Positions 1 through 64,000 of a stretch of 64,000 nt of DNA are shown here, piece by piece; position 1 is the first letter of the stretch; each line of letters begins with the position of its first letter. The DNA is from Puniceicoccaceae bacterium 5H (GTDB lineage: Bacteria; Verrucomicrobiota; Verrucomicrobiia; Opitutales; Oceanipulchritudinaceae), in NCBI GenBank assembly GCA_009772895.1, contig WOUP01000013.1, forward strand, positions 1 through 64,000. Direction: 5' to 3'. A program made the translations under genes and the position numbers. The notes under the pieces were generated by a model. It saw only the letters and a list, made by a program, of their open reading frames with translations. It was not told the DNA's origin and made no database searches.

Positions 1-40
1 TCTCGTGGCGGCCTTCGCTTTCCTGCGTCGCCGCCGCTAA
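1..40 (+). CDS. C-terminal end of a PEP-CTERM-type protein (partial)
   Basis: Only the last 12 codons and the TAA stop are inside the window. Read from base 2 they give LVAAFAFLRRRR. A hydrophobic stretch followed by an arginine cluster at the extreme C-terminus is the typical end of a PEP-CTERM sorting anchor, and it resembles the tails of the six complete PEP-CTERM proteins further right. An intrinsic terminator follows at 64-104. The rest of the protein lies upstream of the window, so its function cannot be judged. Confidence 0.55.
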   Translation, partial: LVAAFAFLRRRR

Positions 41-63
41 ACGGCACGCCAACGACTTTCATC

Positions 64-104
64 AAACGGGCAGTTCCCTCGCGGAGCGGCCCGTTTTGTA
101 TTTT
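64..104 (+). terminator. intrinsic terminator between converging genes
   Basis: An 8-bp stem (AAACGGGC at 64-71 pairing with GCCCGTTT at 89-96) is followed by a T-rich stretch. It ends the partial PEP-CTERM gene. The A-run on the other side could also let it serve the converging fucose synthase gene. Confidence 0.7.
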
Positions 105-1054
105 CACACCATGCGCAACGTGCCCTCGGCCTTGCGCTCGAGAAAGTCGGTGTAAGTCCGGATGAGGCCCTCGCGCAGCCCAATGCCGGGCTCCCAGCCG
201 GTGGAGCGCAAGAGGCTCACGTCGAGCAGCTTGCGCGGGGTGCCGTCGGGCTTGGTGGGGTCGAGCCGGATGTCGCCGTCGTAACCCACGACTTCGGCCA
301 CCAACTCCGCCAGCTCGCGAATGGAGAGGTCTTGCCCCACGCCGACGTTGACCCAGTCCGGCGGGTTGTCGAGCAGCAGCAGGTGCTCGCAGGCCAGCGC
401 GAGGTCGTCGACGTGCAGGAACTCGCGACGCGGCAGTCCGGTGCCCCAGATGGTGACGGTGGGGGCGTTGGCGGCGCGCGCCTCGTGGAAGCGGCGGATG
501 AGCGCCGGCAAGACGTGCGAATGCTGCGGGTGGTAGTTGTCGCCGGGGCCGTAGAGATTGGTCGGCATCGCGCTGTGGTAGCATACCCCGTGCTGTTGCC
601 GGTAGTATTGGCAGAGCTTGAGCCCGGCGATCTTGGCGATGGCGTAGGCCTCATTGGTCTGCTCGAGCGGCCCGGCCAGCAAGTCTTCCTCGCGGATTGG
701 CTGACGCGCCTTGCGCGGGTAGATGCAGCTACTGCCGAGAAAGAGCAAGCGCCCCACCCCGGCCTGCCAGGCGCCGTGGATGCAGTTTTGCGCGATGGCG
801 AGGTTTTCGTAGAGAAAGTCCGCCGGATAGCTGCGGTTGGCCTCGATGCCGCCCACGCGCGCGGCGGCCACGATCACCGCGTCGGGCTGCTGTGCTTGCA
901 GGTAGGCCCGGACGGCGGCGGCATCGGTCAGGTCCACCTCGTCGCGCGTCGCGGTCAGCAGATCGGTATAGCCAGCGGCCTGCAGGCGGCGCACGATGGC
1001 CGAACCGACCATGCCACGATGACCGGTAACGAAGATACGTGAGGCGAGGTCCAC
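104..1054 (-). CDS. fcl: GDP-L-fucose synthase (GDP-4-keto-6-deoxymannose epimerase/reductase)
   Basis: This enzyme performs the last step of GDP-L-fucose synthesis: 3,5-epimerisation and NADPH-dependent reduction of GDP-4-keto-6-deoxy-D-mannose in the cytoplasm. The 316-aa protein is full length for the family. It is an extended short-chain dehydrogenase with the Rossmann motif GHRGMVG at residues 11-17, the SS pair at 108-109 and the catalytic Y137-x3-K141. The gene lies directly downstream of gmd, 6 bp away and on the same strand, so the two-step pathway from GDP-mannose is complete. GDP-fucose normally feeds capsule, exopolysaccharide or O-antigen; no fucosyltransferase is in the window. 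Confidence 0.93.
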
Positions 1055-1060
1055 GGCCCC

Positions 1061-2119
1061 TTAGCTACGCAAGTGCAGGGCGACGAGCAAGTCGTAATCG
1101 GCCTTGGCCATGACTTCGACCAGTTCGGCGAAGGTCGTCTGCGGCTCCCAGCCCAGCTGCTGGCGGGCCTTGGCGGGCTCACCGATCAGCAGGTCCACCT
1201 CCGCCGGGCGGAAGTAGCGGGGGTCGACCGCCACCATCACCTGCCCCGTCTTGCGGTCGCGCCCCACCTCGTCGACGCCCTGGCCCTCGAAGACCAGCTC
1301 GATGCCCAGGTGCGCGAAGGCCAGTTGGCAAAACTCACGCACCGTATGCGTCTCGCCCGTGGCCAGCACGTAATCCTCCGCCTTGTCCTGCTGCAGGATC
1401 CGCCACATGCCTTCGGTGAACTCGGGCGCGTAACCCCAGTCACGGCGCGCGTCGAGGTTACCCAGCTGCAGCTGCTGCTGCAGGCCCAGGCGAATGCGGG
1501 CGGCGGCCATGGTAATCTTGCGCGTGACGAAGGTCTCGCCGCGGCGTGGGCTCTCGTGGTTGAAAAGGATACCATTGCTCGCGTGGATGCCGTAGGCCTC
1601 GCGGTAGTTGACCACGATCCAGTAGCCGTAGAGCTTGGCCACGCCGTAGGGCGAGCGTGGGTGAAAGGGCGTCGTCTCCGACTGCGGGACCTCCTGCACC
1701 AGCCCGTAGAGTTCGGACGTCGAGGCCTGGTAAAAGCGCGTCTTGTCTTTCAGCCCCACCTCCTTGATCGCGTCGAGGAAGCGCAGCACGCCGATCGCGT
1801 CGACGTCGGCCGTGTATTCCGGCACCTCGAAGGAGACCTTGACGTGGCTCTGCGCCCCGAGGTTGTAGATCTCGTCCGGCTCGATGCGGTCGAGCAGGCG
1901 GTTGAGATTGCTGGAGTCCGTCAAATCGCCGTGGTGCAGGAAGAAGTTCACCCCGTGCACCTCCGGGTCGTTGAACAGGTGATCGATACGGGAGGTATTG
2001 AAGGTGCTGGCGCGGCGGATCATGCCGTGCACCTCGTAGCCCTTGGCGAGCAATTGCTCCGCAAGGTAGGAACCATCCTGCCCGGTGATCCCGGTAATCA
2101 GTGCTTTTTTGACGGACAT
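1061..2119 (-). CDS. gmd: GDP-mannose 4,6-dehydratase
   Basis: It converts GDP-D-mannose to GDP-4-keto-6-deoxy-D-mannose, the substrate of the adjacent fucose synthase. The 352-aa length is normal. Visible motifs are the nucleotide-binding GITGQDG (residues 10-16), the STSELYG active-site loop (133-139) and YGVAK with Y158 and K162. The start is the ATG at 2119. The bases just before it are pyrimidine-rich and offer no Shine-Dalgarno match, which is common in this window. It is first of a two-gene unit with fcl and supplies deoxysugar for surface polysaccharide. Confidence 0.95.
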
Positions 2120-2280
2120 AAGAAAGAGAAGAGAAATACAGAGGTGATGGAACAGGCGTATCAGGTGTTACGTTATGTATGATAACAGAAGCGAACGAAG
2201 CACACGAGCGCCTGAACTCCGCTTCCTTCGTTATCTCCTGTTTGCAAACTCTTGTGGACTCCTGTTCCGAAATATTCAGC

Positions 2281-2841
2281 TCAGTTGAGCGAAGGGTCGT
2301 CCGGGGCGTCGGCGAAGAAGCCAAGCTTGGGGTCTTCGTGCTTGAGGATGCGGCGCCAGGCCTGGATTTCCTCCGCGTCGAGGTAGTCCTTGCGGATGGG
2401 CGCGACAAGCCAGGCCTTTTCTTCCAGCTCGGTCTCCATCTGGCCGCCGGCCCAGCCGGAGTAGCCGACAAAGGCGCGCACGATGAGGTTGGGCTCTTCC
2501 TCCATCAACTCGTTGAGGGTCTCGTCGGCCACGCCGAAGTAGAGCTGGAAGGTCGCCTCTTCCACGTCCCACTTCCAGGCCACCAGGATGATCTGGTCGG
2601 TCGCCACCGGGCCGCCCTCGTAAAGCGGGATCTCCGCCAGCGGACCGAAGGACACCTCGGTGCGCACGTCGCCCAGCTTCTTGTGCAGCGGGCGGTTGAT
2701 GATGACGCCCAGGGCGCCGTCTGACTCCGAATGGGCGGAGAGGAGCACCACACTACGTTGAAAGTTCGGATCGAGCAGGCTCGGGTGCGCGACGAGCAGA
2801 TTGCCGCGCAGGCTATGGCCGCTGATGTTCAGGTCTCGCAT
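2281..2841 (-). CDS. YqgE/AlgH family protein (UPF0301)
   Basis: A 186-aa protein of the YqgE/AlgH family, recognisable by the N-terminal block GNLLVAHPSLLDPNFQRSVV, the central GVIINRPL and a downstream GYSGWAGGQ. The family is widespread in bacteria. AlgH was named for an effect on alginate gene expression in Pseudomonas, but the molecular function is not settled. No membrane segment or signal peptide is visible, so it should be cytoplasmic. It lies 14 bp downstream of the dCMP deaminase gene on the same strand, so the two are probably co-transcribed. The function remains open. Confidence 0.88.
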   Translation of the reverse strand: MRDLNISGHSLRGNLLVAHPSLLDPNFQRSVVLLSAHSESDGALGVIINRPLHKKLGDVRTEVSFGPLAEIPLYEGGPVATDQIILVAWKWDVEEATFQLYFGVADETLNELMEEEPNLIVRAFVGYSGWAGGQMETELEEKAWLVAPIRKDYLDAEEIQAWRRILKHEDPKLGFFADAPDDPSLN

Positions 2842-2855
2842 ATAAATTGCGTCTA

Positions 2856-3356
2856 CTAAAACTTGCTGATCGCGACCCCGGCCTCGGCGAGGAGTTCCCG
2901 GGCGATGGGGTCGTTGTGATAGTCGGTGTGATACTTAATCGTCCGTATCCCCGCTGCTGCTAACATCTTCGCGCAATTTATACACGGAAAATGTGTAATA
3001 TAGGCAATTGCACCCTCCAGCGGTACGCCCCGGCGCGCGGCATCGGCAATCGCATTCTGCTCGGCGTGCACCGTCGCCTGCTCATGGCCCTCGCGCACCC
3101 GGCTGGTATGGGGCGAGCCCGGCAAAAAGCCGTTGTAGCCCGCCGCAATGATGCGGTTGCGCTGAGCTCCGCCGCTGACGAGCACACAGCCCACGTGCAG
3201 GCGCTCGCAGGCCGAACGCGTCGAGAGCAACAGCGCGGTGGACATGAAATACTCGTCCCAGCTGGGGCGACGTTCACGCTGGGCCACCAGGGCCGCCACT
3301 TCATCCACGAAGCCGCCCACGGCAGGCATGTCTTCCGGCTCAACCGACGCACTCAT
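2856..3356 (-). CDS. deoxycytidylate (dCMP) deaminase family protein
   Basis: A zinc-dependent cytidine/dCMP deaminase-fold protein of 166 aa. The zinc and proton-shuttle residues are visible: H97-A-E99 in HAEQNAIADAARRG, then C125 and C128 in PCINCAK. This spacing, with the HVGCVLV strand before it, is typical of ComEB-type dCMP deaminases, which make dUMP for thymidylate synthesis. A role on another deaminated nucleotide cannot be excluded from sequence. It is the first gene of a probable two-gene unit with the AlgH-family gene. Confidence 0.85.
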   Translation of the reverse strand: MSASVEPEDMPAVGGFVDEVAALVAQRERRPSWDEYFMSTALLLSTRSACERLHVGCVLVSGGAQRNRIIAAGYNGFLPGSPHTSRVREGHEQATVHAEQNAIADAARRGVPLEGAIAYITHFPCINCAKMLAAAGIRTIKYHTDYHNDPIARELLAEAGVAISKF

Positions 3357-3497
3357 GCCTACAGGCTAGGCACTGGCGCGCTGCTGTAAAGCGTTCTCGC
3401 AGGCTCACGTGGGCGCCTGGCCCCCTAACGCAGGCCCTTCGCACCGCCGTTTGCGTCGCAGACTTGCCGAGCCCGACTGAGGAGCTACCTTGGTGGC

Positions 3498-4073
3498 ATG
3501 GCCCGCCCTTCCATCCGGCTCGACTACAACGCCCCCTTCACCCTCACCTTTGCGCTGCTCTGCATCGTGGCCTTCGCGATCGCGTGGCTGACGGGCTATG
3601 AGGCCAATCGCTACATTTTCAGCATCCAATACCACCCGGACTGGGCCAACGCCGGCACCTACGTGCGCCTCTTCACCCACGTGCTGGGGCACGCCACCCC
3701 GGAACACCTCGCCAGCAACCTGCTGATGATCCTCTTGCTCGGCCCGATGCTGGAGGAGAAATACGGCTGGGTCACCCTGCTGCTCACCGCGCTGTGCACG
3801 GCGCTGCTGACGGGCCTCGTCATGGCGCTGATCCTGCCCGGCACGCTGCTCGGGGCCAGCGGCGTGGCCTTTGCCTTCATCGTGCTCTCGAGCTTCACAC
3901 GCTTCAAGGCCGGCACCATCCCCATCACCTTCCTGCTGGTGGCGATCCTCTTCGTCGGTCATGAAGTCGCCATGGCCCTCTCGGACAAAGGCGCAGCGGA
4001 CGGCATCGCCCAGTTTGCCCACATCCTCGGCGGCGCCGTCGGGGCCGGCGTCGGCTGGATGAAGCGGGCCTAG
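3498..4073 (+). CDS. rhomboid family intramembrane serine protease
   Basis: A polytopic membrane protein of 191 aa with about six hydrophobic segments. The rhomboid signature is present: H70-x3-N74 in the second membrane region, the nucleophile motif G119-A-S121-G, and H175 in the last helix (AHILGGAVGAG), giving the Ser-His dyad. Rhomboids cleave membrane-anchored substrates within the bilayer. The protein has almost no extra cytosolic domain. It stands alone, diverging from the deaminase gene on its left. Its substrate is unknown; PEP-CTERM anchors are handled by exosortase, so no link to them is implied. Confidence 0.87.
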   Translation: MARPSIRLDYNAPFTLTFALLCIVAFAIAWLTGYEANRYIFSIQYHPDWANAGTYVRLFTHVLGHATPEHLASNLLMILLLGPMLEEKYGWVTLLLTALCTALLTGLVMALILPGTLLGASGVAFAFIVLSSFTRFKAGTIPITFLLVAILFVGHEVAMALSDKGAADGIAQFAHILGGAVGAGVGWMKRA

Positions 4074-4140
4074 GCCGAATCTACGTCCCCTGCTTGCAAG
4101 GACAAGTAGACCGTGTAGTCTGCCGTTCTATCTAGCTGCT

Positions 4141-4671
4141 ATGAAAAATTACGACTACCAGAAGCGACTCCGGGGCGTGTGGGAGCACGCGGTCAAGCTC
4201 TACGAAGAGGGCAACCGCGACTCGAGCACCTACTTTGAAGGCGAGATGCTCGACTTCGTGCGCCAGATCGGCGCCACCCCGCAGGAGATCTACGACTTTG
4301 CCGAAGACTGGTGCACCAGTCAGGAGCCGGACTATACGACTTTTGCCCTGCTGGCCGACATCCGCCGCTATTACTTCCTCAACCGCCAGAAGGGCCAGCC
4401 GAGCGGCAACCTGCTCGACCCCTCCACCCTGCCGCCAAAGGACAGCAGTGTGCGCGGGATCGAATGGCTGCCCCGCATCATCCCCAAAGCCAAGGCCAAG
4501 CTGCGCGGCGAACTGGACCCCGACATCATGTATGGCTGCGGGGGCGACCGAAACTTCTTCAAGACCAACGACGTCCACCCCGCAGAATTCCTCCGTGTGG
4601 TGATGGACAACGAGGGCAACGACGCGGCCATCGTCGACTGGGTCGAAGGCCGCAAACAGGGCAAGTGGTAG
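4141..4671 (+). CDS. DUF5069 domain-containing protein
   Basis: A soluble 176-aa protein with no signal peptide. The pattern of a central LPRIIPKAKAKLRGEL segment followed by GCGGDRNFF matches what I recall of DUF5069, a family frequent in Verrucomicrobiota and Planctomycetota and without known function. The N-terminal half is rich in aromatic and acidic residues (YDYQKRLRGVWEHAV). It is a single gene between the rhomboid gene and a converging chemoreceptor gene, with a GC-rich hairpin just downstream. No function is proposed. Confidence 0.65.
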   Translation: MKNYDYQKRLRGVWEHAVKLYEEGNRDSSTYFEGEMLDFVRQIGATPQEIYDFAEDWCTSQEPDYTTFALLADIRRYYFLNRQKGQPSGNLLDPSTLPPKDSSVRGIEWLPRIIPKAKAKLRGELDPDIMYGCGGDRNFFKTNDVHPAEFLRVVMDNEGNDAAIVDWVEGRKQGKW

Positions 4672-4697
4672 ACCGCCCTGCCCTTTTCTCATCCGGT

Positions 4698-4720
4698 GGA
4701 GCCGAGAGCTCGTCGGCTCC
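4698..4720. terminator. GC-rich hairpin between converging genes
   Basis: A perfect 8-bp stem (GGAGCCGA at 4698-4705, TCGGCTCC at 4713-4720) sits in the 64 bp between the converging DUF5069 and chemoreceptor genes. No good T-run follows on either strand, so termination is only likely. Confidence 0.4.
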
Positions 4721-4735
4721 GCGCGCGGCACGCCC

Positions 4736-6079
4736 CTAGAGCTTGCCGTTTCCGACCGTCACTGCGGCGGATTGGCCGCGGCGGGTAGGAGTTTCCATGT
4801 CTGTCCAGCCTTCGTCCTCGCGCTGGAGGAAGGCAAAGTCCTGGGGTGACGACTCAGGCACATAGTCGGTGCGCTTCTGCTGAGGCTTTTTCGCCGGAGC
4901 CGTATTCTGGGTCTTTTGACGGCGCTTGCCTTCGAGCAATTTCCACAGGTCGCTCACGCTGTCCTGCAGGGATTCGCTCTGCTCGACCAGCACGTGACTC
5001 GAATCGGCGGTGAGCTGGATGGTGTGGCAATTCTTCTGCGCCTCGCCGTCGATCTGAGACACGGCGTCGGTAATCTGGCGCACGGCCAGAGCCTGTTCGC
5101 TCGAGGCGGTGCTGATCTCTTCAGCGAGTGCGGTTGCACTGCCGACCTGCGTCTCGATGTCCCCAAAGATGCCGTCGAACTCGCGGGTCTTGGTCGAACC
5201 GGCCTGCACGTGCTGGAGCGTCGATTCGATCAGCTGAGATGTCTCCTGCGAGGCCTCGGCGCTGCGGCGGGCGAGCTGGCGCACCTCTTCGGCCACCACG
5301 GCAAAGCCCCGCCCTTCTTCGCCCGCACGGGCGGCCTCGACCGAGGCGTTGAGGGCCAGCAGGTTGGTCTGGAAAGCGATTTCGTCGATGGAGCGGATGA
5401 TGTTCACGATCGCAGCGGAGGAGGTGTCGATCTTTTCCATCGCCTCGATCATTTCACTGACGCTCCGGCGGCCCGTCTGCACGCGCGACTGGGCATCAGT
5501 CATCGTGGTGGTAACATTGGCCGTGTTGGCGGAGGTCTCCTTGATCTGACCGCTCAGCTCTTCGAGGGAGGCGCTCGCCTGTTCCACCGCGGCGCTCTGG
5601 GCGGCCGAGGAGTCGGTCAGTTCTTCGCTGGAGGTACCGAGGTCGCGCGCCGTAGCGGCGACCTTGGCTGAAATGGCGTTGGCCGTGGCCGCGACGCGCT
5701 GCACCTGACGCAGCAGGCGGCTGAACCCGAAGAACCAGATGGCCGTGAGCAGCCCCAGCGAGGCCACGGTGCCCAATACCTGAATCCCGATCAGCTGGCG
5801 CATGCCATTATTGGCGTGGGCTTCCATGAGCTGCACGGCGGCGTTGCTCTGTTTGAGCAGCTCGAGGCTGTTGGCCTGGACGTAGGCCAGTGCGTCGGCA
5901 TCCGCCCCGTCGGTCTCGATGAGGCTTTGGATCGCCTCCTGGTAAGGCTGCCAGATCTCTTCCACATGCTGCAGCTGGGCGAGGGTGTCGGCCTGAGTCG
6001 CAGGCGGCAGGCCCATCTCGACGTCACCGTGGATCAAGCCCTGCAAGGAAGATTCGAAAAGCGCCGCCGTCTGACCCAA
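4736..6079 (-). CDS. PilJ-type methyl-accepting chemotaxis protein, N-terminally truncated
   Basis: A 447-aa receptor. Residues 1-92 match the second half of a PilJ-type sensor (GLPPATQ...LAQLQHVEEIW). One membrane helix lies at 97-119, and the cytoplasmic signalling domain carries the highly conserved hairpin tip EIAFQTNLLALNASVEAARA. The usual first membrane helix and the first half of the sensor are missing. The only usable start is a TTG at 6077-6079, and the frame is closed by a TGA at 6113-6115. With a single helix the sensor part would be left in the cytoplasm, so function is doubtful. It overlaps the upstream truncated gene by 56 bp. Other chemotaxis genes are absent here. Confidence 0.75.
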   Translation of the reverse strand: MGQTAALFESSLQGLIHGDVEMGLPPATQADTLAQLQHVEEIWQPYQEAIQSLIETDGADADALAYVQANSLELLKQSNAAVQLMEAHANNGMRQLIGIQVLGTVASLGLLTAIWFFGFSRLLRQVQRVAATANAISAKVAATARDLGTSSEELTDSSAAQSAAVEQASASLEELSGQIKETSANTANVTTTMTDAQSRVQTGRRSVSEMIEAMEKIDTSSAAIVNIIRSIDEIAFQTNLLALNASVEAARAGEEGRGFAVVAEEVRQLARRSAEASQETSQLIESTLQHVQAGSTKTREFDGIFGDIETQVGSATALAEEISTASSEQALAVRQITDAVSQIDGEAQKNCHTIQLTADSSHVLVEQSESLQDSVSDLWKLLEGKRRQKTQNTAPAKKPQQKRTDYVPESSPQDFAFLQREDEGWTDMETPTRRGQSAAVTVGNGKL

Positions 6080-6644
6080 CGGGGCCGAGACCTGGGCATG
6101 CGTGGCGGGGGTTCATACCACAGGCGAGCCCCCAGTCACGGACCAGCGCGCTGTGCACCTCCACGAGAATTTCTTTCAGCCGGAAGCCGCGCAACTCGGC
6201 AAACGTATCCCCCCAGCGGGCGTGCACCAGGTGCAGTGCCGCCTCGTCGAGCGCGCGGTTGGTCAAGCCGTGGTTGAAGTAGAGCAACACGAGTCCGCCG
6301 GACTGATTGGCCGCGCGGATTTCCCGGGTATTCAACACGACCGACTCGCCCTGGAACTCCCGGCGCACCAGTTCCGCTCGCGCAAAGGGGATCCGGCCCG
6401 CGCGATAATCGTCGGCAAAGCCAGGGCGGACGAAGACGATCAGGCTCAGCCCCACCGTCTGGGGCGTCTGAAATTCCCGTACATCCTCGATCACGTGGCC
6501 GATCAGGCAGCCTTGCTGATGCCAACGCTCCAGCAGCCCGGGCACCTTTGTCCGAAACGCTGCGGGGAAGGCCCAGGGTTCGCCCAAATGCTCAAAACAG
6601 GCCGCCAGTTCGTCACGGCGGACAGGCCGCTGGTGCAGGTGCAT
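6024..6644 (-). CDS. regulator-like protein, probably truncated at the C-terminus
   Basis: A 206-aa reading frame. Residues up to about 175 look like a genuine globular domain (TREIRAANQSGG, LRGFRLKEILVEVHSALV), reminiscent of the sensor half of a verrucomicrobial LuxR-type regulator family. The last 30 residues, after GLACGMN, look like out-of-frame translation of the neighbouring chemoreceptor gene and are G/P/R-rich. No DNA-binding domain follows. The simplest reading is that a deletion fused the 5' part of this gene to the 3' part of a PilJ-type receptor gene. The regulator assignment is tentative. Confidence 0.5.
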   Translation of the reverse strand: MHLHQRPVRRDELAACFEHLGEPWAFPAAFRTKVPGLLERWHQQGCLIGHVIEDVREFQTPQTVGLSLIVFVRPGFADDYRAGRIPFARAELVRREFQGESVVLNTREIRAANQSGGLVLLYFNHGLTNRALDEAALHLVHARWGDTFAELRGFRLKEILVEVHSALVRDWGLACGMNPRHACPGLGPVGSDGGAFRIFLAGLDPR

Positions 6645-6790
6645 GGAGACGCGAGAAGTATCCTTTTAGGAGATTCCGCCAGCAGGGCGGCTGCTATATC
6701 ATGAGCGCGATACTAATCACTCGCGGGTACACGGCAATCTCATCGTGGCACCCAAACGTTAGCCTTTCTCGTTATTTTCACTTTCGTCCC

Positions 6791-7234
6791 ATGAAATCCT
6801 CCATGATCGTTCTCGCAGGCGCCGGATTTGCCGTGCTCGCCGTGCTGGTCATCAATCCCCTCTCCGCCAAAGCCAAGGAACCCACCCGGGCGCAACGGAT
6901 CGAGCAAGGCCGCCATATCGTGCATCAAGTCGCGATGTGTGTGGACTGCCATTCACCGCGCGGCCCCGGCGGCGTCTTTATCGAAGACCGCCACCTGACA
7001 GGCGCGAAGCTCGACTTTGCCGCCACCGTGCCGATGCCCTGGGCGTCCGTCGCGCCGCCGCTCGCAGGCCTGCCGCCGGGTTGGACGGAGGAGGAAATGA
7101 TCGTCTTTCTCGAGACGGGGCAGCGCCCGCTCAGCCTGCCGCCAACCTTGCCGCCCATGCCGCAGCTCCGCTTCAGCCAGGAAGAGGCCATGGCCACCGC
7201 CGCCTACCTCGCCTCACTCCACCCGGCGGAATAA
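6791..7234 (+). CDS. secreted monohaem cytochrome c
   Basis: A 147-aa protein with an N-terminal hydrophobic export segment (about residues 5-23) and one haem-attachment motif, C50-V-D-C53-H54. Methionines in the PMPQLRFS region near residue 127 could supply the distal haem ligand. The sequence PWASVAPPLAGLPPGWTEEE and the C-terminal TAAYLASLHP are typical of small class I cytochromes associated with periplasmic electron transfer. I chose the ATG at 6791 because it starts exactly at the signal peptide; upstream in-frame sequence is not protein-like. The redox partner is not evident from the neighbours. Confidence 0.85.
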   Translation: MKSSMIVLAGAGFAVLAVLVINPLSAKAKEPTRAQRIEQGRHIVHQVAMCVDCHSPRGPGGVFIEDRHLTGAKLDFAATVPMPWASVAPPLAGLPPGWTEEEMIVFLETGQRPLSLPPTLPPMPQLRFSQEEAMATAAYLASLHPAE

Positions 7235-7260
7235 CCGCTCTTCCCCACGCCGACGGCACA

Positions 7261-7290
7261 AAAAAGCCCCGGCGTTTTGAGGCCGAGGCG
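7261..7290 (-). terminator. intrinsic terminator for the Spy-like gene
   Basis: On the minus strand an 8-bp stem with one G-T pair (7283-7290 with 7267-7274) is followed by a run of six T (7261-7266). It lies 40 bp after the stop of the Spy-like gene and also faces the end of the cytochrome gene. Confidence 0.7.
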
Positions 7291-7329
7291 TAAAGCAGGA
7301 ACGGTTGCCGCGACTTGGGCTACGATCGC

Positions 7330-7824
7330 CTAAAAGTCGTCGTCCGGAGGTGGGCCACCGGGACCGCCAGGGCCGCCTTCCGGGGGAGGACCGCCGGGGC
7401 CGCCACGACTACCGAAGCGGCCACGCGCCTTTTCCATGCGCTTGAGCATTTTCTTGTATTCCTTGCGCTGGCCCTTGTCGAGCAGGTCCATGATCTGGTC
7501 CTGCGTCTCTTTGCGGACGTCGTGGGACTGCTTGATCAGCTTGCGGGCTTCGCTCTCCGAGGTGGCCTCACGGGCCTGATCGAGGAAGGCTTTCTGCCGG
7601 TCGAAGCTCTGCGTCAGGATTTTCTCGACCTCGGTCTGTTGCTCATCCGTCAGCTCGAGGCGGACGCTGAGGTGATCGACCATACGTTCGAGGCGTTCTT
7701 CCGGCGTCAGACGCCCTTCGTCGGGCCCCCAGCCTTGCGCCTGCACCAGGGTGGCTCCCGTCAGGGCCAGAGCGCCGAGGAGCACCAGCCGGAGGGAGCG
7801 GAAATGTTGACCAATCGTTTTCAT
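7330..7824 (-). CDS. Spy/CpxP-like periplasmic protein (LTxxQ family)
   Basis: A 164-aa exported protein: a signal peptide ending near AQG, a helical core with the LTxxQ-type motif LTDEQQTEVEKIL, further amphipathic helices and a low-complexity Gly/Pro-rich tail (about the last 30 residues) ending in DDDF. The LTxxQ motif defines the Spy/CpxP group of periplasmic chaperone or stress-sensing proteins; many distant members have no assigned role. I took the ATG at 7824, which begins the signal peptide, instead of an upstream start whose extra 46 residues are not export-like. It is a single gene with its own terminator. Confidence 0.7.
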   Translation of the reverse strand: MKTIGQHFRSLRLVLLGALALTGATLVQAQGWGPDEGRLTPEERLERMVDHLSVRLELTDEQQTEVEKILTQSFDRQKAFLDQAREATSESEARKLIKQSHDVRKETQDQIMDLLDKGQRKEYKKMLKRMEKARGRFGSRGGPGGPPPEGGPGGPGGPPPDDDF

Positions 7825-8000
7825 CGCTACCCTACTATGCAACATGACTGCCACTCTGGCGAGAAAATCGTAAGCCTCCATCGCAAAAGCAGTTACCGCT
7901 CCGTCGCCTGATCGGGAGACGTCCACTGCCGCCCTGCGGGCGGGTAAATTTTCCAACTCCAACGGCTTACACCGGCGGCGGCGGGGGAAGGCTCCCCGGC

Positions 8001-8387
8001 TCAGGCCGAGATCTGGTGGGTGCCGACGAGGGTCAGGCGCAACTCACGACGCTGTCGCCAAGTGCCGTATTGCTCGGGCCGCACAAAGCGCGCGATCTCC
8101 TGGTCCACCCAGCGGTGGAGTTCGGTCAGGCGCTGCCACCAGATTTCGTTGGCGCCGTCGCTGTAGCCTTCACGCCATTCGGCATCGATGGTTTCGCGGC
8201 GTTGATGAGAGTCGTAGAGCAAGGCTTCGACTTGCTGGATCTGTTGCGAATCGAGGGCGAGTTCGCGTGCGAGACGAAACAGCTCTCCAGTGGTTGTCGA
8301 GCTGGGTTCGTCGGACGGCTGAGAGGGGGAGTGAGCCCGGCGCCGCGCCGTTTGAACGGGGCCGTGCTGCGGGTACGGGGAGTGCAT
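8001..8387 (-). CDS. hypothetical protein
   Basis: A 128-aa protein from the ATG at 8387. The first 35 residues are low complexity (Ser/Pro/Thr/Arg), followed by a helical region rich in Glu, Arg and Trp (GELFRLARELALDSQQIQQ, WREGYSDGANEIWWQRL). The spacing LDSQQIQQVEALL is faintly like the LTxxQ-type helix of the neighbouring Spy-like protein, which may point to a related fold without the export signal. A longer version starting at 8447 would add a hydrophobic N-terminus (MMLVIELLTGFI), so the start is uncertain. No function is proposed. Confidence 0.55.
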   Translation of the reverse strand: MHSPYPQHGPVQTARRRAHSPSQPSDEPSSTTTGELFRLARELALDSQQIQQVEALLYDSHQRRETIDAEWREGYSDGANEIWWQRLTELHRWVDQEIARFVRPEQYGTWRQRRELRLTLVGTHQISA

Positions 8388-8585
8388 CTGTGGTATGAGT
8401 GTAGTTAATCTAATAAACCCCGTAAGTAGCTCTATGACAAGCATCATCGCGTCAGTAATTTGTTAAATTCACCGTCTTTTCCATCCATACGGCGTTCGCC
8501 TGCGGTGCCAACGCCATCGGCGGCTTTCGGCGGTCCGTCCGAGTGCTGGTTTGCGCTTTGGCCAATCTCCCTCCATCGTGCAGGC

Positions 8586-8801
8586 ATGGTGAAAGAAACC
8601 ATCGAGATTACGGCCAACGGAGCGCCCTACCAGCTGGAAGCCGGCACGACCTTGCCCGCATTTCTGGAGCAACGGAGCCAGGCGGTACGACGCGTCGTGG
8701 TAGAGCGCAACGGCGAGGCGCTGACCCCGGCCGAGGCGGAACAGACGGTATTGGCGGCGGGCGACCGCCTCGAGATCGTGCGCATCGTGGCGGGGGGCTG
8801 A
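8586..8801 (+). CDS. thiS: sulfur carrier protein ThiS
   Basis: A 71-aa ubiquitin-like protein. It ends in the Gly-Gly that is adenylated and thiocarboxylated to carry sulfur for the thiazole moiety of thiamine. The central ERNGEALTPAEAEQTVLAAGDRLEIVRIVAGG pattern (quoted in parts: VVERNGE and LEIVRIVAGG) is characteristic. The start ATG at 8586 gives the normal family length. Its stop overlaps the ATG of the next gene by one base (TGATG), suggesting translational coupling. No thiG, thiF or other thiamine gene is nearby, so it is detached from the usual cluster. Confidence 0.85.
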   Translation: MVKETIEITANGAPYQLEAGTTLPAFLEQRSQAVRRVVVERNGEALTPAEAEQTVLAAGDRLEIVRIVAGG

Positions 8802-9220
8802 TGCGGCAGCACATGTCTCACCCCACCGACAGTTATACGCCCGAGGGCCTGCACGTGCAGCTCGACGCGTTGGAGCACCGCTATGCGCCGGAAGAGACGC
8901 CGGCGGACCGCCCGCATATTTTCGTCTACCACCTCACGATTCAGAACGATTCGGATCGCCGCATCAACCTGCTCGCGCGCAAGTGGGTTATCTCCTACCC
9001 CAACGGCCAGATCGATGTGATTGAGGGCGACAAGATCGTGGGCAAGACGCCGGTCCTGCACCCGGGCGACCACTTCAGCTACAACAGCTTTCACCTGACG
9101 GATCAGGGTTGCTTTGCTCAGGGCGCCTTCTTCGGCCTCGACGACGGCGAAAATCGAGTGCACGTGCGTGTGCCCCAGTTTGAGATGCGCATCCCGGATG
9201 CCTTTCGCGAAGCCGAATGA
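8801..9220 (+). CDS. apaG: ApaG family protein (Co2+/Mg2+ efflux-associated)
   Basis: A 139-aa single-domain protein (135 aa if the ATG at 8813 is used). It is ApaG/DUF525: a beta-sandwich with FVYHLTIQNDS, the RKWVI strand, and the glycine-rich GDHFSYNSF. ApaG proteins have been linked to cobalt/magnesium resistance, and related domains occur in F-box proteins; the biochemical role is not settled. The start overlaps the thiS stop, so it should be translated together with thiS. Confidence 0.85.
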   Translation: MRQHMSHPTDSYTPEGLHVQLDALEHRYAPEETPADRPHIFVYHLTIQNDSDRRINLLARKWVISYPNGQIDVIEGDKIVGKTPVLHPGDHFSYNSFHLTDQGCFAQGAFFGLDDGENRVHVRVPQFEMRIPDAFREAE

Positions 9221-9337
9221 GCGATACGCCCCGCCCTGCTGGTCGATTTTGACCGGCGCACGCCGTCGAATGCAAAAAGACAGTGGACAGCAAGGGGTTT
9301 GCGCCTTCCTTAATGGTAGCGTCATGAATCAGCAGCA

Positions 9338-9352
9338 GGAGGCGTATCGTTG
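9338..9352 (+). promoter_or_regulatory. strong ribosome-binding site fixing a TTG start
   Basis: AGGAGG at 9338-9343 lies seven bases before the TTG at 9350-9352, where the conserved N-terminus MRITDLNPHGG begins. No in-frame ATG is available nearby. Confidence 0.75.
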
Positions 9353-10711
9353 AGAATCACGGACCTGAATCCGCACGGCGGCATCGGCGCCAACTCGCTC
9401 TTTGTCGAACTCGGGCCCTTCAAGGTGCTCGTCGACGCCGGCATGAGCCCCAAGCACGAGGGCAACGAAGCCATCCCCCGGCTGGACCTGATCGACCGTG
9501 AACCGCTCGACCTGATCCTGCTCACCCACTGCCACCTCGACCACCTCGGCGCCATGCCGGTGGCCCTGCGCAACCACCCCAACGTGCCGCTGGTCATGAC
9601 GCCCGCCAGTCGCGTGATCGCCCAGCGCATGCTGCACAACAGCCACAACGTGATGGTGCGCCAGCGCGAGGAAAACGGCGTGCGCGACTACCCGCTCTAC
9701 CGCCGGCAGGAGATCGAGCAGATGACGGGGCGCATCTTCCCGCTCGCGCCCGACAACCCGCGCTTTTTCTCCAGCCTCGACGGCGATACCATGACGCTGA
9801 CCTACCACCACGCGGGCCACATCCCCGGGGCGGCGGGCTTCACGCTGGAATACCACCACCGCAAGATCTTCTTTACCGGCGACGTGCTGTTTGACGACAT
9901 GCAGACGCTCCCGGGCGCCACCTTCCCGCGCGAACAGGTCGACACGCTCGTGCTCGAGACCACCCGTGGCGCCAGCGGCCGCCCGCCCGGCTACTCCCGG
10001 GACAAGGAGGTCGGCCAGCTGGTCCAGGCCATCCGCGAGACCCTCGAGGGCGGCGGCAGCGTGCTCTTGCCCACCTTTGCCCTGGGGCGCATGCAGGAAG
10101 TCTTTTCGATCATCCACCGCAGCATGGGCCAGCGTCAGCTGCCGCGCGTGCCCGTCTTTGCCAGCGGCCTCGGCGTCGACCTCTGCGATTATTTCGACCA
10201 GATCGCGCGCAAGACCAAGGCGGTCGACTTCCGGCGGCAGATCCTGAAAGACCTGAAGGTGCAGCGCCTGCCCCACGGCTACAAGCCCGGCCAGCGCCTG
10301 CCCGGCCCCGCGATCTACGTGCTCAGCAGCGGCATGATGGTCGAGCATACGCCCAGCTACATCGCCGCCGTCAACCTGCTGGGCGATGCGCGCAACCTCG
10401 TGGCCTTCGTCGGCTATTGCGATCCCGATACGCCCGGCGGCTTGCTGCAACAGGCGGCGGAGGGCGAATACTTCCTTTTTGAGGTGCTGGACAAGCGCGC
10501 CATGTTGGCCGCCCGGCGCATGCGCTTCGACCTCTCCGGCCACGCCGACCGCGACGAGCTGCTCGCCTTCGCGCTCGACCTCGAGCCCCGTGCGGTGGTC
10601 TTGACCCACGGTGACCCGGAGGCGCGCGACTGGTTCGCCGACCAACTGCGCACCGCCCGGCCCAAGATGCAGATCCTCGACCCCACCCCGCTCGAGCCGG
10701 TCGAAGTGTAG
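9350..10711 (+). CDS. MBL-fold ribonuclease-like hydrolase (beta-CASP/RNA specificity domain)
   Basis: A 453-aa metallo-beta-lactamase-fold protein with the metal motif H60-C-H-L-D-H65, a downstream GHIPGAAG and TGD strand (FFTGDVLFDD), a beta-CASP-like central part and the C-terminal RNA-metabolising motifs SGMMVEHTP, LSGHADRDEL and LTHGDPEA. This architecture is that of the CPSF73/YSH1-like group that cleaves RNA, so an endo- or exoribonuclease activity is likely. The start is a TTG at 9350, supported by an AGGAGG seven bases upstream, one of the clearest ribosome-binding sites in the window. It is a single gene. Confidence 0.85.
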   Translation: MRITDLNPHGGIGANSLFVELGPFKVLVDAGMSPKHEGNEAIPRLDLIDREPLDLILLTHCHLDHLGAMPVALRNHPNVPLVMTPASRVIAQRMLHNSHNVMVRQREENGVRDYPLYRRQEIEQMTGRIFPLAPDNPRFFSSLDGDTMTLTYHHAGHIPGAAGFTLEYHHRKIFFTGDVLFDDMQTLPGATFPREQVDTLVLETTRGASGRPPGYSRDKEVGQLVQAIRETLEGGGSVLLPTFALGRMQEVFSIIHRSMGQRQLPRVPVFASGLGVDLCDYFDQIARKTKAVDFRRQILKDLKVQRLPHGYKPGQRLPGPAIYVLSSGMMVEHTPSYIAAVNLLGDARNLVAFVGYCDPDTPGGLLQQAAEGEYFLFEVLDKRAMLAARRMRFDLSGHADRDELLAFALDLEPRAVVLTHGDPEARDWFADQLRTARPKMQILDPTPLEPVEV

Positions 10712-10771
10712 ACAGCGCAGCGCGTCCTCAAACATGTATTTGATTCCTGACAAAAGCGGGTATATTCCCGC

Positions 10772-11917
10772 ATGTCCGAATCGAACACGCCAGCCGTGGC
10801 CCAAGGCCGGGAATTGCGCTCCCTGATCAGCCAGGGCGGAGAAGTCATCCTCTCGCTCGAAGCCGTCGAATACACCGCGCCCGCCGCCCACGAAGTCCTC
10901 GTGCGCATGGAAGCGGCCCCGATCAACCCGTCGGACGGCATCCTGTTGCCGGGGCCGGCGGATCTCTCGCGAGCGCGGGTCGAGGAAAACGCGCAAGGTC
11001 CCGTCATCAAGGCCCCGGTGCCGGCGGACTATCGCGCCGCCGTCGCCTCCCGCGTCGGCCTGTCGCTGCCGGTCGGCAACGAAGGCGCGGGCACCGTGGT
11101 CGAAGCGGGCGCGGATTGCCAGCACCTGAAAGGCAAGAAAGTCGCGCTCTTTGGCGGCGGCATGTATGCGGACTACCGCAAGATCGACGCCGCGAGCTGT
11201 CTGGAGCTACCGGACGACGCGAGCGCCGAAGAAGGGGCGTCCAGCTTCGTCAATCCGCTGACCGCCCTGAGCATGGTCGAGACAATGCGGATGGAAGGCC
11301 ATCAGGCCCTGATCCTGACCGCGGCCGCCGCCAACCTGGGACAGATGCTGAACAAGATCTGTCTGCAAGACGGCGTGCCGCTCGTCAACATCGTGCGCAA
11401 GGAGGCCCAGGTGCAGCTGTTGAAAGACCTCGGCGCCCGCTACGTCTGCAACTCCAGCCACGACAACTTCATGGATGAACTGACCGATGCGGTGGAGCAG
11501 ACCGGTGCCCGACTGGCTTTCGATGCCGTCGGCGGCGGCGAACTGGCCAGCCAGATCCTGCAGGCGATGGAGGCCGCCGCCAAACGCCAGGAGAGCGGCT
11601 TCAGCCCCTACGGCAGCAGTCAGCACAAGCAGGTCTACATCTACGGCGGGCTCGACCGCAGCCCCACGGTGATCGATCGCAGCATCGGCATGGCGTGGAG
11701 TGTCGGCGGCTGGCTGCTGCCCACCTTCATGGCCAAGGCGGGACCGGACGTGGTGCAACGCATGAAACAACGCGTGCGCGACGAGCTGAAGACGACCTTC
11801 GCCAGCCACTACACCCAGCGCATCTCCCTCCAGGACGCGCTCGACCCCAAGCGCATCGCCGCCTACAGCCAGCACGCCACCGGCGAGAAATACCTCATCG
11901 AGCCCCAGGCACGCTAG
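10772..11917 (+). CDS. MDR-family (zinc-type/quinone oxidoreductase-like) dehydrogenase
   Basis: A 381-aa medium-chain dehydrogenase/reductase. The N-terminal GroES-like domain shows VLVRMEAAPINPSDG and NEGAGTVVEAG. The Rossmann half begins near ILTAAAANLGQML, a relaxed nucleotide-binding motif, and continues to AFDAVGGGELAS. Catalytic-zinc cysteines are not obvious, so it is closer to the quinone-oxidoreductase/enoyl-reductase branch. The substrate is unknown; NAD(P)H dependence is expected. The ATG is preceded by a short palindrome (GCGGG at 10756, CCCGC at 10767) directly against the start. It is a single gene. Confidence 0.8.
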   Translation: MSESNTPAVAQGRELRSLISQGGEVILSLEAVEYTAPAAHEVLVRMEAAPINPSDGILLPGPADLSRARVEENAQGPVIKAPVPADYRAAVASRVGLSLPVGNEGAGTVVEAGADCQHLKGKKVALFGGGMYADYRKIDAASCLELPDDASAEEGASSFVNPLTALSMVETMRMEGHQALILTAAAANLGQMLNKICLQDGVPLVNIVRKEAQVQLLKDLGARYVCNSSHDNFMDELTDAVEQTGARLAFDAVGGGELASQILQAMEAAAKRQESGFSPYGSSQHKQVYIYGGLDRSPTVIDRSIGMAWSVGGWLLPTFMAKAGPDVVQRMKQRVRDELKTTFASHYTQRISLQDALDPKRIAAYSQHATGEKYLIEPQAR

Positions 11918-12101
11918 CGATTCACCGAAAAGGCCGAGGGTGCGTCCGCCCAGGTCGGGTGTTGCGCTCGATCTGCAAGAGCAGGCGCAGCCCCTCGGAG
12001 ATGAGGAGGCACGAAAACAGACCACCGATCAGGATCATTTAAAAACCGTTCGTCAAACCAAAAGACAACGGATACGACCTAAGCCAAATGCGGTCACCAA
12101 A

Positions 12102-12125
12102 AAGCCTTCCCCTGCGGGAAGGCTT
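12102..12125 (-). terminator. intrinsic terminator of PEP-CTERM gene 1
   Basis: A perfect 10-bp stem (AAGCCTTCCC at 12102-12111, GGGAAGGCTT at 12116-12125) with a CTGC loop. On the minus strand it runs into TTTTT, 27 bp past the stop of the gene at 12152. Confidence 0.85.
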
Positions 12126-12151
12126 CACAAATACGCAACTGGTTGCGGGAC

Positions 12152-12811
12152 TTAAGCGCGGCGGCGGCGCCAGGCGATGAAGCCCAGCGCGGCTAGGCCG
12201 CCGAAGGCTGCGTAGGTCGTCGGCTCGGGCACATTGGCGGTGGTGGCCGTGATGACGCTGTCCCCAAACATGTAGAACGTCTGATTGTCGTCGGCGTCGC
12301 GGATGCCCACGATCAAGGGGCTTCCGTCCTCATTGGTCAGGGCAATGCCATCAAAATCCGCCGCCTCGATCGAATCACCGACCGCGGGCGCATCCTCGAG
12401 GGTGGCGCCCACCTCCGTGGCAAAGCTCACGCCATCGGCCAGCGGCAGCCAGAGGGTATTCCCACTGTCCTGGATCAACGGCATGAAAGTCGTCGAGCCC
12501 GAGCCATTGGGCCGCCACACGGCCACCGCCCCCGAGAGATCCGCGCCGGACCAGCTGTAGGTGCCATTGTAAGGGGCATCGGCGCCAGAAATCGTGAGCG
12601 CAAATGAGTCGAAGTAGGCGGCGGCATATCCGGAACCGACGGTCGTGTAAGTCGTATCGAGGATCGTGCCCGAAAACGACCAGGTGGAGCCGTCAAAGCC
12701 GTAAGGGCCGTCGGGCGCACCCGTTAGCTGGCTGGAATATTCCAGATGAACGACTGCCGAGACTATTGCCGGGGCACAGAGCAAGCCTAATCCTAACGCA
12801 AACAGTTTCAT
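12152..12811 (-). CDS. PEP-CTERM sorting-domain protein (array member 1)
   Basis: A 219-aa secreted protein: a signal peptide (MKLFALGLGLLCAPAIVSA), a Gly/Ser/Thr/Asp-rich beta-strand body with the repeated motif FALTISGADAPYNGTYSW, and the C-terminal anchor VPEPTTYAAFGG followed by a hydrophobic helix and WRRRRA. The anchor directs exosortase processing and export to the surface or the exopolysaccharide matrix; no exosortase gene is in the window. The body is similar in length and motif order to the next five genes, so they are tandem paralogues. The gene has its own terminator. Confidence 0.88.
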   Translation of the reverse strand: MKLFALGLGLLCAPAIVSAVVHLEYSSQLTGAPDGPYGFDGSTWSFSGTILDTTYTTVGSGYAAAYFDSFALTISGADAPYNGTYSWSGADLSGAVAVWRPNGSGSTTFMPLIQDSGNTLWLPLADGVSFATEVGATLEDAPAVGDSIEAADFDGIALTNEDGSPLIVGIRDADDNQTFYMFGDSVITATTANVPEPTTYAAFGGLAALGFIAWRRRRA

Positions 12812-12934
12812 AACGGCATGAACTAAGACTACCTCAGTTGAGGCGTCAAGAAAGTTACCTAATAGGCAAGACTGAACTCCTTATACTCAACCCGGCAATC
12901 TACCGACGGATGATGGCCATAGCCCCCCAAAAAA

Positions 12935-12957
12935 ACGGAAGCCGCAACGGCTCCCGT
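12935..12957 (-). terminator. intrinsic terminator of PEP-CTERM gene 2
   Basis: A 9-bp arm pair with one mismatch (ACGGAAGCC at 12935-12943, GGCTCCCGT at 12949-12957) leads into T7 on the minus strand. It is nearly identical to the terminator at 13824-13846. Confidence 0.8.
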
Positions 12958-12983
12958 CAGAGAGAAAAAGCTCTCCTCGAGAC

Positions 12984-13652
12984 TTAAGCGCGGCGGCGGC
13001 GCCAGGCGATGAAGCCCAGCGCGGCTAGGCCGCCGAAGCCTGCGTAGGTCGTCGGCTCGGGCACGGCGACGAAGGCATAGCGCCCGCTCATGTCGTTTGC
13101 ATCCAACAGGAAGTCGACGTCCTCGGTTCCGGGCATGCGCTCGTAAAATTTCTGATCGAGGAGGCCCGGCGCAATGGAGTCCCCGATTTCGACCATGGGC
13201 GTGGCGGTCGCGAGGAAGGGCATTTGAAATGTCAGCCCCTCCCCTGCCAACGCGGTCGGGTCGAGCGCCGTCGCCGCATCATCCGCGTAGAAAGGAGCGT
13301 AGACGTATGGCTGGTCGCCCACCCCAGATCCCGTGGAAAAGACGCCCAGGTACAACAGCTCACTGTCCTGCGGCGCGAGCCAGTAGTGTCCCGCGAGGGT
13401 GCCGCCGGCGATGGTCAGCTCGATGCGGTCGTAGTAGACCGCCGGCAGCGTGGTATCCGGCAAGGCCGGCGGATTATAGGCCCAATACGTGTCATCCAGC
13501 GTCGTCAACTCGAGCGTCCAGAGCGAGCCGGCGACTCCGAGCGCGTCGCCGTTACCGTTCTCCTCGAGGGTGAATGAAAACGAAAAGGACACACTGGCGG
13601 CAAGGGAGCCAGCCCCGAACAGCGACAAAAACAGAATGAAGGCGTATTTCAT
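12984..13652 (-). CDS. PEP-CTERM sorting-domain protein (array member 2)
   Basis: A 222-aa exported protein with signal peptide MKYAFILFLSLFGAGSLAAS, a body containing IELTIAGGTLAGHYW (the counterpart of the NGTY motif of its neighbours) and the anchor VPEPTTYAGFGG plus hydrophobic helix and WRRRRA. Its anchor and downstream terminator are almost the same at DNA level as those of member 3, while the bodies have diverged. This suggests duplication followed by rapid change of the exposed part. The role is probably in the surface matrix; the ligand is unknown. Confidence 0.88.
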   Translation of the reverse strand: MKYAFILFLSLFGAGSLAASVSFSFSFTLEENGNGDALGVAGSLWTLELTTLDDTYWAYNPPALPDTTLPAVYYDRIELTIAGGTLAGHYWLAPQDSELLYLGVFSTGSGVGDQPYVYAPFYADDAATALDPTALAGEGLTFQMPFLATATPMVEIGDSIAPGLLDQKFYERMPGTEDVDFLLDANDMSGRYAFVAVPEPTTYAGFGGLAALGFIAWRRRRA

Positions 13653-13823
13653 GAGAAGGCCTTCAACCTAGGCAGTTATACCCAGCAGAGGAACCCAATT
13701 TCCCGGCCACGCAGGGTTATCAAGGCAAGCCATACGCGGGATGGCATACAGTAGCGCCGCTAATGATCCATCGCGCTGGCAACCTGGGCCAGCACCGCGA
13801 TCGCAGTCTGCGAAGACAAAAAA

Positions 13824-13846
13824 ACGGAAGCCGCAATGGCTCCCGT
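13824..13846 (-). terminator. intrinsic terminator of PEP-CTERM gene 3
   Basis: ACGGAAGCC at 13824-13832 pairs with GGCTCCCGT at 13838-13846 and leads into T7 on the minus strand. It is a near copy of the terminator at 12935-12957, as is the sequence between hairpin and stop codon. Confidence 0.8.
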
Positions 13847-13872
13847 CAGAAAGAAAAAGCTCTCCTCAAGAC

Positions 13873-14544
13873 TTAAGCGCGGCGACGGCGCCAGGCGATG
13901 AGGCCCAGCGCGGCGAGGCCGCCGAAGGCCGCATAGGTGGTCGGCTCGGGCACCACTATAAACTGGTATGCGACTGAGCTGTCGCCCTCCAGTTCGGCGA
14001 ATTGGAGTATGCTGTAGTCCGGGACCACGGAATAGCTGGAAACGTTGAGGTCGGATTGGCTGAAGTGGTCACCGACTGCCGGCTGCGTGCCGCCGACTTC
14101 GCCGTACAGGAAGCCATGATAAAAGGCGAAGGTGTCCGACTGGAAGGCGGCATACGGGATCGAATCGTTCTGCGTCGCAGCGGGAATCAACACGGGAGTC
14201 TCCATCGGGCCGGGAACGACCAGAGCATAGCTGGGCACGTCTGGGAGCGCCGACAGTGCGTAGGTCCCGGCATAGTTGCCACCCTGGATCGTCAGCGTGA
14301 TCGAATCCCAGGTAAAAGCAGGAGCCGAATCGCTGGTGTCTCCCATGGAAAAAGCAGCCTCGACATAGGTCGACTGCGAGGTCGAGAACTCGAAGGTCCA
14401 TTTCGAGTTGGCAATGCCGTAAGCATCGCCCCCTCCGGCTTCTCGCACGATGAACTCGTAGTTGGCCGTAACGTTAACCGGGCTTGCGTGTGCCGTCGAA
14501 ACGAAAGGCAGCAGCGCGAGAAGTGTAAGCAGACAGGTCTTCAT
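13873..14544 (-). CDS. PEP-CTERM sorting-domain protein (array member 3)
   Basis: A 223-aa exported protein. I use the ATG at 14544, where the signal peptide MKTCLLTLLALLPFVSTAHA begins; a longer frame to 14616 adds 24 residues that are not export-like. The body has ITLTIQGGNYAGTYALS, and the anchor is VPEPTTYAAFGG, helix, WRRRRA. It lies 114 bp downstream of member 4 with no clear terminator between them, so these two may share a transcript. Function is probably surface or matrix attachment. Confidence 0.87.
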   Translation of the reverse strand: MKTCLLTLLALLPFVSTAHASPVNVTANYEFIVREAGGGDAYGIANSKWTFEFSTSQSTYVEAAFSMGDTSDSAPAFTWDSITLTIQGGNYAGTYALSALPDVPSYALVVPGPMETPVLIPAATQNDSIPYAAFQSDTFAFYHGFLYGEVGGTQPAVGDHFSQSDLNVSSYSVVPDYSILQFAELEGDSSVAYQFIVVPEPTTYAAFGGLAALGLIAWRRRRA

Positions 14545-14658
14545 GAAGCGTTGTTTAAGCAATAATCCCCAGTAATATCGTCCAGAAGCGGAATCAATGG
14601 AAGCCATTTTGTGCAACCGACGCTATTTGCCACGCGCGATCCCAGCGTCAGGCCCCTG

Positions 14659-15315
14659 CTACGCACGGCGACGACGCCAGGCGATGAGGCCCAGCGCCGC
14701 GAGACCGCCGAAAGCGGCGTAGGTGGCAGGTTCGGGCACGCTCGGCGTGGCGGTCACGGCGGACAGGGTGAAATTGGGCGCATCATACGAGCTGCCACCG
14801 TTCCCGCCGTCGAAAATGAACTGGTTCAGGTCCAAGGTCAGGCCGTCGAAATCGCTCGCCAGCGCGGTGTCTCCCACGCTGGGCATGGGGGAGGGAAACG
14901 AGGCATAGCCCATGATGTCGTCCAGCGTGAAACTGGAGGCTTCAAAGTTGACCCCACTGATCGGCGCCACCACCGGCAGGTAGGTATAGCCTGCACCGAC
15001 AAAAACGATGGGCGTGTTACCCAGCTCCGTCGAACCTTCGGCCGTCTGGAGCAAACTATAAGTACCGTCGTATCCGTCGGTCGACCCCGCAATCGTCAGC
15101 TGGACCGACTCCAATTCGAGAGCCATGTAACCCTCCATACCCGCCGATACGTAGACGTCGGAGGCGGTGACCATTTCCATGGTGAACGTCGAGCCGTTCA
15201 GGCCGTAGCCGTCGCCAGCGCCGACCGCATAAGGTTCGAGGCTGTAGCTGAACGAAATGGCGGCACTGAGCGAGGCCACAGGCAGCAGGGAAAGCAGGAG
15301 AGAGGATAACTTCAT
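14659..15315 (-). CDS. PEP-CTERM sorting-domain protein (array member 4)
   Basis: A 218-aa exported protein starting at the ATG at 15315 (signal peptide MKLSSLLLSLLPVASLSAA); an alternative ATG seven codons upstream is less typical. The body carries VQLTIAGSTDGYDGTYSLL, the clearest version of the family motif. The anchor here reads VPEPATYAAFGG, helix, WRRRRA. This is the one complete member for which I could not find an intrinsic terminator directly downstream. Function is unknown beyond sorting to the cell surface. Confidence 0.87.
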   Translation of the reverse strand: MKLSSLLLSLLPVASLSAAISFSYSLEPYAVGAGDGYGLNGSTFTMEMVTASDVYVSAGMEGYMALELESVQLTIAGSTDGYDGTYSLLQTAEGSTELGNTPIVFVGAGYTYLPVVAPISGVNFEASSFTLDDIMGYASFPSPMPSVGDTALASDFDGLTLDLNQFIFDGGNGGSSYDAPNFTLSAVTATPSVPEPATYAAFGGLAALGLIAWRRRRA

Positions 15316-15480
15316 ATCTTTTGCGGGTTGTTTCACTCATGCTTTGTCTAATCGTCCTCGCAATCAACGCTAATCCGTTATGCGACTTATACTATTAGTT
15401 TACAAACGAACGGCGATTTTTTGAGCAAATCTAATCTGACACCCGCGTTTCGGCATGGTTGGCGTCATCTGGACGCAAAA

Positions 15481-15508
15481 CGCCCGCCCCCGAGATGGGA
15501 GGCGGGCG
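15481..15508 (-). terminator. intrinsic terminator of PEP-CTERM gene 5
   Basis: CGCCCGCC at 15481-15488 pairs with GGCGGGCG at 15501-15508. On the minus strand a TTTT run follows. It lies 22 bp after the stop of array member 5. Confidence 0.75.
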
Positions 15509-15530
15509 CGCAAAGTCCGTTGCAGCTTTT

Positions 15531-16190
15531 TTACGCCTGCTTGCGGCGGCGCAGGGCGATGAGGCCGAGCGCAGCGAGGCCACCCAAGGCGGCGTAAGTC
15601 GAAGGCTCGGGCACCACGGTATAGACGTAGTCCGCGGTGTTGGAATTGGAGTCCACAAAGGTGAAGCTGTTACCGATCAGGTCCGTCCAACTCGGATCCT
15701 CAAAGTCGGACTGCACGACCGAATCGCCGGTTTGCGGCGACTCGGAAATCAGCCCTGCCACCGCATAGTGGGTAAACATGAAAGTCCCCCCATCGGTGTA
15801 GGCCGTCGTCGGCGGCCCGTCGGTGTTGGTGGTATCGACCGCCGGGTAAATCAGCGGCTGCGTTTCCATATTAGCAAACAGCGCGTAGTTCGTGCCTGCC
15901 GCGTCAAAAAGATCGTAGGTGCCGTTGTAAGCACCGGAACTGCCCGCGATGGTCACCGAAACGCTGTCCCAGACAAGGCTCGTATAGGAGACGCCATAGA
16001 CGGAGGTATCGCTATAGGTCGATTGCGTGCTCGCGAAGTTGAAGGTCCACTTGGAGCCATCGAGGCCAAAGGGATCGAGGTCGCTGGCCGAGAGCACAAA
16101 TTCGTAATCGAGCACCACCTGGGGTGAGATCGCATGGGCCTGGGACACGGCACCGGCGAGTAGTGAAAGCGCAAACAGAGAAGACTTCAT
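15531..16190 (-). CDS. PEP-CTERM sorting-domain protein (array member 5)
   Basis: A 219-aa exported protein with signal peptide MKSSLFALSLLAGAVSQAHA, a body with VSVTIAGSSGAYNGTYDLF, and the anchor VPEPSTYAALGG, helix, LRRRKQA. The terminal KQA instead of RRA and the S for T in the anchor mark it, with member 6, as a slightly different subgroup. The early segment DPFGLDGSKWTFNF has close counterparts in members 3 and 6 (GxxSxWxFxF), so the start of the mature domain is conserved across the array. The gene has its own promoter region and terminator. Confidence 0.88.
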   Translation of the reverse strand: MKSSLFALSLLAGAVSQAHAISPQVVLDYEFVLSASDLDPFGLDGSKWTFNFASTQSTYSDTSVYGVSYTSLVWDSVSVTIAGSSGAYNGTYDLFDAAGTNYALFANMETQPLIYPAVDTTNTDGPPTTAYTDGGTFMFTHYAVAGLISESPQTGDSVVQSDFEDPSWTDLIGNSFTFVDSNSNTADYVYTVVPEPSTYAALGGLAALGLIALRRRKQA

Positions 16191-16312
16191 TATATACAGG
16201 GTTGAGACGTGAGTGTGCGACTGCCCGGAGACGTTTCGGGCGTTACTGTCCTACGAAAGACGTCCGTTTGGAGCAAAACTTTACCGGTTTGTGGCACGAA
16301 ATGTAAAAAAAA

Positions 16313-16340
16313 CGCCCGCCTCCGGTGCAGGAAGCGGGCG
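16313..16340 (-). terminator. intrinsic terminator of PEP-CTERM gene 6
   Basis: CGCCCGC at 16313-16319 pairs with GCGGGCG at 16334-16340 and leads into T8 on the minus strand. It has the same loop as the ydbL terminator at 17154-17182. Confidence 0.8.
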
Positions 16341-16360
16341 CTGAAAATCCTGGATTCGCC

Positions 16361-17017
16361 TTATGCGCGGCGGCGACGCAAGGCGATGAGGCCGAGCGCA
16401 GCGAGGCCACCAAAGGCGGCGTAGGTCGAGGGCTCGGGCACCGTACCGCCCGCATCCAAGGCCACCGCGGCCCAGTTGTACTGGATCTGCCCGCTGCTAC
16501 CGTCAATCGTCATAACGGTGCCGAAATCATAGTCATTGCCACCGTCCATCACGGCGCCTTCGAAATCGGCGGTGGAAACGACGTCGCCCGGTAAAATCGT
16601 GGTCGTATTCGGTGCACCAATGAAGTCGCTGCCCACGAAGGTGTAGTTTTCGCCGATGGCAAAAGAAGGCGGGCCGAACTCATTGCTCGCGAAGGCCACA
16701 TATATTCCAGCCTCCCAACCCGGCGTCCCGAGAAACGGACCGTTCGGATCTACCAGCGAATAGGTGCCGTTGATATCTCCAGTCGAGCCCGTGATCGTCA
16801 GCGTTGCCGTATCATACTCCAGCATGGGAATATTCGCCGCCGCAGGAGCCGTATAAGTATCCTGAGAGGCATAGAGGCTGAAAGCCCAGCTGGAGCCATC
16901 GATGCCATACGGATCGGTGTCGACCGCCGTGGGCTCGATCGTGAATTCAACCGTGATCGCCGCGGAGGCTGAAAAAGCCGGCAGCAGCAGTAGCAGACAG
17001 AGAAAACGTGACTTCTC
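16361..17017 (-). CDS. PEP-CTERM sorting-domain protein (array member 6), start codon missing
   Basis: The frame is open from a TAG at 17033-17035 to the stop at 16361. It encodes a signal-peptide-like segment (KSRFLCLLLLLPAFSASAA), the body motif ATLTITGSTGDINGTYSLV and the anchor VPEPSTYAAFGG with RRRRA, about 218 aa in all. By comparison with member 5 (ATG-AAG-TCT) the initiator should lie where GAG is read at 17015-17017. No ATG, GTG or TTG occurs in frame before residue 64, and only CTG codons are available near the signal peptide. It may be a recent start-loss pseudogene, use CTG, or contain a sequencing error. Confidence 0.7.
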   Translation of the reverse strand, partial: EKSRFLCLLLLLPAFSASAAITVEFTIEPTAVDTDPYGIDGSSWAFSLYASQDTYTAPAAANIPMLEYDTATLTITGSTGDINGTYSLVDPNGPFLGTPGWEAGIYVAFASNEFGPPSFAIGENYTFVGSDFIGAPNTTTILPGDVVSTADFEGAVMDGGNDYDFGTVMTIDGSSGQIQYNWAAVALDAGGTVPEPSTYAAFGGLAALGLIALRRRRA

Positions 17018-17153
17018 CCGTGTATAAACGGGCTAAACACCCCACACTACAGCTAAAAAACTCACGCGAGACGCCTTTAGCACAGACTCTAATAGCAACC
17101 CCAACCTACGGTGCAGCCCATGATGGGCGGCCTATTGCCGATATATAAAAAAA

Positions 17154-17182
17154 CGCCCGCTTTCGGTGCAGGAAAGCGGGCG
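17154..17182 (-). terminator. intrinsic terminator of the ydbH-ynbE-ydbL operon
   Basis: A perfect 11-bp stem (CGCCCGCTTTC at 17154-17164, GAAAGCGGGCG at 17172-17182) followed by a T-run on the minus strand, 26 bp after the ydbL stop. Confidence 0.9.
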
Positions 17183-17207
17183 CTGGAAATCAAGCGAAAG
17201 CGGGGCG

Positions 17208-17585
17208 CTAGGGCTTGCGGTACCATTTGCCGTCGGCGTCCTGCAGCCATACGCCGGAGCGGGAGAGCTCAGCCAGGCGGATGGCACGTTGCTGCCCCAC
17301 CTCGGTCACGGACTGGCCGGTGCGCTGGGCCACAATGGCGTAGAGCTGTCGGCGGTCGGCGTTTTCGGCCTCGACAAGCTGCTTCTGATCGCCGTTGAGG
17401 TTGCCGCGCGGCTCGAGGTAACCGCGATTGTTTTCGCCGACCAGGCCCTGGGCTTTCAAGGCATCGACCTGCGGCAGGCGGTCCTTGATGCGCGCGGCGG
17501 CGTCCTGGGCGGAAACGGTGCTCCAGGCAAAGAACCCGAGCACGAACATGAACATCCAGCGGATAAAATTACGTCGTACCATCAT
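17208..17585 (-). CDS. ydbL: YdbL family periplasmic protein (DUF1318)
   Basis: A 125-aa exported protein with a signal peptide ending near VSAQ. The conserved block is LKAQGLVGENNRGYLEPRG, then VEAENADRRQLYAIVAQRTG, which is diagnostic for YdbL/DUF1318. In E. coli ydbL is the third gene of ydbH-ynbE-ydbL, and its product is a periplasmic partner that modulates the YdbH-YnbE bridge. The same gene order holds here. Its ATG overlaps the ynbE stop (ATGA), so the two are translationally coupled. Confidence 0.85.
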   Translation of the reverse strand: MMVRRNFIRWMFMFVLGFFAWSTVSAQDAAARIKDRLPQVDALKAQGLVGENNRGYLEPRGNLNGDQKQLVEAENADRRQLYAIVAQRTGQSVTEVGQQRAIRLAELSRSGVWLQDADGKWYRKP

Positions 17586-17812
17586 CGCTCATCCTCCGAT
17601 TCGGTGGCGGGCTGGAGCGGCTCGTAATCCGTCGTGCTCGAGGCAGCGTCGATGTCGCCAAAGATGTCGTCCAGCTCGCGTTGGACTTCATAGTTGATCG
17701 TTACCTCGACGTAGATCGGTTCGATCTTGATCGGATCGGTTTTGACGTGGATGCAGCCGCCGGTCAGGGCGAGCGCAACCACGGGAAAGGACCATCCTGC
17801 TTTGCGCCACAT
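17582..17812 (-). CDS. ynbE: YnbE-like outer-membrane lipoprotein
   Basis: A 76-aa lipoprotein. After a short hydrophobic signal comes a lipobox-like GGC, then the family motif IHVKTDPIKIEPIYVEVTIN. In E. coli YnbE multimers pair with the C-terminus of YdbH to complete a bridge between inner and outer membranes. An acidic tail (TESEDER) follows the predicted beta-strand region. I selected the ATG at 17812, since a longer frame from a TTG at 17845 would overlap the ydbH stop and add residues before the signal. It overlaps ydbL by 4 bp. Confidence 0.82.
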   Translation of the reverse strand: MWRKAGWSFPVVALALTGGCIHVKTDPIKIEPIYVEVTINYEVQRELDDIFGDIDAASSTTDYEPLQPATESEDER

Positions 17813-17841
17813 GTTCCCTGGAAGGTGGAGGCATTTGCGCC

Positions 17842-20800
17842 TCAACGCAAGCCCGGGGGTTGCAAGGCGTCCAGAATGGCGGCCACCGTGGCCTCGAAGT
17901 CCGTCGCGTCGCCCGCGACACCTTCACCAAACGAGTTGAACTTGATCTTGGCGATGATGCCTTCCAGCTCCAGCTCCTCCGTCTTGCCGGACAGGCGAAA
18001 CTCCATCACCACGGGCTGGCGCGGTGTCTGCGGATTCCACAGGTTGAGCCGCAGGTATTCGACCTGCAGGCCCTGCATAGCGGCCTCGACCACCCGGGGC
18101 TCCAGCTCCAGCTGCTTTGGCACGCCATCACCGAGGTCGAGGTATTTCTCCGCCGCCTGCCGGTCCGTAAAGCGCAGACGGCTTTCGGCGGGGTTGCTGA
18201 CCGTCAACTGCCCACCCTGTGAACTCCACCGGCCACGCTGGTAGCGGACCGGCAACTGCCCCTGCAGGCGCCCGTTTTGCAGCTCGATCACTTCCACCGA
18301 GAAGGCCGACACGATGGGCTGTGCCTCCACGTTCTGGAAGGTCACCACGGTCTCGAAATCCGGGTCGGTCACGTCCACCGCAAACGGCTTGAGGCTGACC
18401 TGTCCGCCGCGCCAGTCGCCCACGAACTTCACCACGCGCAAGGTGGGGTATTGCGTCAAATCGACCTGCAGCTCCACGTTTTGCAGCACCTCGTCGCCCT
18501 GCTTCAGCTCTTGCACGGTGATCGTCTGCACGCCGTCGCTGCGCAGTTTTCCGTTTTCGTAAATCAGGTCGAGCGCGGCGTCGATCCCGCTGCTCGTGCG
18601 CTCCTCAGCCCACGTGAGCTGGCCGTCGGTCAGCTGCAGATGAGCAGTGCCCCGGTAATCGAGCAGGCCTTGCCGCCGCACATCGGCCGACACGTCGAGC
18701 TCGCCCGCCCAGCGCACGGTAGACCACGCGGGCCCGAGGTGATACTTGAGCGGCCCGAGCGAAGCGAGCGGCCCCCCACCCTGCAGCGTCAGGTGATCGA
18801 GCAACGGCAGCAGAGCGGCCTGCGCTTGCACGTGAAAGTCGAGCGGCGCCTGTTCACCGCGCGGAAAGGTGTGCAGCCGGGCATCGAGCGAATAGCCCTG
18901 TTGCCAGTCGGCCTCCGCCGTCAGCCCCAGCGCGCGCGCGGAGGTCGGCGCGTGATACAGCACTGCCTCGAGCTGGGCCGGCGCAGCGGCCTCCGGCACG
19001 GTCAGCGACACATCCCGCACATCCCAATCCGGCTCCTGCGCCCACGTGATCTTGCCCAACTGCAGAGCCGTTTCCGGTCCCTGCGGCAGCCAAAACCCGG
19101 CTTGCGAGGCCAAACGCACATTACCGGTCAAGTCGTGCAGCTGCCAGCCCTGCTGCTTACTGCCGAGCTGAGTCAACTGCGGTTGCAGGCGCACGTCTCC
19201 CGTCGTCGTTTCGCCCAGCGTCACCTGCGACGGCCCGAACGCGAGCGCGCCCTGCGCCTGCAAATCCCGCCAATCCGCCGGCAAAAAGGCGCGCAGGGTC
19301 TCCACCAGTTCCCCGCCCAGCCGACCCTGCCAGTCGGCTTGCGTCGCCTCCTCCTGCAGCGTTACCGCACCCTGCAGGTCCGTCGTCGGTTGCTCCCCCG
19401 GCGCTTGCAGCGACCACTGGACCTGCGGCGTCTGCGCCAGCCCGGTCGCCCGCGCCTGCCAGTTGAGCACCGGCCGGGTCTGCGCCTGCACGGTGCCCGC
19501 CAGCGTGGCAAAATCGCGGTAGGGCTTCCAGGTGCCCTTGAGGTCCGCCAGCGTCCAGTCGGGATAGCCGTTGAACTGCACCGGCGATGCCTGCAGGCGC
19601 CAACCGCCCGCCACGGCGCGCCCGAAGACCGAAAACGGTTGCACACCCAGCAGTTGCTCCTCCACGCGCCAACGGCCCTCCTGCACCGCCAGCTCCCACT
19701 CCGCCTGCGGCTGGGCACTCGTCCAGGGGGGCTGCAAAAAGGCCCGGAAGGCGGCCTGCACGTGCGCGCCGGTGTCCTGCTCGACCGTCAAGGTAGGCAC
19801 TTCCACCTTCAGGTAGCGCGGCGCCGGATATTTGAGGATCACGTCGGCGGGCGGCAAGTGCCAACCCGCTACATCGTAGGCGGTCGTGCGGGCGGCGCCG
19901 TTGAGCTGCAAGTCATTCCAGTCGTGCCCCTCGGCCGCCACCACCACGCGGTCGAGCCCGGCGCCGTCGAGCATCCAGTCGTCGCCCTCCAGCAGCACGG
20001 CCGCGCGCGGCAATTCACCCGGACGGTAGCGCGCCAACGCCTCGAACTGGATCGAGCGCCAGTCCAGCCCGGCGGGGAGCGTTTGGGCCCACGGCTCGCC
20101 CGCCTCCAGCCAAGGCTGCCAACTCTCGCGATCGGCCAGCTGAAGTGAGAGGCTCACTTCGGCCCACTCGGGACGCACGCCCTGCACGTTGAGCTTGAAC
20201 TCGGCCGGAGGTTGCTCACCCGCCAGCGCGCCGTCGATCTCCAACCCGTTGTCGCTCCACTGTAGCTGCCACGGCCATTCCAGCGGGTTCGCCTCTCCAC
20301 GCTCCAACCGCAGCAGGCCCTCGGGGACGCTGACGCGGTCGAGCTGAAAATCCCAGAAGCCCTGCGCCACGGCTTCGACCGTCGGCGGATCCCACTGCGG
20401 CAGGGCAGCCGGCGAAATCGTCGGCACCGGCCAGGGCTCAGCCGGGCCCATCGCGGGCGCAGACGACGGCTCGGTGGGTGCGGCGGGCGTCGGTTCGGTC
20501 TCAGACGGCGGCGGTGTGGTCGCGGCTTGCGGGCCGGTGCCCTGCAGGCCGGGCTCGACGTAGCGCGGAGCGACGGTCTCCGTCTGCAGCGGTTCGTCCG
20601 GTTCGGCCGGGGCGGGCTCCGGTTCCGGCGGGCGCTTGGGCTGCGGCCAGGCCAACGGCTGGCTCAGATCCAGCGTGAGGGCGAGCTTGCCAAATTCGAC
20701 GCTGCGCAGCTCAAAGTCCTGCCCCGGCAGCCAAAAATAGTCGACGCGTGCCTCGCGGCCTTCGAGCTCCCAGCCCTGCCCTTGCCACACCGCATGAGGT

Positions 20801-21006
20801 GCCTGCAGGTGCGCAAGGCTCGCCTCCGCCACCTCTAGATCGAGATCGCCACCGACGTCCTGCTCCGTCCAATTTTCCAGCCAGCTTTCGACCCAGCCCG
20901 GCGTTTCATGCCATAGCCAGGCGGTGGTCAACGCACCCGCCACCACCAGACCGGCGGTCGCAGGGAGCCAAAATCGCCAGCGACTGGATGAAGGCGCACC
21001 GCGCAT
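17842..21006 (-). CDS. ydbH: YdbH-family intermembrane lipid-transport protein (AsmA-like)
   Basis: A 1054-aa protein with one N-terminal membrane helix (about residues 13-32) and a long periplasmic body of alternating beta-strands, as in the AsmA-like repeating-beta-groove proteins TamB, YhdP and YdbH. Those proteins carry phospholipids from inner to outer membrane. The last 300 residues contain the YdbH features, including the Glu/Leu-rich strand KTEELELEGIIAKIKF. Residues about 121-208 form a Pro/Glu/Thr-rich low-complexity insert, an oddity likely to be a flexible linker. The order ydbH-ynbE-ydbL supports the call; TamB-like identity is the main alternative. Confidence 0.82.
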   Translation of the reverse strand: MRGAPSSSRWRFWLPATAGLVVAGALTTAWLWHETPGWVESWLENWTEQDVGGDLDLEVAEASLAHLQAPHAVWQGQGWELEGREARVDYFWLPGQDFELRSVEFGKLALTLDLSQPLAWPQPKRPPEPEPAPAEPDEPLQTETVAPRYVEPGLQGTGPQAATTPPPSETEPTPAAPTEPSSAPAMGPAEPWPVPTISPAALPQWDPPTVEAVAQGFWDFQLDRVSVPEGLLRLERGEANPLEWPWQLQWSDNGLEIDGALAGEQPPAEFKLNVQGVRPEWAEVSLSLQLADRESWQPWLEAGEPWAQTLPAGLDWRSIQFEALARYRPGELPRAAVLLEGDDWMLDGAGLDRVVVAAEGHDWNDLQLNGAARTTAYDVAGWHLPPADVILKYPAPRYLKVEVPTLTVEQDTGAHVQAAFRAFLQPPWTSAQPQAEWELAVQEGRWRVEEQLLGVQPFSVFGRAVAGGWRLQASPVQFNGYPDWTLADLKGTWKPYRDFATLAGTVQAQTRPVLNWQARATGLAQTPQVQWSLQAPGEQPTTDLQGAVTLQEEATQADWQGRLGGELVETLRAFLPADWRDLQAQGALAFGPSQVTLGETTTGDVRLQPQLTQLGSKQQGWQLHDLTGNVRLASQAGFWLPQGPETALQLGKITWAQEPDWDVRDVSLTVPEAAAPAQLEAVLYHAPTSARALGLTAEADWQQGYSLDARLHTFPRGEQAPLDFHVQAQAALLPLLDHLTLQGGGPLASLGPLKYHLGPAWSTVRWAGELDVSADVRRQGLLDYRGTAHLQLTDGQLTWAEERTSSGIDAALDLIYENGKLRSDGVQTITVQELKQGDEVLQNVELQVDLTQYPTLRVVKFVGDWRGGQVSLKPFAVDVTDPDFETVVTFQNVEAQPIVSAFSVEVIELQNGRLQGQLPVRYQRGRWSSQGGQLTVSNPAESRLRFTDRQAAEKYLDLGDGVPKQLELEPRVVEAAMQGLQVEYLRLNLWNPQTPRQPVVMEFRLSGKTEELELEGIIAKIKFNSFGEGVAGDATDFEATVAAILDALQPPGLR

Positions 21007-21018
21007 CGTTTCGGTCGA

Positions 21019-21810
21019 TCAGTGCTGACTGTTTTCGTTTGCTTCCGGTTTCGGGAGCGGGGCCGGTGCGCTGGGCATGGAGAAAAACGAGCGGACAATG
21101 CCCGGGTTGGCCTCCACTTCCTCCACTTCCATCAACGACTTGCGCTGACCGCCCTTGACCGTCTCGATCTTGTGAGGCAGCCAGATACCGGACACCTGAC
21201 CGTAGTTGCTCAGGAAGGTCACCTGCTCTTCCGTTTCGCCCGCCTCGTTGGTCGTGTATTCGATGTTCTTGGCTTCGCGCATGGTGCGGGAGTCGATGTA
21301 AAAGACGGTGCGCTTGTCCCCGTGGGTCTGCTCGATCCGGTAGTAATCGACGCGACCGATGCGCTCCGGTTCCAGCAATTTGCGGGTCTCACCCGGGCGC
21401 ATCTTGCCGATCAGCGGGCCGTCGAAGTCGATACCGTCGATAAACTCCTGGGCCTCCTCGCCGGTGACGCGTTCCGTCTTGCGGCCCTGCGCGGTGTCGA
21501 CCTGGCGCCAGACCGTCTCGCCGTCATAGCCGAGCGTCACCTTCACCTTGTCGCGGCTGTAGGTGATGATCTTGAGGTTGGGCCGTCGCTTGATCAGCAC
21601 GAGGTCGTAGTCGTCCTCGCCCATCTGAAACGTGCCGATCACACGCAGGGCGTTGATCGCATCCATGCTTTTCTGACCGCCGCTGGCCTCCACGTAGCGC
21701 TGCAGCACCGAATCGAGGTCCTCCAGCAGGCGCTGAGCATGAGCCGAAGCAAGCGAAAGACCGAAGGCCAGCAGGCCGCAGAGCCAGAATCGAAGAGTGG
21801 GCCGCGTCAT
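21019..21810 (-). CDS. LolA-fold outer-membrane lipoprotein-sorting-like protein
   Basis: A 263-aa exported protein starting at the ATG at 21810 (signal peptide ending at AHAQ). The body has the LolA/LolB/MucB-type pattern: VLQRYVEASGG, then LRVIGTFQMGEDDYDL, RRPNLKIITY, and TLGYDGETVWRQV, that is, a half-barrel that binds acyl chains. Proteins of this type carry lipoproteins or other lipids through the periplasm. It sits 12 bp upstream of ydbH and would be first in the envelope operon, so a role in the same lipid-traffic process is plausible. The exact cargo is unknown. Confidence 0.75.
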   Translation of the reverse strand: MTRPTLRFWLCGLLAFGLSLASAHAQRLLEDLDSVLQRYVEASGGQKSMDAINALRVIGTFQMGEDDYDLVLIKRRPNLKIITYSRDKVKVTLGYDGETVWRQVDTAQGRKTERVTGEEAQEFIDGIDFDGPLIGKMRPGETRKLLEPERIGRVDYYRIEQTHGDKRTVFYIDSRTMREAKNIEYTTNEAGETEEQVTFLSNYGQVSGIWLPHKIETVKGGQRKSLMEVEEVEANPGIVRSFFSMPSAPAPLPKPEANENSQH

Positions 21811-21868
21811 ACGGTCCAGCGTGACCGAAATCACCGCATTTTCAACGAAATAGCTCCGCGGCCGCAAC

Positions 21869-23965
21869 TCAGCCCTGCCGCAGGTGCAGGTGGAGCGTGC
21901 ACCGGGCTGTGCCCGGCTGGTTGATACGCAGCCAGACGTCTTCGCTGGCCGACACGGGCCAAGGCGTTGCCACCGTCACCCGCCGCCATCCGGGCGTACT
22001 GAGATCCAGCGTGCCCCAGCGCGCCGCATCCCCCTCCGAACCCACCTCCAGCTGTTCGCCCGAGGCGCCGGCCGACGTGACCTCCGCCCAGATTTCGACC
22101 ACCGCCCAACCGGCGGGCAACCGCGTGAGCCAGGTCTCACCGGCGTCGGTCGCAATCGCATCCCCTTGCCACAGGCTGCGCTCGATCCGCAACGCACCCG
22201 GCGCCACCGCCTGCAGGTGTTGCGGCTCGCCGCCCCGGATCGCCCAATCGCCACCCGCAAAGCCTGCGCAAGGCACGCGGCTCGCCCCGCCGGCTCCCAG
22301 CTCGACGCGCGCCGTGACGCCCTGCTCGACCAGTAACAGGTCGTCCAGCCACAAGGTGTTGCGCCGCCAGGGCTCGACACTGAAGATCGCCGCGAGGGAC
22401 GACACCACCCCGGAGGGCACGACAAAGTCGAGCGTGCCGGCAGCCCAATCGCTGCGCAGTGCCAGCAAACGGCTCGCCATGGAGGTGAAGTTGCCGGCCT
22501 CTTCCCGCAGGAGCAAGCGAACGGTGTCGGGCCCCGAGGCATGGTAGCGGTAATGGAAGCGCAGGGGATGCCCCCGTAGCAGGTTCAGGCTGGCCGACTG
22601 GTAGATCAACGCGTTGATGCCGGACCCGTTGGGACGATCGATGCGCAGGCCGATGCTGTCTCCGTACCCTTCTCCGCTGACGAAGTCCACCCCGACACCA
22701 CTGGAGGCCGTGATGCTCCAACCCGCACCGCCGGCCTCGAAGGCGCTGTTGGCGAGCAGGTTGACGCCCGGGGTCAACGCCTGCAGCGCCCAGCGTTCGG
22801 GGCGGACCGCCAAGGCCGTGATCTCCACTGCCGAGAGTGTGTGATTGAGCACCATCAGACGGTCGTAGAGGCAGCCGGACAGCGCTTCGCCGGACAGCAA
22901 GCGCGCGGGCTCGTCGTTGTCGTTCCCTAGATCGACCGCCGGAATGCCGCTCAGGTCGAGCGCCGCCAGCAACACGCCATCGAGGTAGATCGCAAGTTGC
23001 TGCTCCGGCACGATGTTGAGCACCACATCGTAGACGCGTCCGTCCAGCAGGCCCGGCGCGGGCAGCGTCACCGCCTGCTCCACGCCATCGCGCGCCGTCC
23101 AGACAAAGCGCCAATCGCCGCCCGCCTGTACCTCCCAGCGCCAGCGGGCATGGCCGCTCGCGTGCGTGGCCAGCAACACGGCATCGCTGCCCGGGGTCCA
23201 GGTATCCAGCGCCAGGCACAGGCGTACCGATCCGCTGCCGACGCCCCAACGGAAGCACTCGGAGGCCCCCTCCAGATATTGATCGGTGCCGAGGTAGATG
23301 CCGCCGCCCGGCCCCACGCGCGCGGCCTGCCAAGCCTCGTGCGCCACGGCGTCGAGCGCGGCGCGGGCCGCGGCCGGATCGGGCAGATCCTGCAGATTCT
23401 GCGCTGCCTGCAGGTAGAGCGTCTCCCCCTCCGTGCGGGTGACGAAACGGGCGTCGGCCTCGGCCTTGCTGTAGGCGCTGCCGGTCACGACCGGCGCAAT
23501 GCCGCCGCTGGCGTAGCCGTCGCTGTGGACCTCCAGCGGTCCGGCCCCGAAGGTCAGCTGCTCGGCCGGGTTGTTCTCCGTCGTGGCTGTGGCGATGAGC
23601 CAATACGTGCCCGGCTCGAGCTGCGTTTCGTCGCCGTTGAACGAGAAGACGAGGTGCGCGTCGGTCTGCTCGGTCCACTCGGTATCGGTCACCTCGCGGT
23701 CGGCCACCTCTTGGGTGCGGGTGAGGTAGACGGCGTCGTCCCACGACGGCACGGAGCGGTCCTCGGGCTGGCGCTTGAGCGTGAGGGTAAATGTGGCGAG
23801 GCGGTTGATATCGACCAGCTCGCCGTGGTCGAAAAGCCCGAGCTGGAAGTCGACGTCGCGACCGCTCCAGAGGGCAGGGATGCCCGCGCGCAAGACATCT
23901 TGCGGGGGCTCGAAAGAGCTGGCGTCGAGCGCCAGGCGGATGAGGTGTCGGGTGAAACTGGACAT
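21869..23965 (-). CDS. phage tail-fibre-like protein with LamG and carbohydrate-binding-like domains
   Basis: A 698-aa protein starting at the ATG at 23965. Residues about 1-160 form a beta-rich head of the kind found at the base of phage fibres. Residues 164-208 contain fibre-repeat motifs (YSKAEADARFV, LQDLPDPAAARAAL). Residues about 235-390 look like a LamG/concanavalin sandwich (YLDGVLLAALD, YDRLMVLNHTLSAVE). The last 300 residues hold two beta-sandwich-like modules reminiscent of carbohydrate-binding domains (LLANSAFEAGGAGWSI). It is the last gene of the phage module and probably the host-binding component, although no tail genes exist to mount it on. Confidence 0.7.
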   Translation of the reverse strand: MSSFTRHLIRLALDASSFEPPQDVLRAGIPALWSGRDVDFQLGLFDHGELVDINRLATFTLTLKRQPEDRSVPSWDDAVYLTRTQEVADREVTDTEWTEQTDAHLVFSFNGDETQLEPGTYWLIATATTENNPAEQLTFGAGPLEVHSDGYASGGIAPVVTGSAYSKAEADARFVTRTEGETLYLQAAQNLQDLPDPAAARAALDAVAHEAWQAARVGPGGGIYLGTDQYLEGASECFRWGVGSGSVRLCLALDTWTPGSDAVLLATHASGHARWRWEVQAGGDWRFVWTARDGVEQAVTLPAPGLLDGRVYDVVLNIVPEQQLAIYLDGVLLAALDLSGIPAVDLGNDNDEPARLLSGEALSGCLYDRLMVLNHTLSAVEITALAVRPERWALQALTPGVNLLANSAFEAGGAGWSITASSGVGVDFVSGEGYGDSIGLRIDRPNGSGINALIYQSASLNLLRGHPLRFHYRYHASGPDTVRLLLREEAGNFTSMASRLLALRSDWAAGTLDFVVPSGVVSSLAAIFSVEPWRRNTLWLDDLLLVEQGVTARVELGAGGASRVPCAGFAGGDWAIRGGEPQHLQAVAPGALRIERSLWQGDAIATDAGETWLTRLPAGWAVVEIWAEVTSAGASGEQLEVGSEGDAARWGTLDLSTPGWRRVTVATPWPVSASEDVWLRINQPGTARCTLHLHLRQG

Positions 23966-23979
23966 GAATGGAATGCAGG

Positions 23980-24420
23980 TTAAACGGCGTAGCCGAGGGT
24001 GAGCGCGTAGCGCAGGACTTCCTCGCGCCAGGCCGCCGGGGCCTCGACCTCCGGCACGGCGCGTGGGGTGAACGGATGGGGGCGCAGGGCCTCGGGCGCA
24101 CCGGGCGGCTGCCACCCTGCCAGCCGAGCGGCGAGCGCGCTGGCCAGCTGGCCCTGGGCGTTGCGCCGCGGACGATGCCAGAGGCTCTCGCGCAGGCGCA
24201 CGGTCACCTCCAGCAGACGTTCGCCGGTATAGTCGACGGTCAGGTGGCCGGGGCCCTCGACCTGCACCAGCAAGTCGGTCGCGCCGGCGAGCTGGGCCTC
24301 GAGTTCGCCCTCCAGATCGGTGGCATCGGCCAGCCACAGGTGCACGCCGCGCAGCTCCGGCAACGTACGCAAGTAGTCCCGCACCTGATGGCCCAGGCGA
24401 TAGTCTTCAAAAACAGGCAT
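23980..24420 (-). CDS. phage connector-type protein (Mu gp37-like)
   Basis: A 146-aa protein with no signal peptide. The opening FEDYRLGHQVRDYLRTLPELRGVHLWLAD (quoted in parts: GHQVRDYL, LRGVHLWLAD) and the central LLVQVEGPGHLTVDY fit the small alpha/beta neck or tail-terminator type proteins that follow the gp36-like gene in Mu-like phages. The gene order (capsid, gp36-like, this) supports the call; sequence alone is weak. It is 12 bp downstream of the gp36-like gene and 14 bp upstream of the fibre gene. Confidence 0.5.
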   Translation of the reverse strand: MPVFEDYRLGHQVRDYLRTLPELRGVHLWLADATDLEGELEAQLAGATDLLVQVEGPGHLTVDYTGERLLEVTVRLRESLWHRPRRNAQGQLASALAARLAGWQPPGAPEALRPHPFTPRAVPEVEAPAAWREEVLRYALTLGYAV

Positions 24421-24432
24421 GACGGTGGCGGG

Positions 24433-24882
24433 CTAGATGCGCAGGCGTTGGGCGGTCACCCGGTGGGGCCGCAGCGACAGAACGACGGTTTCGGCGCCCC
24501 AGACGGGCGGCGGCTCTTCGGGGTCGGCCGGAGGCTCGGCCCGCAGCTTGCCATTGGCAAAACGCTCGAGCAGCGCGCGGGCTTCGTCGGCCGCCCGGAC
24601 TTGGGCGGTCGTCAGCTCCAGGCTCGGCAGGCGCGTCTGGGCCGCTTCGAGCACGAGGGCCGCAGCCGGGCCGTGCAACTCGGGCGGCAACGCCATCGGC
24701 TCGGCGCTCAAGACACCGCCGCCAGCCCGCAACTCCGCCCGCACCCGCGCCGTGAGGTCGGCCACGATCTCGGGGATCGGGTCGGCCTGTTCATCGGCCA
24801 GGGCGGCCGTCTGCAGCGCCCGCAGCTGCGGGGCAGCCAGGTAACGTTGTAGGGTTAGGGGAGATAAAGGACTCCAGGACAT
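24433..24882 (-). CDS. phage protein gp36-like (DUF1320-type head completion protein)
   Basis: A 149-aa protein. The N-terminal half (LQRYLAAPQLRALQTAALAD, then DPIPEIVADLTARVRAEL) matches the helical pattern of Mu gp36/DUF1320 proteins, which act at the head-tail joint. The second half is Ala/Glu-rich with a Pro-rich linker (PPADPEEPPPVW). It follows the capsid gene, as in Mu-type head clusters. No Shine-Dalgarno precedes the ATG at 24882; the bases before it are pyrimidine-rich. Confidence 0.55.
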   Translation of the reverse strand: MSWSPLSPLTLQRYLAAPQLRALQTAALADEQADPIPEIVADLTARVRAELRAGGGVLSAEPMALPPELHGPAAALVLEAAQTRLPSLELTTAQVRAADEARALLERFANGKLRAEPPADPEEPPPVWGAETVVLSLRPHRVTAQRLRI

Positions 24883-24945
24883 GATGGAAAAAGGGAAGAG
24901 GGCGCGGCCCGCGATGGACCGCGCCCGGGTTGAAGGGTGAAGGGT

Positions 24946-25878
24946 TTAGGCGCTGATGGTGAGGTGGCGCAGGCCGTCGGGGTTGGTCAGCACGACCTGC
25001 GAATAGTGCTCGACACTGATGTCGGTGTATTTGGCGTGCTCTTCCACGTAGACCCGGAACGGGTGACCGTCCTCGGTGGGCGTGTAGAAGCGCTTGAGCG
25101 TGCTGGGCTCATCGCGGTGCAGGCCGTTGCGCCCATAGAACAGGTAGATGCTGTTCTCGAGCATGGCCCGCAGGCGTTCGCCGTCGTGGTGGAAGGGCGA
25201 GAACAGCCGCAGCTCCTCCACGAACAGTTTGCGCGCCAGTTCCTCCGGGCCGAAGCTGCCGACGCGGACGGCCGCGACCGATTCCTGCCCGTCGTAGGCG
25301 TTCTGACGCTGGTCCCACGCCGCCGGCGCCCACAGCATGCGGTTGGGGCGCAGGCCGGTGTCCTGGGCGGCAAAGCTCAGCTCCGCGCGCAGGTCCGCAT
25401 CGGGGTTGGCCCCGGGGCTCCAAACCTGCGGGCTCGGGGTCGAAGCATCCTCCATCGCGGCCAGGGCCCGGCGCAGCTCGTTGCGCAAGAGGCGTTGTAC
25501 CAACAGGCCCACGTAGCGCTCCCGCCAGTCCGGCCCCACCTCCTCGTCGTGGTCGACGCGGATGGTCAGGCCCTTGTTGAGGGTCTTGCTCTGCACGGCG
25601 TCGCCCGTGTAGCCGACGCGCTTGAAGCTGCCGCCGATCGCCCGCACGTCGTCGTCCTCCGAATAAAAGAACTCGGACGGCGTGGAGCGGCGGAACTCGA
25701 AGCGGCGCGCCACCGGCACGGGCGGCGCCACGAAATCGAGCAGGCCCTGCAGGTTTTGCGGGTCCTTCCAACCCGCGGAATAGGCCGTCAGCGGCTCGCT
25801 GAGGTGCGCGTGCTGGAAGCGGCTCTCGTTGGCAAAGGTGATGCTGCCCTTGGGCAGGGTCGTTTCAGTCGTATTCAT
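24946..25878 (-). CDS. phage major capsid protein (Mu-like head cluster)
   Basis: A 310-aa protein from the ATG at 25878. It has no signal peptide. The length is near that of the Mu major head protein, and the position after protease/scaffold and decoration genes is the standard one. Segments such as FVAPPVPVARRFEFRRST, TLNKGLTIRVDHDEEVG and WRERYVGLLVQRLLRNELRRAL (the last trimmed here to LVQRLLRNEL) fit a capsid fold with a long spine helix. The identification rests mainly on gene order and size. Confidence 0.65.
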   Translation of the reverse strand: MNTTETTLPKGSITFANESRFQHAHLSEPLTAYSAGWKDPQNLQGLLDFVAPPVPVARRFEFRRSTPSEFFYSEDDDVRAIGGSFKRVGYTGDAVQSKTLNKGLTIRVDHDEEVGPDWRERYVGLLVQRLLRNELRRALAAMEDASTPSPQVWSPGANPDADLRAELSFAAQDTGLRPNRMLWAPAAWDQRQNAYDGQESVAAVRVGSFGPEELARKLFVEELRLFSPFHHDGERLRAMLENSIYLFYGRNGLHRDEPSTLKRFYTPTEDGHPFRVYVEEHAKYTDISVEHYSQVVLTNPDGLRHLTISA

Positions 25879-25919
25879 TTGTGTATCTGAGACTTGGAAG
25901 TGAAGGGAGATGGGTGGAA

Positions 25920-26345
25920 CTAGACGGTGCGGGCCTGCGGGAAGCAGGGATCGAAACCGACGGGCTGACCGGCGGAAGCCGCCTGCAGCGCGCGCCCGAT
26001 CACGTGGTAGGTGCCGCTCGCGGTCGGCAGCTTGCGGACCGTGCCATCGGCCGCCGGCACGAGCAGATCGCCCTCCGCGATGTTGGCCGCCGCTACCGCG
26101 CAAAGCGTGCGGTTGGCGGAGCCGAGGAGGGTGACGTTGATCGGCGCGCCCGCGTCCTCGGCATCGTCCTGCGCCACGCCGAGCGGCAGGTCGTTGGCGC
26201 CGCAGAGTGCGACGGTGCGCGCGGAGCCCGCGGGCTGCACGAGGCGATGACGGGCATTGAGCGCGCCATTGGCGAAGCGAGTGAGATCACCGGCGGCAAA
26301 TTCGCCGGCCACGGAATTGGCAAAGATCGTGTTCATGGATTGCAT
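25920..26345 (-). CDS. phage head decoration-type protein
   Basis: A 141-aa protein of short beta-strands (ARTVALCGANDLPLGVAQDD, INVTLLGSANRTL, IAEGDLLVPAADGTVRKLP). The pattern of an activity-free beta-barrel with GDLLVPAADGTV is shared by DUF2190-type capsid cement proteins. It lies between the protease/scaffold gene and the capsid gene, the usual place for this function. There are two possible starts: M1 at 26345 or M4 nine bases in. No function other than capsid stabilisation is suggested. Confidence 0.6.
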   Translation of the reverse strand: MQSMNTIFANSVAGEFAAGDLTRFANGALNARHRLVQPAGSARTVALCGANDLPLGVAQDDAEDAGAPINVTLLGSANRTLCAVAAANIAEGDLLVPAADGTVRKLPTASGTYHVIGRALQAASAGQPVGFDPCFPQARTV

Positions 26346-26392
26346 GTCGTTATGTGTGTCGTTGATGGTGAAAAAGTTGTGTCAGGGGCGCT

Positions 26393-27412
26393 CTAGGCAG
26401 GGCGCAGGGCGCTCCAGGCGGTCTGGAAATCCTCGCCCGTTTCGGCCATGCGGCTGTTGACCGCCTCCAGCAGTTGTCGCGAGGGGCTTTGAGTGGACGT
26501 GCGCTGCCCGAGCCCCGCCGTGCGGGCGGTTGTCTTGAGCACGCGGTCGCGGCCCATCAGCTGGGCATTCGCTGCCGCCGGATCGGCCTCGAGGGCCTCG
26601 CGCCAGGATGCGGCCTCCGCCGGTTGCAGGCGGCCTTCGCGCAGGGCGTGGTCGAGCAAGGTGTCGACGTGGGTCGTCTGCTGTTGCGCCAGCGCGGTCT
26701 CGAGCTCGCGCACCCGCCGCTCTGCCTGTTCGCGCGCCGTATGGGCGTCCTCGGCCAAGCGAAACCAGCGGTCCGTATCGGTAGGCGCGGTGTCGTTGGC
26801 CGCCACGGACTCCAGCCGCTGTTCCAGGGCTTCGAGCAAACCGTCGGCGTCTTCCGCCGGCACTTCCAGGCGCTCGGCCACCGCCGCCAGCGTCGTCGCA
26901 GCCAATTCCAGCGACTGCCCCACCCCGGCGACCTCGCCTGGGTCTTCCGCCGGCGCGGCATTGGCCACGGGCTCGCCGAGGATGTTGGGGGTATTGGTCA
27001 GCCCGACCGAAAGCAGCCGCACGGGCCGGTAAACGTCCGCCTCGACCGGCTCCATCAGCCAGCGCGGCGAGAGGTATTTGTAGTGTGCCTCGGTCAACAA
27101 ATCGCGACCGCTGCGAGCCCATTTGACGCGCATGTAGAGGCCGTCGTCGCAGACTTCGAGCCCGTGGACCCAGCCGTGAGCGCGGGTGTCGTCGTGTCCG
27201 GCGCGGCCGGTGAACTCGGCATCGTCCGGATGGCCCACGTAGACCGGCAGGCCGCCGAAGCGCCGGGCCAGGCGTCCCTTCAGCGAGTAGAAATCCTCCA
27301 CCAGCGCCTGGGCTGCCGCGCGGTCGAAGCGCTGACGCCCCTTCCGGTGCGGGTGCTCGCCGAACGCCACCAGCTTGTAGCGCTCAAAAGTGTTATTATG
27401 TTCACTATTCAT
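26393..27412 (-). CDS. phage protease/scaffold protein (Mu gpI-like)
   Basis: A 339-aa protein. The N-terminal third (FGEHPHRKGRQRFDRAAAQ, GGLPVYVGHPDDAEFTGRAG given in part as PVYVGHPDD, then YKYLSPRW) matches the Mu gpI prohead protease. The helical, Glu/Ala/Gln-rich C-terminal two thirds fit the scaffold portion (GpZ), which in Mu is translated separately from within the same gene. In Mu the protease matures the capsid by cleaving scaffold. The gene lies between portal and decoration genes, as expected. Confidence 0.75.
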   Translation of the reverse strand: MNSEHNNTFERYKLVAFGEHPHRKGRQRFDRAAAQALVEDFYSLKGRLARRFGGLPVYVGHPDDAEFTGRAGHDDTRAHGWVHGLEVCDDGLYMRVKWARSGRDLLTEAHYKYLSPRWLMEPVEADVYRPVRLLSVGLTNTPNILGEPVANAAPAEDPGEVAGVGQSLELAATTLAAVAERLEVPAEDADGLLEALEQRLESVAANDTAPTDTDRWFRLAEDAHTAREQAERRVRELETALAQQQTTHVDTLLDHALREGRLQPAEAASWREALEADPAAANAQLMGRDRVLKTTARTAGLGQRTSTQSPSRQLLEAVNSRMAETGEDFQTAWSALRPA

Positions 27413-27530
27413 CGAATAAAAAAAAGCAGAAGTTAAAATGAATTAAAGGGTGAGATCCTGGGGCTGGGAGCGCATGGGGCGTTTTTATCTTTAGCCGTAA
27501 AAGGCGCGGGATTCACAAAAGAAGAACAGG

Positions 27531-28739
27531 TCAGCCTCGCGACTGCGCGCCCTTGGCGTCGCCGATCAGGGCGGTTTCTTCGGTCGGTTCGGCGAGGTGG
27601 AAGCGCTCGCGAAAATCGTGGGCACTGAGTGGGATGCCCATCTCCCAGGCGAGGCGGTAGACCTGCAGGTCGCGCTCCGGCTGGGTCGTGCGGCCGGCAC
27701 GGACTTCGATCGTCGCGCGCGGCTCCTCGTCGAAGAGGGAGCGTAACAACGGTCGGTTGACCTGCGTCTGCAGGACCTCGGAAACCAGTTGCGCATCGCT
27801 CTCGGCCAGCAAGTCGGATTCCTCTTGCTGCAGGCTCGCGCCGACGCCCGCACCCCGGCTGATCGTGCCCAGATCGGCCCCGCGCCAGAGCACCACCATC
27901 GCGCGGTCCATGCGCTCGACGAGCTGGGGATACGGCAGCGTGCCGCTCGTCTCCATGTGAATCGCCTCCAGCTCCGTGCCCCGCCCCATCAGCGCGTGAA
28001 ACTCCGCGCCGAAGCTCTCTACCGCCTCGCGCGCCGCCTCCCATTCGGCCGAGCCGGGAGGCGCGTCGGTCGTGCCCTTGATGCCCGGCATGCCGTTGCG
28101 CTCGCAGTAGACGAGCCAGTCGCGCAGCGGCAGCGACTTGAAGAGGTAGGCGATGCTGCAGGCCTCCATCACGCCGGGCCCGACGGTGATCATCCAGCCG
28201 TTTTGCTCCAGCGCGCGCCCCTCCAGGGCGTGCTCCTGCTCCAGGAAGCGCAGGCGGCCGGTGCGGTTTTCGAAGAACCAGAGTGGCACGAAGCGAAACT
28301 CGGCCGTCATGCCGTCCGGCGTGGGTTGCCAGACCAGTTCGTGCACGGCGTAGCGCTTGCCGATGGCGTCGAGCATCTGCCGCACGAGCAACTGAAAGCC
28401 GCCGCGCTCGTTCTCGTCCAGCGCGTTGACGGCGGTCAGCTGACGGTAAAACGCGGTCAGCGCCTCCTGGTGGCGCCGCGCCGTGGGGGAGTCCTCGGTG
28501 GTCAGGATCTCCCAACCGTGGCGGGCTGCCGCGGCCTTGCGCTTTGCCGCGACCGATTGCACGACGTCGTCGCGGCGCTCGATCGCCTCCCAAGTCAGGG
28601 CTGCGCCCCGCAGATCGCCGGCGTGAAAGGCATCGAGTTGACGGGCGAGGCTCTCCGGCGAGAGCTGCCGCACGGCGCTGAAACGGGTGCGTTGTTGCGC
28701 TTCCCGCCAGCGGGTCGAAGAAAAAATAGTGGTTTTCAT
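27531..28739 (-). CDS. phage portal protein (DUF935, Mu gp29-like)
   Basis: A 402-aa portal-type protein. Recognisable parts are LTWEAIERRDDVVQSVAAKR (the entry segment of DUF935), KRYAVHELVWQP, FVPLWFFENRTGRLRF and KGTTDAPPGSAEWEA. The portal ring is the channel for DNA entry and the motor dock. It is shorter than Mu gp29 (about 510 aa) but ends in a plausible helical tail (HDFRERFHLAEPTEE). It lies directly downstream of the large terminase gene on the same strand, after a 196-bp spacer. Confidence 0.8.
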   Translation of the reverse strand: MKTTIFSSTRWREAQQRTRFSAVRQLSPESLARQLDAFHAGDLRGAALTWEAIERRDDVVQSVAAKRKAAAARHGWEILTTEDSPTARRHQEALTAFYRQLTAVNALDENERGGFQLLVRQMLDAIGKRYAVHELVWQPTPDGMTAEFRFVPLWFFENRTGRLRFLEQEHALEGRALEQNGWMITVGPGVMEACSIAYLFKSLPLRDWLVYCERNGMPGIKGTTDAPPGSAEWEAAREAVESFGAEFHALMGRGTELEAIHMETSGTLPYPQLVERMDRAMVVLWRGADLGTISRGAGVGASLQQEESDLLAESDAQLVSEVLQTQVNRPLLRSLFDEEPRATIEVRAGRTTQPERDLQVYRLAWEMGIPLSAHDFRERFHLAEPTEETALIGDAKGAQSRG

Positions 28740-28935
28740 AAAGTCGATCGAGTTGAACGTAAGGTCTTGGAAGCGGCGTGCAGAGTCGCGCCAGCAAAGG
28801 ATCGCCGTGACGAACGTAGAGTCGCAAAGACGCCAAAGGGTATAGAAGGTGTTATGAAAAGTTATGATGAACCTGGCGACGACGCCTGCGTTTCGTCTCA
28901 GGACAGGGCATCCGCTGGACGGTGTGTGCTCCAGA

Positions 28936-30285
28936 TCAAGGGTGGCGTTTGATCACGTGGACTTCGGGGGAGTGGCGGTTGGCTTGTTGGGCGGCGTGCA
29001 GGGCCAGGGCGAGTGCCCAGAAGCGGTCGCTGTGGCCGCTGGAGTCGCGGCGGGCGACGAAGCGGGGATGGCCGGCGCTGGTCTGCTCCTGGCGCACGGC
29101 CCGCAGGTCGGCGCGGATGGCGTCGTCTTCGGGCAGGCGCAGGCGGCGTTCTTCCAGGGCGCTGCGCAGTGGGTAGGCCAACGTCTCCTGCACCGGCAGG
29201 CTCAGCTGCAGGCCTTCGACGCGGTAGCGCCCGTAGCGTTCTGCCGCGCGCTCGGCGAACTGGCGGCCCAGGCCCGTGGCGTCGATGCAGCACCGGCGAA
29301 ATTCCGGGCGCCGCAGCAGCGCGTCGAGCACTTGCTCCTGCCGCGAAAAGGTCTCGCCGGAGAGCACTTCCACGTGCCGCGTGACCAACAGGTCGCCGAT
29401 CGGCTCAAGCGCCCAGATGACCGTGCGGTCGTGCACGCGCCCAACGTCGACGCCTACATAGAGCGAGCGTGCAGGCTCGGCAAAGGCGCTCGTGGCGGGA
29501 TCGTGGGCGGTCGGCTGGAGCAATCCGGACACCTCGCAGGCCACGAGGTCGCTGAACGAGAGGAAGGCCGCGGCATCTTCCGCCGGCACGCAACAGTATT
29601 CCTGCAGCCAGCTCTCCTCGTCGGGGCAGCGCGTCCGCACGTAGTCGAGGTAATCGTCGGGCGCGAGGTGCTTGCGCGGGTCGTCCTCCGGCAGGCGCGG
29701 CTGCAAGCGCTCGAGCAGGCCCTGCTGCACGGCGTCCTGCAGCGTCACCCGGTGCAGCGAAAAGCCCTTGGGGTTGCCGTCCTCGCGCGCCTCCTTCACC
29801 AGCTGATGGAAAAAATTGGCGCTGCCGCGGTGGGTCGAGATCAGCTCCAGACCACCGCCCCAGGTGACGCCTGGGTAGGCGATGCGGTAGAGCCGCTCGG
29901 GCTCGGGGTGCAGGGCAAACTCGTCGAGCACGCGGGTGCCGCGCTTGCCGGCCTGCGCATCGGGGTTGGAGCTGAGGCAGTGCACGCGGCGGCCATTGGC
30001 CAGCACCAACGTCTGCCGCGTGCTGCCCCGCCCGAGCACCTTGCCACCGAGGCGACGCGCCACGCGGTCGAGCCCGCGGGCAAAACCGAGGCAGTCTTCG
30101 AGAAAAAGGCGGGCCTGAACCGCGTCGCGGCTGCTGACCCACGCGTCGTAGCGCATACCCGGCCGACTGAGTCGCGAGACCAGCCGGTAGGCCGTAGCCC
30201 ACGACATGCCGACCTGGCGGGACTTCTCCATCAGCTTCAGCGGGGAGGGATCCTCGATCCAGCGGCGTTGATACGGTAAAAACAT
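28936..30285 (-). CDS. phage terminase large subunit (Mu gp28-like)
   Basis: A 449-aa DNA-packaging motor. The ATPase half shows a deviant Walker A (KSRQVGMSW at residues 21-29) and a Walker B RVLDEFAL (118-125). The RuvC-type nuclease half has YVGVDVGRVHD (D280), CCIDATGLG (D335) and HSDRFWALALAL near residue 425. All catalytic acidic residues are present, so the motor looks intact. It is somewhat shorter than Mu gp28. Two inverted-repeat elements flank the small terminase gene just upstream. Confidence 0.87.
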   Translation of the reverse strand: MFLPYQRRWIEDPSPLKLMEKSRQVGMSWATAYRLVSRLSRPGMRYDAWVSSRDAVQARLFLEDCLGFARGLDRVARRLGGKVLGRGSTRQTLVLANGRRVHCLSSNPDAQAGKRGTRVLDEFALHPEPERLYRIAYPGVTWGGGLELISTHRGSANFFHQLVKEAREDGNPKGFSLHRVTLQDAVQQGLLERLQPRLPEDDPRKHLAPDDYLDYVRTRCPDEESWLQEYCCVPAEDAAAFLSFSDLVACEVSGLLQPTAHDPATSAFAEPARSLYVGVDVGRVHDRTVIWALEPIGDLLVTRHVEVLSGETFSRQEQVLDALLRRPEFRRCCIDATGLGRQFAERAAERYGRYRVEGLQLSLPVQETLAYPLRSALEERRLRLPEDDAIRADLRAVRQEQTSAGHPRFVARRDSSGHSDRFWALALALHAAQQANRHSPEVHVIKRHP

Positions 30286-30305
30286 GGAAATAAAGCAATG
30301 GGTTC

Positions 30306-30380
30306 AACAGAAGGGCACAAAGCGCACGAAGTCGTTTTAGAATCGCAGCCTGGTCTGGGCGTTCTCCGTGCCCTTCTGTT
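30306..30380. repeat. inverted-repeat element A
   Basis: A 75-bp intergenic element bounded by perfect 13-bp inverted arms: AACAGAAGGGCAC at 30306-30318 and its complement at 30368-30380. The left arm continues with a segment (ACAAAGCGCACGAAG) shared with element B 400 bp away. It separates the large and small terminase genes. Confidence 0.75.
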
Positions 30381-30398
30381 ATGAATAAGCGATCAAGA

Positions 30399-30710
30399 TC
30401 AACCCAGCTCGGCTTCGATTTGCCGTAGCAGTTCGGGCGTGAGGCCTTCGGTCGGCGATTCGTCCTGGGTGCCGGCTTGCGATTCTTTCAAGAGCATCGC
30501 GCGGCGTTGGTTGGTGCTGGCGCAGAGGCGCTGAACGGAGGTCACGAGCTTGTCGATGCCCTCGTCGTCGCCGCGCTGCAGGCGCTCAAACAGAAGCTGC
30601 CAGGCCAGAACCAGGGCCGCTTCGGGTAATACATCACGTGCGCCGTAGCGTTCGAGGATCGCCTCCGCCTGTTCGCGCACATGGTCGATGGAAGAAAGGG
30701 GTAAAGACAT
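30399..30710 (-). CDS. small phage protein, probable terminase small subunit
   Basis: A 103-aa helical protein (VREQAEAILERYGARD, ALVLAWQLLFERLQRGD, GIDKLVTSVQRLCAS) ending in the acidic segment TPELLRQIEAEL. No clear DNA-binding motif is visible. The call rests on its place immediately upstream of the large terminase, and on the helical make-up and a tail resembling terminase-interaction segments of small subunits. It is shorter than the Mu small terminase (about 180 aa). Confidence 0.5.
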   Translation of the reverse strand: MSLPLSSIDHVREQAEAILERYGARDVLPEAALVLAWQLLFERLQRGDDEGIDKLVTSVQRLCASTNQRRAMLLKESQAGTQDESPTEGLTPELLRQIEAELG

Positions 30711-30728
30711 GGAAAATGAAGAAAGTTT

Positions 30729-30862
30729 GAACAGAAGGACACCAAGCGCACGAAGCGGCTTCTACCCGCAACGGGAAAGGCTCACTGCACCCACACCTGG
30801 ATCTCCACTAATGCTAGGCACAACATCGAACCCTTCTTCGTTCACTTTGTGTTCTTCTGTTC
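30729..30862. repeat. inverted-repeat element B
   Basis: A 134-bp intergenic element with 27-bp inverted arms (30729-30755 and 30836-30862) that match at 23 of 27 positions. Its left arm is nearly the same as that of element A. It could form a long hairpin or be a non-autonomous mobile element. It has no coding capacity. Confidence 0.78.
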
Positions 30863-30869
30863 CATTATG

Positions 30870-31187
30870 CTAATGTTTCACGGAGAGCATCTCCATTTGC
30901 GCGATGAGCGCGGCGATGTGCTCGCTGTTCTTGCGGATGAGGTCGTAGACGCCGCCGAGGCTCTGGCTGCGCTTGTTGTCCAGCTCGGTCAGGTCGTGCT
31001 GGGTGTCGCGGCGCAACTGGTGCACCTCGTTGCGCAGGCGTTCGAGGTCCTGGCGGGTGGCGTAGGTCAGCTTCGGATCGGGCGACTCCCGTTGCAGCGC
31101 GTGGATGCGCAGGATGAGGTAGTAGGCCGAGAGCAGCGCGAGCGCGCCGGAAGCGATGAGGCCGAATTGGGTTGCCGAAAGGTCCAT
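30870..31187 (-). CDS. small membrane-anchored coiled-coil protein of the phage module
   Basis: A 105-aa protein: one N-terminal membrane helix (FGLIASGALALLSAYYLIL) followed by a coiled-coil-like region (TRQDLERLRNEVHQLRRDTQ, LTELDNKRSQ). In Mu-like phages small proteins of this build lie between the lysis genes and the terminase genes (for example DUF2730-type proteins or spanin-like products). It lies 22 bp downstream of the holin-like gene. A lysis-related or packaging-accessory role is possible but not shown. Confidence 0.55.
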   Translation of the reverse strand: MDLSATQFGLIASGALALLSAYYLILRIHALQRESPDPKLTYATRQDLERLRNEVHQLRRDTQHDLTELDNKRSQSLGGVYDLIRKNSEHIAALIAQMEMLSVKH

Positions 31188-31209
31188 GGTGATCAGGGGG
31201 TGCCGAGGG

Positions 31210-31653
31210 TTAACGCTTGGTCAGCGAGCCGCCGAAGTAGAGGCCGACGATTGCGCTGAGCAGGTGCGTATCGAGCGGGGTGATGACGAGGCCCGTGAGG
31301 CTGTGCCAGAGCACTTTTTCGCGACCGTCGCCAAAGCCGAGAAAGCCGCCGCTCCACTCGCTGTAGCCAATGTGCACGGCCACTTGCGGAGCGAAGACCG
31401 CCACCAGCTTGGGGAAGGCGATGATGAAAAACACCGCCAGCAGCGCGATCGTGCGCCGCGTCCAGGCAAAGCCCGCGTTGTCGCAGGCTCGGGCCTCGGA
31501 GATGATCGAGGCCTCCGCGTTGAGCGCCTGCAGAAAGTAGGTGCGCTCGCGGCTGCGGGCCTCCATGGCCCGGGACGAGATTTGCATGATGCCACCGATC
31601 AGGGACGAGCCCAGCAGGGTCACCAGTTCGAGGGGAAAGGATGGTAAAGCCAT
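31210..31653 (-). CDS. holin-like membrane protein, first gene of the phage module
   Basis: A 147-aa protein with three likely membrane segments: near residues 8-25 (LVTLLGSSLIGGIMQI), 68-92 (IALLAVFFIIAFPKLVAVFA) and 120-142. A charged segment (RAMEARSRERTYFLQAL) lies between the first two. This layout fits three-helix holins of the gene-transfer-agent/Mu-like kind. No endolysin or peptidoglycan hydrolase is found next to it. It is the upstream-most gene of the co-oriented module. Confidence 0.5.
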   Translation of the reverse strand: MALPSFPLELVTLLGSSLIGGIMQISSRAMEARSRERTYFLQALNAEASIISEARACDNAGFAWTRRTIALLAVFFIIAFPKLVAVFAPQVAVHIGYSEWSGGFLGFGDGREKVLWHSLTGLVITPLDTHLLSAIVGLYFGGSLTKR

Positions 31654-31891
31654 AAAAAGTGTTCACTTGTTCACTGTTTCCAGGTGAAGAAAAGCGGGCG
31701 CTCGCTGGCGGCCCGGTTGATGGTGCTACTCTAGCAAATCGCCGGGAAAAACCGCAAAGCTTGGGCGGACTCCTTGGCTTCGGCGGGCGAGTTTTTCAAA
31801 AATCGTTATGCGTGAACGAAATTCGCGCCGCGCCAGACAACTTTTTCTATGGGCGGCAGCGAAAATGCCCGACCCTGCTATAGTGTCGCTC

Positions 31892-32656
31892 ATGCAACGC
31901 CTTTTCACCCTCGCCCTCTGCCTGTGTGCCGGCTTGATGGCCACGACGGCCACCGCCGCCGAGCACGCGCAAAAGATCCTCATCGTGGTGACCAATCACG
32001 GCAAACTCGGCGATACCGGAGAGCCCACCGGCTATTACCTCAGCGAAGTGGCGCACCCGTGGCACGTCTTCCGCGAGGCTGGCTATACGGTGGACTTCGC
32101 CAGCCCGAAGGGCGGTTTCGCGCCGATGGACCCGCGCAGCTTCGACCTCGAGGACGCCACCAACCGCACGTTTTGGGAGACGCTCGAGGCTGTGCAGGCC
32201 CTCGCGCAGACCAAAAAGCTGGGCGAGATCGACCCGCAAAATTACGCCGCGATCTTTTTCGCCGGCGGGCACGGCACAATGTGGGACTTCCCCAGCGAAT
32301 CGGTGGGCAAGAAGCTGATGGCCTTTTACGGCAAGGACAAGCCCATCGGCGCGGTCTGCCACGGCCCGGCCGCCCTGCTCTTCGCCCGCCACGACGACGG
32401 CACGCTGTTGATCGACGGGCGCAAGGTCGGCGGCTTCACCAACGAGGAGGAAAAAGCCGTGGGCCTGCAGCAGGCCGTGCCCTTCCTGCTCGAAAGCAAG
32501 CTGAAGGAAGGCGGCGCGGACTTCCGCCAGAGCGGCAAGTTCGAGCAACACGTATCCGTCAGTGGCCATCTGGTGACGGGTCAGAACCCCGCCTCGGCCA
32601 CCGCGGCAGCCGAGGAGATCGTGCGCCTGCTGCAGGGCCAGGGTCATCGCTCCTGA
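31892..32656 (+). CDS. exported DJ-1/PfpI-family (class I glutamine amidotransferase-like) protein
   Basis: A 254-aa protein starting at the ATG at 31892. It has an N-terminal signal peptide ending at ATAAE, so it should be periplasmic. The DJ-1 fold is shown by the nucleophile elbow AVCHGPAAL (C156, H157), FFAGGHGTMWD upstream and an acidic E44 in TGEPTGYYL. These are features of the Hsp31/glyoxalase III branch. Activity could be deglycase, glyoxalase or protease-like; the sequence does not decide. Export of this family is less common than cytoplasmic forms. Confidence 0.82.
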   Translation: MQRLFTLALCLCAGLMATTATAAEHAQKILIVVTNHGKLGDTGEPTGYYLSEVAHPWHVFREAGYTVDFASPKGGFAPMDPRSFDLEDATNRTFWETLEAVQALAQTKKLGEIDPQNYAAIFFAGGHGTMWDFPSESVGKKLMAFYGKDKPIGAVCHGPAALLFARHDDGTLLIDGRKVGGFTNEEEKAVGLQQAVPFLLESKLKEGGADFRQSGKFEQHVSVSGHLVTGQNPASATAAAEEIVRLLQGQGHRS

Positions 32657-32740
32657 TCCCGCGCCGTGGCCTCACGTAAAATCGCACAAAGGATGCGCTC
32701 ACGGCTTGCTTTTGAGAATTAGCCTCATTAAGTTTGCGGC

Positions 32741-33298
32741 ATGTATTCTACGGATGAGCGCACGCTGACCAGCGAGGTTCCGGCCACGATCGTGCCCTAT
32801 GGCGATCAGGTGACGATCCCCGAAGGCACGCGCGTGCAGATTACCCACCGGCTGGGCGGCAACTTTACGGTGACGTGGGAGGGCGGCATGGCCCAGATCA
32901 ACGGCAAATACGCCGAAGCCCTGGGCGAAGAAGCCCCCGCCCACGCCTCGCAATCCGGCAGTGACGACAACCACGAGGGCCCGCCCGACGAAGAGACCCT
33001 CTGGGAGGCCCTGCGCACGGTTTTCGACCCGGAGATCCCGGTCAACATCGTCGACCTGGGCCTCGTCTACACGCTGGAGAGCAAGAAGGATGAGGAGGCC
33101 GATGCCTACGACGTGCAAATGTCGATGACGCTCACGGCCCCCGGTTGCGGCATGGGCCCCGCCATCGCTCAGGACGCCAAGTACAAGCTCGAAGGCGTGC
33201 CGGGCGTGCGCGAAGCCAACGTCGACATCGTCTGGGATCCGCCGTGGAACCAGGACATGATCAGCGAAGTTGGCAAGATGGAGCTGGGGCTGCTCTAG
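32741..33298 (+). CDS. sufT: putative Fe-S cluster assembly protein SufT
   Basis: A 185-aa protein. Residues about 20-65 form the SufT-specific small domain ([18 protein letters not shown]), and the C-terminal part is a MIP18/DUF59 domain ([37 protein letters not shown]). SufT contributes to maturation of iron-sulfur proteins, probably as a cluster-transfer factor. No suf operon is adjacent here; an IscA-type protein is encoded 11 kb away. A good terminator follows the gene. Confidence 0.85.
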
Positions 33299-33325
33299 TC
33301 CTCTCCCCCCTTCGCCCACGATGCC

Positions 33326-33361
33326 AGCGCTCACCGTTCTCACGACGGGAGCGCTTTTTTT
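33326..33361 (+). terminator. intrinsic terminator after sufT
   Basis: AGCGCTC at 33326-33332 pairs with GAGCGCT at 33349-33355, and the loop contains an additional CCGT/ACGG pair. A run of T (33355-33361) follows. It overlaps the end of the converging ATPase gene by two bases. Confidence 0.85.
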
Positions 33362-34802
33362 ATTCGAGGGTGTGGTGATGGAGTTCGGATCTGCCTAGCC
33401 AATAGCAGGCCAGAGGAGCCGGAATCTTCGCCAGCACAGTCTCTGACATTTTCGGTTTGAGGAGGCCAAAATCACGGATATCGCGTGTAATCACATAGCC
33501 TCGATCGATCTCCTTCTCCTGGCAAAACTCCTGGATCCCCTGCAGCTGGCGCAGACCGGTCTGGTCAGGCCCGCGGAATTTCACTTCGAAGGGCACCATG
33601 CGACTGCCGCTCTCGGCAATCACATCCACCTCCTTGTTCTTTTTGCCCCGCCAATAAGAAAAGCGCATGCTCGAGCTGTAGTAGCGCGTATAAACATGCT
33701 TGAAAAACGCTGTTTCTACCGCTCGCGCCACCGCATCCGTATCTTCAAGCAGGCTTTTTCCCTTCAGCAATACGCTCCCGGCCAGAGCTGCATCGGCCAG
33801 ATATATCTTCGGTTTGGCCCGTAAAATCTGCTTGCCATATCCATGAGGCAAGAGGCGGTAAATCAGGTGCGACGATTCGAGTAAACCGATAAAGTTGTTG
33901 GCGGTTGGCTTCTTGACCTCCAGCGCCTTACACAGTTCTTGCATATCAAGTAGTCCGCCATCGTGAAGGCACAGATATAGAAAGACCTGCTCCAGCTCGA
34001 GCACACGCCTCACCCCAAAAAAAGCCGTCATGTCCCTCTTGAGGACTTTCTCCACGATATCTTCGCGGAGAAGCTTCTGCGCCTGAACGATGCTCTCGAC
34101 CTTCGCGCTTTGCGGAAACCCCCCGCGCAAAAGATACTCGTTGAACAAGCCCACCAATGGCACCGCGGCTTCAGCTGTCCGGATAAAAGCGGCCTCATCC
34201 CAAGCAAAAAGCTGCTTTAAACTACCGACCTCCGGCAGTTCCGGCACATCCGCTTGCCGTATTTGGAGGTATTCAAAGAAAGACAGCGTCGCCAGCTTGA
34301 TCGTTTGCCAACGCCCGACTCCCGACTCTTGAGCCGCGGTTTCCAGCGGCGTTGCGGATCCCGTGATCGCGATCCGCCTGCTCTTGTCGAAGTCCACTTG
34401 ATGCTTCAGCCATACCTGCCAATCCTTGATCGTCTGGATCTCGTCCAGAAAGAGGTACTGGGGTCCCTCTACCCGTGGCTCGAATTCGCGCCAGATTTCG
34501 ATCAGCCGATCCAAGCCGATCAACTTGAGCAAGGGGTGGTCGAACGTGGCGTAAAGGATATTGGACGGTGGCACGCCCTGCTCCAGCAAGCGGGAGATCG
34601 CTTGCAGAAAGAGCGTCGTCTTCCCCACTTGCCTGGCTCCCGAAAGCAAAAGAGCCCGCCCGGCTGGCGGTTCCTCCATCCACGCTTCGATTTCGCGAAA
34701 CGCAGCCCGCTTCCAGGTCGGCAGCCACTCGATGGGCGCGTGCGTCCACCAAGGATTGTACTGCCGCAAAACCGCAAAAAGTTCCTGCTTGGAAGCTATC
34801 AT
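33360..34802 (-). CDS. AAA-type ATPase with DUF4143 domain
   Basis: A 480-aa protein from the ATG at 34802. The AAA_14 ATPase domain has a Walker A GARQVGKTT (residues 55-63), a Walker B YLFLDE (116-121) and a sensor-like ITGSATPLE. The C-terminal DUF4143 part contains YWRGKKNKEVDVIAE, a nuclease-like E-V-D pattern followed by PFEVKFRG. These standalone ATPases are spread by horizontal transfer; their role is unknown, with suggestions of DNA-related or defence functions. Its upstream region (34803-34900) is strongly AT-rich compared with the rest of the window and has an operator-like palindrome. Confidence 0.85.
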   Translation of the reverse strand: MIASKQELFAVLRQYNPWWTHAPIEWLPTWKRAAFREIEAWMEEPPAGRALLLSGARQVGKTTLFLQAISRLLEQGVPPSNILYATFDHPLLKLIGLDRLIEIWREFEPRVEGPQYLFLDEIQTIKDWQVWLKHQVDFDKSRRIAITGSATPLETAAQESGVGRWQTIKLATLSFFEYLQIRQADVPELPEVGSLKQLFAWDEAAFIRTAEAAVPLVGLFNEYLLRGGFPQSAKVESIVQAQKLLREDIVEKVLKRDMTAFFGVRRVLELEQVFLYLCLHDGGLLDMQELCKALEVKKPTANNFIGLLESSHLIYRLLPHGYGKQILRAKPKIYLADAALAGSVLLKGKSLLEDTDAVARAVETAFFKHVYTRYYSSSMRFSYWRGKKNKEVDVIAESGSRMVPFEVKFRGPDQTGLRQLQGIQEFCQEKEIDRGYVITRDIRDFGLLKPKMSETVLAKIPAPLACYWLGRSELHHHTLE

Positions 34803-34826
34803 CAGATTAAGATGCCAAAAATATAA

Positions 34827-34854
34827 ATTTAAGTAAAGTATATTTACCTTAAAT
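34827..34854. promoter_or_regulatory. AT-rich palindrome upstream of the DUF4143 ATPase gene
   Basis: ATTTAAGTAAA at 34827-34837 is an imperfect inverted copy of TTTACCTTAAAT at 34843-34854. It lies 25 bp before the ATG of the ATPase gene, in the most AT-rich stretch of the window. It may be an operator or part of the promoter. Confidence 0.45.
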
Positions 34855-34973
34855 CTCATTTTTAGGATTATTCTCAAGAAAACGGGTCCAATTATACTTA
34901 TCTCCTCTGAGCCCCAAGCCGCGCCTTTTTGCTAGCCGGGGGCGGTAGCGCGGGGTTAGGCTAGGGACCGTAT

Positions 34974-35357
34974 ATGTTTCGCGTGTTGTCCATGCTCTGG
35001 CTGATTTTTCTGACGTTCGCGCTCAGCCTCAACTACCTTGGGTGGAACCTTTACCTGCACCTGAAGCTGGACAGCCACTCGCTGGTCGTCTCCGCCGCCA
35101 ACGGCTTGAGTCACAACGTGCTCGTCGACGATTCGCAGGCGGGGCTGATCGCCGGCGATCCCTACTTTCAGTATTTCCAGCTCAACCCCGTGCAGACGGG
35201 CGTTTCGGCCCGCATCGAGCAGCGCCGCAGCCCCATGGAAACCCTCGGCTCGCACTGGCAGCGGCACGACGGGCTGACGCGGCTGGACTTCCCCTGGGTG
35301 CTGCTCATGTTCCCGCCGGTCTTCTTTCTCCTGCTGCCACCCCGCCGAAAAACGTGA
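34974..35357 (+). CDS. hypothetical membrane protein
   Basis: A 127-aa protein with an N-terminal membrane helix (LWLIFLTFALSLNYLGW), an extracytoplasmic loop of about 75 residues without cysteines, and a C-terminal membrane helix (FPWVLLMFPPVFFLLL) followed by PPRRKT, which suggests a cytoplasmic C-terminus. I do not recognise the family. The gene lies 86 bp upstream of clpP in the same orientation and may share its transcript. The start ATG at 34974 is the first in frame. Confidence 0.6.
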   Translation: MFRVLSMLWLIFLTFALSLNYLGWNLYLHLKLDSHSLVVSAANGLSHNVLVDDSQAGLIAGDPYFQYFQLNPVQTGVSARIEQRRSPMETLGSHWQRHDGLTRLDFPWVLLMFPPVFFLLLPPRRKT

Positions 35358-35443
35358 AGATCCCCCTAATTTCCCGGCTCCGACGCGCTGATTTCTGCTG
35401 CATAACACTTGCTTAAGCCGCTTCCTGTGGCACTCTTACCGCT

Positions 35444-36070
35444 ATGAATCCTTTTCCGCGTTTTGACGACGACGATGACGAGCAACAGGAATCGCCCGAG
35501 CTCGAGCGTCCGAAGCCGCAGCACCTGAGCGAGATGATGCAGCGCAAGTTCCTGGACGAGCGCAAGGTCTTCTTCTGGAGCGACGTCAACGACAAGAGCG
35601 CGCGCATTGCCACCGAGCAGCTGCTGTATCTCGAGGCGATGGATCCGGGCAAGGAAATCACCTTTTACCTGAACAGCCCGGGCGGCTCCATCACGGCCGG
35701 CATGGCCGTCTACGACACGATGAAGCTCATCACCAGCCCCATTTGTGTGGTGGTGGTCGGCCTCGCGGCGTCCATGGGCTCCATCTTCCTCTGCGGCGGT
35801 GCCAAGGGCCGTCGCCTGCTCTACCCGCACAGCCGGGTGCTGATCCACCAACCGCTGATCATGGGCACCATGCGCGGCGCCGCGGTGGACATCCACATCC
35901 AGGCCCAGGAGATGGAGAAGATCCGCGAAGAGATGAACCGCATCCTCGCCGAATCCTCCGGCCAGCCGCTGGAAAAGATCCAGCACGATACGGACCGCGA
36001 CTTCTACCTGAATGCCCAGGAAGCGATCGAATACGGCCTGGCCGACGAGATCGTGACCAAGGTCATCTAG
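35444..36070 (+). CDS. clpP: ATP-dependent Clp protease proteolytic subunit
   Basis: A 208-aa ClpP protein: serine nucleophile S110 in GLAASMGS, H135 in RVLIHQPL and D186 in DTDRDFYL complete the triad, and the oligomerisation segment YLNSPGGSITAGMAVYDT (quoted as LNSPGGSITAG) is intact. The N-terminus has an acidic run (FDDDDDEQQ) ahead of the usual start of the mature enzyme. No clpX or tig gene adjoins it, unlike in many bacteria. It works in the cytoplasm with a Clp/Hsp100 ATPase to degrade proteins. Confidence 0.95.
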   Translation: MNPFPRFDDDDDEQQESPELERPKPQHLSEMMQRKFLDERKVFFWSDVNDKSARIATEQLLYLEAMDPGKEITFYLNSPGGSITAGMAVYDTMKLITSPICVVVVGLAASMGSIFLCGGAKGRRLLYPHSRVLIHQPLIMGTMRGAAVDIHIQAQEMEKIREEMNRILAESSGQPLEKIQHDTDRDFYLNAQEAIEYGLADEIVTKVI

Positions 36071-36097
36071 TCTCCCCGCAGAACACGCTTTATTGCC

Positions 36098-36133
36098 GCC
36101 CGGCAGCCCTAGCAGGTTGCCGGGCTTTTTTTT
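36098..36133 (+). terminator. intrinsic terminator after clpP (duplicated)
   Basis: GCCCGGCA at 36098-36105 pairs with TGCCGGGC at 36118-36125, followed by T8. The preceding and following bases are repeated almost exactly at 37255-37300. Confidence 0.88.
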
Positions 36134-36216
36134 GTGCGCGGCGCCTGAAGACCGCAGAAAAGCATAATTTACGTTGCGTAAGCCGTAACGGGGCTGCATC
36201 GTCTTCCACCTAGTCT

Positions 36217-36705
36217 ATGCCCAAGCACATCGCCCTATTCAAGAGCGTCGCACCCTTTCTGTTGCTGGCGCTGCTCTTTGCCAGTGGCTGCGCCGTGAAT
36301 GAGCAACGCGGCTCGCTGGTCCCGGGGGCCTCTTTCGGCAACCAGGAAAAATACTACGTCGTCAAGCTCCCGGCAGACGAACGCCGCATCGACCGACTTA
36401 TTGCCGAGAATCTGCAATTACGCGGTATTCAGGCAAGCTACGGCGTCGGCACCGAACGGCCGGCCGACTACGAGATCGTGGTGACCTACCAGGATAAATG
36501 GATGTGGGACATGACGATGTACATGCTCCAACTCAACATCCAGGTCAAGGACGCCGAAACCGGCGCCCTGCTAGCCACCGGCGAGTCCAAGCGGACTTCC
36601 CTGGTGCGCAAGTCACCCGAATACATGGTGGACGAAGTGCTCGACCAGATTTTCGCCAAGATCGATCCCAGCCTTGTGACCCCCGATAAAGATGAAGCTG
36701 AATAA
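36217..36705 (+). CDS. putative lipoprotein, function unknown
   Basis: A 162-aa exported protein. Its N-terminal hydrophobic segment ends in LLFASGC, a lipobox-like site, so it is probably a lipoprotein. The body has a mixed alpha/beta pattern: DERRIDRLIAENLQLRG, then YEIVVTYQDKWMWD, then LQLNIQVKDAETGALLATG. That resembles small lipoproteins of the DUF4136/LptE-like shape, though I cannot assign a family. Its last 14 bp overlap the next lipoprotein gene, which suggests coupled translation and a joint role. Confidence 0.7.
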   Translation: MPKHIALFKSVAPFLLLALLFASGCAVNEQRGSLVPGASFGNQEKYYVVKLPADERRIDRLIAENLQLRGIQASYGVGTERPADYEIVVTYQDKWMWDMTMYMLQLNIQVKDAETGALLATGESKRTSLVRKSPEYMVDEVLDQIFAKIDPSLVTPDKDEAE

Positions 36706-37240
36706 GCCCTTCCTCTTCAAACTGTTCGTCGCCCTCATCGGGGCGGTGGCCCTTCTGCTTTCAAGCGGCTGCACTTCGCCTGCCCAGAGCGCCAACATGA
36801 CTCCGACCGCCCTCGGAGCCCCCGTCCAGGCCAAGGCCGAAAGCGTGCATGTGCGCGTCGGCGAAGACAGCGGAGAGGCCGGAATGGCCCAGATCTCCGA
36901 TCAGGCCTTCAAGGAAGCCATCGTGCAAGCGATCTCTCAAACCGGCCTCTTTGCCGACATCGCGGAAGAAGACAGTGCCGATCTGGTGCTCTATGCCTCG
37001 ATCATGAACACCGACCAGCCCGCCTTCGGCTTCAGCATGACCGTCAACCTCGAAGTCTACTGGAAGCTCATGCGCAAATCGGACAACTCCATGATCTGGC
37101 AAGACACGATCACCAGCAGCTACACGGCGGGTGCGACCGACGCTTTCTCCGGTGCCAAACGCGTGCGCTTCGCGACGGAAGGAGCCGCCCGCAAGAACAT
37201 CGAGGAGGCCCTGACCCGCATCAACGCTCTGGAATACTAG
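36692..37240 (+). CDS. putative lipoprotein, partner of the preceding gene
   Basis: A 182-aa protein with an export signal ending LLLSSGC, a lipobox-like site. The body contains QAFKEAIVQAISQTGLFAD, then ADLVLYASIMN and FGFSMTVNLEVYWKLM, the same helix-strand-strand order as the upstream lipoprotein. The two are probably distant paralogues. The gene overlaps its neighbour by 14 bp, and both are enclosed by a duplicated terminator. The role is unknown; the outer membrane is the likely location. Confidence 0.7.
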   Translation: MKLNKPFLFKLFVALIGAVALLLSSGCTSPAQSANMTPTALGAPVQAKAESVHVRVGEDSGEAGMAQISDQAFKEAIVQAISQTGLFADIAEEDSADLVLYASIMNTDQPAFGFSMTVNLEVYWKLMRKSDNSMIWQDTITSSYTAGATDAFSGAKRVRFATEGAARKNIEEALTRINALEY

Positions 37241-37267
37241 GGCCGGGTCCAGAAACGCTTTATTGCC

Positions 37268-37300
37268 GCCCGGCAGCCATTGCGGTTGCCGGGCTTTTTT
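37268..37300 (+). terminator. intrinsic terminator after the lipoprotein pair (duplicate copy)
   Basis: GCCCGGCA at 37268-37275 pairs with TGCCGGGC at 37287-37294, followed by T6. It shares a 24-base identical lead (37255-37278) with the clpP terminator. Confidence 0.88.
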
Positions 37301-37314
37301 GTGGCCAGCGCAGA

Positions 37315-38982
37315 CTACTGCATGCGCTGGAAGCGACGCACCGCCTCGTCATCGCCAAACTTGCGGGCGGCGGCGAGGGCATCCGCCAGCGCAATCCTGC
37401 GCAGCTCCTGGTGGTGGATGCCCGGCAACGCGCGATCGAAGGCTTCGATGGCTTTGCGGTCCATGCCGATCCTGGTGGTGTGGCGGGCATAGACCAGCCA
37501 ATCGAGCGGTCGGGCACCCTCGAAGTCGCGACGCGGGTTGACCTCGTCGAGGATGTCTTCGGCGGCATCGTCATCACCCACTTGCTCGGCTAGCAGCGCC
37601 AGGGCATGGGTCAGCATCGGATGCGGCACCGAGTCGGCCACCCGACGCGCCAGGTGGATGGCATCGCGGTTTTCGTCGATACGGTGCAGGCGATTGGCTT
37701 CGCGCAACAGCACCAGGCCATCGGTATAATTCCAGTCGCGCCGGCTCTTGGAGTCGACCGCGGCCACCTGCTTCTCCAGCGAGACGGCAAAAGGACGGTA
37801 GAGGGGATCGCCGATCGCCACGCCCTGCCAACTGAGCACCGGGTAGGCATAATAGGCAGCATCGCCGAAGGTCGCGCCACGGGCCAGCGCCTCCATCAGC
37901 GCGTCGAAGTTGTGCGTGTAGTGCAGGAAGGGCTCAGCGGTATTGCCGACCACGGCCGAAGCACCCCGGCGCAGGAGCGGTCCCACCCACTTGCTGTTCG
38001 GATTACGCAGTGCCTGGGCGGAAAAGCTGTGCAAGTGCGCCACGACCGCGCCGGGCGCGAACTGGAAGTCCGGCTGCTCGAACATGCCCGTCACATCGTC
38101 GGCATACCAGCCGAAGTAGAGGGCGACCGGCGGCAACAGGTAGTCGAGCGGGAAGACCTCGCGATCGTGGTTGGCAAAGATCATGAAATCCGCCTGGGCC
38201 GCCACATTCTGCGCGCCCTGGATCCAGTCGTTGCCCATCTTGAAGGCACCGCCGCGCTGGTCGCGGTCAAAGGCGGCCACGCCAACCAGTCCAGCCTCCT
38301 CGGCTTCGACGCCGCGCCGCAGGTAGTCCTTGATTTCCACCGGGGACGGGCCATCGATGCGCACCACGCGGAAAAAGGGCTCGGCACTCGATTCCAGTGC
38401 CATATCGCTCCGGAAAAGCGGGTTGGGCAACACGCCGGCCAGAGGTGCGCCGTCGAGCAGCATCGTGGTCAGCTCCGAGTCGACCGAAGCCCGTGTCACA
38501 TCCAGCTGGGTGCCCGCAAATACCGGGGCCTCCGCCCCATTACCATAGCGGTTGAAGAAGGCCTTCAACTGCTCCGGGTCGCGGTATTGCGGATCGTCGA
38601 GGATCTTGTAAGGCACACCGAAGGTCGGCACGAGATAGCGCACCTGCGAACTGAGGATGAAGGCGCGCTCGCGGCCGTCCGGCGTCACATCGTCCAAGAG
38701 CTCACCCTTCAACAACTCACGTTCGAGCAGCTGGTGCAGGATGGGATTGTAGATGTCCTTGACGTAGCCTTCCCGCGTAATGGCTTCGGTCTCGCGGGTG
38801 TTGATCGTGACAATGTTCTCCGCAGGGATGCCGCGCAGCTCCTGGTAAAACGTGGCCACATCGGCCGAACCGGGTACGGCCTCGTTGACAATCAATACGG
38901 TACGACGCGCCCAGGGGTTGGGAACGGCGCCGAACGAAAGGTGACAAAACAGCAGGGGTAGCAGGAACAGAATCCAACGCAT
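37315..38982 (-). CDS. TIGR03790 family protein
   Basis: A 555-aa exported protein (signal peptide MRWILFLLPLLFCHLSFG, start at 38982). The first third contains VLIVNEAVPGSADVATFYQ, RGIPAENIVTIN and YLVPTFGVPYKI. This is the pattern of TIGR03790, a family of large proteins found in Verrucomicrobiota, Acidobacteriota and others, often with PEP-CTERM systems, and of unknown activity. The C-terminal part has TPR-like helices (AHLARRVADSVPHPML is an approximate area; LAEQVGDDDAAEDIL is clear). It is last of a minus-strand run with the crcB pair. Confidence 0.8.
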   Translation of the reverse strand: MRWILFLLPLLFCHLSFGAVPNPWARRTVLIVNEAVPGSADVATFYQELRGIPAENIVTINTRETEAITREGYVKDIYNPILHQLLERELLKGELLDDVTPDGRERAFILSSQVRYLVPTFGVPYKILDDPQYRDPEQLKAFFNRYGNGAEAPVFAGTQLDVTRASVDSELTTMLLDGAPLAGVLPNPLFRSDMALESSAEPFFRVVRIDGPSPVEIKDYLRRGVEAEEAGLVGVAAFDRDQRGGAFKMGNDWIQGAQNVAAQADFMIFANHDREVFPLDYLLPPVALYFGWYADDVTGMFEQPDFQFAPGAVVAHLHSFSAQALRNPNSKWVGPLLRRGASAVVGNTAEPFLHYTHNFDALMEALARGATFGDAAYYAYPVLSWQGVAIGDPLYRPFAVSLEKQVAAVDSKSRRDWNYTDGLVLLREANRLHRIDENRDAIHLARRVADSVPHPMLTHALALLAEQVGDDDAAEDILDEVNPRRDFEGARPLDWLVYARHTTRIGMDRKAIEAFDRALPGIHHQELRRIALADALAAARKFGDDEAVRRFQRMQ

Positions 38983-38992
38983 GAGTGCGAAG

Positions 38993-39364
38993 CTAAGCAG
39001 CAAAAACGCGTCTGGCCAGCAGGAACCCGATCAGAACAATGAAGAAACAACCGGCCAAAGTGCCCATTAAATACCCCAGACCCCGCTCAGGCTCTCCCTT
39101 GCGCGCGATGCCAATCGTTTCGAAGATCAACGTGGAGTACGTCGTGAGCCCGCCGCAAAAGCCGACCGCGATCAACGGCAGGATCCAGTCACCCGCCAGC
39201 TTGGGCCCAGCAATCACCGCCCAGGGAATCAGCGCGCTGCCCAGCAGGTTGGCCACCAGCGTGCCGTGGGGCCACTTGCCGTTCCACCGGCCCAGCGAGG
39301 CCCGGATCATCGCGCCTACGCCTCCGCCAACGCCCACCAGAGCAAAGCTCAGCAATTCTTTCAC
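38993..39364 (-). CDS. crcB: fluoride exporter CrcB (second subunit)
   Basis: A 123-aa protein with four membrane helices. The Fluc-family motifs are present: GGGVGAMIRASLG at the N-terminus, TLVANLLGS in helix 2 and GFCGGLTTYST in helix 3, where the fluoride path lies. Fluc channels are dual-topology dimers. Two adjacent genes overlapping by 4 bp, as here, usually code for the two halves of a heterodimer. No fluoride riboswitch was found upstream of the pair. Confidence 0.9.
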   Translation of the reverse strand: MKELLSFALVGVGGGVGAMIRASLGRWNGKWPHGTLVANLLGSALIPWAVIAGPKLAGDWILPLIAVGFCGGLTTYSTLIFETIGIARKGEPERGLGYLMGTLAGCFFIVLIGFLLARRVFAA

Positions 39365-39735
39365 GAAGCCGCCTGCCTTTCCGCATACTGCCAGAGGATC
39401 CAGCCCGGGAAGAGCGTGGCCACCAGCGTGATGAGCACGTATTGCGCGGCGCCGCCGCCATCATGGGCATCCACCGTGGTAAACATCGTAAACCACGCCA
39501 GCGAAGACACCGTGGTCAACGCCCCGCAGAGGCCCGTGGTCAGCGCCGTATGCAGCCGCACGGAGGGCAGTGGACGCGCCTGCTTCAGCCAGATGAGCAG
39601 CATGGTGCCCACAAAATTGACGCTGAGCAGATCCCAGGGCGCGGGCACCAACTGGTAGGCCCCGTGGCGCAACATGGCACCACAGGCACCGCCCACGGCC
39701 ACCGCGATGAGGGGAGTCGCCACCGGCTTAGCCAC
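39361..39735 (-). CDS. crcB: fluoride exporter CrcB paralogue (first subunit)
   Basis: A 124-aa four-helix CrcB-type protein with GGACGAMLRHGAY at the N-terminus, SVNFVGTMLL in helix 2 and a slightly altered helix-3 motif GLCGALTTVSS (against GGLTTYST in its partner). The asymmetry fits an obligate heterodimer in which the subunits have divided roles. Its start overlaps the end of the amidase gene by 8 bp, and its stop overlaps the next crcB by 4 bp, so these genes form one transcription unit. Confidence 0.88.
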   Translation of the reverse strand: MAKPVATPLIAVAVGGACGAMLRHGAYQLVPAPWDLLSVNFVGTMLLIWLKQARPLPSVRLHTALTTGLCGALTTVSSLAWFTMFTTVDAHDGGGAAQYVLITLVATLFPGWILWQYAERQAAS

Positions 39736-40735
39736 GTCCGCGCAGTCGGTTGAGGGTTCGCTGGTAGGTCACGACGCCGTCGGCGATAGCATCCGCGAGC
39801 TTTTGCCGATAGCTGGCACTGCCGATCTTGGGACCCTCGCTCGAACTGGTCACGAAGCCGCCCTCGATCAGGATGCCCGGCATCTGCAAATCACGCAGGA
39901 CGGTGAAGCGTGCGCGCTTGACGCCGCGGTCGTCCGCGTGGGTCTGGTCGACCAGTTCGCGCTGCACGTAATAGCCCACCAGCATGTTCCAGGTGTCGTT
40001 TTCGTTGCCGTCGTAGTCGCGCCGGTCGCTACCGAGCAGCTTGCCCCGACTGGAGGACGGCATGTTTTCCGCGGTGAAGACGTAGGTCTCGAGTCCACTG
40101 ACCGAGCTGGAGCCGGTGGCGTTGAAATGCAGGGAAATAAAGAGGTCCGCCCGCGCCCGGTTGGCCACGGCCGAGCGATCGGTCAGCTCCAGGTAGCGGT
40201 CGTCGTCACGGGTGAGGGAAACCTTGTAGCCGAGCTTCTCCAGATTGGCCTTCAGCCGCTTGGCCACGTCGAGCACCACAGTCTTTTCCGCCACCTTCAG
40301 GCCGCGGTTTTGCGCCCCCGGGTCCTTGCCGCCGTGGCCGGGATCGATCACGATACGGTAGAGCTTGGGCACGTGGTCGAACACCTGAGGCGTCAACACC
40401 GGCTGCAAGGTCTTCTCGTAGTCCACTTCGCTCAGATAGAGCTGGCCTCCCTTGGTACCGATGGGCCAGCCCAGGTTCAGCGTCGTGCCATTGAGCGTGA
40501 AGTCGCGCCGGTGCACCGTAAAGTCCATCGTCGTCCACTCACTCTTGAGGCGCAGGCGTTCGCCGCTCTTGAGCCACTGAACGTCCATGCCCAGGCTGCC
40601 GCCAATCTCGGCGAGCGGAACGTAGTCGATGCCGTTGATCCGGGTGGTGTCGACGGCGTGCAATCCCGGCCCCAGGCAGACCAGGAAAGCGGCTACCCAC
40701 CAGGAGAGCCAGGTTCGGACAGGCCGAAATCGCAT
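39728..40735 (-). CDS. N-acetylmuramoyl-L-alanine amidase (Amidase_3)
   Basis: A 335-aa exported enzyme starting at the ATG at 40735. After a signal peptide (WLSWWVAAFLVCLGPGLHA) there is a copper-amine-oxidase-like N-terminal domain (NGIDYVPLAEIGG) and then the zinc amidase domain: VIDPGHGGKDPGAQ (first zinc His), LTRDDDRYLEL, LFISLHFNATG (second His) and GILIEGGFVTS with the catalytic Glu. It cleaves the lactyl-amide bond of peptidoglycan in the periplasm, probably in cell separation. It overlaps crcB by 8 bp. Confidence 0.9.
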   Translation of the reverse strand: MRFRPVRTWLSWWVAAFLVCLGPGLHAVDTTRINGIDYVPLAEIGGSLGMDVQWLKSGERLRLKSEWTTMDFTVHRRDFTLNGTTLNLGWPIGTKGGQLYLSEVDYEKTLQPVLTPQVFDHVPKLYRIVIDPGHGGKDPGAQNRGLKVAEKTVVLDVAKRLKANLEKLGYKVSLTRDDDRYLELTDRSAVANRARADLFISLHFNATGSSSVSGLETYVFTAENMPSSSRGKLLGSDRRDYDGNENDTWNMLVGYYVQRELVDQTHADDRGVKRARFTVLRDLQMPGILIEGGFVTSSSEGPKIGSASYRQKLADAIADGVVTYQRTLNRLRGRG

Positions 40736-40779
40736 ACCGCCAGATTGTCGGCCTCGACTGCAGCCGCAAGCAAATCCCT

Positions 40780-42207
40780 TCAGCCCCTCACCGGAGCCCC
40801 CGCCGTGCCTACGAGCAGAAACCGGGCGCCATGGGACGGCACGCGCACCGTTTGCTGCCCCTGCCCCAACGGCTTCCGTTGCCACAGATCCCGCGCGGGT
40901 AACGCCCCATCGTCCAGCCCCAGCGCCTCCAGCGGCAGCGTCATCTCCACGACCTCCTCGCCGAGATTGAAGCACGCCACGTAGTAGCCCTGCCCCTCCG
41001 GCGCCTCCGCAATCCATACCACTTGCCCGTCCTCACGCGAAAGCTGCCGCGGCTGCCGCCCGTGCTGATTGGCCGCCAGCACCTCGGGATTGCTCAGCAG
41101 CGCCGTCACCTCCGGCCCGCTCGCCGGCAGGTCGCCGCCCATCATCAGCGGCGAGCGCGCGATGCTCCAGAGCGTCATCAGCGTCACCTGCTCGTCGGGC
41201 GTAAACTGGCTCATGCGCTCCGGCCCTTTTGGGCCCCGTCGCGACAACAACCCCAGCGGCAACATGTCGGCGTCCGGCCAGTTGCCGACGCCTTGCTCGG
41301 ACGGCACCCACTGGGCCAGACGCGCAAACTGCGCCTCCAGCTTTTCCCATTCGTCCCAGAAGTCGGCCGAGATGCGCCAGAGATTGGCGACCGAGCGCAG
41401 GTGCGCCGCGTAGCGCTGCTCGAGGTTGAGCGACAGGCTCAACACGACCGGGCGCTCCTGCCCGTCTATCGCGCGCCGCAAGGCTGCCGCCTCGTCACCG
41501 TAGTAAGGATAGTCGCCAAAGAAGTCGATATCGTCGACCTTGAGGTAGTCCACACCCCACGCGGCATACAGCTCGACCAGCGAATCGTAATAGGCCTGCG
41601 CGCCCTCGCGGCTCATATCCACGCCGTACATGTGGTCCAGCCAGGGACAGACGGAGCTCGTGTCGGCAATTTCCCCCGCCGTCACGCCCGGAGCCCCCTT
41701 GATGGGCGACTGCGCCCACACCGCCTGCCGCGGGATGCCCCGCATCACGTGCACGCCCAACTTGAGGCCCAGGCTGTGCACATAGTCCGCCAGTGGCGCA
41801 AATCCCTGTCCGTCGCGTGAAGAGGGGAAGCGACGGGGATCGGGCAAGAGGCGCCCGTAGGCATCCATGGCCAGCCACGGCACCGGCGCGCCGTCCTCCG
41901 GGCTCTCGAACTGCGGCGGATTGCTTTGCGTGCTGCCTGGGGGTGTGGGATACGACCAGCAGTAGTCGATCACCACGTATTCCCAACCGTAGCGCTTCAG
42001 GTGCTCGGCCATGTAGGCCGCATTGGCCCGCACCTCGGCCTCCGTCACCGTCGCGCCGTAGCAATCGTAGCTGTTCCAGCCCATCGGCGGAGTCTCCGCC
42101 CATTCGCGGAAGCCGCTGTCCGACGCCACCGGCTCGAACGTCCGGGCCGTCCCGGAGGTAACCAACGCCAGCAGACAACCCGCCCCGATCATCGATAACG
42201 CACGCAT
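40780..42207 (-). CDS. alpha-galactosidase (GH27)
   Basis: A 475-aa exported glycoside hydrolase from the ATG at 42207 (signal peptide ending near SGTART). GH27 marks are PPMGWNSYDCYG at residues 40-51, YVVIDYCW (78-84) and the nucleophile segment YLKVDD (221-226, D225 or D226). The C-terminal beta-domain ends in SHGARFLLVG. It should release terminal alpha-galactosyl units from polysaccharides outside or in the periplasm, in keeping with the polysaccharide-degrading life of Opitutae; alpha-N-acetylgalactosaminidase is an alternative. It lies 44 bp upstream of the amidase gene. Confidence 0.88.
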   Translation of the reverse strand: MRALSMIGAGCLLALVTSGTARTFEPVASDSGFREWAETPPMGWNSYDCYGATVTEAEVRANAAYMAEHLKRYGWEYVVIDYCWSYPTPPGSTQSNPPQFESPEDGAPVPWLAMDAYGRLLPDPRRFPSSRDGQGFAPLADYVHSLGLKLGVHVMRGIPRQAVWAQSPIKGAPGVTAGEIADTSSVCPWLDHMYGVDMSREGAQAYYDSLVELYAAWGVDYLKVDDIDFFGDYPYYGDEAAALRRAIDGQERPVVLSLSLNLEQRYAAHLRSVANLWRISADFWDEWEKLEAQFARLAQWVPSEQGVGNWPDADMLPLGLLSRRGPKGPERMSQFTPDEQVTLMTLWSIARSPLMMGGDLPASGPEVTALLSNPEVLAANQHGRQPRQLSREDGQVVWIAEAPEGQGYYVACFNLGEEVVEMTLPLEALGLDDGALPARDLWQRKPLGQGQQTVRVPSHGARFLLVGTAGAPVRG

Positions 42208-42277
42208 GTGACGGCCGTTATAGCCGCCCATGGGCAGAGGTCAATGCCGTGTGGGTCTCCTCCCTCGGACACAAAAA

Positions 42278-42301
42278 GGGCCCGCCGTATAAGGCGAGCC
42301 C
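42278..42301 (-). terminator. intrinsic terminator after infC
   Basis: GGGCCCGCC at 42278-42286 pairs with GGCGAGCCC at 42293-42301 (one mismatch) and leads into TTTTT on the minus strand. It separates infC from the alpha-galactosidase gene. Confidence 0.82.
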
Positions 42302-42341
42302 GGAAAGGGATCAGGCGACGGCGCCGCGCGGGCGGCCGGAC

Positions 42342-43001
42342 CTAGGACTGCTGTTCGTTGTGATCGTCGTCGTCCTCGTCGTCGTCGTCATCATAGATCT
42401 CGCCCTCCTTCGTCAGGAGCAGCTTGCGCTTGTTGGCGGGCAGCGGCGACATGACCATGTTGATGTGACGACCACTCTGCTTGGGCGTGCCATCGGGCTG
42501 ACCTACGTGCTCCAGGTCTTTGGCGGCACGGTTGACGATCTTGAAGCCGAGCTCGGTGTGCTCCATCTCGCGACCGCGGAACATGAGCGAAAGCTTGAGC
42601 TTGCTGCCCTTGAACAGGAAGTGTTCGGCGCGGCGCAGCTTGGTCATGTAGTCGTGCTCGTCGATACGGACACGGAACTTGACCTCCTTGATCTTGGAAG
42701 AACCGGAGGCCTTGGCCTTGTTCTCCTTTTGCCGCTTGGAGAGTTCGTACATGTACTTGCCGAAATCCAGGACACGGCAAACCGGCGGGCGGGCACTCGG
42801 GGAAATTTCCACCAAATCCAACCCGACTGCTTTCGCAGCTTGTAACGCTTCATCTCGCGAGACGACCCCTATCTGCTTACCATCAGGGCCAATGAGACGC
42901 ACTTCACGTGCTCGAATACGTTCGTTTTTACGGACGGGCGGCTCACTGCGCCTACGGCCACGGCCTCGGCCACGTCCTCCAGAACCAGAAAATTTAGGCA
43001 T
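42342..43001 (-). CDS. infC: translation initiation factor IF-3
   Basis: A 219-aa IF-3. The N-domain ([21 protein letters not shown] trimmed to [36 protein letters not shown]) and C-domain ([20 protein letters not shown] in part, [11 protein letters not shown]) are both complete. It is longer than usual because of an Arg/Gly-rich N-terminal extension ([11 protein letters not shown]) and an acidic tail ([10 protein letters not shown]). The factor binds the 30S subunit and prevents premature 50S joining. The usual neighbours rpmI and rplT are missing, and a terminator follows. Confidence 0.95.
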
Positions 43002-43137
43002 GTATGCTGTTTAAGGGTGTCTCTCGGTGGGATGCGGCGGCCACACAACCGCCTGGTTGGTTAGGAATGTGTTCAGAGAAATAGAAATTACGCAGACAGG
43101 CGCAGAACTCAACCCCCTTTTGCGTAAAATCCGCCCT

Positions 43138-44580
43138 TCAGCGTGCACCCTGCCCGCTCAACACCACCGGCACCGTGCGCGCGAGGATGCGCAGGTCGAG
43201 CCACAGGCTCCAGCCGTCGATGTATTCCAGGTCGAGCCGGACCCACTCCGCGAAGTCCTCCAGATCGCTGCGCCCGGAGACCTGCCAGAGCCCCGTGAGG
43301 CCCGGCAGCACGCTGTAGCGGCGGTGATCGCGCGGCAACGGCATGGCCTGCGTCTCGGCCAGAGGCAAGGGGCGCGGCCCCACGAGGCTCATGTGGCCGC
43401 AGAGCACGTTCCAGAGCTGCGGCAGCTCGTCGATACTGAAGCGGCGGAGCCACCGTCCCACCGGCGTCACGCGGGCATCCCGGCGCGCCTTGAAGGCGGG
43501 GCCGCGCAAATCATTAGGCACGGTGCCGCGCCGCTGCTCGGCGTCGCAGACCATGGTGCGAAACTTCCAGATCGCAAAAGGCCGCCCACGCCAGCCGGTG
43601 CGCATCTGGCGATAGAGCACGGGGCCGGGCGAACTAAGCCGCACCGCCAGCGTCGCGAGCAGCAGCACGGGGCTCAAGACCAGCAACAGCCCGCCCGCCA
43701 CCAGCACATCTAGCGCGCGCTTGATCGCCAGCTTGGCCGCGTAGTGCGGGTGCGTGCTGAAGACGACCACCGGGCGACCGCCGAAGTCGTCCACCTCTGC
43801 CTGAGCCTGCTGCGGGAGGGGAAAGGCGGTGAAATACCACACCTCGATGCCCTGTTCTTCCGCCATCGCCAGCACCTGCTGATCGACGGTCGGATCGCCG
43901 CTCTGGTGCAGGAAGACCAGTTGATACCGCCCCGAACGCAGCGCCGGCTCCAGCGCATCCAGGCTCGCCACCACCGGCAGGTCGTCCACCGCGGCCGCTT
44001 CCCCCACCGGCAGCACGCCGGCAATGCGCACCGTGCCGAGGTGACGCGCCCGAAAGGCGGCGCGCCGGGCGGGGACTTCATGGCCCGAGCAGACCAGCAG
44101 CGCCTGCAGCGGGTGCCGCCGGCAAAAGCGATCGACCACGTAGTGCCGGAATGCAAACTCCTTGAGCAGCAGGTAGCTCCAGAACAGCCCGGCAAAGAGG
44201 AACAGCAGCGAGCGGTTGAGAAAGTCCACCCCCACCGTGTAGAGCACCAGAACCGCCAGCGCGATGCCGAGCCCTACCCCACGTGTCGCCGCCCACGCCA
44301 CCCGTCTGCGCGGGGCAAAAAGGTCCAGCCGATAAAAGCCGCTCAACCGCAAGGCCAGCAACAGGCTGCAGAGGACCAACCCGAACCACCAGCCTTGCGC
44401 CGCGAGGTGGTGCACGGAGTCAATGTGAAAGGGGTAGCCCGTCAGCCGGTGCAAGAGGGGCTGCAGCCGGGGCCCAAACGCGTCCAGCAGCTGATAGGTC
44501 GTGGCGAGCAAGACGCTGCCACCCACGACATCAAGGGCGAAACTGGTGTTGGCGAGAGCCTGGCGATGTCGACCGCGCAT
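43138..44580 (-). CDS. undecaprenyl-phosphate sugar phosphotransferase (WcaJ/WbaP type)
   Basis: A 480-aa polyprenyl glycosylphosphotransferase. The N-terminal half has four or five membrane helices and a Rossmann-like domain (CSGHEVPARRAAF). The C-terminal catalytic part begins with a re-entrant helix (KRALDVLVAGGLLLVLSPVL in part) and continues with KFRTMV, IDELPQLWNVL and SLVGPRPLPL, then PGLTGLWQVSGRS. It transfers a sugar-1-phosphate to undecaprenyl phosphate, starting an exopolysaccharide or capsule repeat unit. It lies alone in the window but fits the fcl/gmd and PEP-CTERM theme. Confidence 0.9.
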   Translation of the reverse strand: MRGRHRQALANTSFALDVVGGSVLLATTYQLLDAFGPRLQPLLHRLTGYPFHIDSVHHLAAQGWWFGLVLCSLLLALRLSGFYRLDLFAPRRRVAWAATRGVGLGIALAVLVLYTVGVDFLNRSLLFLFAGLFWSYLLLKEFAFRHYVVDRFCRRHPLQALLVCSGHEVPARRAAFRARHLGTVRIAGVLPVGEAAAVDDLPVVASLDALEPALRSGRYQLVFLHQSGDPTVDQQVLAMAEEQGIEVWYFTAFPLPQQAQAEVDDFGGRPVVVFSTHPHYAAKLAIKRALDVLVAGGLLLVLSPVLLLATLAVRLSSPGPVLYRQMRTGWRGRPFAIWKFRTMVCDAEQRRGTVPNDLRGPAFKARRDARVTPVGRWLRRFSIDELPQLWNVLCGHMSLVGPRPLPLAETQAMPLPRDHRRYSVLPGLTGLWQVSGRSDLEDFAEWVRLDLEYIDGWSLWLDLRILARTVPVVLSGQGAR

Positions 44581-44616
44581 GAGACCAGCCCGGCAACCCC
44601 GGACTGCGCGCCATCT

Positions 44617-44988
44617 TTAGACGGCAAAGCTTTCGCCGCAAGAACAACTGGCCTTGGCATTGGGGTTGTGAAACTTGAAGCCGCCGGCCACCAATGCGCT
44701 CGAATAGTCGAGCGTCATGCCGCGCAGGTAGAGCGCGCTCTTGCTGTCCACCACGATGCGTTCGCCGTGGCTCTCGATCACGATGTCACCGGCCTTGGGC
44801 GTCGCGATAAAGCGCAGCTTGTAGGACAGGCCGTTGCAGCCACCACCCGTGATCTTCACGCGCAGCAGGTCGCCCTTTTGCTCCCGCTCACGCAACTTGC
44901 CGATCTGTTCGGCGGCCGGCTCCGTCACCTGGATCAGGCGCTCGTCCCCTACCCGAACTCCCTCGGGATATGCCTGCACATCTGCCAT
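44617..44988 (-). CDS. IscA/ErpA-type iron-sulfur cluster assembly protein
   Basis: A 123-aa A-type carrier with the three cluster-binding cysteines C51 (GGGCNGLSY), C115 and C117 (ASCSCGESF). The start at the ATG at 44988 gives the normal length; a longer frame to 45024 adds only 12 residues. A-type proteins receive Fe-S clusters and pass them to apo-enzymes. Together with sufT 11 kb away, it gives this window two stand-alone Fe-S maturation genes. It lies 36 bp upstream of the sugar transferase gene in the same orientation. Confidence 0.9.
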   Translation of the reverse strand: MADVQAYPEGVRVGDERLIQVTEPAAEQIGKLREREQKGDLLRVKITGGGCNGLSYKLRFIATPKAGDIVIESHGERIVVDSKSALYLRGMTLDYSSALVAGGFKFHNPNAKASCSCGESFAV

Positions 44989-45113
44989 CTTCCCAAGATA
45001 CGACACCGCCCACCCCGAAATCAAGGCCCACCACCCGGAAAGATGCGCGAACGCAAACGGAGCCCAACCCCATAGTTGACCTTCCCGTTTTCTTTGCTAC
45101 GATGATGAGAAAT

Positions 45114-45188
45114 TGGCCTATGGTGTAATTGGCAACACAGCGGATTCTGGTTCCGTTATTCCAGGTTCAAGTCCTGGTAGGCCAGCCA
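45114..45188 (+). tRNA. tRNA-Gln (anticodon CTG)
   Basis: A complete 75-nt cloverleaf including an encoded CCA: acceptor TGGCCTA/TAGGCCA, a D-loop with AATTGGCAACA, anticodon stem GCGGA/TCCGT around TTCTGGT (anticodon CTG), T-arm CCAGGTTCAAGTCCTGG and discriminator G before CCA. It reads CAG codons. Confidence 0.95.
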
Positions 45189-45235
45189 ATTTTGCCTGCT
45201 CGTCGAGCGCATGGTTGGAGGCCTCGGCCCCAAAC

Positions 45236-45268
45236 AAAAAGCGGCCTCCGCGTGTATACGGAGACCGC
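45236..45268 (-). terminator. intrinsic terminator after the carbonic anhydrase gene
   Basis: GCGGCCTCCG at 45241-45250 pairs with CGGAGACCGC at 45259-45268 (one mismatch), and TTTTT follows on the minus strand. It is 30 bp after the stop codon. Confidence 0.82.
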
Positions 45269-45297
45269 CTGAGAGGGGACATCTTCCCAGATAAAGG

Positions 45298-45999
45298 CTA
45301 CTCGACCAGCGTGACCTTGCCCGTCTGGAGGCTGTAGACCGCACCGACGATGCACAGACGGCCTTCCTGCTCCAGCTTGACCAACTCAGGGCTGCGCTCA
45401 CGGATGTCCGCCACGGTCATCTTCACGTTTTGTTCGACGACTAAACTGACGAACCTGTGATCGTGCGAGTCGAGGTGGCCATGATCGTGCCCGTAGTGGT
45501 GGTCCGCCTTCACCGCCTCGACCGCCGGCTCGATCTTGTCCAGAAGCAGGCTCAAATTGCTCATTTCCACGTGATCGATCGCGCCCTTCACCGCGCCACA
45601 GGACTCGTGGCCCAGCACCAGAATGACGTGCACGCCCGAGACGCAGGCCGCGTATTCCATCGAGCCGAGCTGATCCTCGTTCTCGATATTACCCGCGACG
45701 CGCCCCACGAAGATGTCGCCCAGGGACTGGTCGAACACCAGCTCCACCGGCACGCGCGAGTCGATGCAGGAAAGGACATAGGCCTTCGGATGCTGCCCGC
45801 CCACCCCATCGTGCCGGCGCGTCACCAGATCCCGTGGCGTCAGGCGGTTGTCGACGTAGTGCTTGTTGCCCGCCATCAAGTCGGCCAGCACCTCCTGCGG
45901 CGTAAAATGCGCCTGTTCCTGCTTCGTCGGGGCGTGATCAGCGGCCGCCAGCGAACCGGCCAAGAGTGTCAGTAGGACAGAAAATAAGGGGAGTTTCAT
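45298..45999 (-). CDS. periplasmic beta-carbonic anhydrase
   Basis: A 233-aa exported enzyme (signal peptide MKLPLFSVLLTLLAGSLAAA, start at 45999). The zinc ligands and catalytic dyad of beta-carbonic anhydrases are present: C78-I-D80-S-R82, then H131-E-S-C134. It interconverts CO2 and bicarbonate. A histidine-rich insert at residues 167-181 (HHYGHDHGHLDSHDH) is unusual and may store or scavenge zinc or other metals in the periplasm. It is a single gene with its own terminator. Confidence 0.92.
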   Translation of the reverse strand: MKLPLFSVLLTLLAGSLAAADHAPTKQEQAHFTPQEVLADLMAGNKHYVDNRLTPRDLVTRRHDGVGGQHPKAYVLSCIDSRVPVELVFDQSLGDIFVGRVAGNIENEDQLGSMEYAACVSGVHVILVLGHESCGAVKGAIDHVEMSNLSLLLDKIEPAVEAVKADHHYGHDHGHLDSHDHRFVSLVVEQNVKMTVADIRERSPELVKLEQEGRLCIVGAVYSLQTGKVTLVE

Positions 46000-46077
46000 C
46001 GCCGGATTAAATCGGCACTTCGGCTCCACCCTATCGTTGGCTTTTGCCGCCAGCGTTTGTAAAAAGCGGGGGCAACT

Positions 46078-48054
46078 CTACTCCGCCACCGCGTGTTCGA
46101 TGCGGAGCTGCACGAAGAAGGGCGTGTCGGGGCTGCTGCGGTTGTAGGGAGGCTGCTCGAGGTCGGGCAGCTCGAAGCGGCCGCCGTCATAGCCTTCCGG
46201 GCGGGGCGAGATACCCGTCAGCGGCTGCAGGCCCGCGTCGGACAGGGCGTGACCCCAGTAGACCGTGTATGTGCGGCTGGGCGTGAACGGCTCAAAGCGC
46301 AACACCCAGCGGTCGAAGTCGTACTCCAGCGAAACCGTCAGGTAATCGTCCGCATCCTCCGGATCGGTCCCGGCCAGCTCCTCGTCTGCATCCGAGCGCC
46401 CATCGCCGTCCGAATCGGCCGTGCCGTCGCGCTCCAGCGAACCGAAGTAGTAAGACTCCCACGCGTCGTCCATCCCATCGGCATCCGTGTCCTCAATCAC
46501 CAGCGGATACTGGACCCCGATGATGGTCTCGTGGTAGGGGTTGTACGGAATGTCCGCGAGCAGAGCTTGATTGGCCTGCATCGAAATGTAGCCGTATCGC
46601 ATCCCGGAAGGCATGGGGGCCAGGCCCTTGAGACGATTGCGATCCAGAAAAAGTATTCGTTCACTGAATCCTTCGGTTGTCGGCACCTGCTCGATCAGGT
46701 TGTTGCGCAGATACAGCACCGCATAGCGTGGCAGCGTTCCCAGCGGGCTGATGTCCCGAATCCTGTTCCCCTGCAGGTGTACTTCGCTGGTCAGAAGGCT
46801 CAAAGCAGCCAAGGGCGTGACATCCTCGATGTCGTTGAAGTCGGCTGAAAAATTGGTCAACTCGGCAAGCCCCTCCATAGGGGTCAGGTCAGACACCCGG
46901 TTCCCGTTGAACGAGAGGTGCCGCAGCCCCGAAAAGTCCGCTACGGGCGAAAGATCTTCCACGTAGTTGTCGTCGATCGTCAAATACAGGATGTGCGTCA
47001 TCTCGCGGATTGGCGAAAGATCGGTGAGGCGATTGCCGCTCACATCCAATTGATACAGATGACTCAGGCTCGTCAGAAAGGAAAGATCGGATAGCCCCAG
47101 GTTGCGAAGCGTAAGCGATCCTAGATTCGTCCGTGCGACAATGGGTGCGAGATCGACGATATGGCCCCCTTCAATGTGCAACGCGTGCAGGTTATCCATT
47201 GATTCAAGCACGGCCAGATCCCAGGTCACCGGGCCTCCGATCGTCAAATACTCCAGTTTTTCCAATCCACCCAGCGGCGTCAGGTCCAGCGCTTCCGTCG
47301 TCGTAATCGAGACATCATAAAGACGAGAAAGGTCGGCCAGTGGCGTCAGATCGTCGACACGGCCACCCGCCTCAATGGCGGTGAGGTTGATGGCATCCTC
47401 CAGACCCTTCAGAGAATCGACCGAGACCGGCTCAGCGGTCGACCAATCATACAGGAGCTGTAGATCCGTCAACTCCCCCAGATCGGCCTTGGTGAGGGAC
47501 TCCCCGGGCTCCATGTCTAGATACCCCCGCACGATGCGGGCCACCATTGGATCCCGCACGTCAGCTATTTCCGATACGGTTTCGTCGCGCTGCTGCAAGA
47601 GATAGACGAATTGCAGCGACTGCGCATACAGGGCCTCCAGCACCTGCTGGTCTGCGCTGCCCGCCACGAAGCGGAGCTTGTTGCCATTCAGGCTCAGGCT
47701 GCTCAGCTGCTCCAGCCCCTGCAAAGGCGTAATGTCGCTGATGTCGTTATCGCCCAACTCCAACACCTCGAGATTGGTGGCATATTGCAGCCCTTCGATG
47801 CTCTGGATCCGAACGTCGCTCTCCGTATATTCCTCGTAGCTGAGGTTGAGTTCCGTCAGCTCGAGCATATCCGCCTGCGTCAGCTGCCGATCACCGATGC
47901 CTAGCTCCTCTTTCACTTTCGCCTCCAGCGTCGGGTCGGGGATGTTGACGACGACCGAAGCCGGATCTTCCGCCTGGGCAAAGACGGAAGCAAGGGGGAA
48001 CATGACAGGGCTCACGCCGAGCAGCAACGACAGCGAGAAAGGAATCAAGCGCAT
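46078..48054 (-). CDS. secreted leucine-rich-repeat protein with calcium-type repeat
   Basis: A 658-aa exported protein with a signal peptide ending near FAQA. It has an internalin-like array of about 12-15 leucine-rich repeats of 21-23 residues (LEVLELGDNDISDITPLQGL style; TNLEVLELGDNDI is clear), interrupted by a helical spacer near residues 140-200. After residue 545 comes a thrombospondin-type-3-like Asp-rich segment (DTDADGMDDAWE, DSDGDGRSDADEELAGTD), which usually binds calcium. The last 100 residues form a beta-domain. It probably binds proteins or glycans at the surface. No anchor motif is seen at the C-terminus. Confidence 0.85.
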   Translation of the reverse strand: MRLIPFSLSLLLGVSPVMFPLASVFAQAEDPASVVVNIPDPTLEAKVKEELGIGDRQLTQADMLELTELNLSYEEYTESDVRIQSIEGLQYATNLEVLELGDNDISDITPLQGLEQLSSLSLNGNKLRFVAGSADQQVLEALYAQSLQFVYLLQQRDETVSEIADVRDPMVARIVRGYLDMEPGESLTKADLGELTDLQLLYDWSTAEPVSVDSLKGLEDAINLTAIEAGGRVDDLTPLADLSRLYDVSITTTEALDLTPLGGLEKLEYLTIGGPVTWDLAVLESMDNLHALHIEGGHIVDLAPIVARTNLGSLTLRNLGLSDLSFLTSLSHLYQLDVSGNRLTDLSPIREMTHILYLTIDDNYVEDLSPVADFSGLRHLSFNGNRVSDLTPMEGLAELTNFSADFNDIEDVTPLAALSLLTSEVHLQGNRIRDISPLGTLPRYAVLYLRNNLIEQVPTTEGFSERILFLDRNRLKGLAPMPSGMRYGYISMQANQALLADIPYNPYHETIIGVQYPLVIEDTDADGMDDAWESYYFGSLERDGTADSDGDGRSDADEELAGTDPEDADDYLTVSLEYDFDRWVLRFEPFTPSRTYTVYWGHALSDAGLQPLTGISPRPEGYDGGRFELPDLEQPPYNRSSPDTPFFVQLRIEHAVAE

Positions 48055-48179
48055 ACGTTATGAATCGCAACTCGCATGCAGGAGGTAAAGCCCTTAATCA
48101 TGCGCTCATGAGAAACGCTCTGGCAGCGCCGCCCGCTTGCCTTGACTTCGCGGCACATCCGCGCTTTTCTAAAGCTTCC

Positions 48180-48290
48180 ATGAGTCACGATACGTCCATC
48201 CCCACCCTGTTTTGGGAGCACCGGCGCTGCATGCGGGCGGCGCTGCTGGGTCTTGGGTTGGCGCTTCTGCTCCCCGGTGGGGGAGCGTAA
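48180..48290 (+). CDS. putative leucine-rich leader peptide of leuA
   Basis: A 36-codon frame upstream of leuA (or 19 codons from the ATG at 48231). It ends LLGLGLALLLPGGGA: seven of ten consecutive codons in LLGLGLALLL are for leucine, and several different Leu codons are used. Ten bases after its stop come two mutually exclusive hairpins. A short leucine-rich frame in this position suggests ribosome-mediated attenuation of leuA. The first 17 residues of the longer form are not informative. It is a plausible but unproven regulatory peptide. Confidence 0.45.
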   Translation: MSHDTSIPTLFWEHRRCMRAALLGLGLALLLPGGGA

Positions 48291-48299
48291 ATATTGGCT

Positions 48300-48341
48300 G
48301 CCCGGCTGGCGCGGGCCCTGCAAAACGATCTGCCAGTTTTT
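48300..48341 (+). promoter_or_regulatory. candidate attenuator between the leucine leader and leuA
   Basis: CTGGC (48306-48310) can pair with GCCAG (48332-48336), which is followed by T5, to form a terminator. Alternatively GCCCG (48300-48304) pairs with CGGGC (48312-48316) and locks CTGGC in its loop. The remainder, 48342-48496, shows no further feature that I can support. Confidence 0.45.
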
Positions 48342-48496
48342 GTTGACTCAAGTCCCGCACGGACGGGGCTTTCCGGTGGCGTGAAGTGCGCGCAAAGCCT
48401 TCGCAGTTGCCATCGGCGCCTTCATGATTTGACCTAGCTGGCTGCAACGGCGCTGGGTCACCCCATTCCCGCATTGAGATACCGAAAGACTTTACC

Positions 48497-50239
48497 ATGC
48501 AACGTGCTCCCATCACGAAATACCGCCCCTACCCGACCGTCGACCTGCCAGAGCGGCAGTGGCCGGGCAAGGTGATCGACCACGCGCCCACCTGGTGCAG
48601 CGTGGACCTGCGCGACGGCAACCAAGCCCTGCCGATCCCCATGTCGGTCGATGAAAAGCTCGAGTATTTCGACCTGCTGCGCCGCATCGGCTTCAAGGAA
48701 ATCGAGATCGGCTTCCCCAGCGCCAGTGACACGGAGTTTCGCTTCGCGCGCCGCCTGATCGAGGAAAACCGCATCCCGCCCGACGTCACCGTGCAGGTGC
48801 TGGTGCAATGCCGCGAACACCTCCTGCGCCGCAGTTTCGAGGCGGTCGACGGCGCCCCGGCGGCCATCATCCACTTTTACAACAGCACCAACCCGCTGCA
48901 GCGCAAGGTGACCTTCAACCTCGACCGGCCGCAGATCAAACAGATCGCGGTCGACGCCGCCAAGCTCTGCAAGGAGCTGGAGGGCACGGTGAAGGGCGAC
49001 ACCAAGATCCGCTACCAGTATTCCCCGGAGTCCTTCAGCGATACGGAGCTGGAGTTCAGCCTGGAGGTGTGTGAGGCCGTGATGGACGTCATCCAGCCCA
49101 CGCCGGACAACCCCATCATCCTCAACCTGCCGGACACCGTCCAGCTGACCACGCCCAATGTACACGCCGACCAGATCGAGTGGTTCATCCGCCACCTCAC
49201 GCGGCGCGACAGCGTGATCATCAGCCTGCACACGCACAACGACCGGGGCACCGGCGTCGCCGCAACCGAGCTGGGCCTGATGGCCGGCGCCCAGCGCGTC
49301 GAAGGCACGCTCTTTGGCAACGGCGAGCGCACGGGCAACCTCGATATCGTGACCGTCGCCCTCAACATGTATGCGCACGGCGTCGATCCGCGGCTCGACC
49401 TCGGCGACCTGCCGGAGATCCGCAGCGTGTATGAGCGCGTGACCCGCATGAGTGTGCACGATCGCCACCCCTACGCAGGTGACCTGGCCTACACCGCCTT
49501 CAGCGGCAGTCACCAGGACGCCATCCGCAAGGGCATGACCGCGCGCACCCAGCTGATCGAGCAGACGCCGAAGGTCGAGGGCCAGAGCGCCGACGATTCG
49601 CTGCTGTGGCAGGTGCCCTACCTGCCGATCGACCCGCACGACATCGGTCGCAGCTATCAGGCGATCATCCGCATCAACAGCCAGAGCGGCAAGGGCGGAG
49701 TGGCCTATGTGCTGGAGCGCGCCTTCGGCATCGAGATGCCCAAACTGATGCACCCGGAGTTCGGCCTCGTCGCCACCACCCTGGCAGACAAGGAGGCGAG
49801 CGAGCTGACGGCCGACCAGATCAAGGACGCGTTTTACCACGAATACACCGACCGCACGAGCCCGCTGGAGCTGGTCGAATACGACCTGCACCGCGGCAAT
49901 GGCGACTACCACAAGATGGCGCTCGAGGTGAAGGTGAAGTGGCTCGGCCAGCCCTACACGCTCCAGGGCGAGGGCAACGGCCCGATCTCGGCCTTCGTCA
50001 ACGCACTGGACCGTGCGGGCTGGAAAAACTTCAAGTTGCTCGACTTCTCCCAGAAGTCCCTGACCCGAGGCTCCGCCGCCGAAGCCGCCGCCTTTATCTG
50101 CCTGGAGCGCGAAGACGGCCAGGTCTTCTGGGGCGCCAGCGTCGAAGGCAACGTGGAATACGGCGGCATGCTGGCCCTCGTCAGCGCCTTCAACCGCGCC
50201 CACTCCGAAGACGCCATCGTGCTCGATACGACGCAGTAG
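48497..50239 (+). CDS. leuA: 2-isopropylmalate synthase (type LeuA2)
   Basis: A 580-aa enzyme that condenses acetyl-CoA with 2-oxoisovalerate, the first committed step of leucine synthesis. The TIM-barrel catalytic domain has SVDLRDGNQAL near residue 37 and the metal-binding H245-T-H247-N-D. The sequence WPGKVIDHAPTWCSVDLRDG (in part) and the length place it in the yeast/actinobacterial type, longer than E. coli LeuA. The C-terminal regulatory domain (about 430-580; AFVNALDRAGW, LTRGSAAEAAAFI) should confer leucine feedback inhibition. It stands alone and is preceded by a putative leucine leader. Confidence 0.93.
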   Translation: MQRAPITKYRPYPTVDLPERQWPGKVIDHAPTWCSVDLRDGNQALPIPMSVDEKLEYFDLLRRIGFKEIEIGFPSASDTEFRFARRLIEENRIPPDVTVQVLVQCREHLLRRSFEAVDGAPAAIIHFYNSTNPLQRKVTFNLDRPQIKQIAVDAAKLCKELEGTVKGDTKIRYQYSPESFSDTELEFSLEVCEAVMDVIQPTPDNPIILNLPDTVQLTTPNVHADQIEWFIRHLTRRDSVIISLHTHNDRGTGVAATELGLMAGAQRVEGTLFGNGERTGNLDIVTVALNMYAHGVDPRLDLGDLPEIRSVYERVTRMSVHDRHPYAGDLAYTAFSGSHQDAIRKGMTARTQLIEQTPKVEGQSADDSLLWQVPYLPIDPHDIGRSYQAIIRINSQSGKGGVAYVLERAFGIEMPKLMHPEFGLVATTLADKEASELTADQIKDAFYHEYTDRTSPLELVEYDLHRGNGDYHKMALEVKVKWLGQPYTLQGEGNGPISAFVNALDRAGWKNFKLLDFSQKSLTRGSAAEAAAFICLEREDGQVFWGASVEGNVEYGGMLALVSAFNRAHSEDAIVLDTTQ

Positions 50240-50265
50240 CGCGCGCTTTTCGCGACCTTTCAACC

Positions 50266-50294
50266 AGCCTCCCCGCCGCGGGGGAGGCTTTTTT
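50266..50294 (+). terminator. intrinsic terminator after leuA
   Basis: A perfect 9-bp stem (AGCCTCCCC at 50266-50274, GGGGAGGCT at 50281-50289) followed by T6, 26 bp after the leuA stop. Confidence 0.92.
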
Positions 50295-50404
50295 GTGTCA
50301 CCCCGCAGCGCGAGAGCTTCAAGTTCTGGCTGGATGAACGCCACCCGCCGCCTGCGGCCGAAGTTGCTTTCGCGTTTGCCCCGGCGCGGTTGGGCTCTAA
50401 ACCT

Positions 50405-51259
50405 ATGCGGATGCAGCCTTCCCGTTTTCTACCCGAAGACTACGATCCCGCCCAGCCCGTCGCCGTCGTGGCCGGGCAGCGCGACTACCCGCGGCTGGCC
50501 GTCCAGACTATGCGCGCCGCGGGCGTGCCGGTGCGGTTGATCGCGCTCGAGGGGGAGACGGATCCGGCACTGGTGAGCGAGTTCCCCCAAAACGAGCGGG
50601 CCACGATCAAGGTCGGCCAGATCGGCAAAATGCTCAAGGCGCTGCAACAGCTCCGGGCGCGCTATTGCCTCTTCGTCGGCCAGGTGACCCCGGGCCGCCT
50701 GTTCAAGGACCTGACGCCCGACCTGAAGGCGCTGACCTTGCTGGCGACGCTGAAGGAGCGCAATGCCGAGACGATCTTCGGCGCCATCGCCCGCGAAGTC
50801 CAGAAGGTGGGTGTGACGATGCTCGACGCCCGGGCCTATATGGACAGCCAACTGGCCAAGCCCGGCGTCATGACGGGCCATAGCCTGCAGGCGCGGCTGG
50901 ACTACATCGAGCACGGCATCCGCATCGCCAAGGAGATGGCCCGGCTCGATGTCGGGCAGGGCGTCGTCGTGCGCAAAGGCACCGTGCTGGCGGTCGAGGC
51001 CTTTGAGGGCACGGACGACATGCTCGCGCGCGCCAACAAATACAAGACCGAGGGCCTGATCTTCGTCAAAACGAGCAAGGCGGGGCAGAACCCGTATTTC
51101 GATTGGCCGGTCTTTGGCATGAAGACCCTCGAGTCCATGCACCAGACGGGCATCCAGACCGCCGCCCTCGAAGTCGATCGCGTCGTGATCCTGCAACAGG
51201 CAGCCGTACTGCAACAGGCGCGCAACTGGGGCATCGAATTGTTTGGCTATTCCGCCTGA
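50405..51259 (+). CDS. lpxI: UDP-2,3-diacylglucosamine diphosphatase LpxI
   Basis: A 284-aa protein of the LpxI family, which hydrolyses UDP-2,3-diacylglucosamine to lipid X in lipid A synthesis. It replaces the unrelated LpxH. Features are VAVVAGQRDYPRLAVQ at the N-terminus, IGKMLKALQ, GQVTPGRLF and the C-terminal domain with VVRKGTVLAVEAFEGTD, KTSKAGQNPYFDWPVFG in part, and GIQTAALEVDR. I use the ATG at 50405; a second ATG lies two codons later, and the TTG at 50390 adds only residues without conservation. Its presence indicates an LPS-type outer membrane. Confidence 0.88.
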   Translation: MRMQPSRFLPEDYDPAQPVAVVAGQRDYPRLAVQTMRAAGVPVRLIALEGETDPALVSEFPQNERATIKVGQIGKMLKALQQLRARYCLFVGQVTPGRLFKDLTPDLKALTLLATLKERNAETIFGAIAREVQKVGVTMLDARAYMDSQLAKPGVMTGHSLQARLDYIEHGIRIAKEMARLDVGQGVVVRKGTVLAVEAFEGTDDMLARANKYKTEGLIFVKTSKAGQNPYFDWPVFGMKTLESMHQTGIQTAALEVDRVVILQQAAVLQQARNWGIELFGYSA

Positions 51260-51502
51260 GCGAAAAGTTTGCAGCTATATCAGGCTCAGCGCCTTACCGC
51301 TTTTTAGCGGAGGGAACAGCGGACTTTATCGGCCGGATGCACCAAGCTGAATTCGGAGCGTAGTAGCGTTATCTGCCGATTTTTTTGCATTTCTAAGTTG
51401 CGAAACGTGCCTATTCATGGTTAACAGGCAAGTACTTGCAGACTTGCTTCCCTACGCTCTCGATATCACCTAAAAGGCTCAACCACTTCTCAGGGGAATA
51501 TT

Positions 51503-52117
51503 ATGGCATCCGGACCGACCAAGAAGGCCACGACGAAGAAAACCGCTGCTAAAAAGACGGCGACCAAATCAACCTCCGCCAAAAAGGCCACCAAAAAAGC
51601 GGCCGCCAAAAAGGCAGCTGCGAACGAACCCGTAACGCCCACCCCGGCTGTGGAAAAGAAGCCCGTGCCCAATACGGAAGCGCCCGCCAGCGAGGCCACC
51701 CCCGTGAAGAAGGCCGCCAAAAAGGCGACCAAGAAAGCCGCTTCCAAAAAGAGCGCGTCGAAGAAGACGGCCGCCAAAAAGGCCGCCGGCTCTCTCTCTC
51801 CCGCCGTGAAGCAGGCCGCCGACGCCCCCACCACGACGTCTCCCGCCCCGCGCTCCAGCTCCGTCACCACCGTCATCTGCAAGGTCGACGTGGGCTACGG
51901 CAACCAGCTCTACATCCGCGGTGAAGGCAATGGCCTGAACTGGGATCAGGGCGTGCTGATGGAAAACACCGCGCCCGACGAATGGCGCTGGTCCTCCAAT
52001 CAGGTCGAGGGCGAACTCCAGTTCAAGGTGCTGCTCAACGACGACGTCTGGCACCAGGGCGACAACCACGTCGTGCTCGCCGGCGCTACGATCTCGTTCG
52101 AGCCCAGCTTCGACTAG
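51503..52117 (+). CDS. histone-H1-like Lys/Ala-rich protein fused to a CBM20-like domain
   Basis: A 204-aa protein in two parts. Residues 1-115 are a Lys/Ala/Thr repeat region (KKAT, AAKK and TAAKK units in two blocks, 5-40 and 68-96, around a Pro-rich spacer), similar to histone-H1-like bacterial proteins that coat DNA. Residues 122-204 form a single beta-sandwich: YGNQLYIRGEGNGLNWDQG, WRWSSNQVEGELQFKVLL and WHQGDNHVV closely follow the layout of a starch-binding CBM20. No signal peptide is present, so both parts should be cytoplasmic. The combination is odd; binding to glycogen or use of the fold as a protein module are both possible. Confidence 0.7.
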   Translation: MASGPTKKATTKKTAAKKTATKSTSAKKATKKAAAKKAAANEPVTPTPAVEKKPVPNTEAPASEATPVKKAAKKATKKAASKKSASKKTAAKKAAGSLSPAVKQAADAPTTTSPAPRSSSVTTVICKVDVGYGNQLYIRGEGNGLNWDQGVLMENTAPDEWRWSSNQVEGELQFKVLLNDDVWHQGDNHVVLAGATISFEPSFD

Positions 52118-52241
52118 CCTCAGGCTCACATCAGACTTTCCGCCCCGCCTGCCCCGCGCAGCCGGGGCTTTTTCAGGCCCATGCCTTGGCTTTGCTCAAA
52201 AAGGTTTGCCGCATCATCCATCCTGAGCTAACGTTCGTTCA

Positions 52242-52451
52242 ATGGAAGGAATCACCGAACGGCTCAAACGCTATCCCATCTACATCGCGTGGAGCGAGGA
52301 AGACGGCGCCTACATCGCTTCGATCCCCAGCCTGCCTGGCTGCATCAGCGACGGCCCGACGCCGGAGGCCGCCGCCCACAACATTCAGGAAGCGCTGAGC
52401 GGTTGCCTCGAAGCCCTGGTGGCCAACGGCTATCCCCTGCCGTCAGCGTAG
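52242..52451 (+). CDS. HicB-like small protein, no HicA partner
   Basis: A 69-aa protein with the HicB-type partial RNase-H fold: YPIYIAWSEEDGAYIASIPSLPGC in parts (YIASIPSLPGC), then SDGPTPEAAAHNIQEALSGCLEAL. HicB is normally the antitoxin of HicA. Neither the 124 bp upstream nor the sequence downstream contains a HicA-like gene, and there is no DNA-binding tail after the core. It is therefore an orphan, perhaps a regulator or a relic. A terminator follows at 52494. Confidence 0.78.
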   Translation: MEGITERLKRYPIYIAWSEEDGAYIASIPSLPGCISDGPTPEAAAHNIQEALSGCLEALVANGYPLPSA

Positions 52452-52493
52452 GCCGGGCGTTCGTCATCGTCATCGTCTTCCGCAGACAAAAAA

Positions 52494-52520
52494 GCCCGGA
52501 AACCTGCTGGGCTTCCGGGC
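52494..52520. terminator. bidirectional terminator between hicB-like and beta-barrel genes
   Basis: GCCCGGAA at 52494-52501 pairs with TTCCGGGC at 52513-52520. The A-run before it gives a T-run for the minus-strand gene; it also closes the hicB-like transcript. Confidence 0.78.
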
Positions 52521-52544
52521 GGCTGAAATCGTCGGGCGACTCGG

Positions 52545-53192
52545 TTAGAAGTTGTAGCCGAGGCTGACTTCAAACAGGTGGGTCAGCTCGTTGGGCGACA
52601 CGTCGATGGCCGACTTTTGGATCGACTGGTCGGCGTAGAGCAGGCGATAGCCGAGCGTGCCGTAAATCCGGTCGGCAATCTCGGCCTTGAAGCCCGCCAT
52701 GAGCTGCACCGCCGGGGTCATCTTGGCGTCGTCGATCGACTGCTCGTTGGTGATGGTCGTCGTTTCGCCGTCGGTCTCGACCTCGCGCACGGTCACGTCG
52801 ACGGACGTGCGCACGACGCCCACCCCGGCCCCCAGGTAGGGATCGATGAAGGGCACACCAGGGAGGTCGAAGATCGCGTTGCCGAAGAGGCCGTAGCGAT
52901 TGAAGTCGCCGTCGTAGTCGTTCAGCTCCTCGCCTTCGATCCCGTCGAAGTCGTAGTCAGCCCCGAGGAACTCCACTTCGGCCCGCAGTAGGGGGAAGTT
53001 GAAGCCGTAGGCGATGCCGAGGCCGGCCCCGCCCTTGCCCTCGAGGGACGCATCGCGGACGCCGGAGAAGTCGGTATCACCCGGCAGCGTATAAAAGACC
53101 GACACTCGGGCGGTCTGGTCGACAGCATGCAGCGAGGCGCCCATCATGCAGAACGCCCCGCCAGCCAAAAGGTGGCGTAAGTTAAGTTTCAT
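52545..53192 (-). CDS. outer-membrane beta-barrel protein
   Basis: A 215-aa exported protein from the ATG at 53192 (signal peptide ending ASLHA). The body is an alternating pattern typical of an eight-stranded OmpA/OmpW-like barrel: GLGIAYGFNFPLLRAEVEFLG in part, FIDPYLGAGVGVV, IYGTLGYRLLYAD, and it ends in SLGYNF, whose terminal Phe is the usual outer-membrane insertion signal. Acidic loops (DYDFDGIEGEELNDYDGD in part) suggest cation binding or a turn rich in Asp. The exact function is unknown. It lies just downstream of icd. Confidence 0.82.
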   Translation of the reverse strand: MKLNLRHLLAGGAFCMMGASLHAVDQTARVSVFYTLPGDTDFSGVRDASLEGKGGAGLGIAYGFNFPLLRAEVEFLGADYDFDGIEGEELNDYDGDFNRYGLFGNAIFDLPGVPFIDPYLGAGVGVVRTSVDVTVREVETDGETTTITNEQSIDDAKMTPAVQLMAGFKAEIADRIYGTLGYRLLYADQSIQKSAIDVSPNELTHLFEVSLGYNF

Positions 53193-53239
53193 TTTCTGGC
53201 AGCGTTGAGAGAGAGAGATAGGCGACTGCCGGGGCGGGT

Positions 53240-54481
<1,242 letters not shown>

Positions 54482-54724
54482 TTGCGGAATCCCGTAAAAA
54501 GAATAGCGCGACAGGCAACCGCCAGTCACGCCGGTTCCCGCCCGGGAGGCAAGTACATTCCTGGGCGGCGGTGGCTAAGAAAGTGCGGGGCTTGGCGCGC
54601 GGGGTCAAGCCCGAGCGCCCTCAACCCGACCATGCGGAGACAAGGGCTGGCCTCGCGGGCAAAAGGTGCCCGCGTGACAGCCATCAACGTTGGGACGGCG
54701 GCGCGGGGTGACGCCGCAGCAGCG

Positions 54725-55225
54725 TCAGCCCTTCTTGGACTTTTTGCCCTTTTTGCCGCTGTCGCCCGACGGCAAGACCTCAGCCACGACGCGGCGGCGG
54801 ACCGTGCGCTTGGTGGTGCTGAACGGCCTGGGTGCCGGGCCGGCGCCCAGGCGGCGACGGCGACGCGCGGCGGCCGTCTCATGGGCAGCGTGCCCCTTGC
54901 CATCGGCACTGCCGGAGGTAGGCATCCATTCGAGCGGAGGGTGCTCCACGAGCGCTTCCAGGGCTTCGCGGATGAGCCGGGAACGGCTCAGTCCAGCTTC
55001 ATCGGAAAGCTGGTCGAGAACTTCTCGGAGTTCGGGTTTGAGACGAACAGACATCTGCCGGCGTGGCGGGGGAGCCTCGGGCAAAGGTTGGGCGGCCATA
55101 CGGTGCAAGGCGGTTTCCACCAGGCGGGAGATCGGCAGATTTCCTGCGTGGTCGGCCAACGATTGCAGGCGTTGCCACAATGGCTGCTCGACCTCAAAGC
55201 TTACGGGGCTTGATGAGGTGACCAT
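54725..55225 (-). CDS. protein with two tandem ribbon-helix-helix-like domains and a basic tail
   Basis: A 166-aa protein from the ATG at 55225. Residues about 6-44 (VSFEVEQPLWQRLQSLAD, LPISRLVETALHRM) and 58-95 (MSVRLKPELREVLDQLSD, LSRSRLIREALEALVEH) each have the strand-helix-helix order of an RHH DNA-binding unit (Arc/CopG), so one chain may form the dimer that such proteins usually need two for. The rest is basic and disordered-looking (RRRRRLGAG, GKKGKKSKKG), suited to DNA or RNA contact. It may be a transcription regulator or a chromosome-associated factor. No toxin gene adjoins it. Confidence 0.65.
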   Translation of the reverse strand: MVTSSSPVSFEVEQPLWQRLQSLADHAGNLPISRLVETALHRMAAQPLPEAPPPRRQMSVRLKPELREVLDQLSDEAGLSRSRLIREALEALVEHPPLEWMPTSGSADGKGHAAHETAAARRRRRLGAGPAPRPFSTTKRTVRRRVVAEVLPSGDSGKKGKKSKKG

Positions 55226-55377
55226 ATATAGGGGTAAGGAGTGAGTGTATGAACCAAATGGGGTCTTCGACATGAAATCCCCAACCTGCCCAAAGCTCAA
55301 TCCTTTTTTGATATGTGCAAGCCCCTTATACCCGTTTTTCAGCTACAAAGTTTGACTCACCTGTTTAACGAGAGCCT

Positions 55378-56238
55378 CTAGAGCGATTTGAAGGCCTTTT
55401 TTGGTACGCCTTCATACGCCTGATCCAGCGCTTCCGGTGTGAAGACGGCCGCCGGCAGGTGCTGGTTCAACGCCGCGGCATCGAACTCCAGCCGTGTGCG
55501 CGAATGCGTCTCCTCATCACTCAAGTCGAAGCGCGTCACCACCCACTGGTCGTCCACCTTCTTGAACGAGCCCACCCGCAGCGTGCGGATCACATCCTCC
55601 TCGGGGTTCAGCACCTCCGCCCGCAGGATGGCGTAAAAATCGGCGTCGATCATCAGGCGCACGGCCCCGATACCCGCATAGCGCGGGTCGCCCTCCGGCG
55701 GGTACATCAGGTAAAAGTGCGCCGGGCGGCCTGCGACGCGGCGGGTGCCCTCGTAGGCGTAGTCCTGCCACTCCAGAAACGGGATCTGAAAATCGAAGGG
55801 CGTATAGACGAGGCCCGGCAGCAGCGGCTGCGTCAGCCGCTCGCCGCTCATCGGCTGCACGGCGTCACCCGGCACCTCGGCGTCGAACATCCAGGTGTGC
55901 TCGCGGCCCGCCCAGAGAAACGCCCGGCGGTCGCCATCCGGCGCGTCGAAGTCCACCCGCGTCTGCGGGTTCTGCGGATTCCAGGAGCCGTAGAGCGTGC
56001 CGTAATACGTTTCCGTCTCACCCCCGCGTGGGAAGTGCTCCAGGCGGAAGCGAAAGGCAAAGTCGTCCGGCCAACCCATCTGCCGGAACTGCTCCAGCAC
56101 GCGCTTGCCCTCCTCCGGGCTCAGCTGGTCGGGCCCCTGGATGACGGGCGAAGGACGGTTGCGGGGTTGGGCGTCCGCCGCCGTCCAGAGGGCGCTGGCA
56201 GACAGCAGGAAAATGAGGCCGTATCGAATTCGCTTCAC
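55378..56238 (-). CDS. exported LolA-like protein (outer-membrane lipoprotein-sorting type)
   Basis: A 286-aa protein. I take the GTG at 56238, which starts an export signal (KRIRYGLIFLLSASALWTAADA in part); a TTG at 56322 would put 28 odd residues before it. The body has FAFRFRLEHFPRGGETETYYG in part, RRAFLWAGREHTWMFDA, YTPFDFQIPFLEWQDY and FYAILRAEVLN, the strand pattern of LolA-fold lipid or lipoprotein carriers. It is the second such protein in the window, the other being next to ydbH. The ligand is unknown. Confidence 0.68.
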   Translation of the reverse strand: MKRIRYGLIFLLSASALWTAADAQPRNRPSPVIQGPDQLSPEEGKRVLEQFRQMGWPDDFAFRFRLEHFPRGGETETYYGTLYGSWNPQNPQTRVDFDAPDGDRRAFLWAGREHTWMFDAEVPGDAVQPMSGERLTQPLLPGLVYTPFDFQIPFLEWQDYAYEGTRRVAGRPAHFYLMYPPEGDPRYAGIGAVRLMIDADFYAILRAEVLNPEEDVIRTLRVGSFKKVDDQWVVTRFDLSDEETHSRTRLEFDAAALNQHLPAAVFTPEALDQAYEGVPKKAFKSL

Positions 56239-56372
56239 GTAAGGGAGAAACCGCGCCGGGCGTGGATGGTTACAAACGGCGGTGGATCGAGATTTGGCGT
56301 AAAAATCACGCAAAAAACTCAATCCAGACCGAAAAGGATCTTCAAAACTATCTACAAACGCCGATATAAAGC

Positions 56373-56417
56373 GTTACCCCACACTACCCGTTATAGAACT
56401 GTAACCCCACACTCCCG
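56373..56417 (+). repeat. direct repeat upstream of a small DNA-binding-type gene
   Basis: Two copies of a near-identical 17-18-base unit (GTTACCCCACACTACCCG at 56373-56390 and GTAACCCCACACTCCCG at 56401-56417), 28 bases apart start to start, end just before the ATG at 56425. They look like an operator for the encoded protein. Confidence 0.55.
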
Positions 56418-56424
56418 CTTAAAA

Positions 56425-56664
56425 ATGCGTCACACTTCTTCCGATTCCCTCATCTCGCTCGCTCCCGATTGCGAGCAGAAGATCCTGCGATTGATCGAGA
56501 TGACGGGGATAGGAAACATCAACCGGATTGTGCGGACGTCCCTCTACCTGCTCGAAGCGATCGTCACCACTCTGTCGCAAGGCGGCAGTGTGATCCTGGA
56601 GCAGCCGGACGGTCACCGCGAACGACTTGTGCTCGACCTCGAAGACGAAGTCGAGCCCTCCTGA
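56425..56664 (+). CDS. small ribbon-helix-helix-like protein
   Basis: A 79-aa protein starting at the ATG at 56425. The central part (APDCEQKILRLIEMTGIGNINRIVRTSLYLLEAI, of which ILRLIEMTGIGN and IVRTSLYLLEAI are key) has the helix-turn-helix rhythm of a short RHH protein, followed by a strand-like VILEQPDGHRERLVL. No partner toxin is adjacent. Two direct repeats lie immediately upstream, which suggests autoregulation. It ends 7 bp from the converging secG stop codon. It could be a copy-number- or toxin-type regulator left alone; evidence is limited. Confidence 0.6.
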   Translation: MRHTSSDSLISLAPDCEQKILRLIEMTGIGNINRIVRTSLYLLEAIVTTLSQGGSVILEQPDGHRERLVLDLEDEVEPS

Positions 56665-56670
56665 TCACCT

Positions 56671-57144
56671 TTATTGTTGGGTCGCCGGCGTCGGCTCTTC
56701 CGTAGCCGGCGCCGTTTCTGTACCCGGCATTGGCGTCACGGCCGCCGCATCGTCGGTCGTGGTCGACTCCGGAGCCGCTTCATCGTCCGGCGTAAAGACG
56801 CCTTCCTGCTGCAGCGTACCGGTGTCTTCGGTCGCGGCCGGGGCCGTTTCGTCCTCAAACTCCAGCGGGGCGTCCTCGTCGGTTTCCTGCGCGGGCGTAT
56901 GCTGGCTCATGTGCAGCAGGTAGAGCCCGAAAGCGACGACGAAAAAAGCCAGGGCAGACCACTTGGTGGCCTTGGTGAGCACGTTGACCGCGTCGGCGCC
57001 GAAGGCGGACTCCGCTGCGCCGCCGCCCATCGCCGCGCCCATACCGGCATCGGTGCTGGCGCGTTGCATGAGGATGGCCGTCACCATGATGATGCAGATC
57101 AGGATGAGGACGAGGGTCAGAAAAGTGATGAGGATCGACAGCAT
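56671..57144 (-). CDS. secG: preprotein translocase subunit SecG
   Basis: A 157-aa protein. Residues 1-80 are a standard SecG: two membrane helices (ILITFLTLVLILICIIMVTA in part and WSALAFFVVAFGLYLL) around the conserved loop with LMQRASTDAGMGAAMGGG (in part). SecG stimulates the SecYEG protein-export channel. The remaining 75 residues form a Thr/Glu/Ala/Pro-rich acidic tail, which is absent from E. coli SecG. A tail of this kind would be extracytoplasmic if the topology is as in E. coli. It is a single gene. Confidence 0.9.
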   Translation of the reverse strand: MLSILITFLTLVLILICIIMVTAILMQRASTDAGMGAAMGGGAAESAFGADAVNVLTKATKWSALAFFVVAFGLYLLHMSQHTPAQETDEDAPLEFEDETAPAATEDTGTLQQEGVFTPDDEAAPESTTTDDAAAVTPMPGTETAPATEEPTPATQQ

Positions 57145-57255
57145 GGGCTGGAATATCGGGAAAACTAGGCAGCCTGCGCAGACCGGTGCCCTTTGGCAAG
57201 GAGAAATCCCCGGCGCAGGGCTGAGTTTCAGCGGATCCGCAGGATGGTCAAGCGC

Positions 57256-59331
57256 TTACCAACGGCGCTCCAGCCCCACGCTCAAGGTGCGGGGGTTGCC
57301 GGGGCGGTAGCGCGGCCCATAGCCGCTGTCGTGCGCCGCCGCCGCGTAGTCGCGATCCAAGGCGTTGAGCAGCTTGGCCGTGACGGTCCATGCCTCGTCC
57401 AGATCGTAGGCCAGGCGCAGGTTGGCGATGTATTCCTCCGGTGTCTGGCGCGTATTCTGGTCGTCGATCCACCAGGGCCCGAGGTATTGCAGCCCCAGGT
57501 CGACCCGCAGACGGCGGTGAGCGAACGCCGGCCACCAGCGCACATCCAGGTGGGCCAGCCGCTCGGGTTGGTAGTGCGGCGTCTTGCCGTTTACGCCGCG
57601 CGGGTCCGCTCCGTCGGGCTGGTCCTGCAAGATCTCGGCATCCTGCAGGGCCCCGGCGAGGGTCGCCGTCAGGTTGTCGCGCAGGCGCCAGGCCAGCTGC
57701 AGCTCCACGCCGCGGTATTCGCGCTCGCCGCCGTTGGCCGTGATCTCTCCCGCCGGGGTCGTCACGCCCGTGAGGCCGTCGTGGCTACGCATGTTGTAGG
57801 CGCTGGCGGTGAGGTAGACGTCGTCGCCGAGCGCACCCTTGTAGCCCAGCTCGTAGCTGTCGATCTGCTCGGGCTCGAGGCGGAAATCCGTCTGCGCAGA
57901 GCTGAGCTCATACAGCGAAGCGGCCATGGGAATGCGGAAGCCGTGGGCGTAGCGACCAAACAAATGCTGCTGACGGGCGAACTCCCAGTTGAGCCCCAGC
58001 TTGGGGTTCACCGCCTCGAAGTCGTCCTCGCGGTCGGCCGGGCGATAAAAGGCATCCTGCGCGCCGGAGGACAGGTGGTTGTCGTAGGCGTAGCGGGCGT
58101 GCTCGTAACGCAGGCCGAGGACCAGCACCAGCCCCTCGGCGATCGCCTGCGTATGCTGCACGTAGGGCGCGTAGTTGCGGTAATCCACGCCGTAATCGTA
58201 GTGCGGCCCCTGCGGATACACCTCACCCCACACCTCGACCGTCGGCAGGTTTTGCACCGTCGCAGTCGCAAAATCCGTCAGCTCCCCATCCACGCCCAAC
58301 ACCGTCTGGCTATCCTCCCCCCAATCGGCGTAGAGGCGGCTCAGCAGGCCAAAAGTGCCCGTCTCGTCCTCCACCAACGGCAAGGTGGCGGGCTCCCACG
58401 TGATCATGTAGGTATTGTCGATCCAGCGCGCGTAAGGCGTTACCTGCAGCGAAAAGACGGGCGAGAACCGATGCGTCACCTCGCTGCTGAGGCGCAGGTA
58501 TTGGGCCTTTTCGTGCGCCTGATCGCGCGGCACCGCGGGGTCGAGCGCATCGTCGCGTGGGTCTTCCGCATAGGACTCCGGCGTGTGGGTGCCCGCCATT
58601 TCGCTGTCGAAATCGGTCCCGAGCAGGATGGTGTTCACCTCCGTGTCGTCGCCCTGCCAGCGGTGGCGCACGATCGCCTGCTGGCGCCACCAGCCGGTCA
58701 TCTCGCGCCAGCCGTTTTCCTGCGCGGTGGAAAACGCCACGCGATAGGCCTGGTTTGCGCCGATGCCGTCCGACACCTCGCCGCGTGCCTCGAGCAGCCC
58801 ATACTCCCCCACCGTGGTGCGGAAGTTACCCGAAAAGGCCTGCGTCGGCTCCAGGCTCTTCACGTTGATCACCGCGGCGAAGGCGTCCGAGCCGTGCAGC
58901 GCGGTGCCGGGCCCCTTGAGCACTTCGACGCCGCCCAGCGAAGTCATGGCCCCCGAATAGGCAAAGGCGGCGTGGTTGAAACGGATGGGCGACTGCAGGG
59001 GCACGTTGTCCTGCAGATACAGCTCGGTGTTGTCGTAAGAGACGGGCAGGCGCACCGAGGGCGCGTCGATGGGGCCGCGCAACTGCACCATGTAGACGCC
59101 CGGCAGCGTATTGAGCAGTTCCCCTACCCAACTCGGCTGCTTGACCTCCGCCGCTGCGGGCGAAACGGCATCGATCGTCTGCGGGATGCGGTTGACGTCT
59201 TCCGTGATGCCCGAGGCGGCCGTGACTTCCAGCGCTTCCAGCTCGTAAACGCGCTCGGGGGGCGCCTCTTGGGCGTGCAGGAGCGCGCCCGCCGTCAAGG
59301 CGAGCGTGGGGAACAGACTGGCGTACCGCAT
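57256..59331 (-). CDS. TonB-dependent outer-membrane receptor
   Basis: A 691-aa receptor from the ATG at 59331 (signal peptide ending LLHAQ). A TonB-box-like ELEALEVTA comes first, then the plug (GELLNTLPGVYMVQLRG, GGVEVLKGPGTALHGSDAFA in part) and a 22-strand barrel with the usual end, LSVGLERRW. It imports a ligand such as a siderophore, cobalamin or glycan; nothing in the neighbourhood defines which. The start codon is 8 bp behind the parB stop, so it is probably co-transcribed with parB, which is an unusual partner. No riboswitch lies before it. Confidence 0.88.
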   Translation of the reverse strand: MRYASLFPTLALTAGALLHAQEAPPERVYELEALEVTAASGITEDVNRIPQTIDAVSPAAAEVKQPSWVGELLNTLPGVYMVQLRGPIDAPSVRLPVSYDNTELYLQDNVPLQSPIRFNHAAFAYSGAMTSLGGVEVLKGPGTALHGSDAFAAVINVKSLEPTQAFSGNFRTTVGEYGLLEARGEVSDGIGANQAYRVAFSTAQENGWREMTGWWRQQAIVRHRWQGDDTEVNTILLGTDFDSEMAGTHTPESYAEDPRDDALDPAVPRDQAHEKAQYLRLSSEVTHRFSPVFSLQVTPYARWIDNTYMITWEPATLPLVEDETGTFGLLSRLYADWGEDSQTVLGVDGELTDFATATVQNLPTVEVWGEVYPQGPHYDYGVDYRNYAPYVQHTQAIAEGLVLVLGLRYEHARYAYDNHLSSGAQDAFYRPADREDDFEAVNPKLGLNWEFARQQHLFGRYAHGFRIPMAASLYELSSAQTDFRLEPEQIDSYELGYKGALGDDVYLTASAYNMRSHDGLTGVTTPAGEITANGGEREYRGVELQLAWRLRDNLTATLAGALQDAEILQDQPDGADPRGVNGKTPHYQPERLAHLDVRWWPAFAHRRLRVDLGLQYLGPWWIDDQNTRQTPEEYIANLRLAYDLDEAWTVTAKLLNALDRDYAAAAHDSGYGPRYRPGNPRTLSVGLERRW

Positions 59332-59338
59332 CGGAGGA

Positions 59339-60271
59339 CTACTCGCCCTGGATGCCCATGCGGTCAAGAATGCGGCGCAGGTCGTCGTTGCCGTAGTAGT
59401 CGATCACGATCCGGCCCTTGCGCGCGCTGTGCTTGAGCTGCACTTCCGTATTGAGGTAGGAGGCGATCTCCTTCTGGAAGCTCTCCACGGCGGCGGCCTC
59501 GGCGGCAGACACGTTGCGCTCGCTCTTGCTGTTGCCGCGGCGCTGGCGCTGCTGTTGCACCATGTTTTCCGTCTGGCGCACGCTCAGGCCGCGCTCGATC
59601 ACGTGGCGCGCCAACCAGATGCGCTCATCCACATCGTCCATGCCCAGCAGGGCCTTGGCGTGCCCCGTGGAAAGCAAGCCACGGGCGAGGTAGCCCTGGA
59701 TCTCGCGGTCGAGCTGCAGCAGGCGCAGCGAATTGGCGATCGTGGCCCGGCCCTTGCCCAGGCGCTCGGCCACGGCCTCCTGCGTCAGGTCGAAGTCGCG
59801 CATCAGGCTGGCATAGCCCAGCGCTTCTTCCACCGGGTTGAGGTCGGCACGCTGCAGGTTTTCGATCAGCGAGAGCACGGCGCTGGAGGCCTCGCTCGCC
59901 TCCATCACGCGCGCGGGCACGCGCTTCATGCCCACCAGCTTGCAGGCGCGCCAACGGCGCTCACCGGCGATGAGCTGGTAGAGATCGTCGACGCGACGCA
60001 CCACGATGGGCTGCAGCAAGCCCTCGCTGCGGATGCTCTCGGCCAGCTCCTGCAGGCGTTCTTCGTTAAACTCGCGGCGCGGCTGGTGCGGGTTGGGCTC
60101 CACCTTCTCGATCGGGATTTCGAGCAATCCCGTCGGGGCGGCCTCCGGCTCGCTGGCCTGGCCGGCGTTCTTCTGGTCGCCCTTGGCGGCAGCGGCGGCT
60201 TGCGGCGACGCGACGCCCCCGCTGATCAAGCTGCCGAGACCTCGGCCCAGTCGTTTCTTGGCGGTCGACAT
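59339..60271 (-). CDS. parB: chromosome-partitioning protein ParB
   Basis: A 310-aa ParB/Spo0J. It has the N-terminal RLGRGLGSLI (ParA-contact segment), the CTPase/nuclease-like domain with GERRWRAC and PARVMEASE, and the helix-turn-helix TQEAVAERLGKGRATIANSL (20 residues). The C-terminal part with a dimerisation helix follows. ParB loads at parS sites and helps to segregate the replication origin. No parA gene and no gidAB are adjacent; upstream are a LysM protein gene and fmt. I saw no perfect parS (TGTTTCACGTGAAACA) in the window. Confidence 0.93.
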   Translation of the reverse strand: MSTAKKRLGRGLGSLISGGVASPQAAAAAKGDQKNAGQASEPEAAPTGLLEIPIEKVEPNPHQPRREFNEERLQELAESIRSEGLLQPIVVRRVDDLYQLIAGERRWRACKLVGMKRVPARVMEASEASSAVLSLIENLQRADLNPVEEALGYASLMRDFDLTQEAVAERLGKGRATIANSLRLLQLDREIQGYLARGLLSTGHAKALLGMDDVDERIWLARHVIERGLSVRQTENMVQQQRQRRGNSKSERNVSAAEAAAVESFQKEIASYLNTEVQLKHSARKGRIVIDYYGNDDLRRILDRMGIQGE

Positions 60272-60280
60272 GATGGGTAT

Positions 60281-60892
60281 CTATTCCTGCGGGATGAAAA
60301 GTTCCTGGCCCGGGTAAATGATGTCCGAAGCGAGGCGATTGGCGTTACGGATCCAGTCCACGCGCGAATTGTGCGCCCGGGCGATCTTCGCCAGACTGTC
60401 GCCCGACTTCACGGTGTAGGACGTGCCGGCCTTGGGAAAATCGTCGTTGAACGTCACCACCTGGTTGGACTGCGGCCGGGCCGCGCCGGCCTTGGCCATG
60501 GCATCGAGCGCGTTCTGGGTCTGCTTGGCCAGCGAGTCGATCTCGCTGGAGACTTCGCGGATGATGGCGCTCTTCTGGCTTTCGTTCGCCTGGATCATCT
60601 GGCTGCGCAACTCATTGAGGGCGCGGTTGAGCTGCGCGGTGGTCACGTAGGCGCTGGCCATCTCCGAGACGGCCGAATCGCGCTGGTTCAACTCCTGCCG
60701 CAGCTGGCGGTTCTCCCGCTGCAGCTGCTCGACCGCGATATTCAGTGAGCCCAGCTGCTGCTGCAACCGCTGCACGTCGGCCGTGAGCCGCGCCACTTGT
60801 TGATTGACACTGTAGGATGACGACTGCGCCCATGCTCCACTGGAGGCGGAGACGGTCGCCCAAGCCGCCCCGACGAACCAAAGCCATTTCAT
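60281..60892 (-). CDS. exported coiled-coil LysM protein
   Basis: A 203-aa protein with a signal peptide ending SGAWAQ. A long coiled coil follows (about residues 30-130: VARLTADVQRLQQQLGSLN, QLQRENRQLRQELNQRD), then a C-terminal LysM domain (157-203: YTVKSGDSLAKIARAHN, ANRLASDIIYPGQELFIP) that binds peptidoglycan. The protein may tether or organise the cell wall. It lies 9 bp upstream of parB in the same orientation, so both are likely in one transcript with the TonB receptor. Confidence 0.85.
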   Translation of the reverse strand: MKWLWFVGAAWATVSASSGAWAQSSSYSVNQQVARLTADVQRLQQQLGSLNIAVEQLQRENRQLRQELNQRDSAVSEMASAYVTTAQLNRALNELRSQMIQANESQKSAIIREVSSEIDSLAKQTQNALDAMAKAGAARPQSNQVVTFNDDFPKAGTSYTVKSGDSLAKIARAHNSRVDWIRNANRLASDIIYPGQELFIPQE

Positions 60893-60994
60893 CCGACCAG
60901 CTTGGCGAATGAATATTGCGTGGTCAATGGCCTAGCGGAAAAGGTGTGCAAATGAACAACCTTCTTACACCGCAGCTTGAAGGAAACGCCCCAA

Positions 60995-62005
60995 CTACGC
61001 GATAATCGGGCGACGGTTGGCGTAGCGGAAGGGCCGGGAGGCGACGAGTGGATCCATCTCGCGGCTCTCCAGCACGGCCCCTTGCGGCAGCTCGAAGCCG
61101 CGCAGGAAGTCCGCCGCGGGCAACATCTTGCCGCCCGGGCGCTGCAGCCGCCGCAGCTCGAGCTGGCCCGGCGCGCACTGCACCACCAGGCGCTCGCCCG
61201 CCTCCACGACCTGGCCCGGCTCACCGGTCGAAACGGTATCGAGCAGGCGCACGGCCCCGACCTTTACCTCGTGGCCCTCGTGGACGAAGTTGGTGCCCGG
61301 CCACGGCTGGAAGGCCCGCACGCGCCGCTCCAGCTCCGCCGCCGGATGCGTGAAGTCGAGGTGCGCGTCGGTCTTGAAAATGATGCGGCAATAAGTCGCC
61401 TGCGCCTCGTCCTGCACCGCAAATCGGGCTTCGCCCGCCAACAACGTCGACAGGTTGCGCGCGAGCAGCGGCACGCAGGCGGCGGCCTGCTTGTCCCAGA
61501 GCGTCGCGGTCGTATCGACGTCCGAGATGGCCACGCGTTCCTGGTCGAGCGCCGGGCCTGCATCCATCTGGCGGATCACGCGCATCAGCGTGACGCCGGT
61601 CTCGGTCTCGCCACTGGCCAGAGCGGTGTGGATGGGTGAGGCGCCCCGCAATTTGGGCAGGAGCGAGGCGTGGAAGTTGACCATGCCCAGTCGCGGCGCC
61701 TCGAGGTGCTTTTGCCGCAGGATGTGCCCGTAGGCCATGACCAGCGCCAGATCGATCCGCTGCTCGCGCAACCACGCGGCTTCGGCCTCCCCGGGTTTGT
61801 CGGGCTGCAGCACCGGGATGCCCTGCCCTTGCGCCCACTGCTTGATCGCATTGGCCTGCAGCTTCATGCCGCGCCCGGTCCGGCGGTCGGGCTGGGTAAA
61901 GACGGCCACCAGTTCGGCCGCCTCGGCCTGTTGCGTCACGAGGGCCTGCAGCAACGGCAGGGAGATCTCGTCGGAACCAAAGAAGACAATGCGCGCGCGA
62001 TTCAA
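60995..62005 (-). CDS. fmt: methionyl-tRNA formyltransferase
   Basis: A 336-aa enzyme that formylates initiator Met-tRNA with 10-formyltetrahydrofolate. The catalytic domain has VFFGSDEISLPLL at the N-terminus and the SLLP-x2-RG motif within NFHASLLPKLRGASPI. The C-terminal OB-fold domain contains RRVRAFQPWPGTNF. The length is normal. def, its usual neighbour, is missing here. The gene is preceded by a protease-fold membrane protein gene and followed by the LysM-parB genes, all on the minus strand. Confidence 0.93.
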   Translation of the reverse strand: MNRARIVFFGSDEISLPLLQALVTQQAEAAELVAVFTQPDRRTGRGMKLQANAIKQWAQGQGIPVLQPDKPGEAEAAWLREQRIDLALVMAYGHILRQKHLEAPRLGMVNFHASLLPKLRGASPIHTALASGETETGVTLMRVIRQMDAGPALDQERVAISDVDTTATLWDKQAAACVPLLARNLSTLLAGEARFAVQDEAQATYCRIIFKTDAHLDFTHPAAELERRVRAFQPWPGTNFVHEGHEVKVGAVRLLDTVSTGEPGQVVEAGERLVVQCAPGQLELRRLQRPGGKMLPAADFLRGFELPQGAVLESREMDPLVASRPFRYANRRPIIA

Positions 62006-62097
62006 AAGCGAAAGGGATCGGGTTGAGCGAAAAGGGGCCCACGGCCCAGCCTACGCATACCGTACGCGCCACCGCCGCAAGTCAAACCCGATTCCGC

Positions 62098-64000
62098 CTA
62101 GTGCCGGAAGGTCGAACGCGGACGCCCGCCCCAAAGCATATACGCGCACCACGCCACCCCGATACAGACCCGGAGCACCGTACCCGGCGACAGCGCGCCC
62201 GCCGCGTCGCGGTCGGACCAGATCGCGTGGGCCGCGACTGCATCCGCGAAGAGCACCACCCAGCCCACCAGACGACTGCCCACAAAGACCGCTGGCGCAA
62301 CGGCCCGCTTCAGAAAAAACGTGAACGCTGATGCGAGGTAGACCCACACCATCAAAATGTTGAGCGCCAGCTCGGCGTAGAGCACAGGTTCGAGATGGGG
62401 CACGAAGCCCTCGCTGAGCGGATGGCAGAGGTAGTGCATCTGGACCCCGTCGAAAACCACCGCGGTCTGAAAGAGCGCCACCAGAGGCATGAACGGCGAG
62501 AGCGTGACGCCGATCGCCAGCAGGACCAGCCATCCGCCGATCCCGTCGTTGTTTGGATTGACTGGCTCCAGTGGCGGGCGGCGACGGCGCGTGACAAGCC
62601 ACGCGAAGAGGATGCCGCCCAGAATGGCGGAAAAACCTGCCAACATCACCGACGGCACATGTAGACGCCCGTTCTCGGTCGGCGCCTCCGCGCTCGTCGC
62701 AGCCACCTCGCCCAGCGGGTACTGGATCGTGTAGCCGAGCAAGTCGTCCACCCGGTCGAGGTCCTCGCGGTACGCCGCCAGATCTGCCGGCTCCACCCGG
62801 TCCGTAAGGTTTTTGTAGTGGTAAACCAGCTCGAGCGTGGAACCGACCTGGCCGGCTTCATAGCTGAAGTCGAACCACTGGTTGCGCACCGTCTCCCGCT
62901 CATCCGGAAAGGTCCCGGGCCGCGGCAGGTCCACCAGGATCTGCTGCTCGACCTCCAGTGGATAGTCGAGGCTCATCGGGCGGGTGCGGATGCGCTGGTT
63001 CGACATGAACAGCTGCGTGTTGGTGTATTGGGGAAAGAGTCCGAGCCGCCCGTAAGCGCCGTCGTCGCTGGTCTGCCAGGGGTCGGTAATCGTGTAGGAC
63101 TCCGTCACGGTCAGCCTCGCCGCGTCGCGCTCGTCGAAGACCTCCGGCAAGCGGTTGGAGCGGATGCTGGGAAATTGCTCGGCGTAGTAGTTGACGTAGC
63201 CGTTGTCCAGCTCCTGCAAGGTCCGGTCATCGAGATAGCCGCGCATGTCCACCGCATCGGCCCCATGATAGACCGTCTCGACCTCGAGGCGCACGTCGCC
63301 GCCCCACTCGTCGAACGAATAGGTCTCGCGAGTCACCGTGCGGACGGCCTCCGCCCCCTGCCCCGGCACGCGCACCAGCTCGCTCTCGCCCTGCACCGGC
63401 AGCCCCCAGCCGTAATCGGGGCAGAAAAACGTCTCCAGCGGCCCGTAGTGCGGGTAGTCCGTGGGATCGAGCCAATACGTCTGCCCGCCCGACTGCACGC
63501 GCGTGATCACGTGGTTGAACGCCGCCGGCGTGGGCAGGTAATCGCGAATCGCCTGGCGTTCGGTCGTGTGCACCAGCACCGGCATGGCCTCGATGCCCAA
63601 CTCGCGCAGGATCCGGCTCAGCAGCAACGACTTGTCCTTGCAATCGCCATAGCTGCGCGCACAGATCTTCGCGACCGGATAGGGGCGGTAATTGTGTTCG
63701 CCCATGGGGATCGCCACGTAGCGGATCTCGCGCTGCACCCAGTTGAGTGCAGCGGCGATCCGGTCTTCATCGCGGCCCAGCGTCCGCCATTCCGCCAGGC
63801 GCGGCGCGAGCGTCAACGGTAGCGACGAATCCCAATCGTAGAGCCCGCCGGCCCAACGCGAGACGCTCGGCCAGTCGGCCCAGTCGCTCGCCTGCAGCCA
63901 CGCATCGGGGTCGAAATCGATCGGCACGTCGGCCTCGTAGAGCTGCGGCAGCGGATCGTCCAGCCGCCAGGAATAGGCCACCTCGCCCGCCTCGAGCGGC
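62098..64000 (-). CDS. transglutaminase-like membrane protein with C-terminal DUF2569 (partial, 5' end outside the window)
   Basis: The reading frame is open to the window edge, so at least 634 aa are visible and the N-terminus is missing. The visible start fits the end of a DUF3857 domain. The transglutaminase-like core has C in SYGDCKDKSLLLSR, H in FNHVITRV and D in YWLDPTDYPHYG. After a beta-rich region and one membrane helix (VMLAGFSAILGGILFAWLV), the last 140 residues form a four-helix DUF2569 domain beginning GGWLVLLAIGVTLSP. The fusion suggests a membrane-anchored protease or cross-linking enzyme facing the periplasm; substrates are unknown. Confidence 0.82.
   Translation of the reverse strand, partial: PLEAGEVAYSWRLDDPLPQLYEADVPIDFDPDAWLQASDWADWPSVSRWAGGLYDWDSSLPLTLAPRLAEWRTLGRDEDRIAAALNWVQREIRYVAIPMGEHNYRPYPVAKICARSYGDCKDKSLLLSRILRELGIEAMPVLVHTTERQAIRDYLPTPAAFNHVITRVQSGGQTYWLDPTDYPHYGPLETFFCPDYGWGLPVQGESELVRVPGQGAEAVRTVTRETYSFDEWGGDVRLEVETVYHGADAVDMRGYLDDRTLQELDNGYVNYYAEQFPSIRSNRLPEVFDERDAARLTVTESYTITDPWQTSDDGAYGRLGLFPQYTNTQLFMSNQRIRTRPMSLDYPLEVEQQILVDLPRPGTFPDERETVRNQWFDFSYEAGQVGSTLELVYHYKNLTDRVEPADLAAYREDLDRVDDLLGYTIQYPLGEVAATSAEAPTENGRLHVPSVMLAGFSAILGGILFAWLVTRRRRPPLEPVNPNNDGIGGWLVLLAIGVTLSPFMPLVALFQTAVVFDGVQMHYLCHPLSEGFVPHLEPVLYAELALNILMVWVYLASAFTFFLKRAVAPAVFVGSRLVGWVVLFADAVAAHAIWSDRDAAGALSPGTVLRVCIGVAWCAYMLWGGRPRSTFRH

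Follow-up and report, generated by a model that had tools for sequence, protein, structure and literature searches.

A vertically inherited phage head and packaging cluster in Opitutales, probably a domesticated GTA-like particle

Introduction

What keeps a set of phage head and DNA-packaging genes intact in a bacterial genome when tail, transposition and integration genes are missing from beside it? The question is raised by a locus in the window, the 64,000-nucleotide stretch analysed here, in which 11 unbroken, co-oriented open reading frames (ORFs) occupy positions 21869-31653 of the minus strand. The original prediction described a Mu-like head-assembly cluster and proposed a domesticated capsid (gene-transfer-agent-like or a cargo container), a tail-borrowing satellite or an early-stage remnant. 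To our knowledge, few gene transfer agents (GTAs) are known outside Alphaproteobacteria, and the traits by which they can be recognised are debated. The cluster is best explained as a domesticated GTA-like DNA-packaging particle of Opitutales, ancestrally micro-tailed and tail-less in the lineage of the window; we put the probability of this reading at roughly two in three.

Gene content and surroundings of the cluster

In order of transcription, the genes encode a holin-like protein, a membrane/coiled-coil protein, the small and large terminases, portal, protease/scaffold, decoration protein, capsid, two connector-type proteins and a fibre-like protein. They are listed below with the host gene on either side.

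31892..32656, plus strand: flanking host gene of the DJ-1/PfpI family (Pfam), divergently transcribed
31210..31653, minus strand: holin-like membrane protein, 147 aa, first gene (ORF; phrog_38283, unknown function; homologues lead the order in 17 loci)
30870..31187, minus strand: protein with one transmembrane segment and a coiled coil, 105 aa (ORF; homologues at the same place in 10 loci)
30399..30710, minus strand: small terminase, 103 aa, missing ~55-60 N-terminal residues that small terminases of related phages have (weak Mu Gp27 alignment; phage small-terminase model; sequence alignment)
28936..30285, minus strand: large terminase, 449 aa, ATPase and nuclease motifs intact (Pfam Terminase_6N/6C; phage B3 52%; omega 0.09 against G001)
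27531..28739, minus strand: portal protein, 402 aa (Portal_Mu 6.9e-60; omega 0.08 against G001)
26393..27412, minus strand: head protease/scaffold of Mu gpI type, 339 aa (Mu-like_Pro 1.6e-22; phrog_328, head protease)
25920..26345, minus strand: decoration/cement protein, 141 aa (Phage_cement_2 4e-7; phrog_673, scaffold-type)
24946..25878, minus strand: major capsid protein of HK97/Mu type, 310 aa (phrog_1005, weak; family profile matches PDB 3bjq, E=8e-4)
24433..24882, minus strand: head-tail connector-type protein at the gp36 position, 149 aa (family profile matches at 69 loci, usually with the capsid gene immediately before it)
23980..24420, minus strand: divergent connector/terminator-like protein at the gp37 position, 146 aa (70% to G001; 28% to the L131 member)
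21869..23965, minus strand: fibre-like protein, 698 aa (region homologous to the fibres of relatives)
21019..21834, minus strand: flanking LolA-like host gene, outside the particle gene set (LolA_like 4e-6, just under the cut-off; same neighbour in G001)

The predicted set of eleven undamaged head and packaging genes was recovered in full, with the fibre gene starting near 23965 instead of 24337 and the capsid gene at 24946-25878. The catalytic residues ascribed to the large terminase are also in place: the motifs SRQVGMSWA, RVLDEF, GVDVGR, CIDATG and HSDRFWALAL are intact in the window and in essentially all family members. The description as Mu-like holds for the portal and protease, which match Portal_Mu and Mu-like_Pro, but fits the large terminase less well, as this protein is closer to Pseudomonas phage B3 (52%) than to Mu (31%). 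Capsids of different families share 44-56% identity; their family profile matches the solved phage-related protein 3bjq, and support from PHROGs (phrog_1005) is weak. The first gene has the predicted membrane segments and may be a holin, a label taken from these segments and a family of unknown function; the GTA holin family PF11351 had no match in the window genome, nor in the control genomes. The fibre-like protein had no match in a Pfam search.

Housekeeping genes adjoin on both sides, as originally described. The downstream side has the LolA-like gene and genes for a DUF1318 protein and for a protein of 1,054 aa that matches nothing in Pfam; on the upstream side are the DJ-1/PfpI gene and iron-sulfur-assembly genes. 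A LolA-like neighbour also recurs near the clusters of host families f1 (the family of the window), f5 and f21. Neither the ORFs nor Pfam searches of the flanks revealed an integrase, transposase, primase or repressor beside the cluster, and profile searches of the whole genome assembly found neither a tail-tube nor a hub gene of the related type. An extended prophage at this locus, which would have made the cluster a simple remnant, was not found. The genome does carry a second, prophage-type Mu-like head cluster on contig C24.

Distribution in Opitutales

A capsid profile run over 273 Opitutales genomes separated two score classes. Genomes of the high class number about 76; each has a single copy, which scores clearly above prophage-type copies. 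Low-class copies belong to ordinary Mu-like prophages, occur patchily and can number several per genome; the copy on C24 is one of them. All five high-quality genomes of family f27 and nine of ten in f21 carry the high class; its presence in f1 is patchy, with many genomes lacking the cluster. One candidate member, G045 of family f4, was excluded from the inherited class on account of its phage-grouped capsid and dispersed genes. In a scan of 85,000 species genomes, high-identity capsids were confined to Opitutales/Puniceicoccales and other verrucomicrobial records. Among these carriers are many small-genome Puniceicoccales MAGs (presumably from termite guts), MAGs from the rumen, the isolate Marseille-Q1082, and Cerasicoccus frondis, maritimus and arenae. 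Many carrier genomes measure merely 0.7-1.1 Mb.

Profile searches of about 80 loci gave the family order hol-cc-terS-terL-portal-protease-decoration-capsid-gp36-gp37-t134-fibre-hub-t192, with lineage-specific losses. The stretch terS-terL-portal-protease-decoration-capsid-gp36 is conserved over 11 families. Families f1, f5 and f21 are without t134, hub and t192, and a hub was found in none of their tested genomes. A search of relatives for the same cluster at the same locus had been suggested; the cluster does recur, and its flanks are mostly not conserved between families, agreement being limited to G000/G001 and f6/f17. In f17, terL forms a separate locus (in G051 portal is near 1,720,000 and terL near 96,000 of the same contig, 1.6 Mb apart). 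Since terL is unlinked from the capsid operon there, the parts cannot travel or package themselves as one element in that family.

Descent of the cluster

A tree of large terminase, portal and capsid renders every host family sampled more than once monophyletic. For the same 28 genomes, the cluster tree and the rpoB tree have 20 of 25 splits in common, where permuted labels produce 0.27 on average and 4 at most. At family level, five of eight splits are common to both trees (P=0.0002). Distances of cluster and rpoB are correlated (Mantel r=0.64, P=0.0001); the correlation of family-mean distances is not significant (r=0.30, P=0.13). The inherited clade is monophyletic with respect to phage L135 at modest support (0.72). 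Trees of the capsid alone are not decisive and place phages L134 and L135 weakly inside it. Similar phages may have been captured more than once. Two viral-contig members, L131 and L133, also fall within the clade. Viral-contig matches were considered as signs of live phages and set aside: the best of them, L131, is probably host DNA, with an apparent leucyl-tRNA synthetase gene next to it. The cluster has been kept in Opitutales for a very long time, mostly by parent-to-offspring descent, and its structural genes are vertically inherited with the host.

These data bear on the suggestion of a tail-borrowing satellite, which, like a capsid-forming PICI, would package its own DNA in its own heads and obtain tails from a helper. 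Such an element would be expected to have genes for head and packaging but none for a tail, and the Mu-like prophage on C24 could in principle provide tails. The close relative G001, however, has no second copy, and the vertical descent, the unlinked terL of f17, the lack of mobility and regulatory genes beside the cluster and a small terminase shortened at the N-terminus, where self-recognition would be expected to reside, all speak against a satellite, which is very improbable.

Tail loss and micro-tail remnants

The related phages and prophages L241, L238, L135 and L134 encode MuF-like and morphogenesis proteins, a ~300-aa protein at the tube position, t134, fibre, a protein at the tape-measure position and the hub. 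Inherited clusters have gp36-gp37-t134-fibre-hub, again with lineage losses. The ~300-aa phage protein is called a tail tube from its position and the look of its sequence rather than from any match. Its profile found nothing in 36 of 40 genomes, and the four matches all belong to f17, each with full prophages. Profiles of hub and tube found nothing in PDB by sequence; hub and t134 were identified by structure comparison. The predicted structure of t134 has a tail-tube/Dit fold (VIA, Z 9.3, rmsd 3.4 over 126 residues), and that of the hub resembles a baseplate hub of gp27/Mu gp44 type (Z 21.5, rmsd 3.1 over 302 residues).

Most clusters have a coil of 40-57 residues directly before the hub, which ends, e.g., in RINNLR or QIGNLR. 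The tape-measure-position gene of related phages encodes ~450-650 aa, and phage proteins at the pre-hub position (588-654 aa) end in QIRNMR, QVRNMR or QIRSLT. This likeness suggests that the coil is what remains of a tape measure after all but its hub-proximal end was lost. Tail tube and tape measure are gone from the inherited clusters, and the lineage of the window is also without hub, tube-fold protein and coil.

Small terminase and packaging specificity

A small-terminase model was built from 34 phage proteins and has 180 positions. Matches of 27 phage proteins begin at positions 1-9, compared with position 38 or later, mostly at least 55 and often weakly, for cluster members. The protein of the window matches weakly from position 65 only, and aligns with Mu Gp27, again weakly, from profile position 56 only; this alignment is stronger in L131 and L028. 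Longer small terminases of the family have low-complexity N-termini in place of the phage region. From its position and sequence, the missing part would be a helix-turn-helix or other DNA-binding domain. Loss of the small-terminase N-terminal region has been proposed as a defining trait of GTAs (Sherlock et al., PMC6854486), and according to a review it holds for every known GTA (PMC11841831). Together with single-copy occurrence and agreement with host phylogeny over 11 families, this truncation favours the GTA-like form of the domesticated capsid among the options first proposed.

Selection on the cluster

The suggested dN/dS comparison of terminase, portal and capsid gave pairwise omega values well below 1, as expected under purifying selection on structural genes. 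In the comparison with G001, a genome of the same genus, portal and large terminase have omega values of 0.08 and 0.09, and the remaining cluster genes recovered from it have 0.20-0.37. None of them contains a stop. Neither the holin-like nor the coiled-coil gene was recovered at the locus in G001. Over families, the medians are 0.13 for portal, 0.135 for capsid, 0.20 for large terminase and 0.11 for hub, and nearly all genes have medians of 0.10-0.30. The small terminase is higher at 0.5, driven by f21.

A slowly decaying prophage remnant, in which the head genes would no longer be needed, might account for the patchy presence within f1 and for tail genes lost modularly and in steps. In such a remnant one would not expect frames to stay open and omega to stay low from family to family, even in strongly reduced genomes, which discard DNA of no use, or gene order to be conserved over 11 families. 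The decay in close relatives by which a simple prophage remnant was to be recognised is not seen in G001, and there is little to recommend this explanation.

Proposed mechanism and its main rival

The GTA-like reading takes up the observed gene content, loss pattern, vertical descent, purifying selection and terminase truncation. A long-tailed phage of B3/Mu type would have been captured in an early member of Opitutales, and genes for tail tube, tape measure, transposition and regulation would then have been lost. With the small-terminase N-terminus lost, packaging would no longer depend on a phage pac site and could begin on any DNA. The host would make proheads from capsid, decoration protein, protease/scaffold and portal, and the large terminase would fill them with host DNA by headful action. 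Connector proteins would close the portal, the fibre would decorate the particle, and release, by lysis or leakage, might involve the holin-like gene. Some lineages would keep a one-ring micro-tail of tube-fold protein, ~50-residue tape-measure remnant and hub; the particle of the window would be a DNA-filled, fibre-bearing, tail-less capsid. We infer that particles form, take random host DNA as cargo, are released and transfer it. The packaging step would be GTA-like for a particle known here from its genes.

The main rival is a domesticated capsid with a non-transfer role, e.g. as an intracellular container for DNA or protein, in disposing of DNA at death, in interfering with phages or as a decoy. 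The lineage of the window has no recognisable delivery machine, the cluster is kept in tiny-genome, probably symbiotic lineages, and the small terminase is changed. Nonetheless, the conserved portal and terminase catalytic motifs point to DNA packaging, which makes the cargo container of the original prediction less likely, and hub and micro-tail parts are under purifying selection in several lineages. A non-transfer role is unlikely on balance, although it deserves serious consideration.

A broader reading is more tentative, and we hold it at somewhat below even odds: an order-wide GTA of independent B3/Mu-type origin in Verrucomicrobiota, which passed from a long tail to a one-ring micro-tail to no tail and whose DNA release or uptake follows a route new to GTAs. 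The family offers an independent case with sister phages for comparison and shows stepwise tail loss. The Cerasicoccus carriers are cultured, so that particles can be sought directly. That termite-gut genomes of 0.7-1.1 Mb retain the cluster makes one ask whether genes are exchanged in genomes generally regarded as isolated.

Comparison with known systems

Encapsulins are HK97-fold shells without portal or terminase; in the cluster, portal and both terminases are present and conserved. Capsid-forming PICIs have their own head and packaging genes and no tail. They are mobile, integrating islands, whereas the cluster is vertically inherited and has no integrase or other mobility gene beside it. 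A Mu-like transposable prophage would combine a transposase with full head and tail genes at one locus, in place of the host genes on both sides and absent tail tube seen here. B3-like and Mu-like phages (Pseudomonas B3; verrucomicrobial L241, L238 and L135) have homologous terminases, portal, protease, decoration protein, capsid and connectors in the same order, and their tube-fold and hub proteins are related to those of some cluster lineages. Unlike the cluster, they have tail tube, tape measure and a full-length small terminase, are patchy and can be multi-copy.

A region of 'Ca. Marcellius', an Opitutales MAG, with Mu-like proteins and a large-terminase region has been called a degraded prophage (PMC6920513). 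Likened by description only, it resembles the cluster in its Opitutales host and in Mu-like and large-terminase genes without integration or propagation genes, and may belong to the family. The label of prophage remnant has probably been given to many such clusters. A search confined to the open literature yielded neither a verrucomicrobial GTA nor a GTA without a tail.

Known GTAs are phage-like particles with an associated tail (PMC11841831). The window genome has no tube or hub, and micro-tail genes occur only in other lineages; because the version in the window has no recognisable tail, unlike known GTAs, membership in the class is left open. A distinct, energetically cheaper amino-acid composition relative to viral homologues is a trait of RcGTA type (PMC6821227). 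No such signature was seen in carbon per residue in four same-genome pairs, where portal and capsid were slightly higher and other genes mixed. The cluster further differs from GTAs (RcGTA of Rhodobacter capsulatus, BaGTA, Dd1, VSH-1 and VTA) in its Mu/B3-type ancestor, its phylum, its micro-tail or lack of a tail and in its DNA transfer being a prediction. It shares with them phage-derived head genes, vertical descent, purifying selection, a small terminase without the N-terminal DNA-recognition region and genes sometimes spread over several loci. The same small-terminase N-terminal loss suggests convergent evolution of non-specific packaging.

Most hub-bearing head clusters, among them L025, L029, L031, L033, L038 and the viral-contig member L131, carry a coiled-coil ORF of 40-57 aa immediately 5' of the predicted gp27/Mu gp44-type baseplate hub. 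The end of this short ORF resembles the C-terminus of phage tape-measure-position proteins, and the ORF is possibly a miniature tape measure. An additional ORF of 281 aa is found at the tail-tube position on two viral contigs (L133, 8945-9790; L132, 2010-2855). The lineage of these contigs lies within the inherited clade and is without a tape measure despite the tail-tube-position ORF; it may represent an intermediate stage.

The genome holding the window has a second Mu-like head cluster, of prophage type (L021; contig C24, 14000-33999), which contains a full-length small terminase, a gene at the MuF position and divergent early genes, and whose capsid falls in the low-score class. In the window itself, approximately six paralogous secreted proteins are arrayed in tandem (12152-16825), most of them ending in a PEP-CTERM sorting signal of the VPEPTTYAAFGGLAALGLIAWRRRRA type. 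Close to the head cluster, an AAA_14/DUF4143 ATPase gene of lower G+C (33360-34877) is possibly a recent arrival.

In related verrucomicrobial Mu-like phages, a DNA adenine methyltransferase-like ORF sits between gp36 and the MuF-like gene (L241, 11611-12441; L238, 11569-12270).
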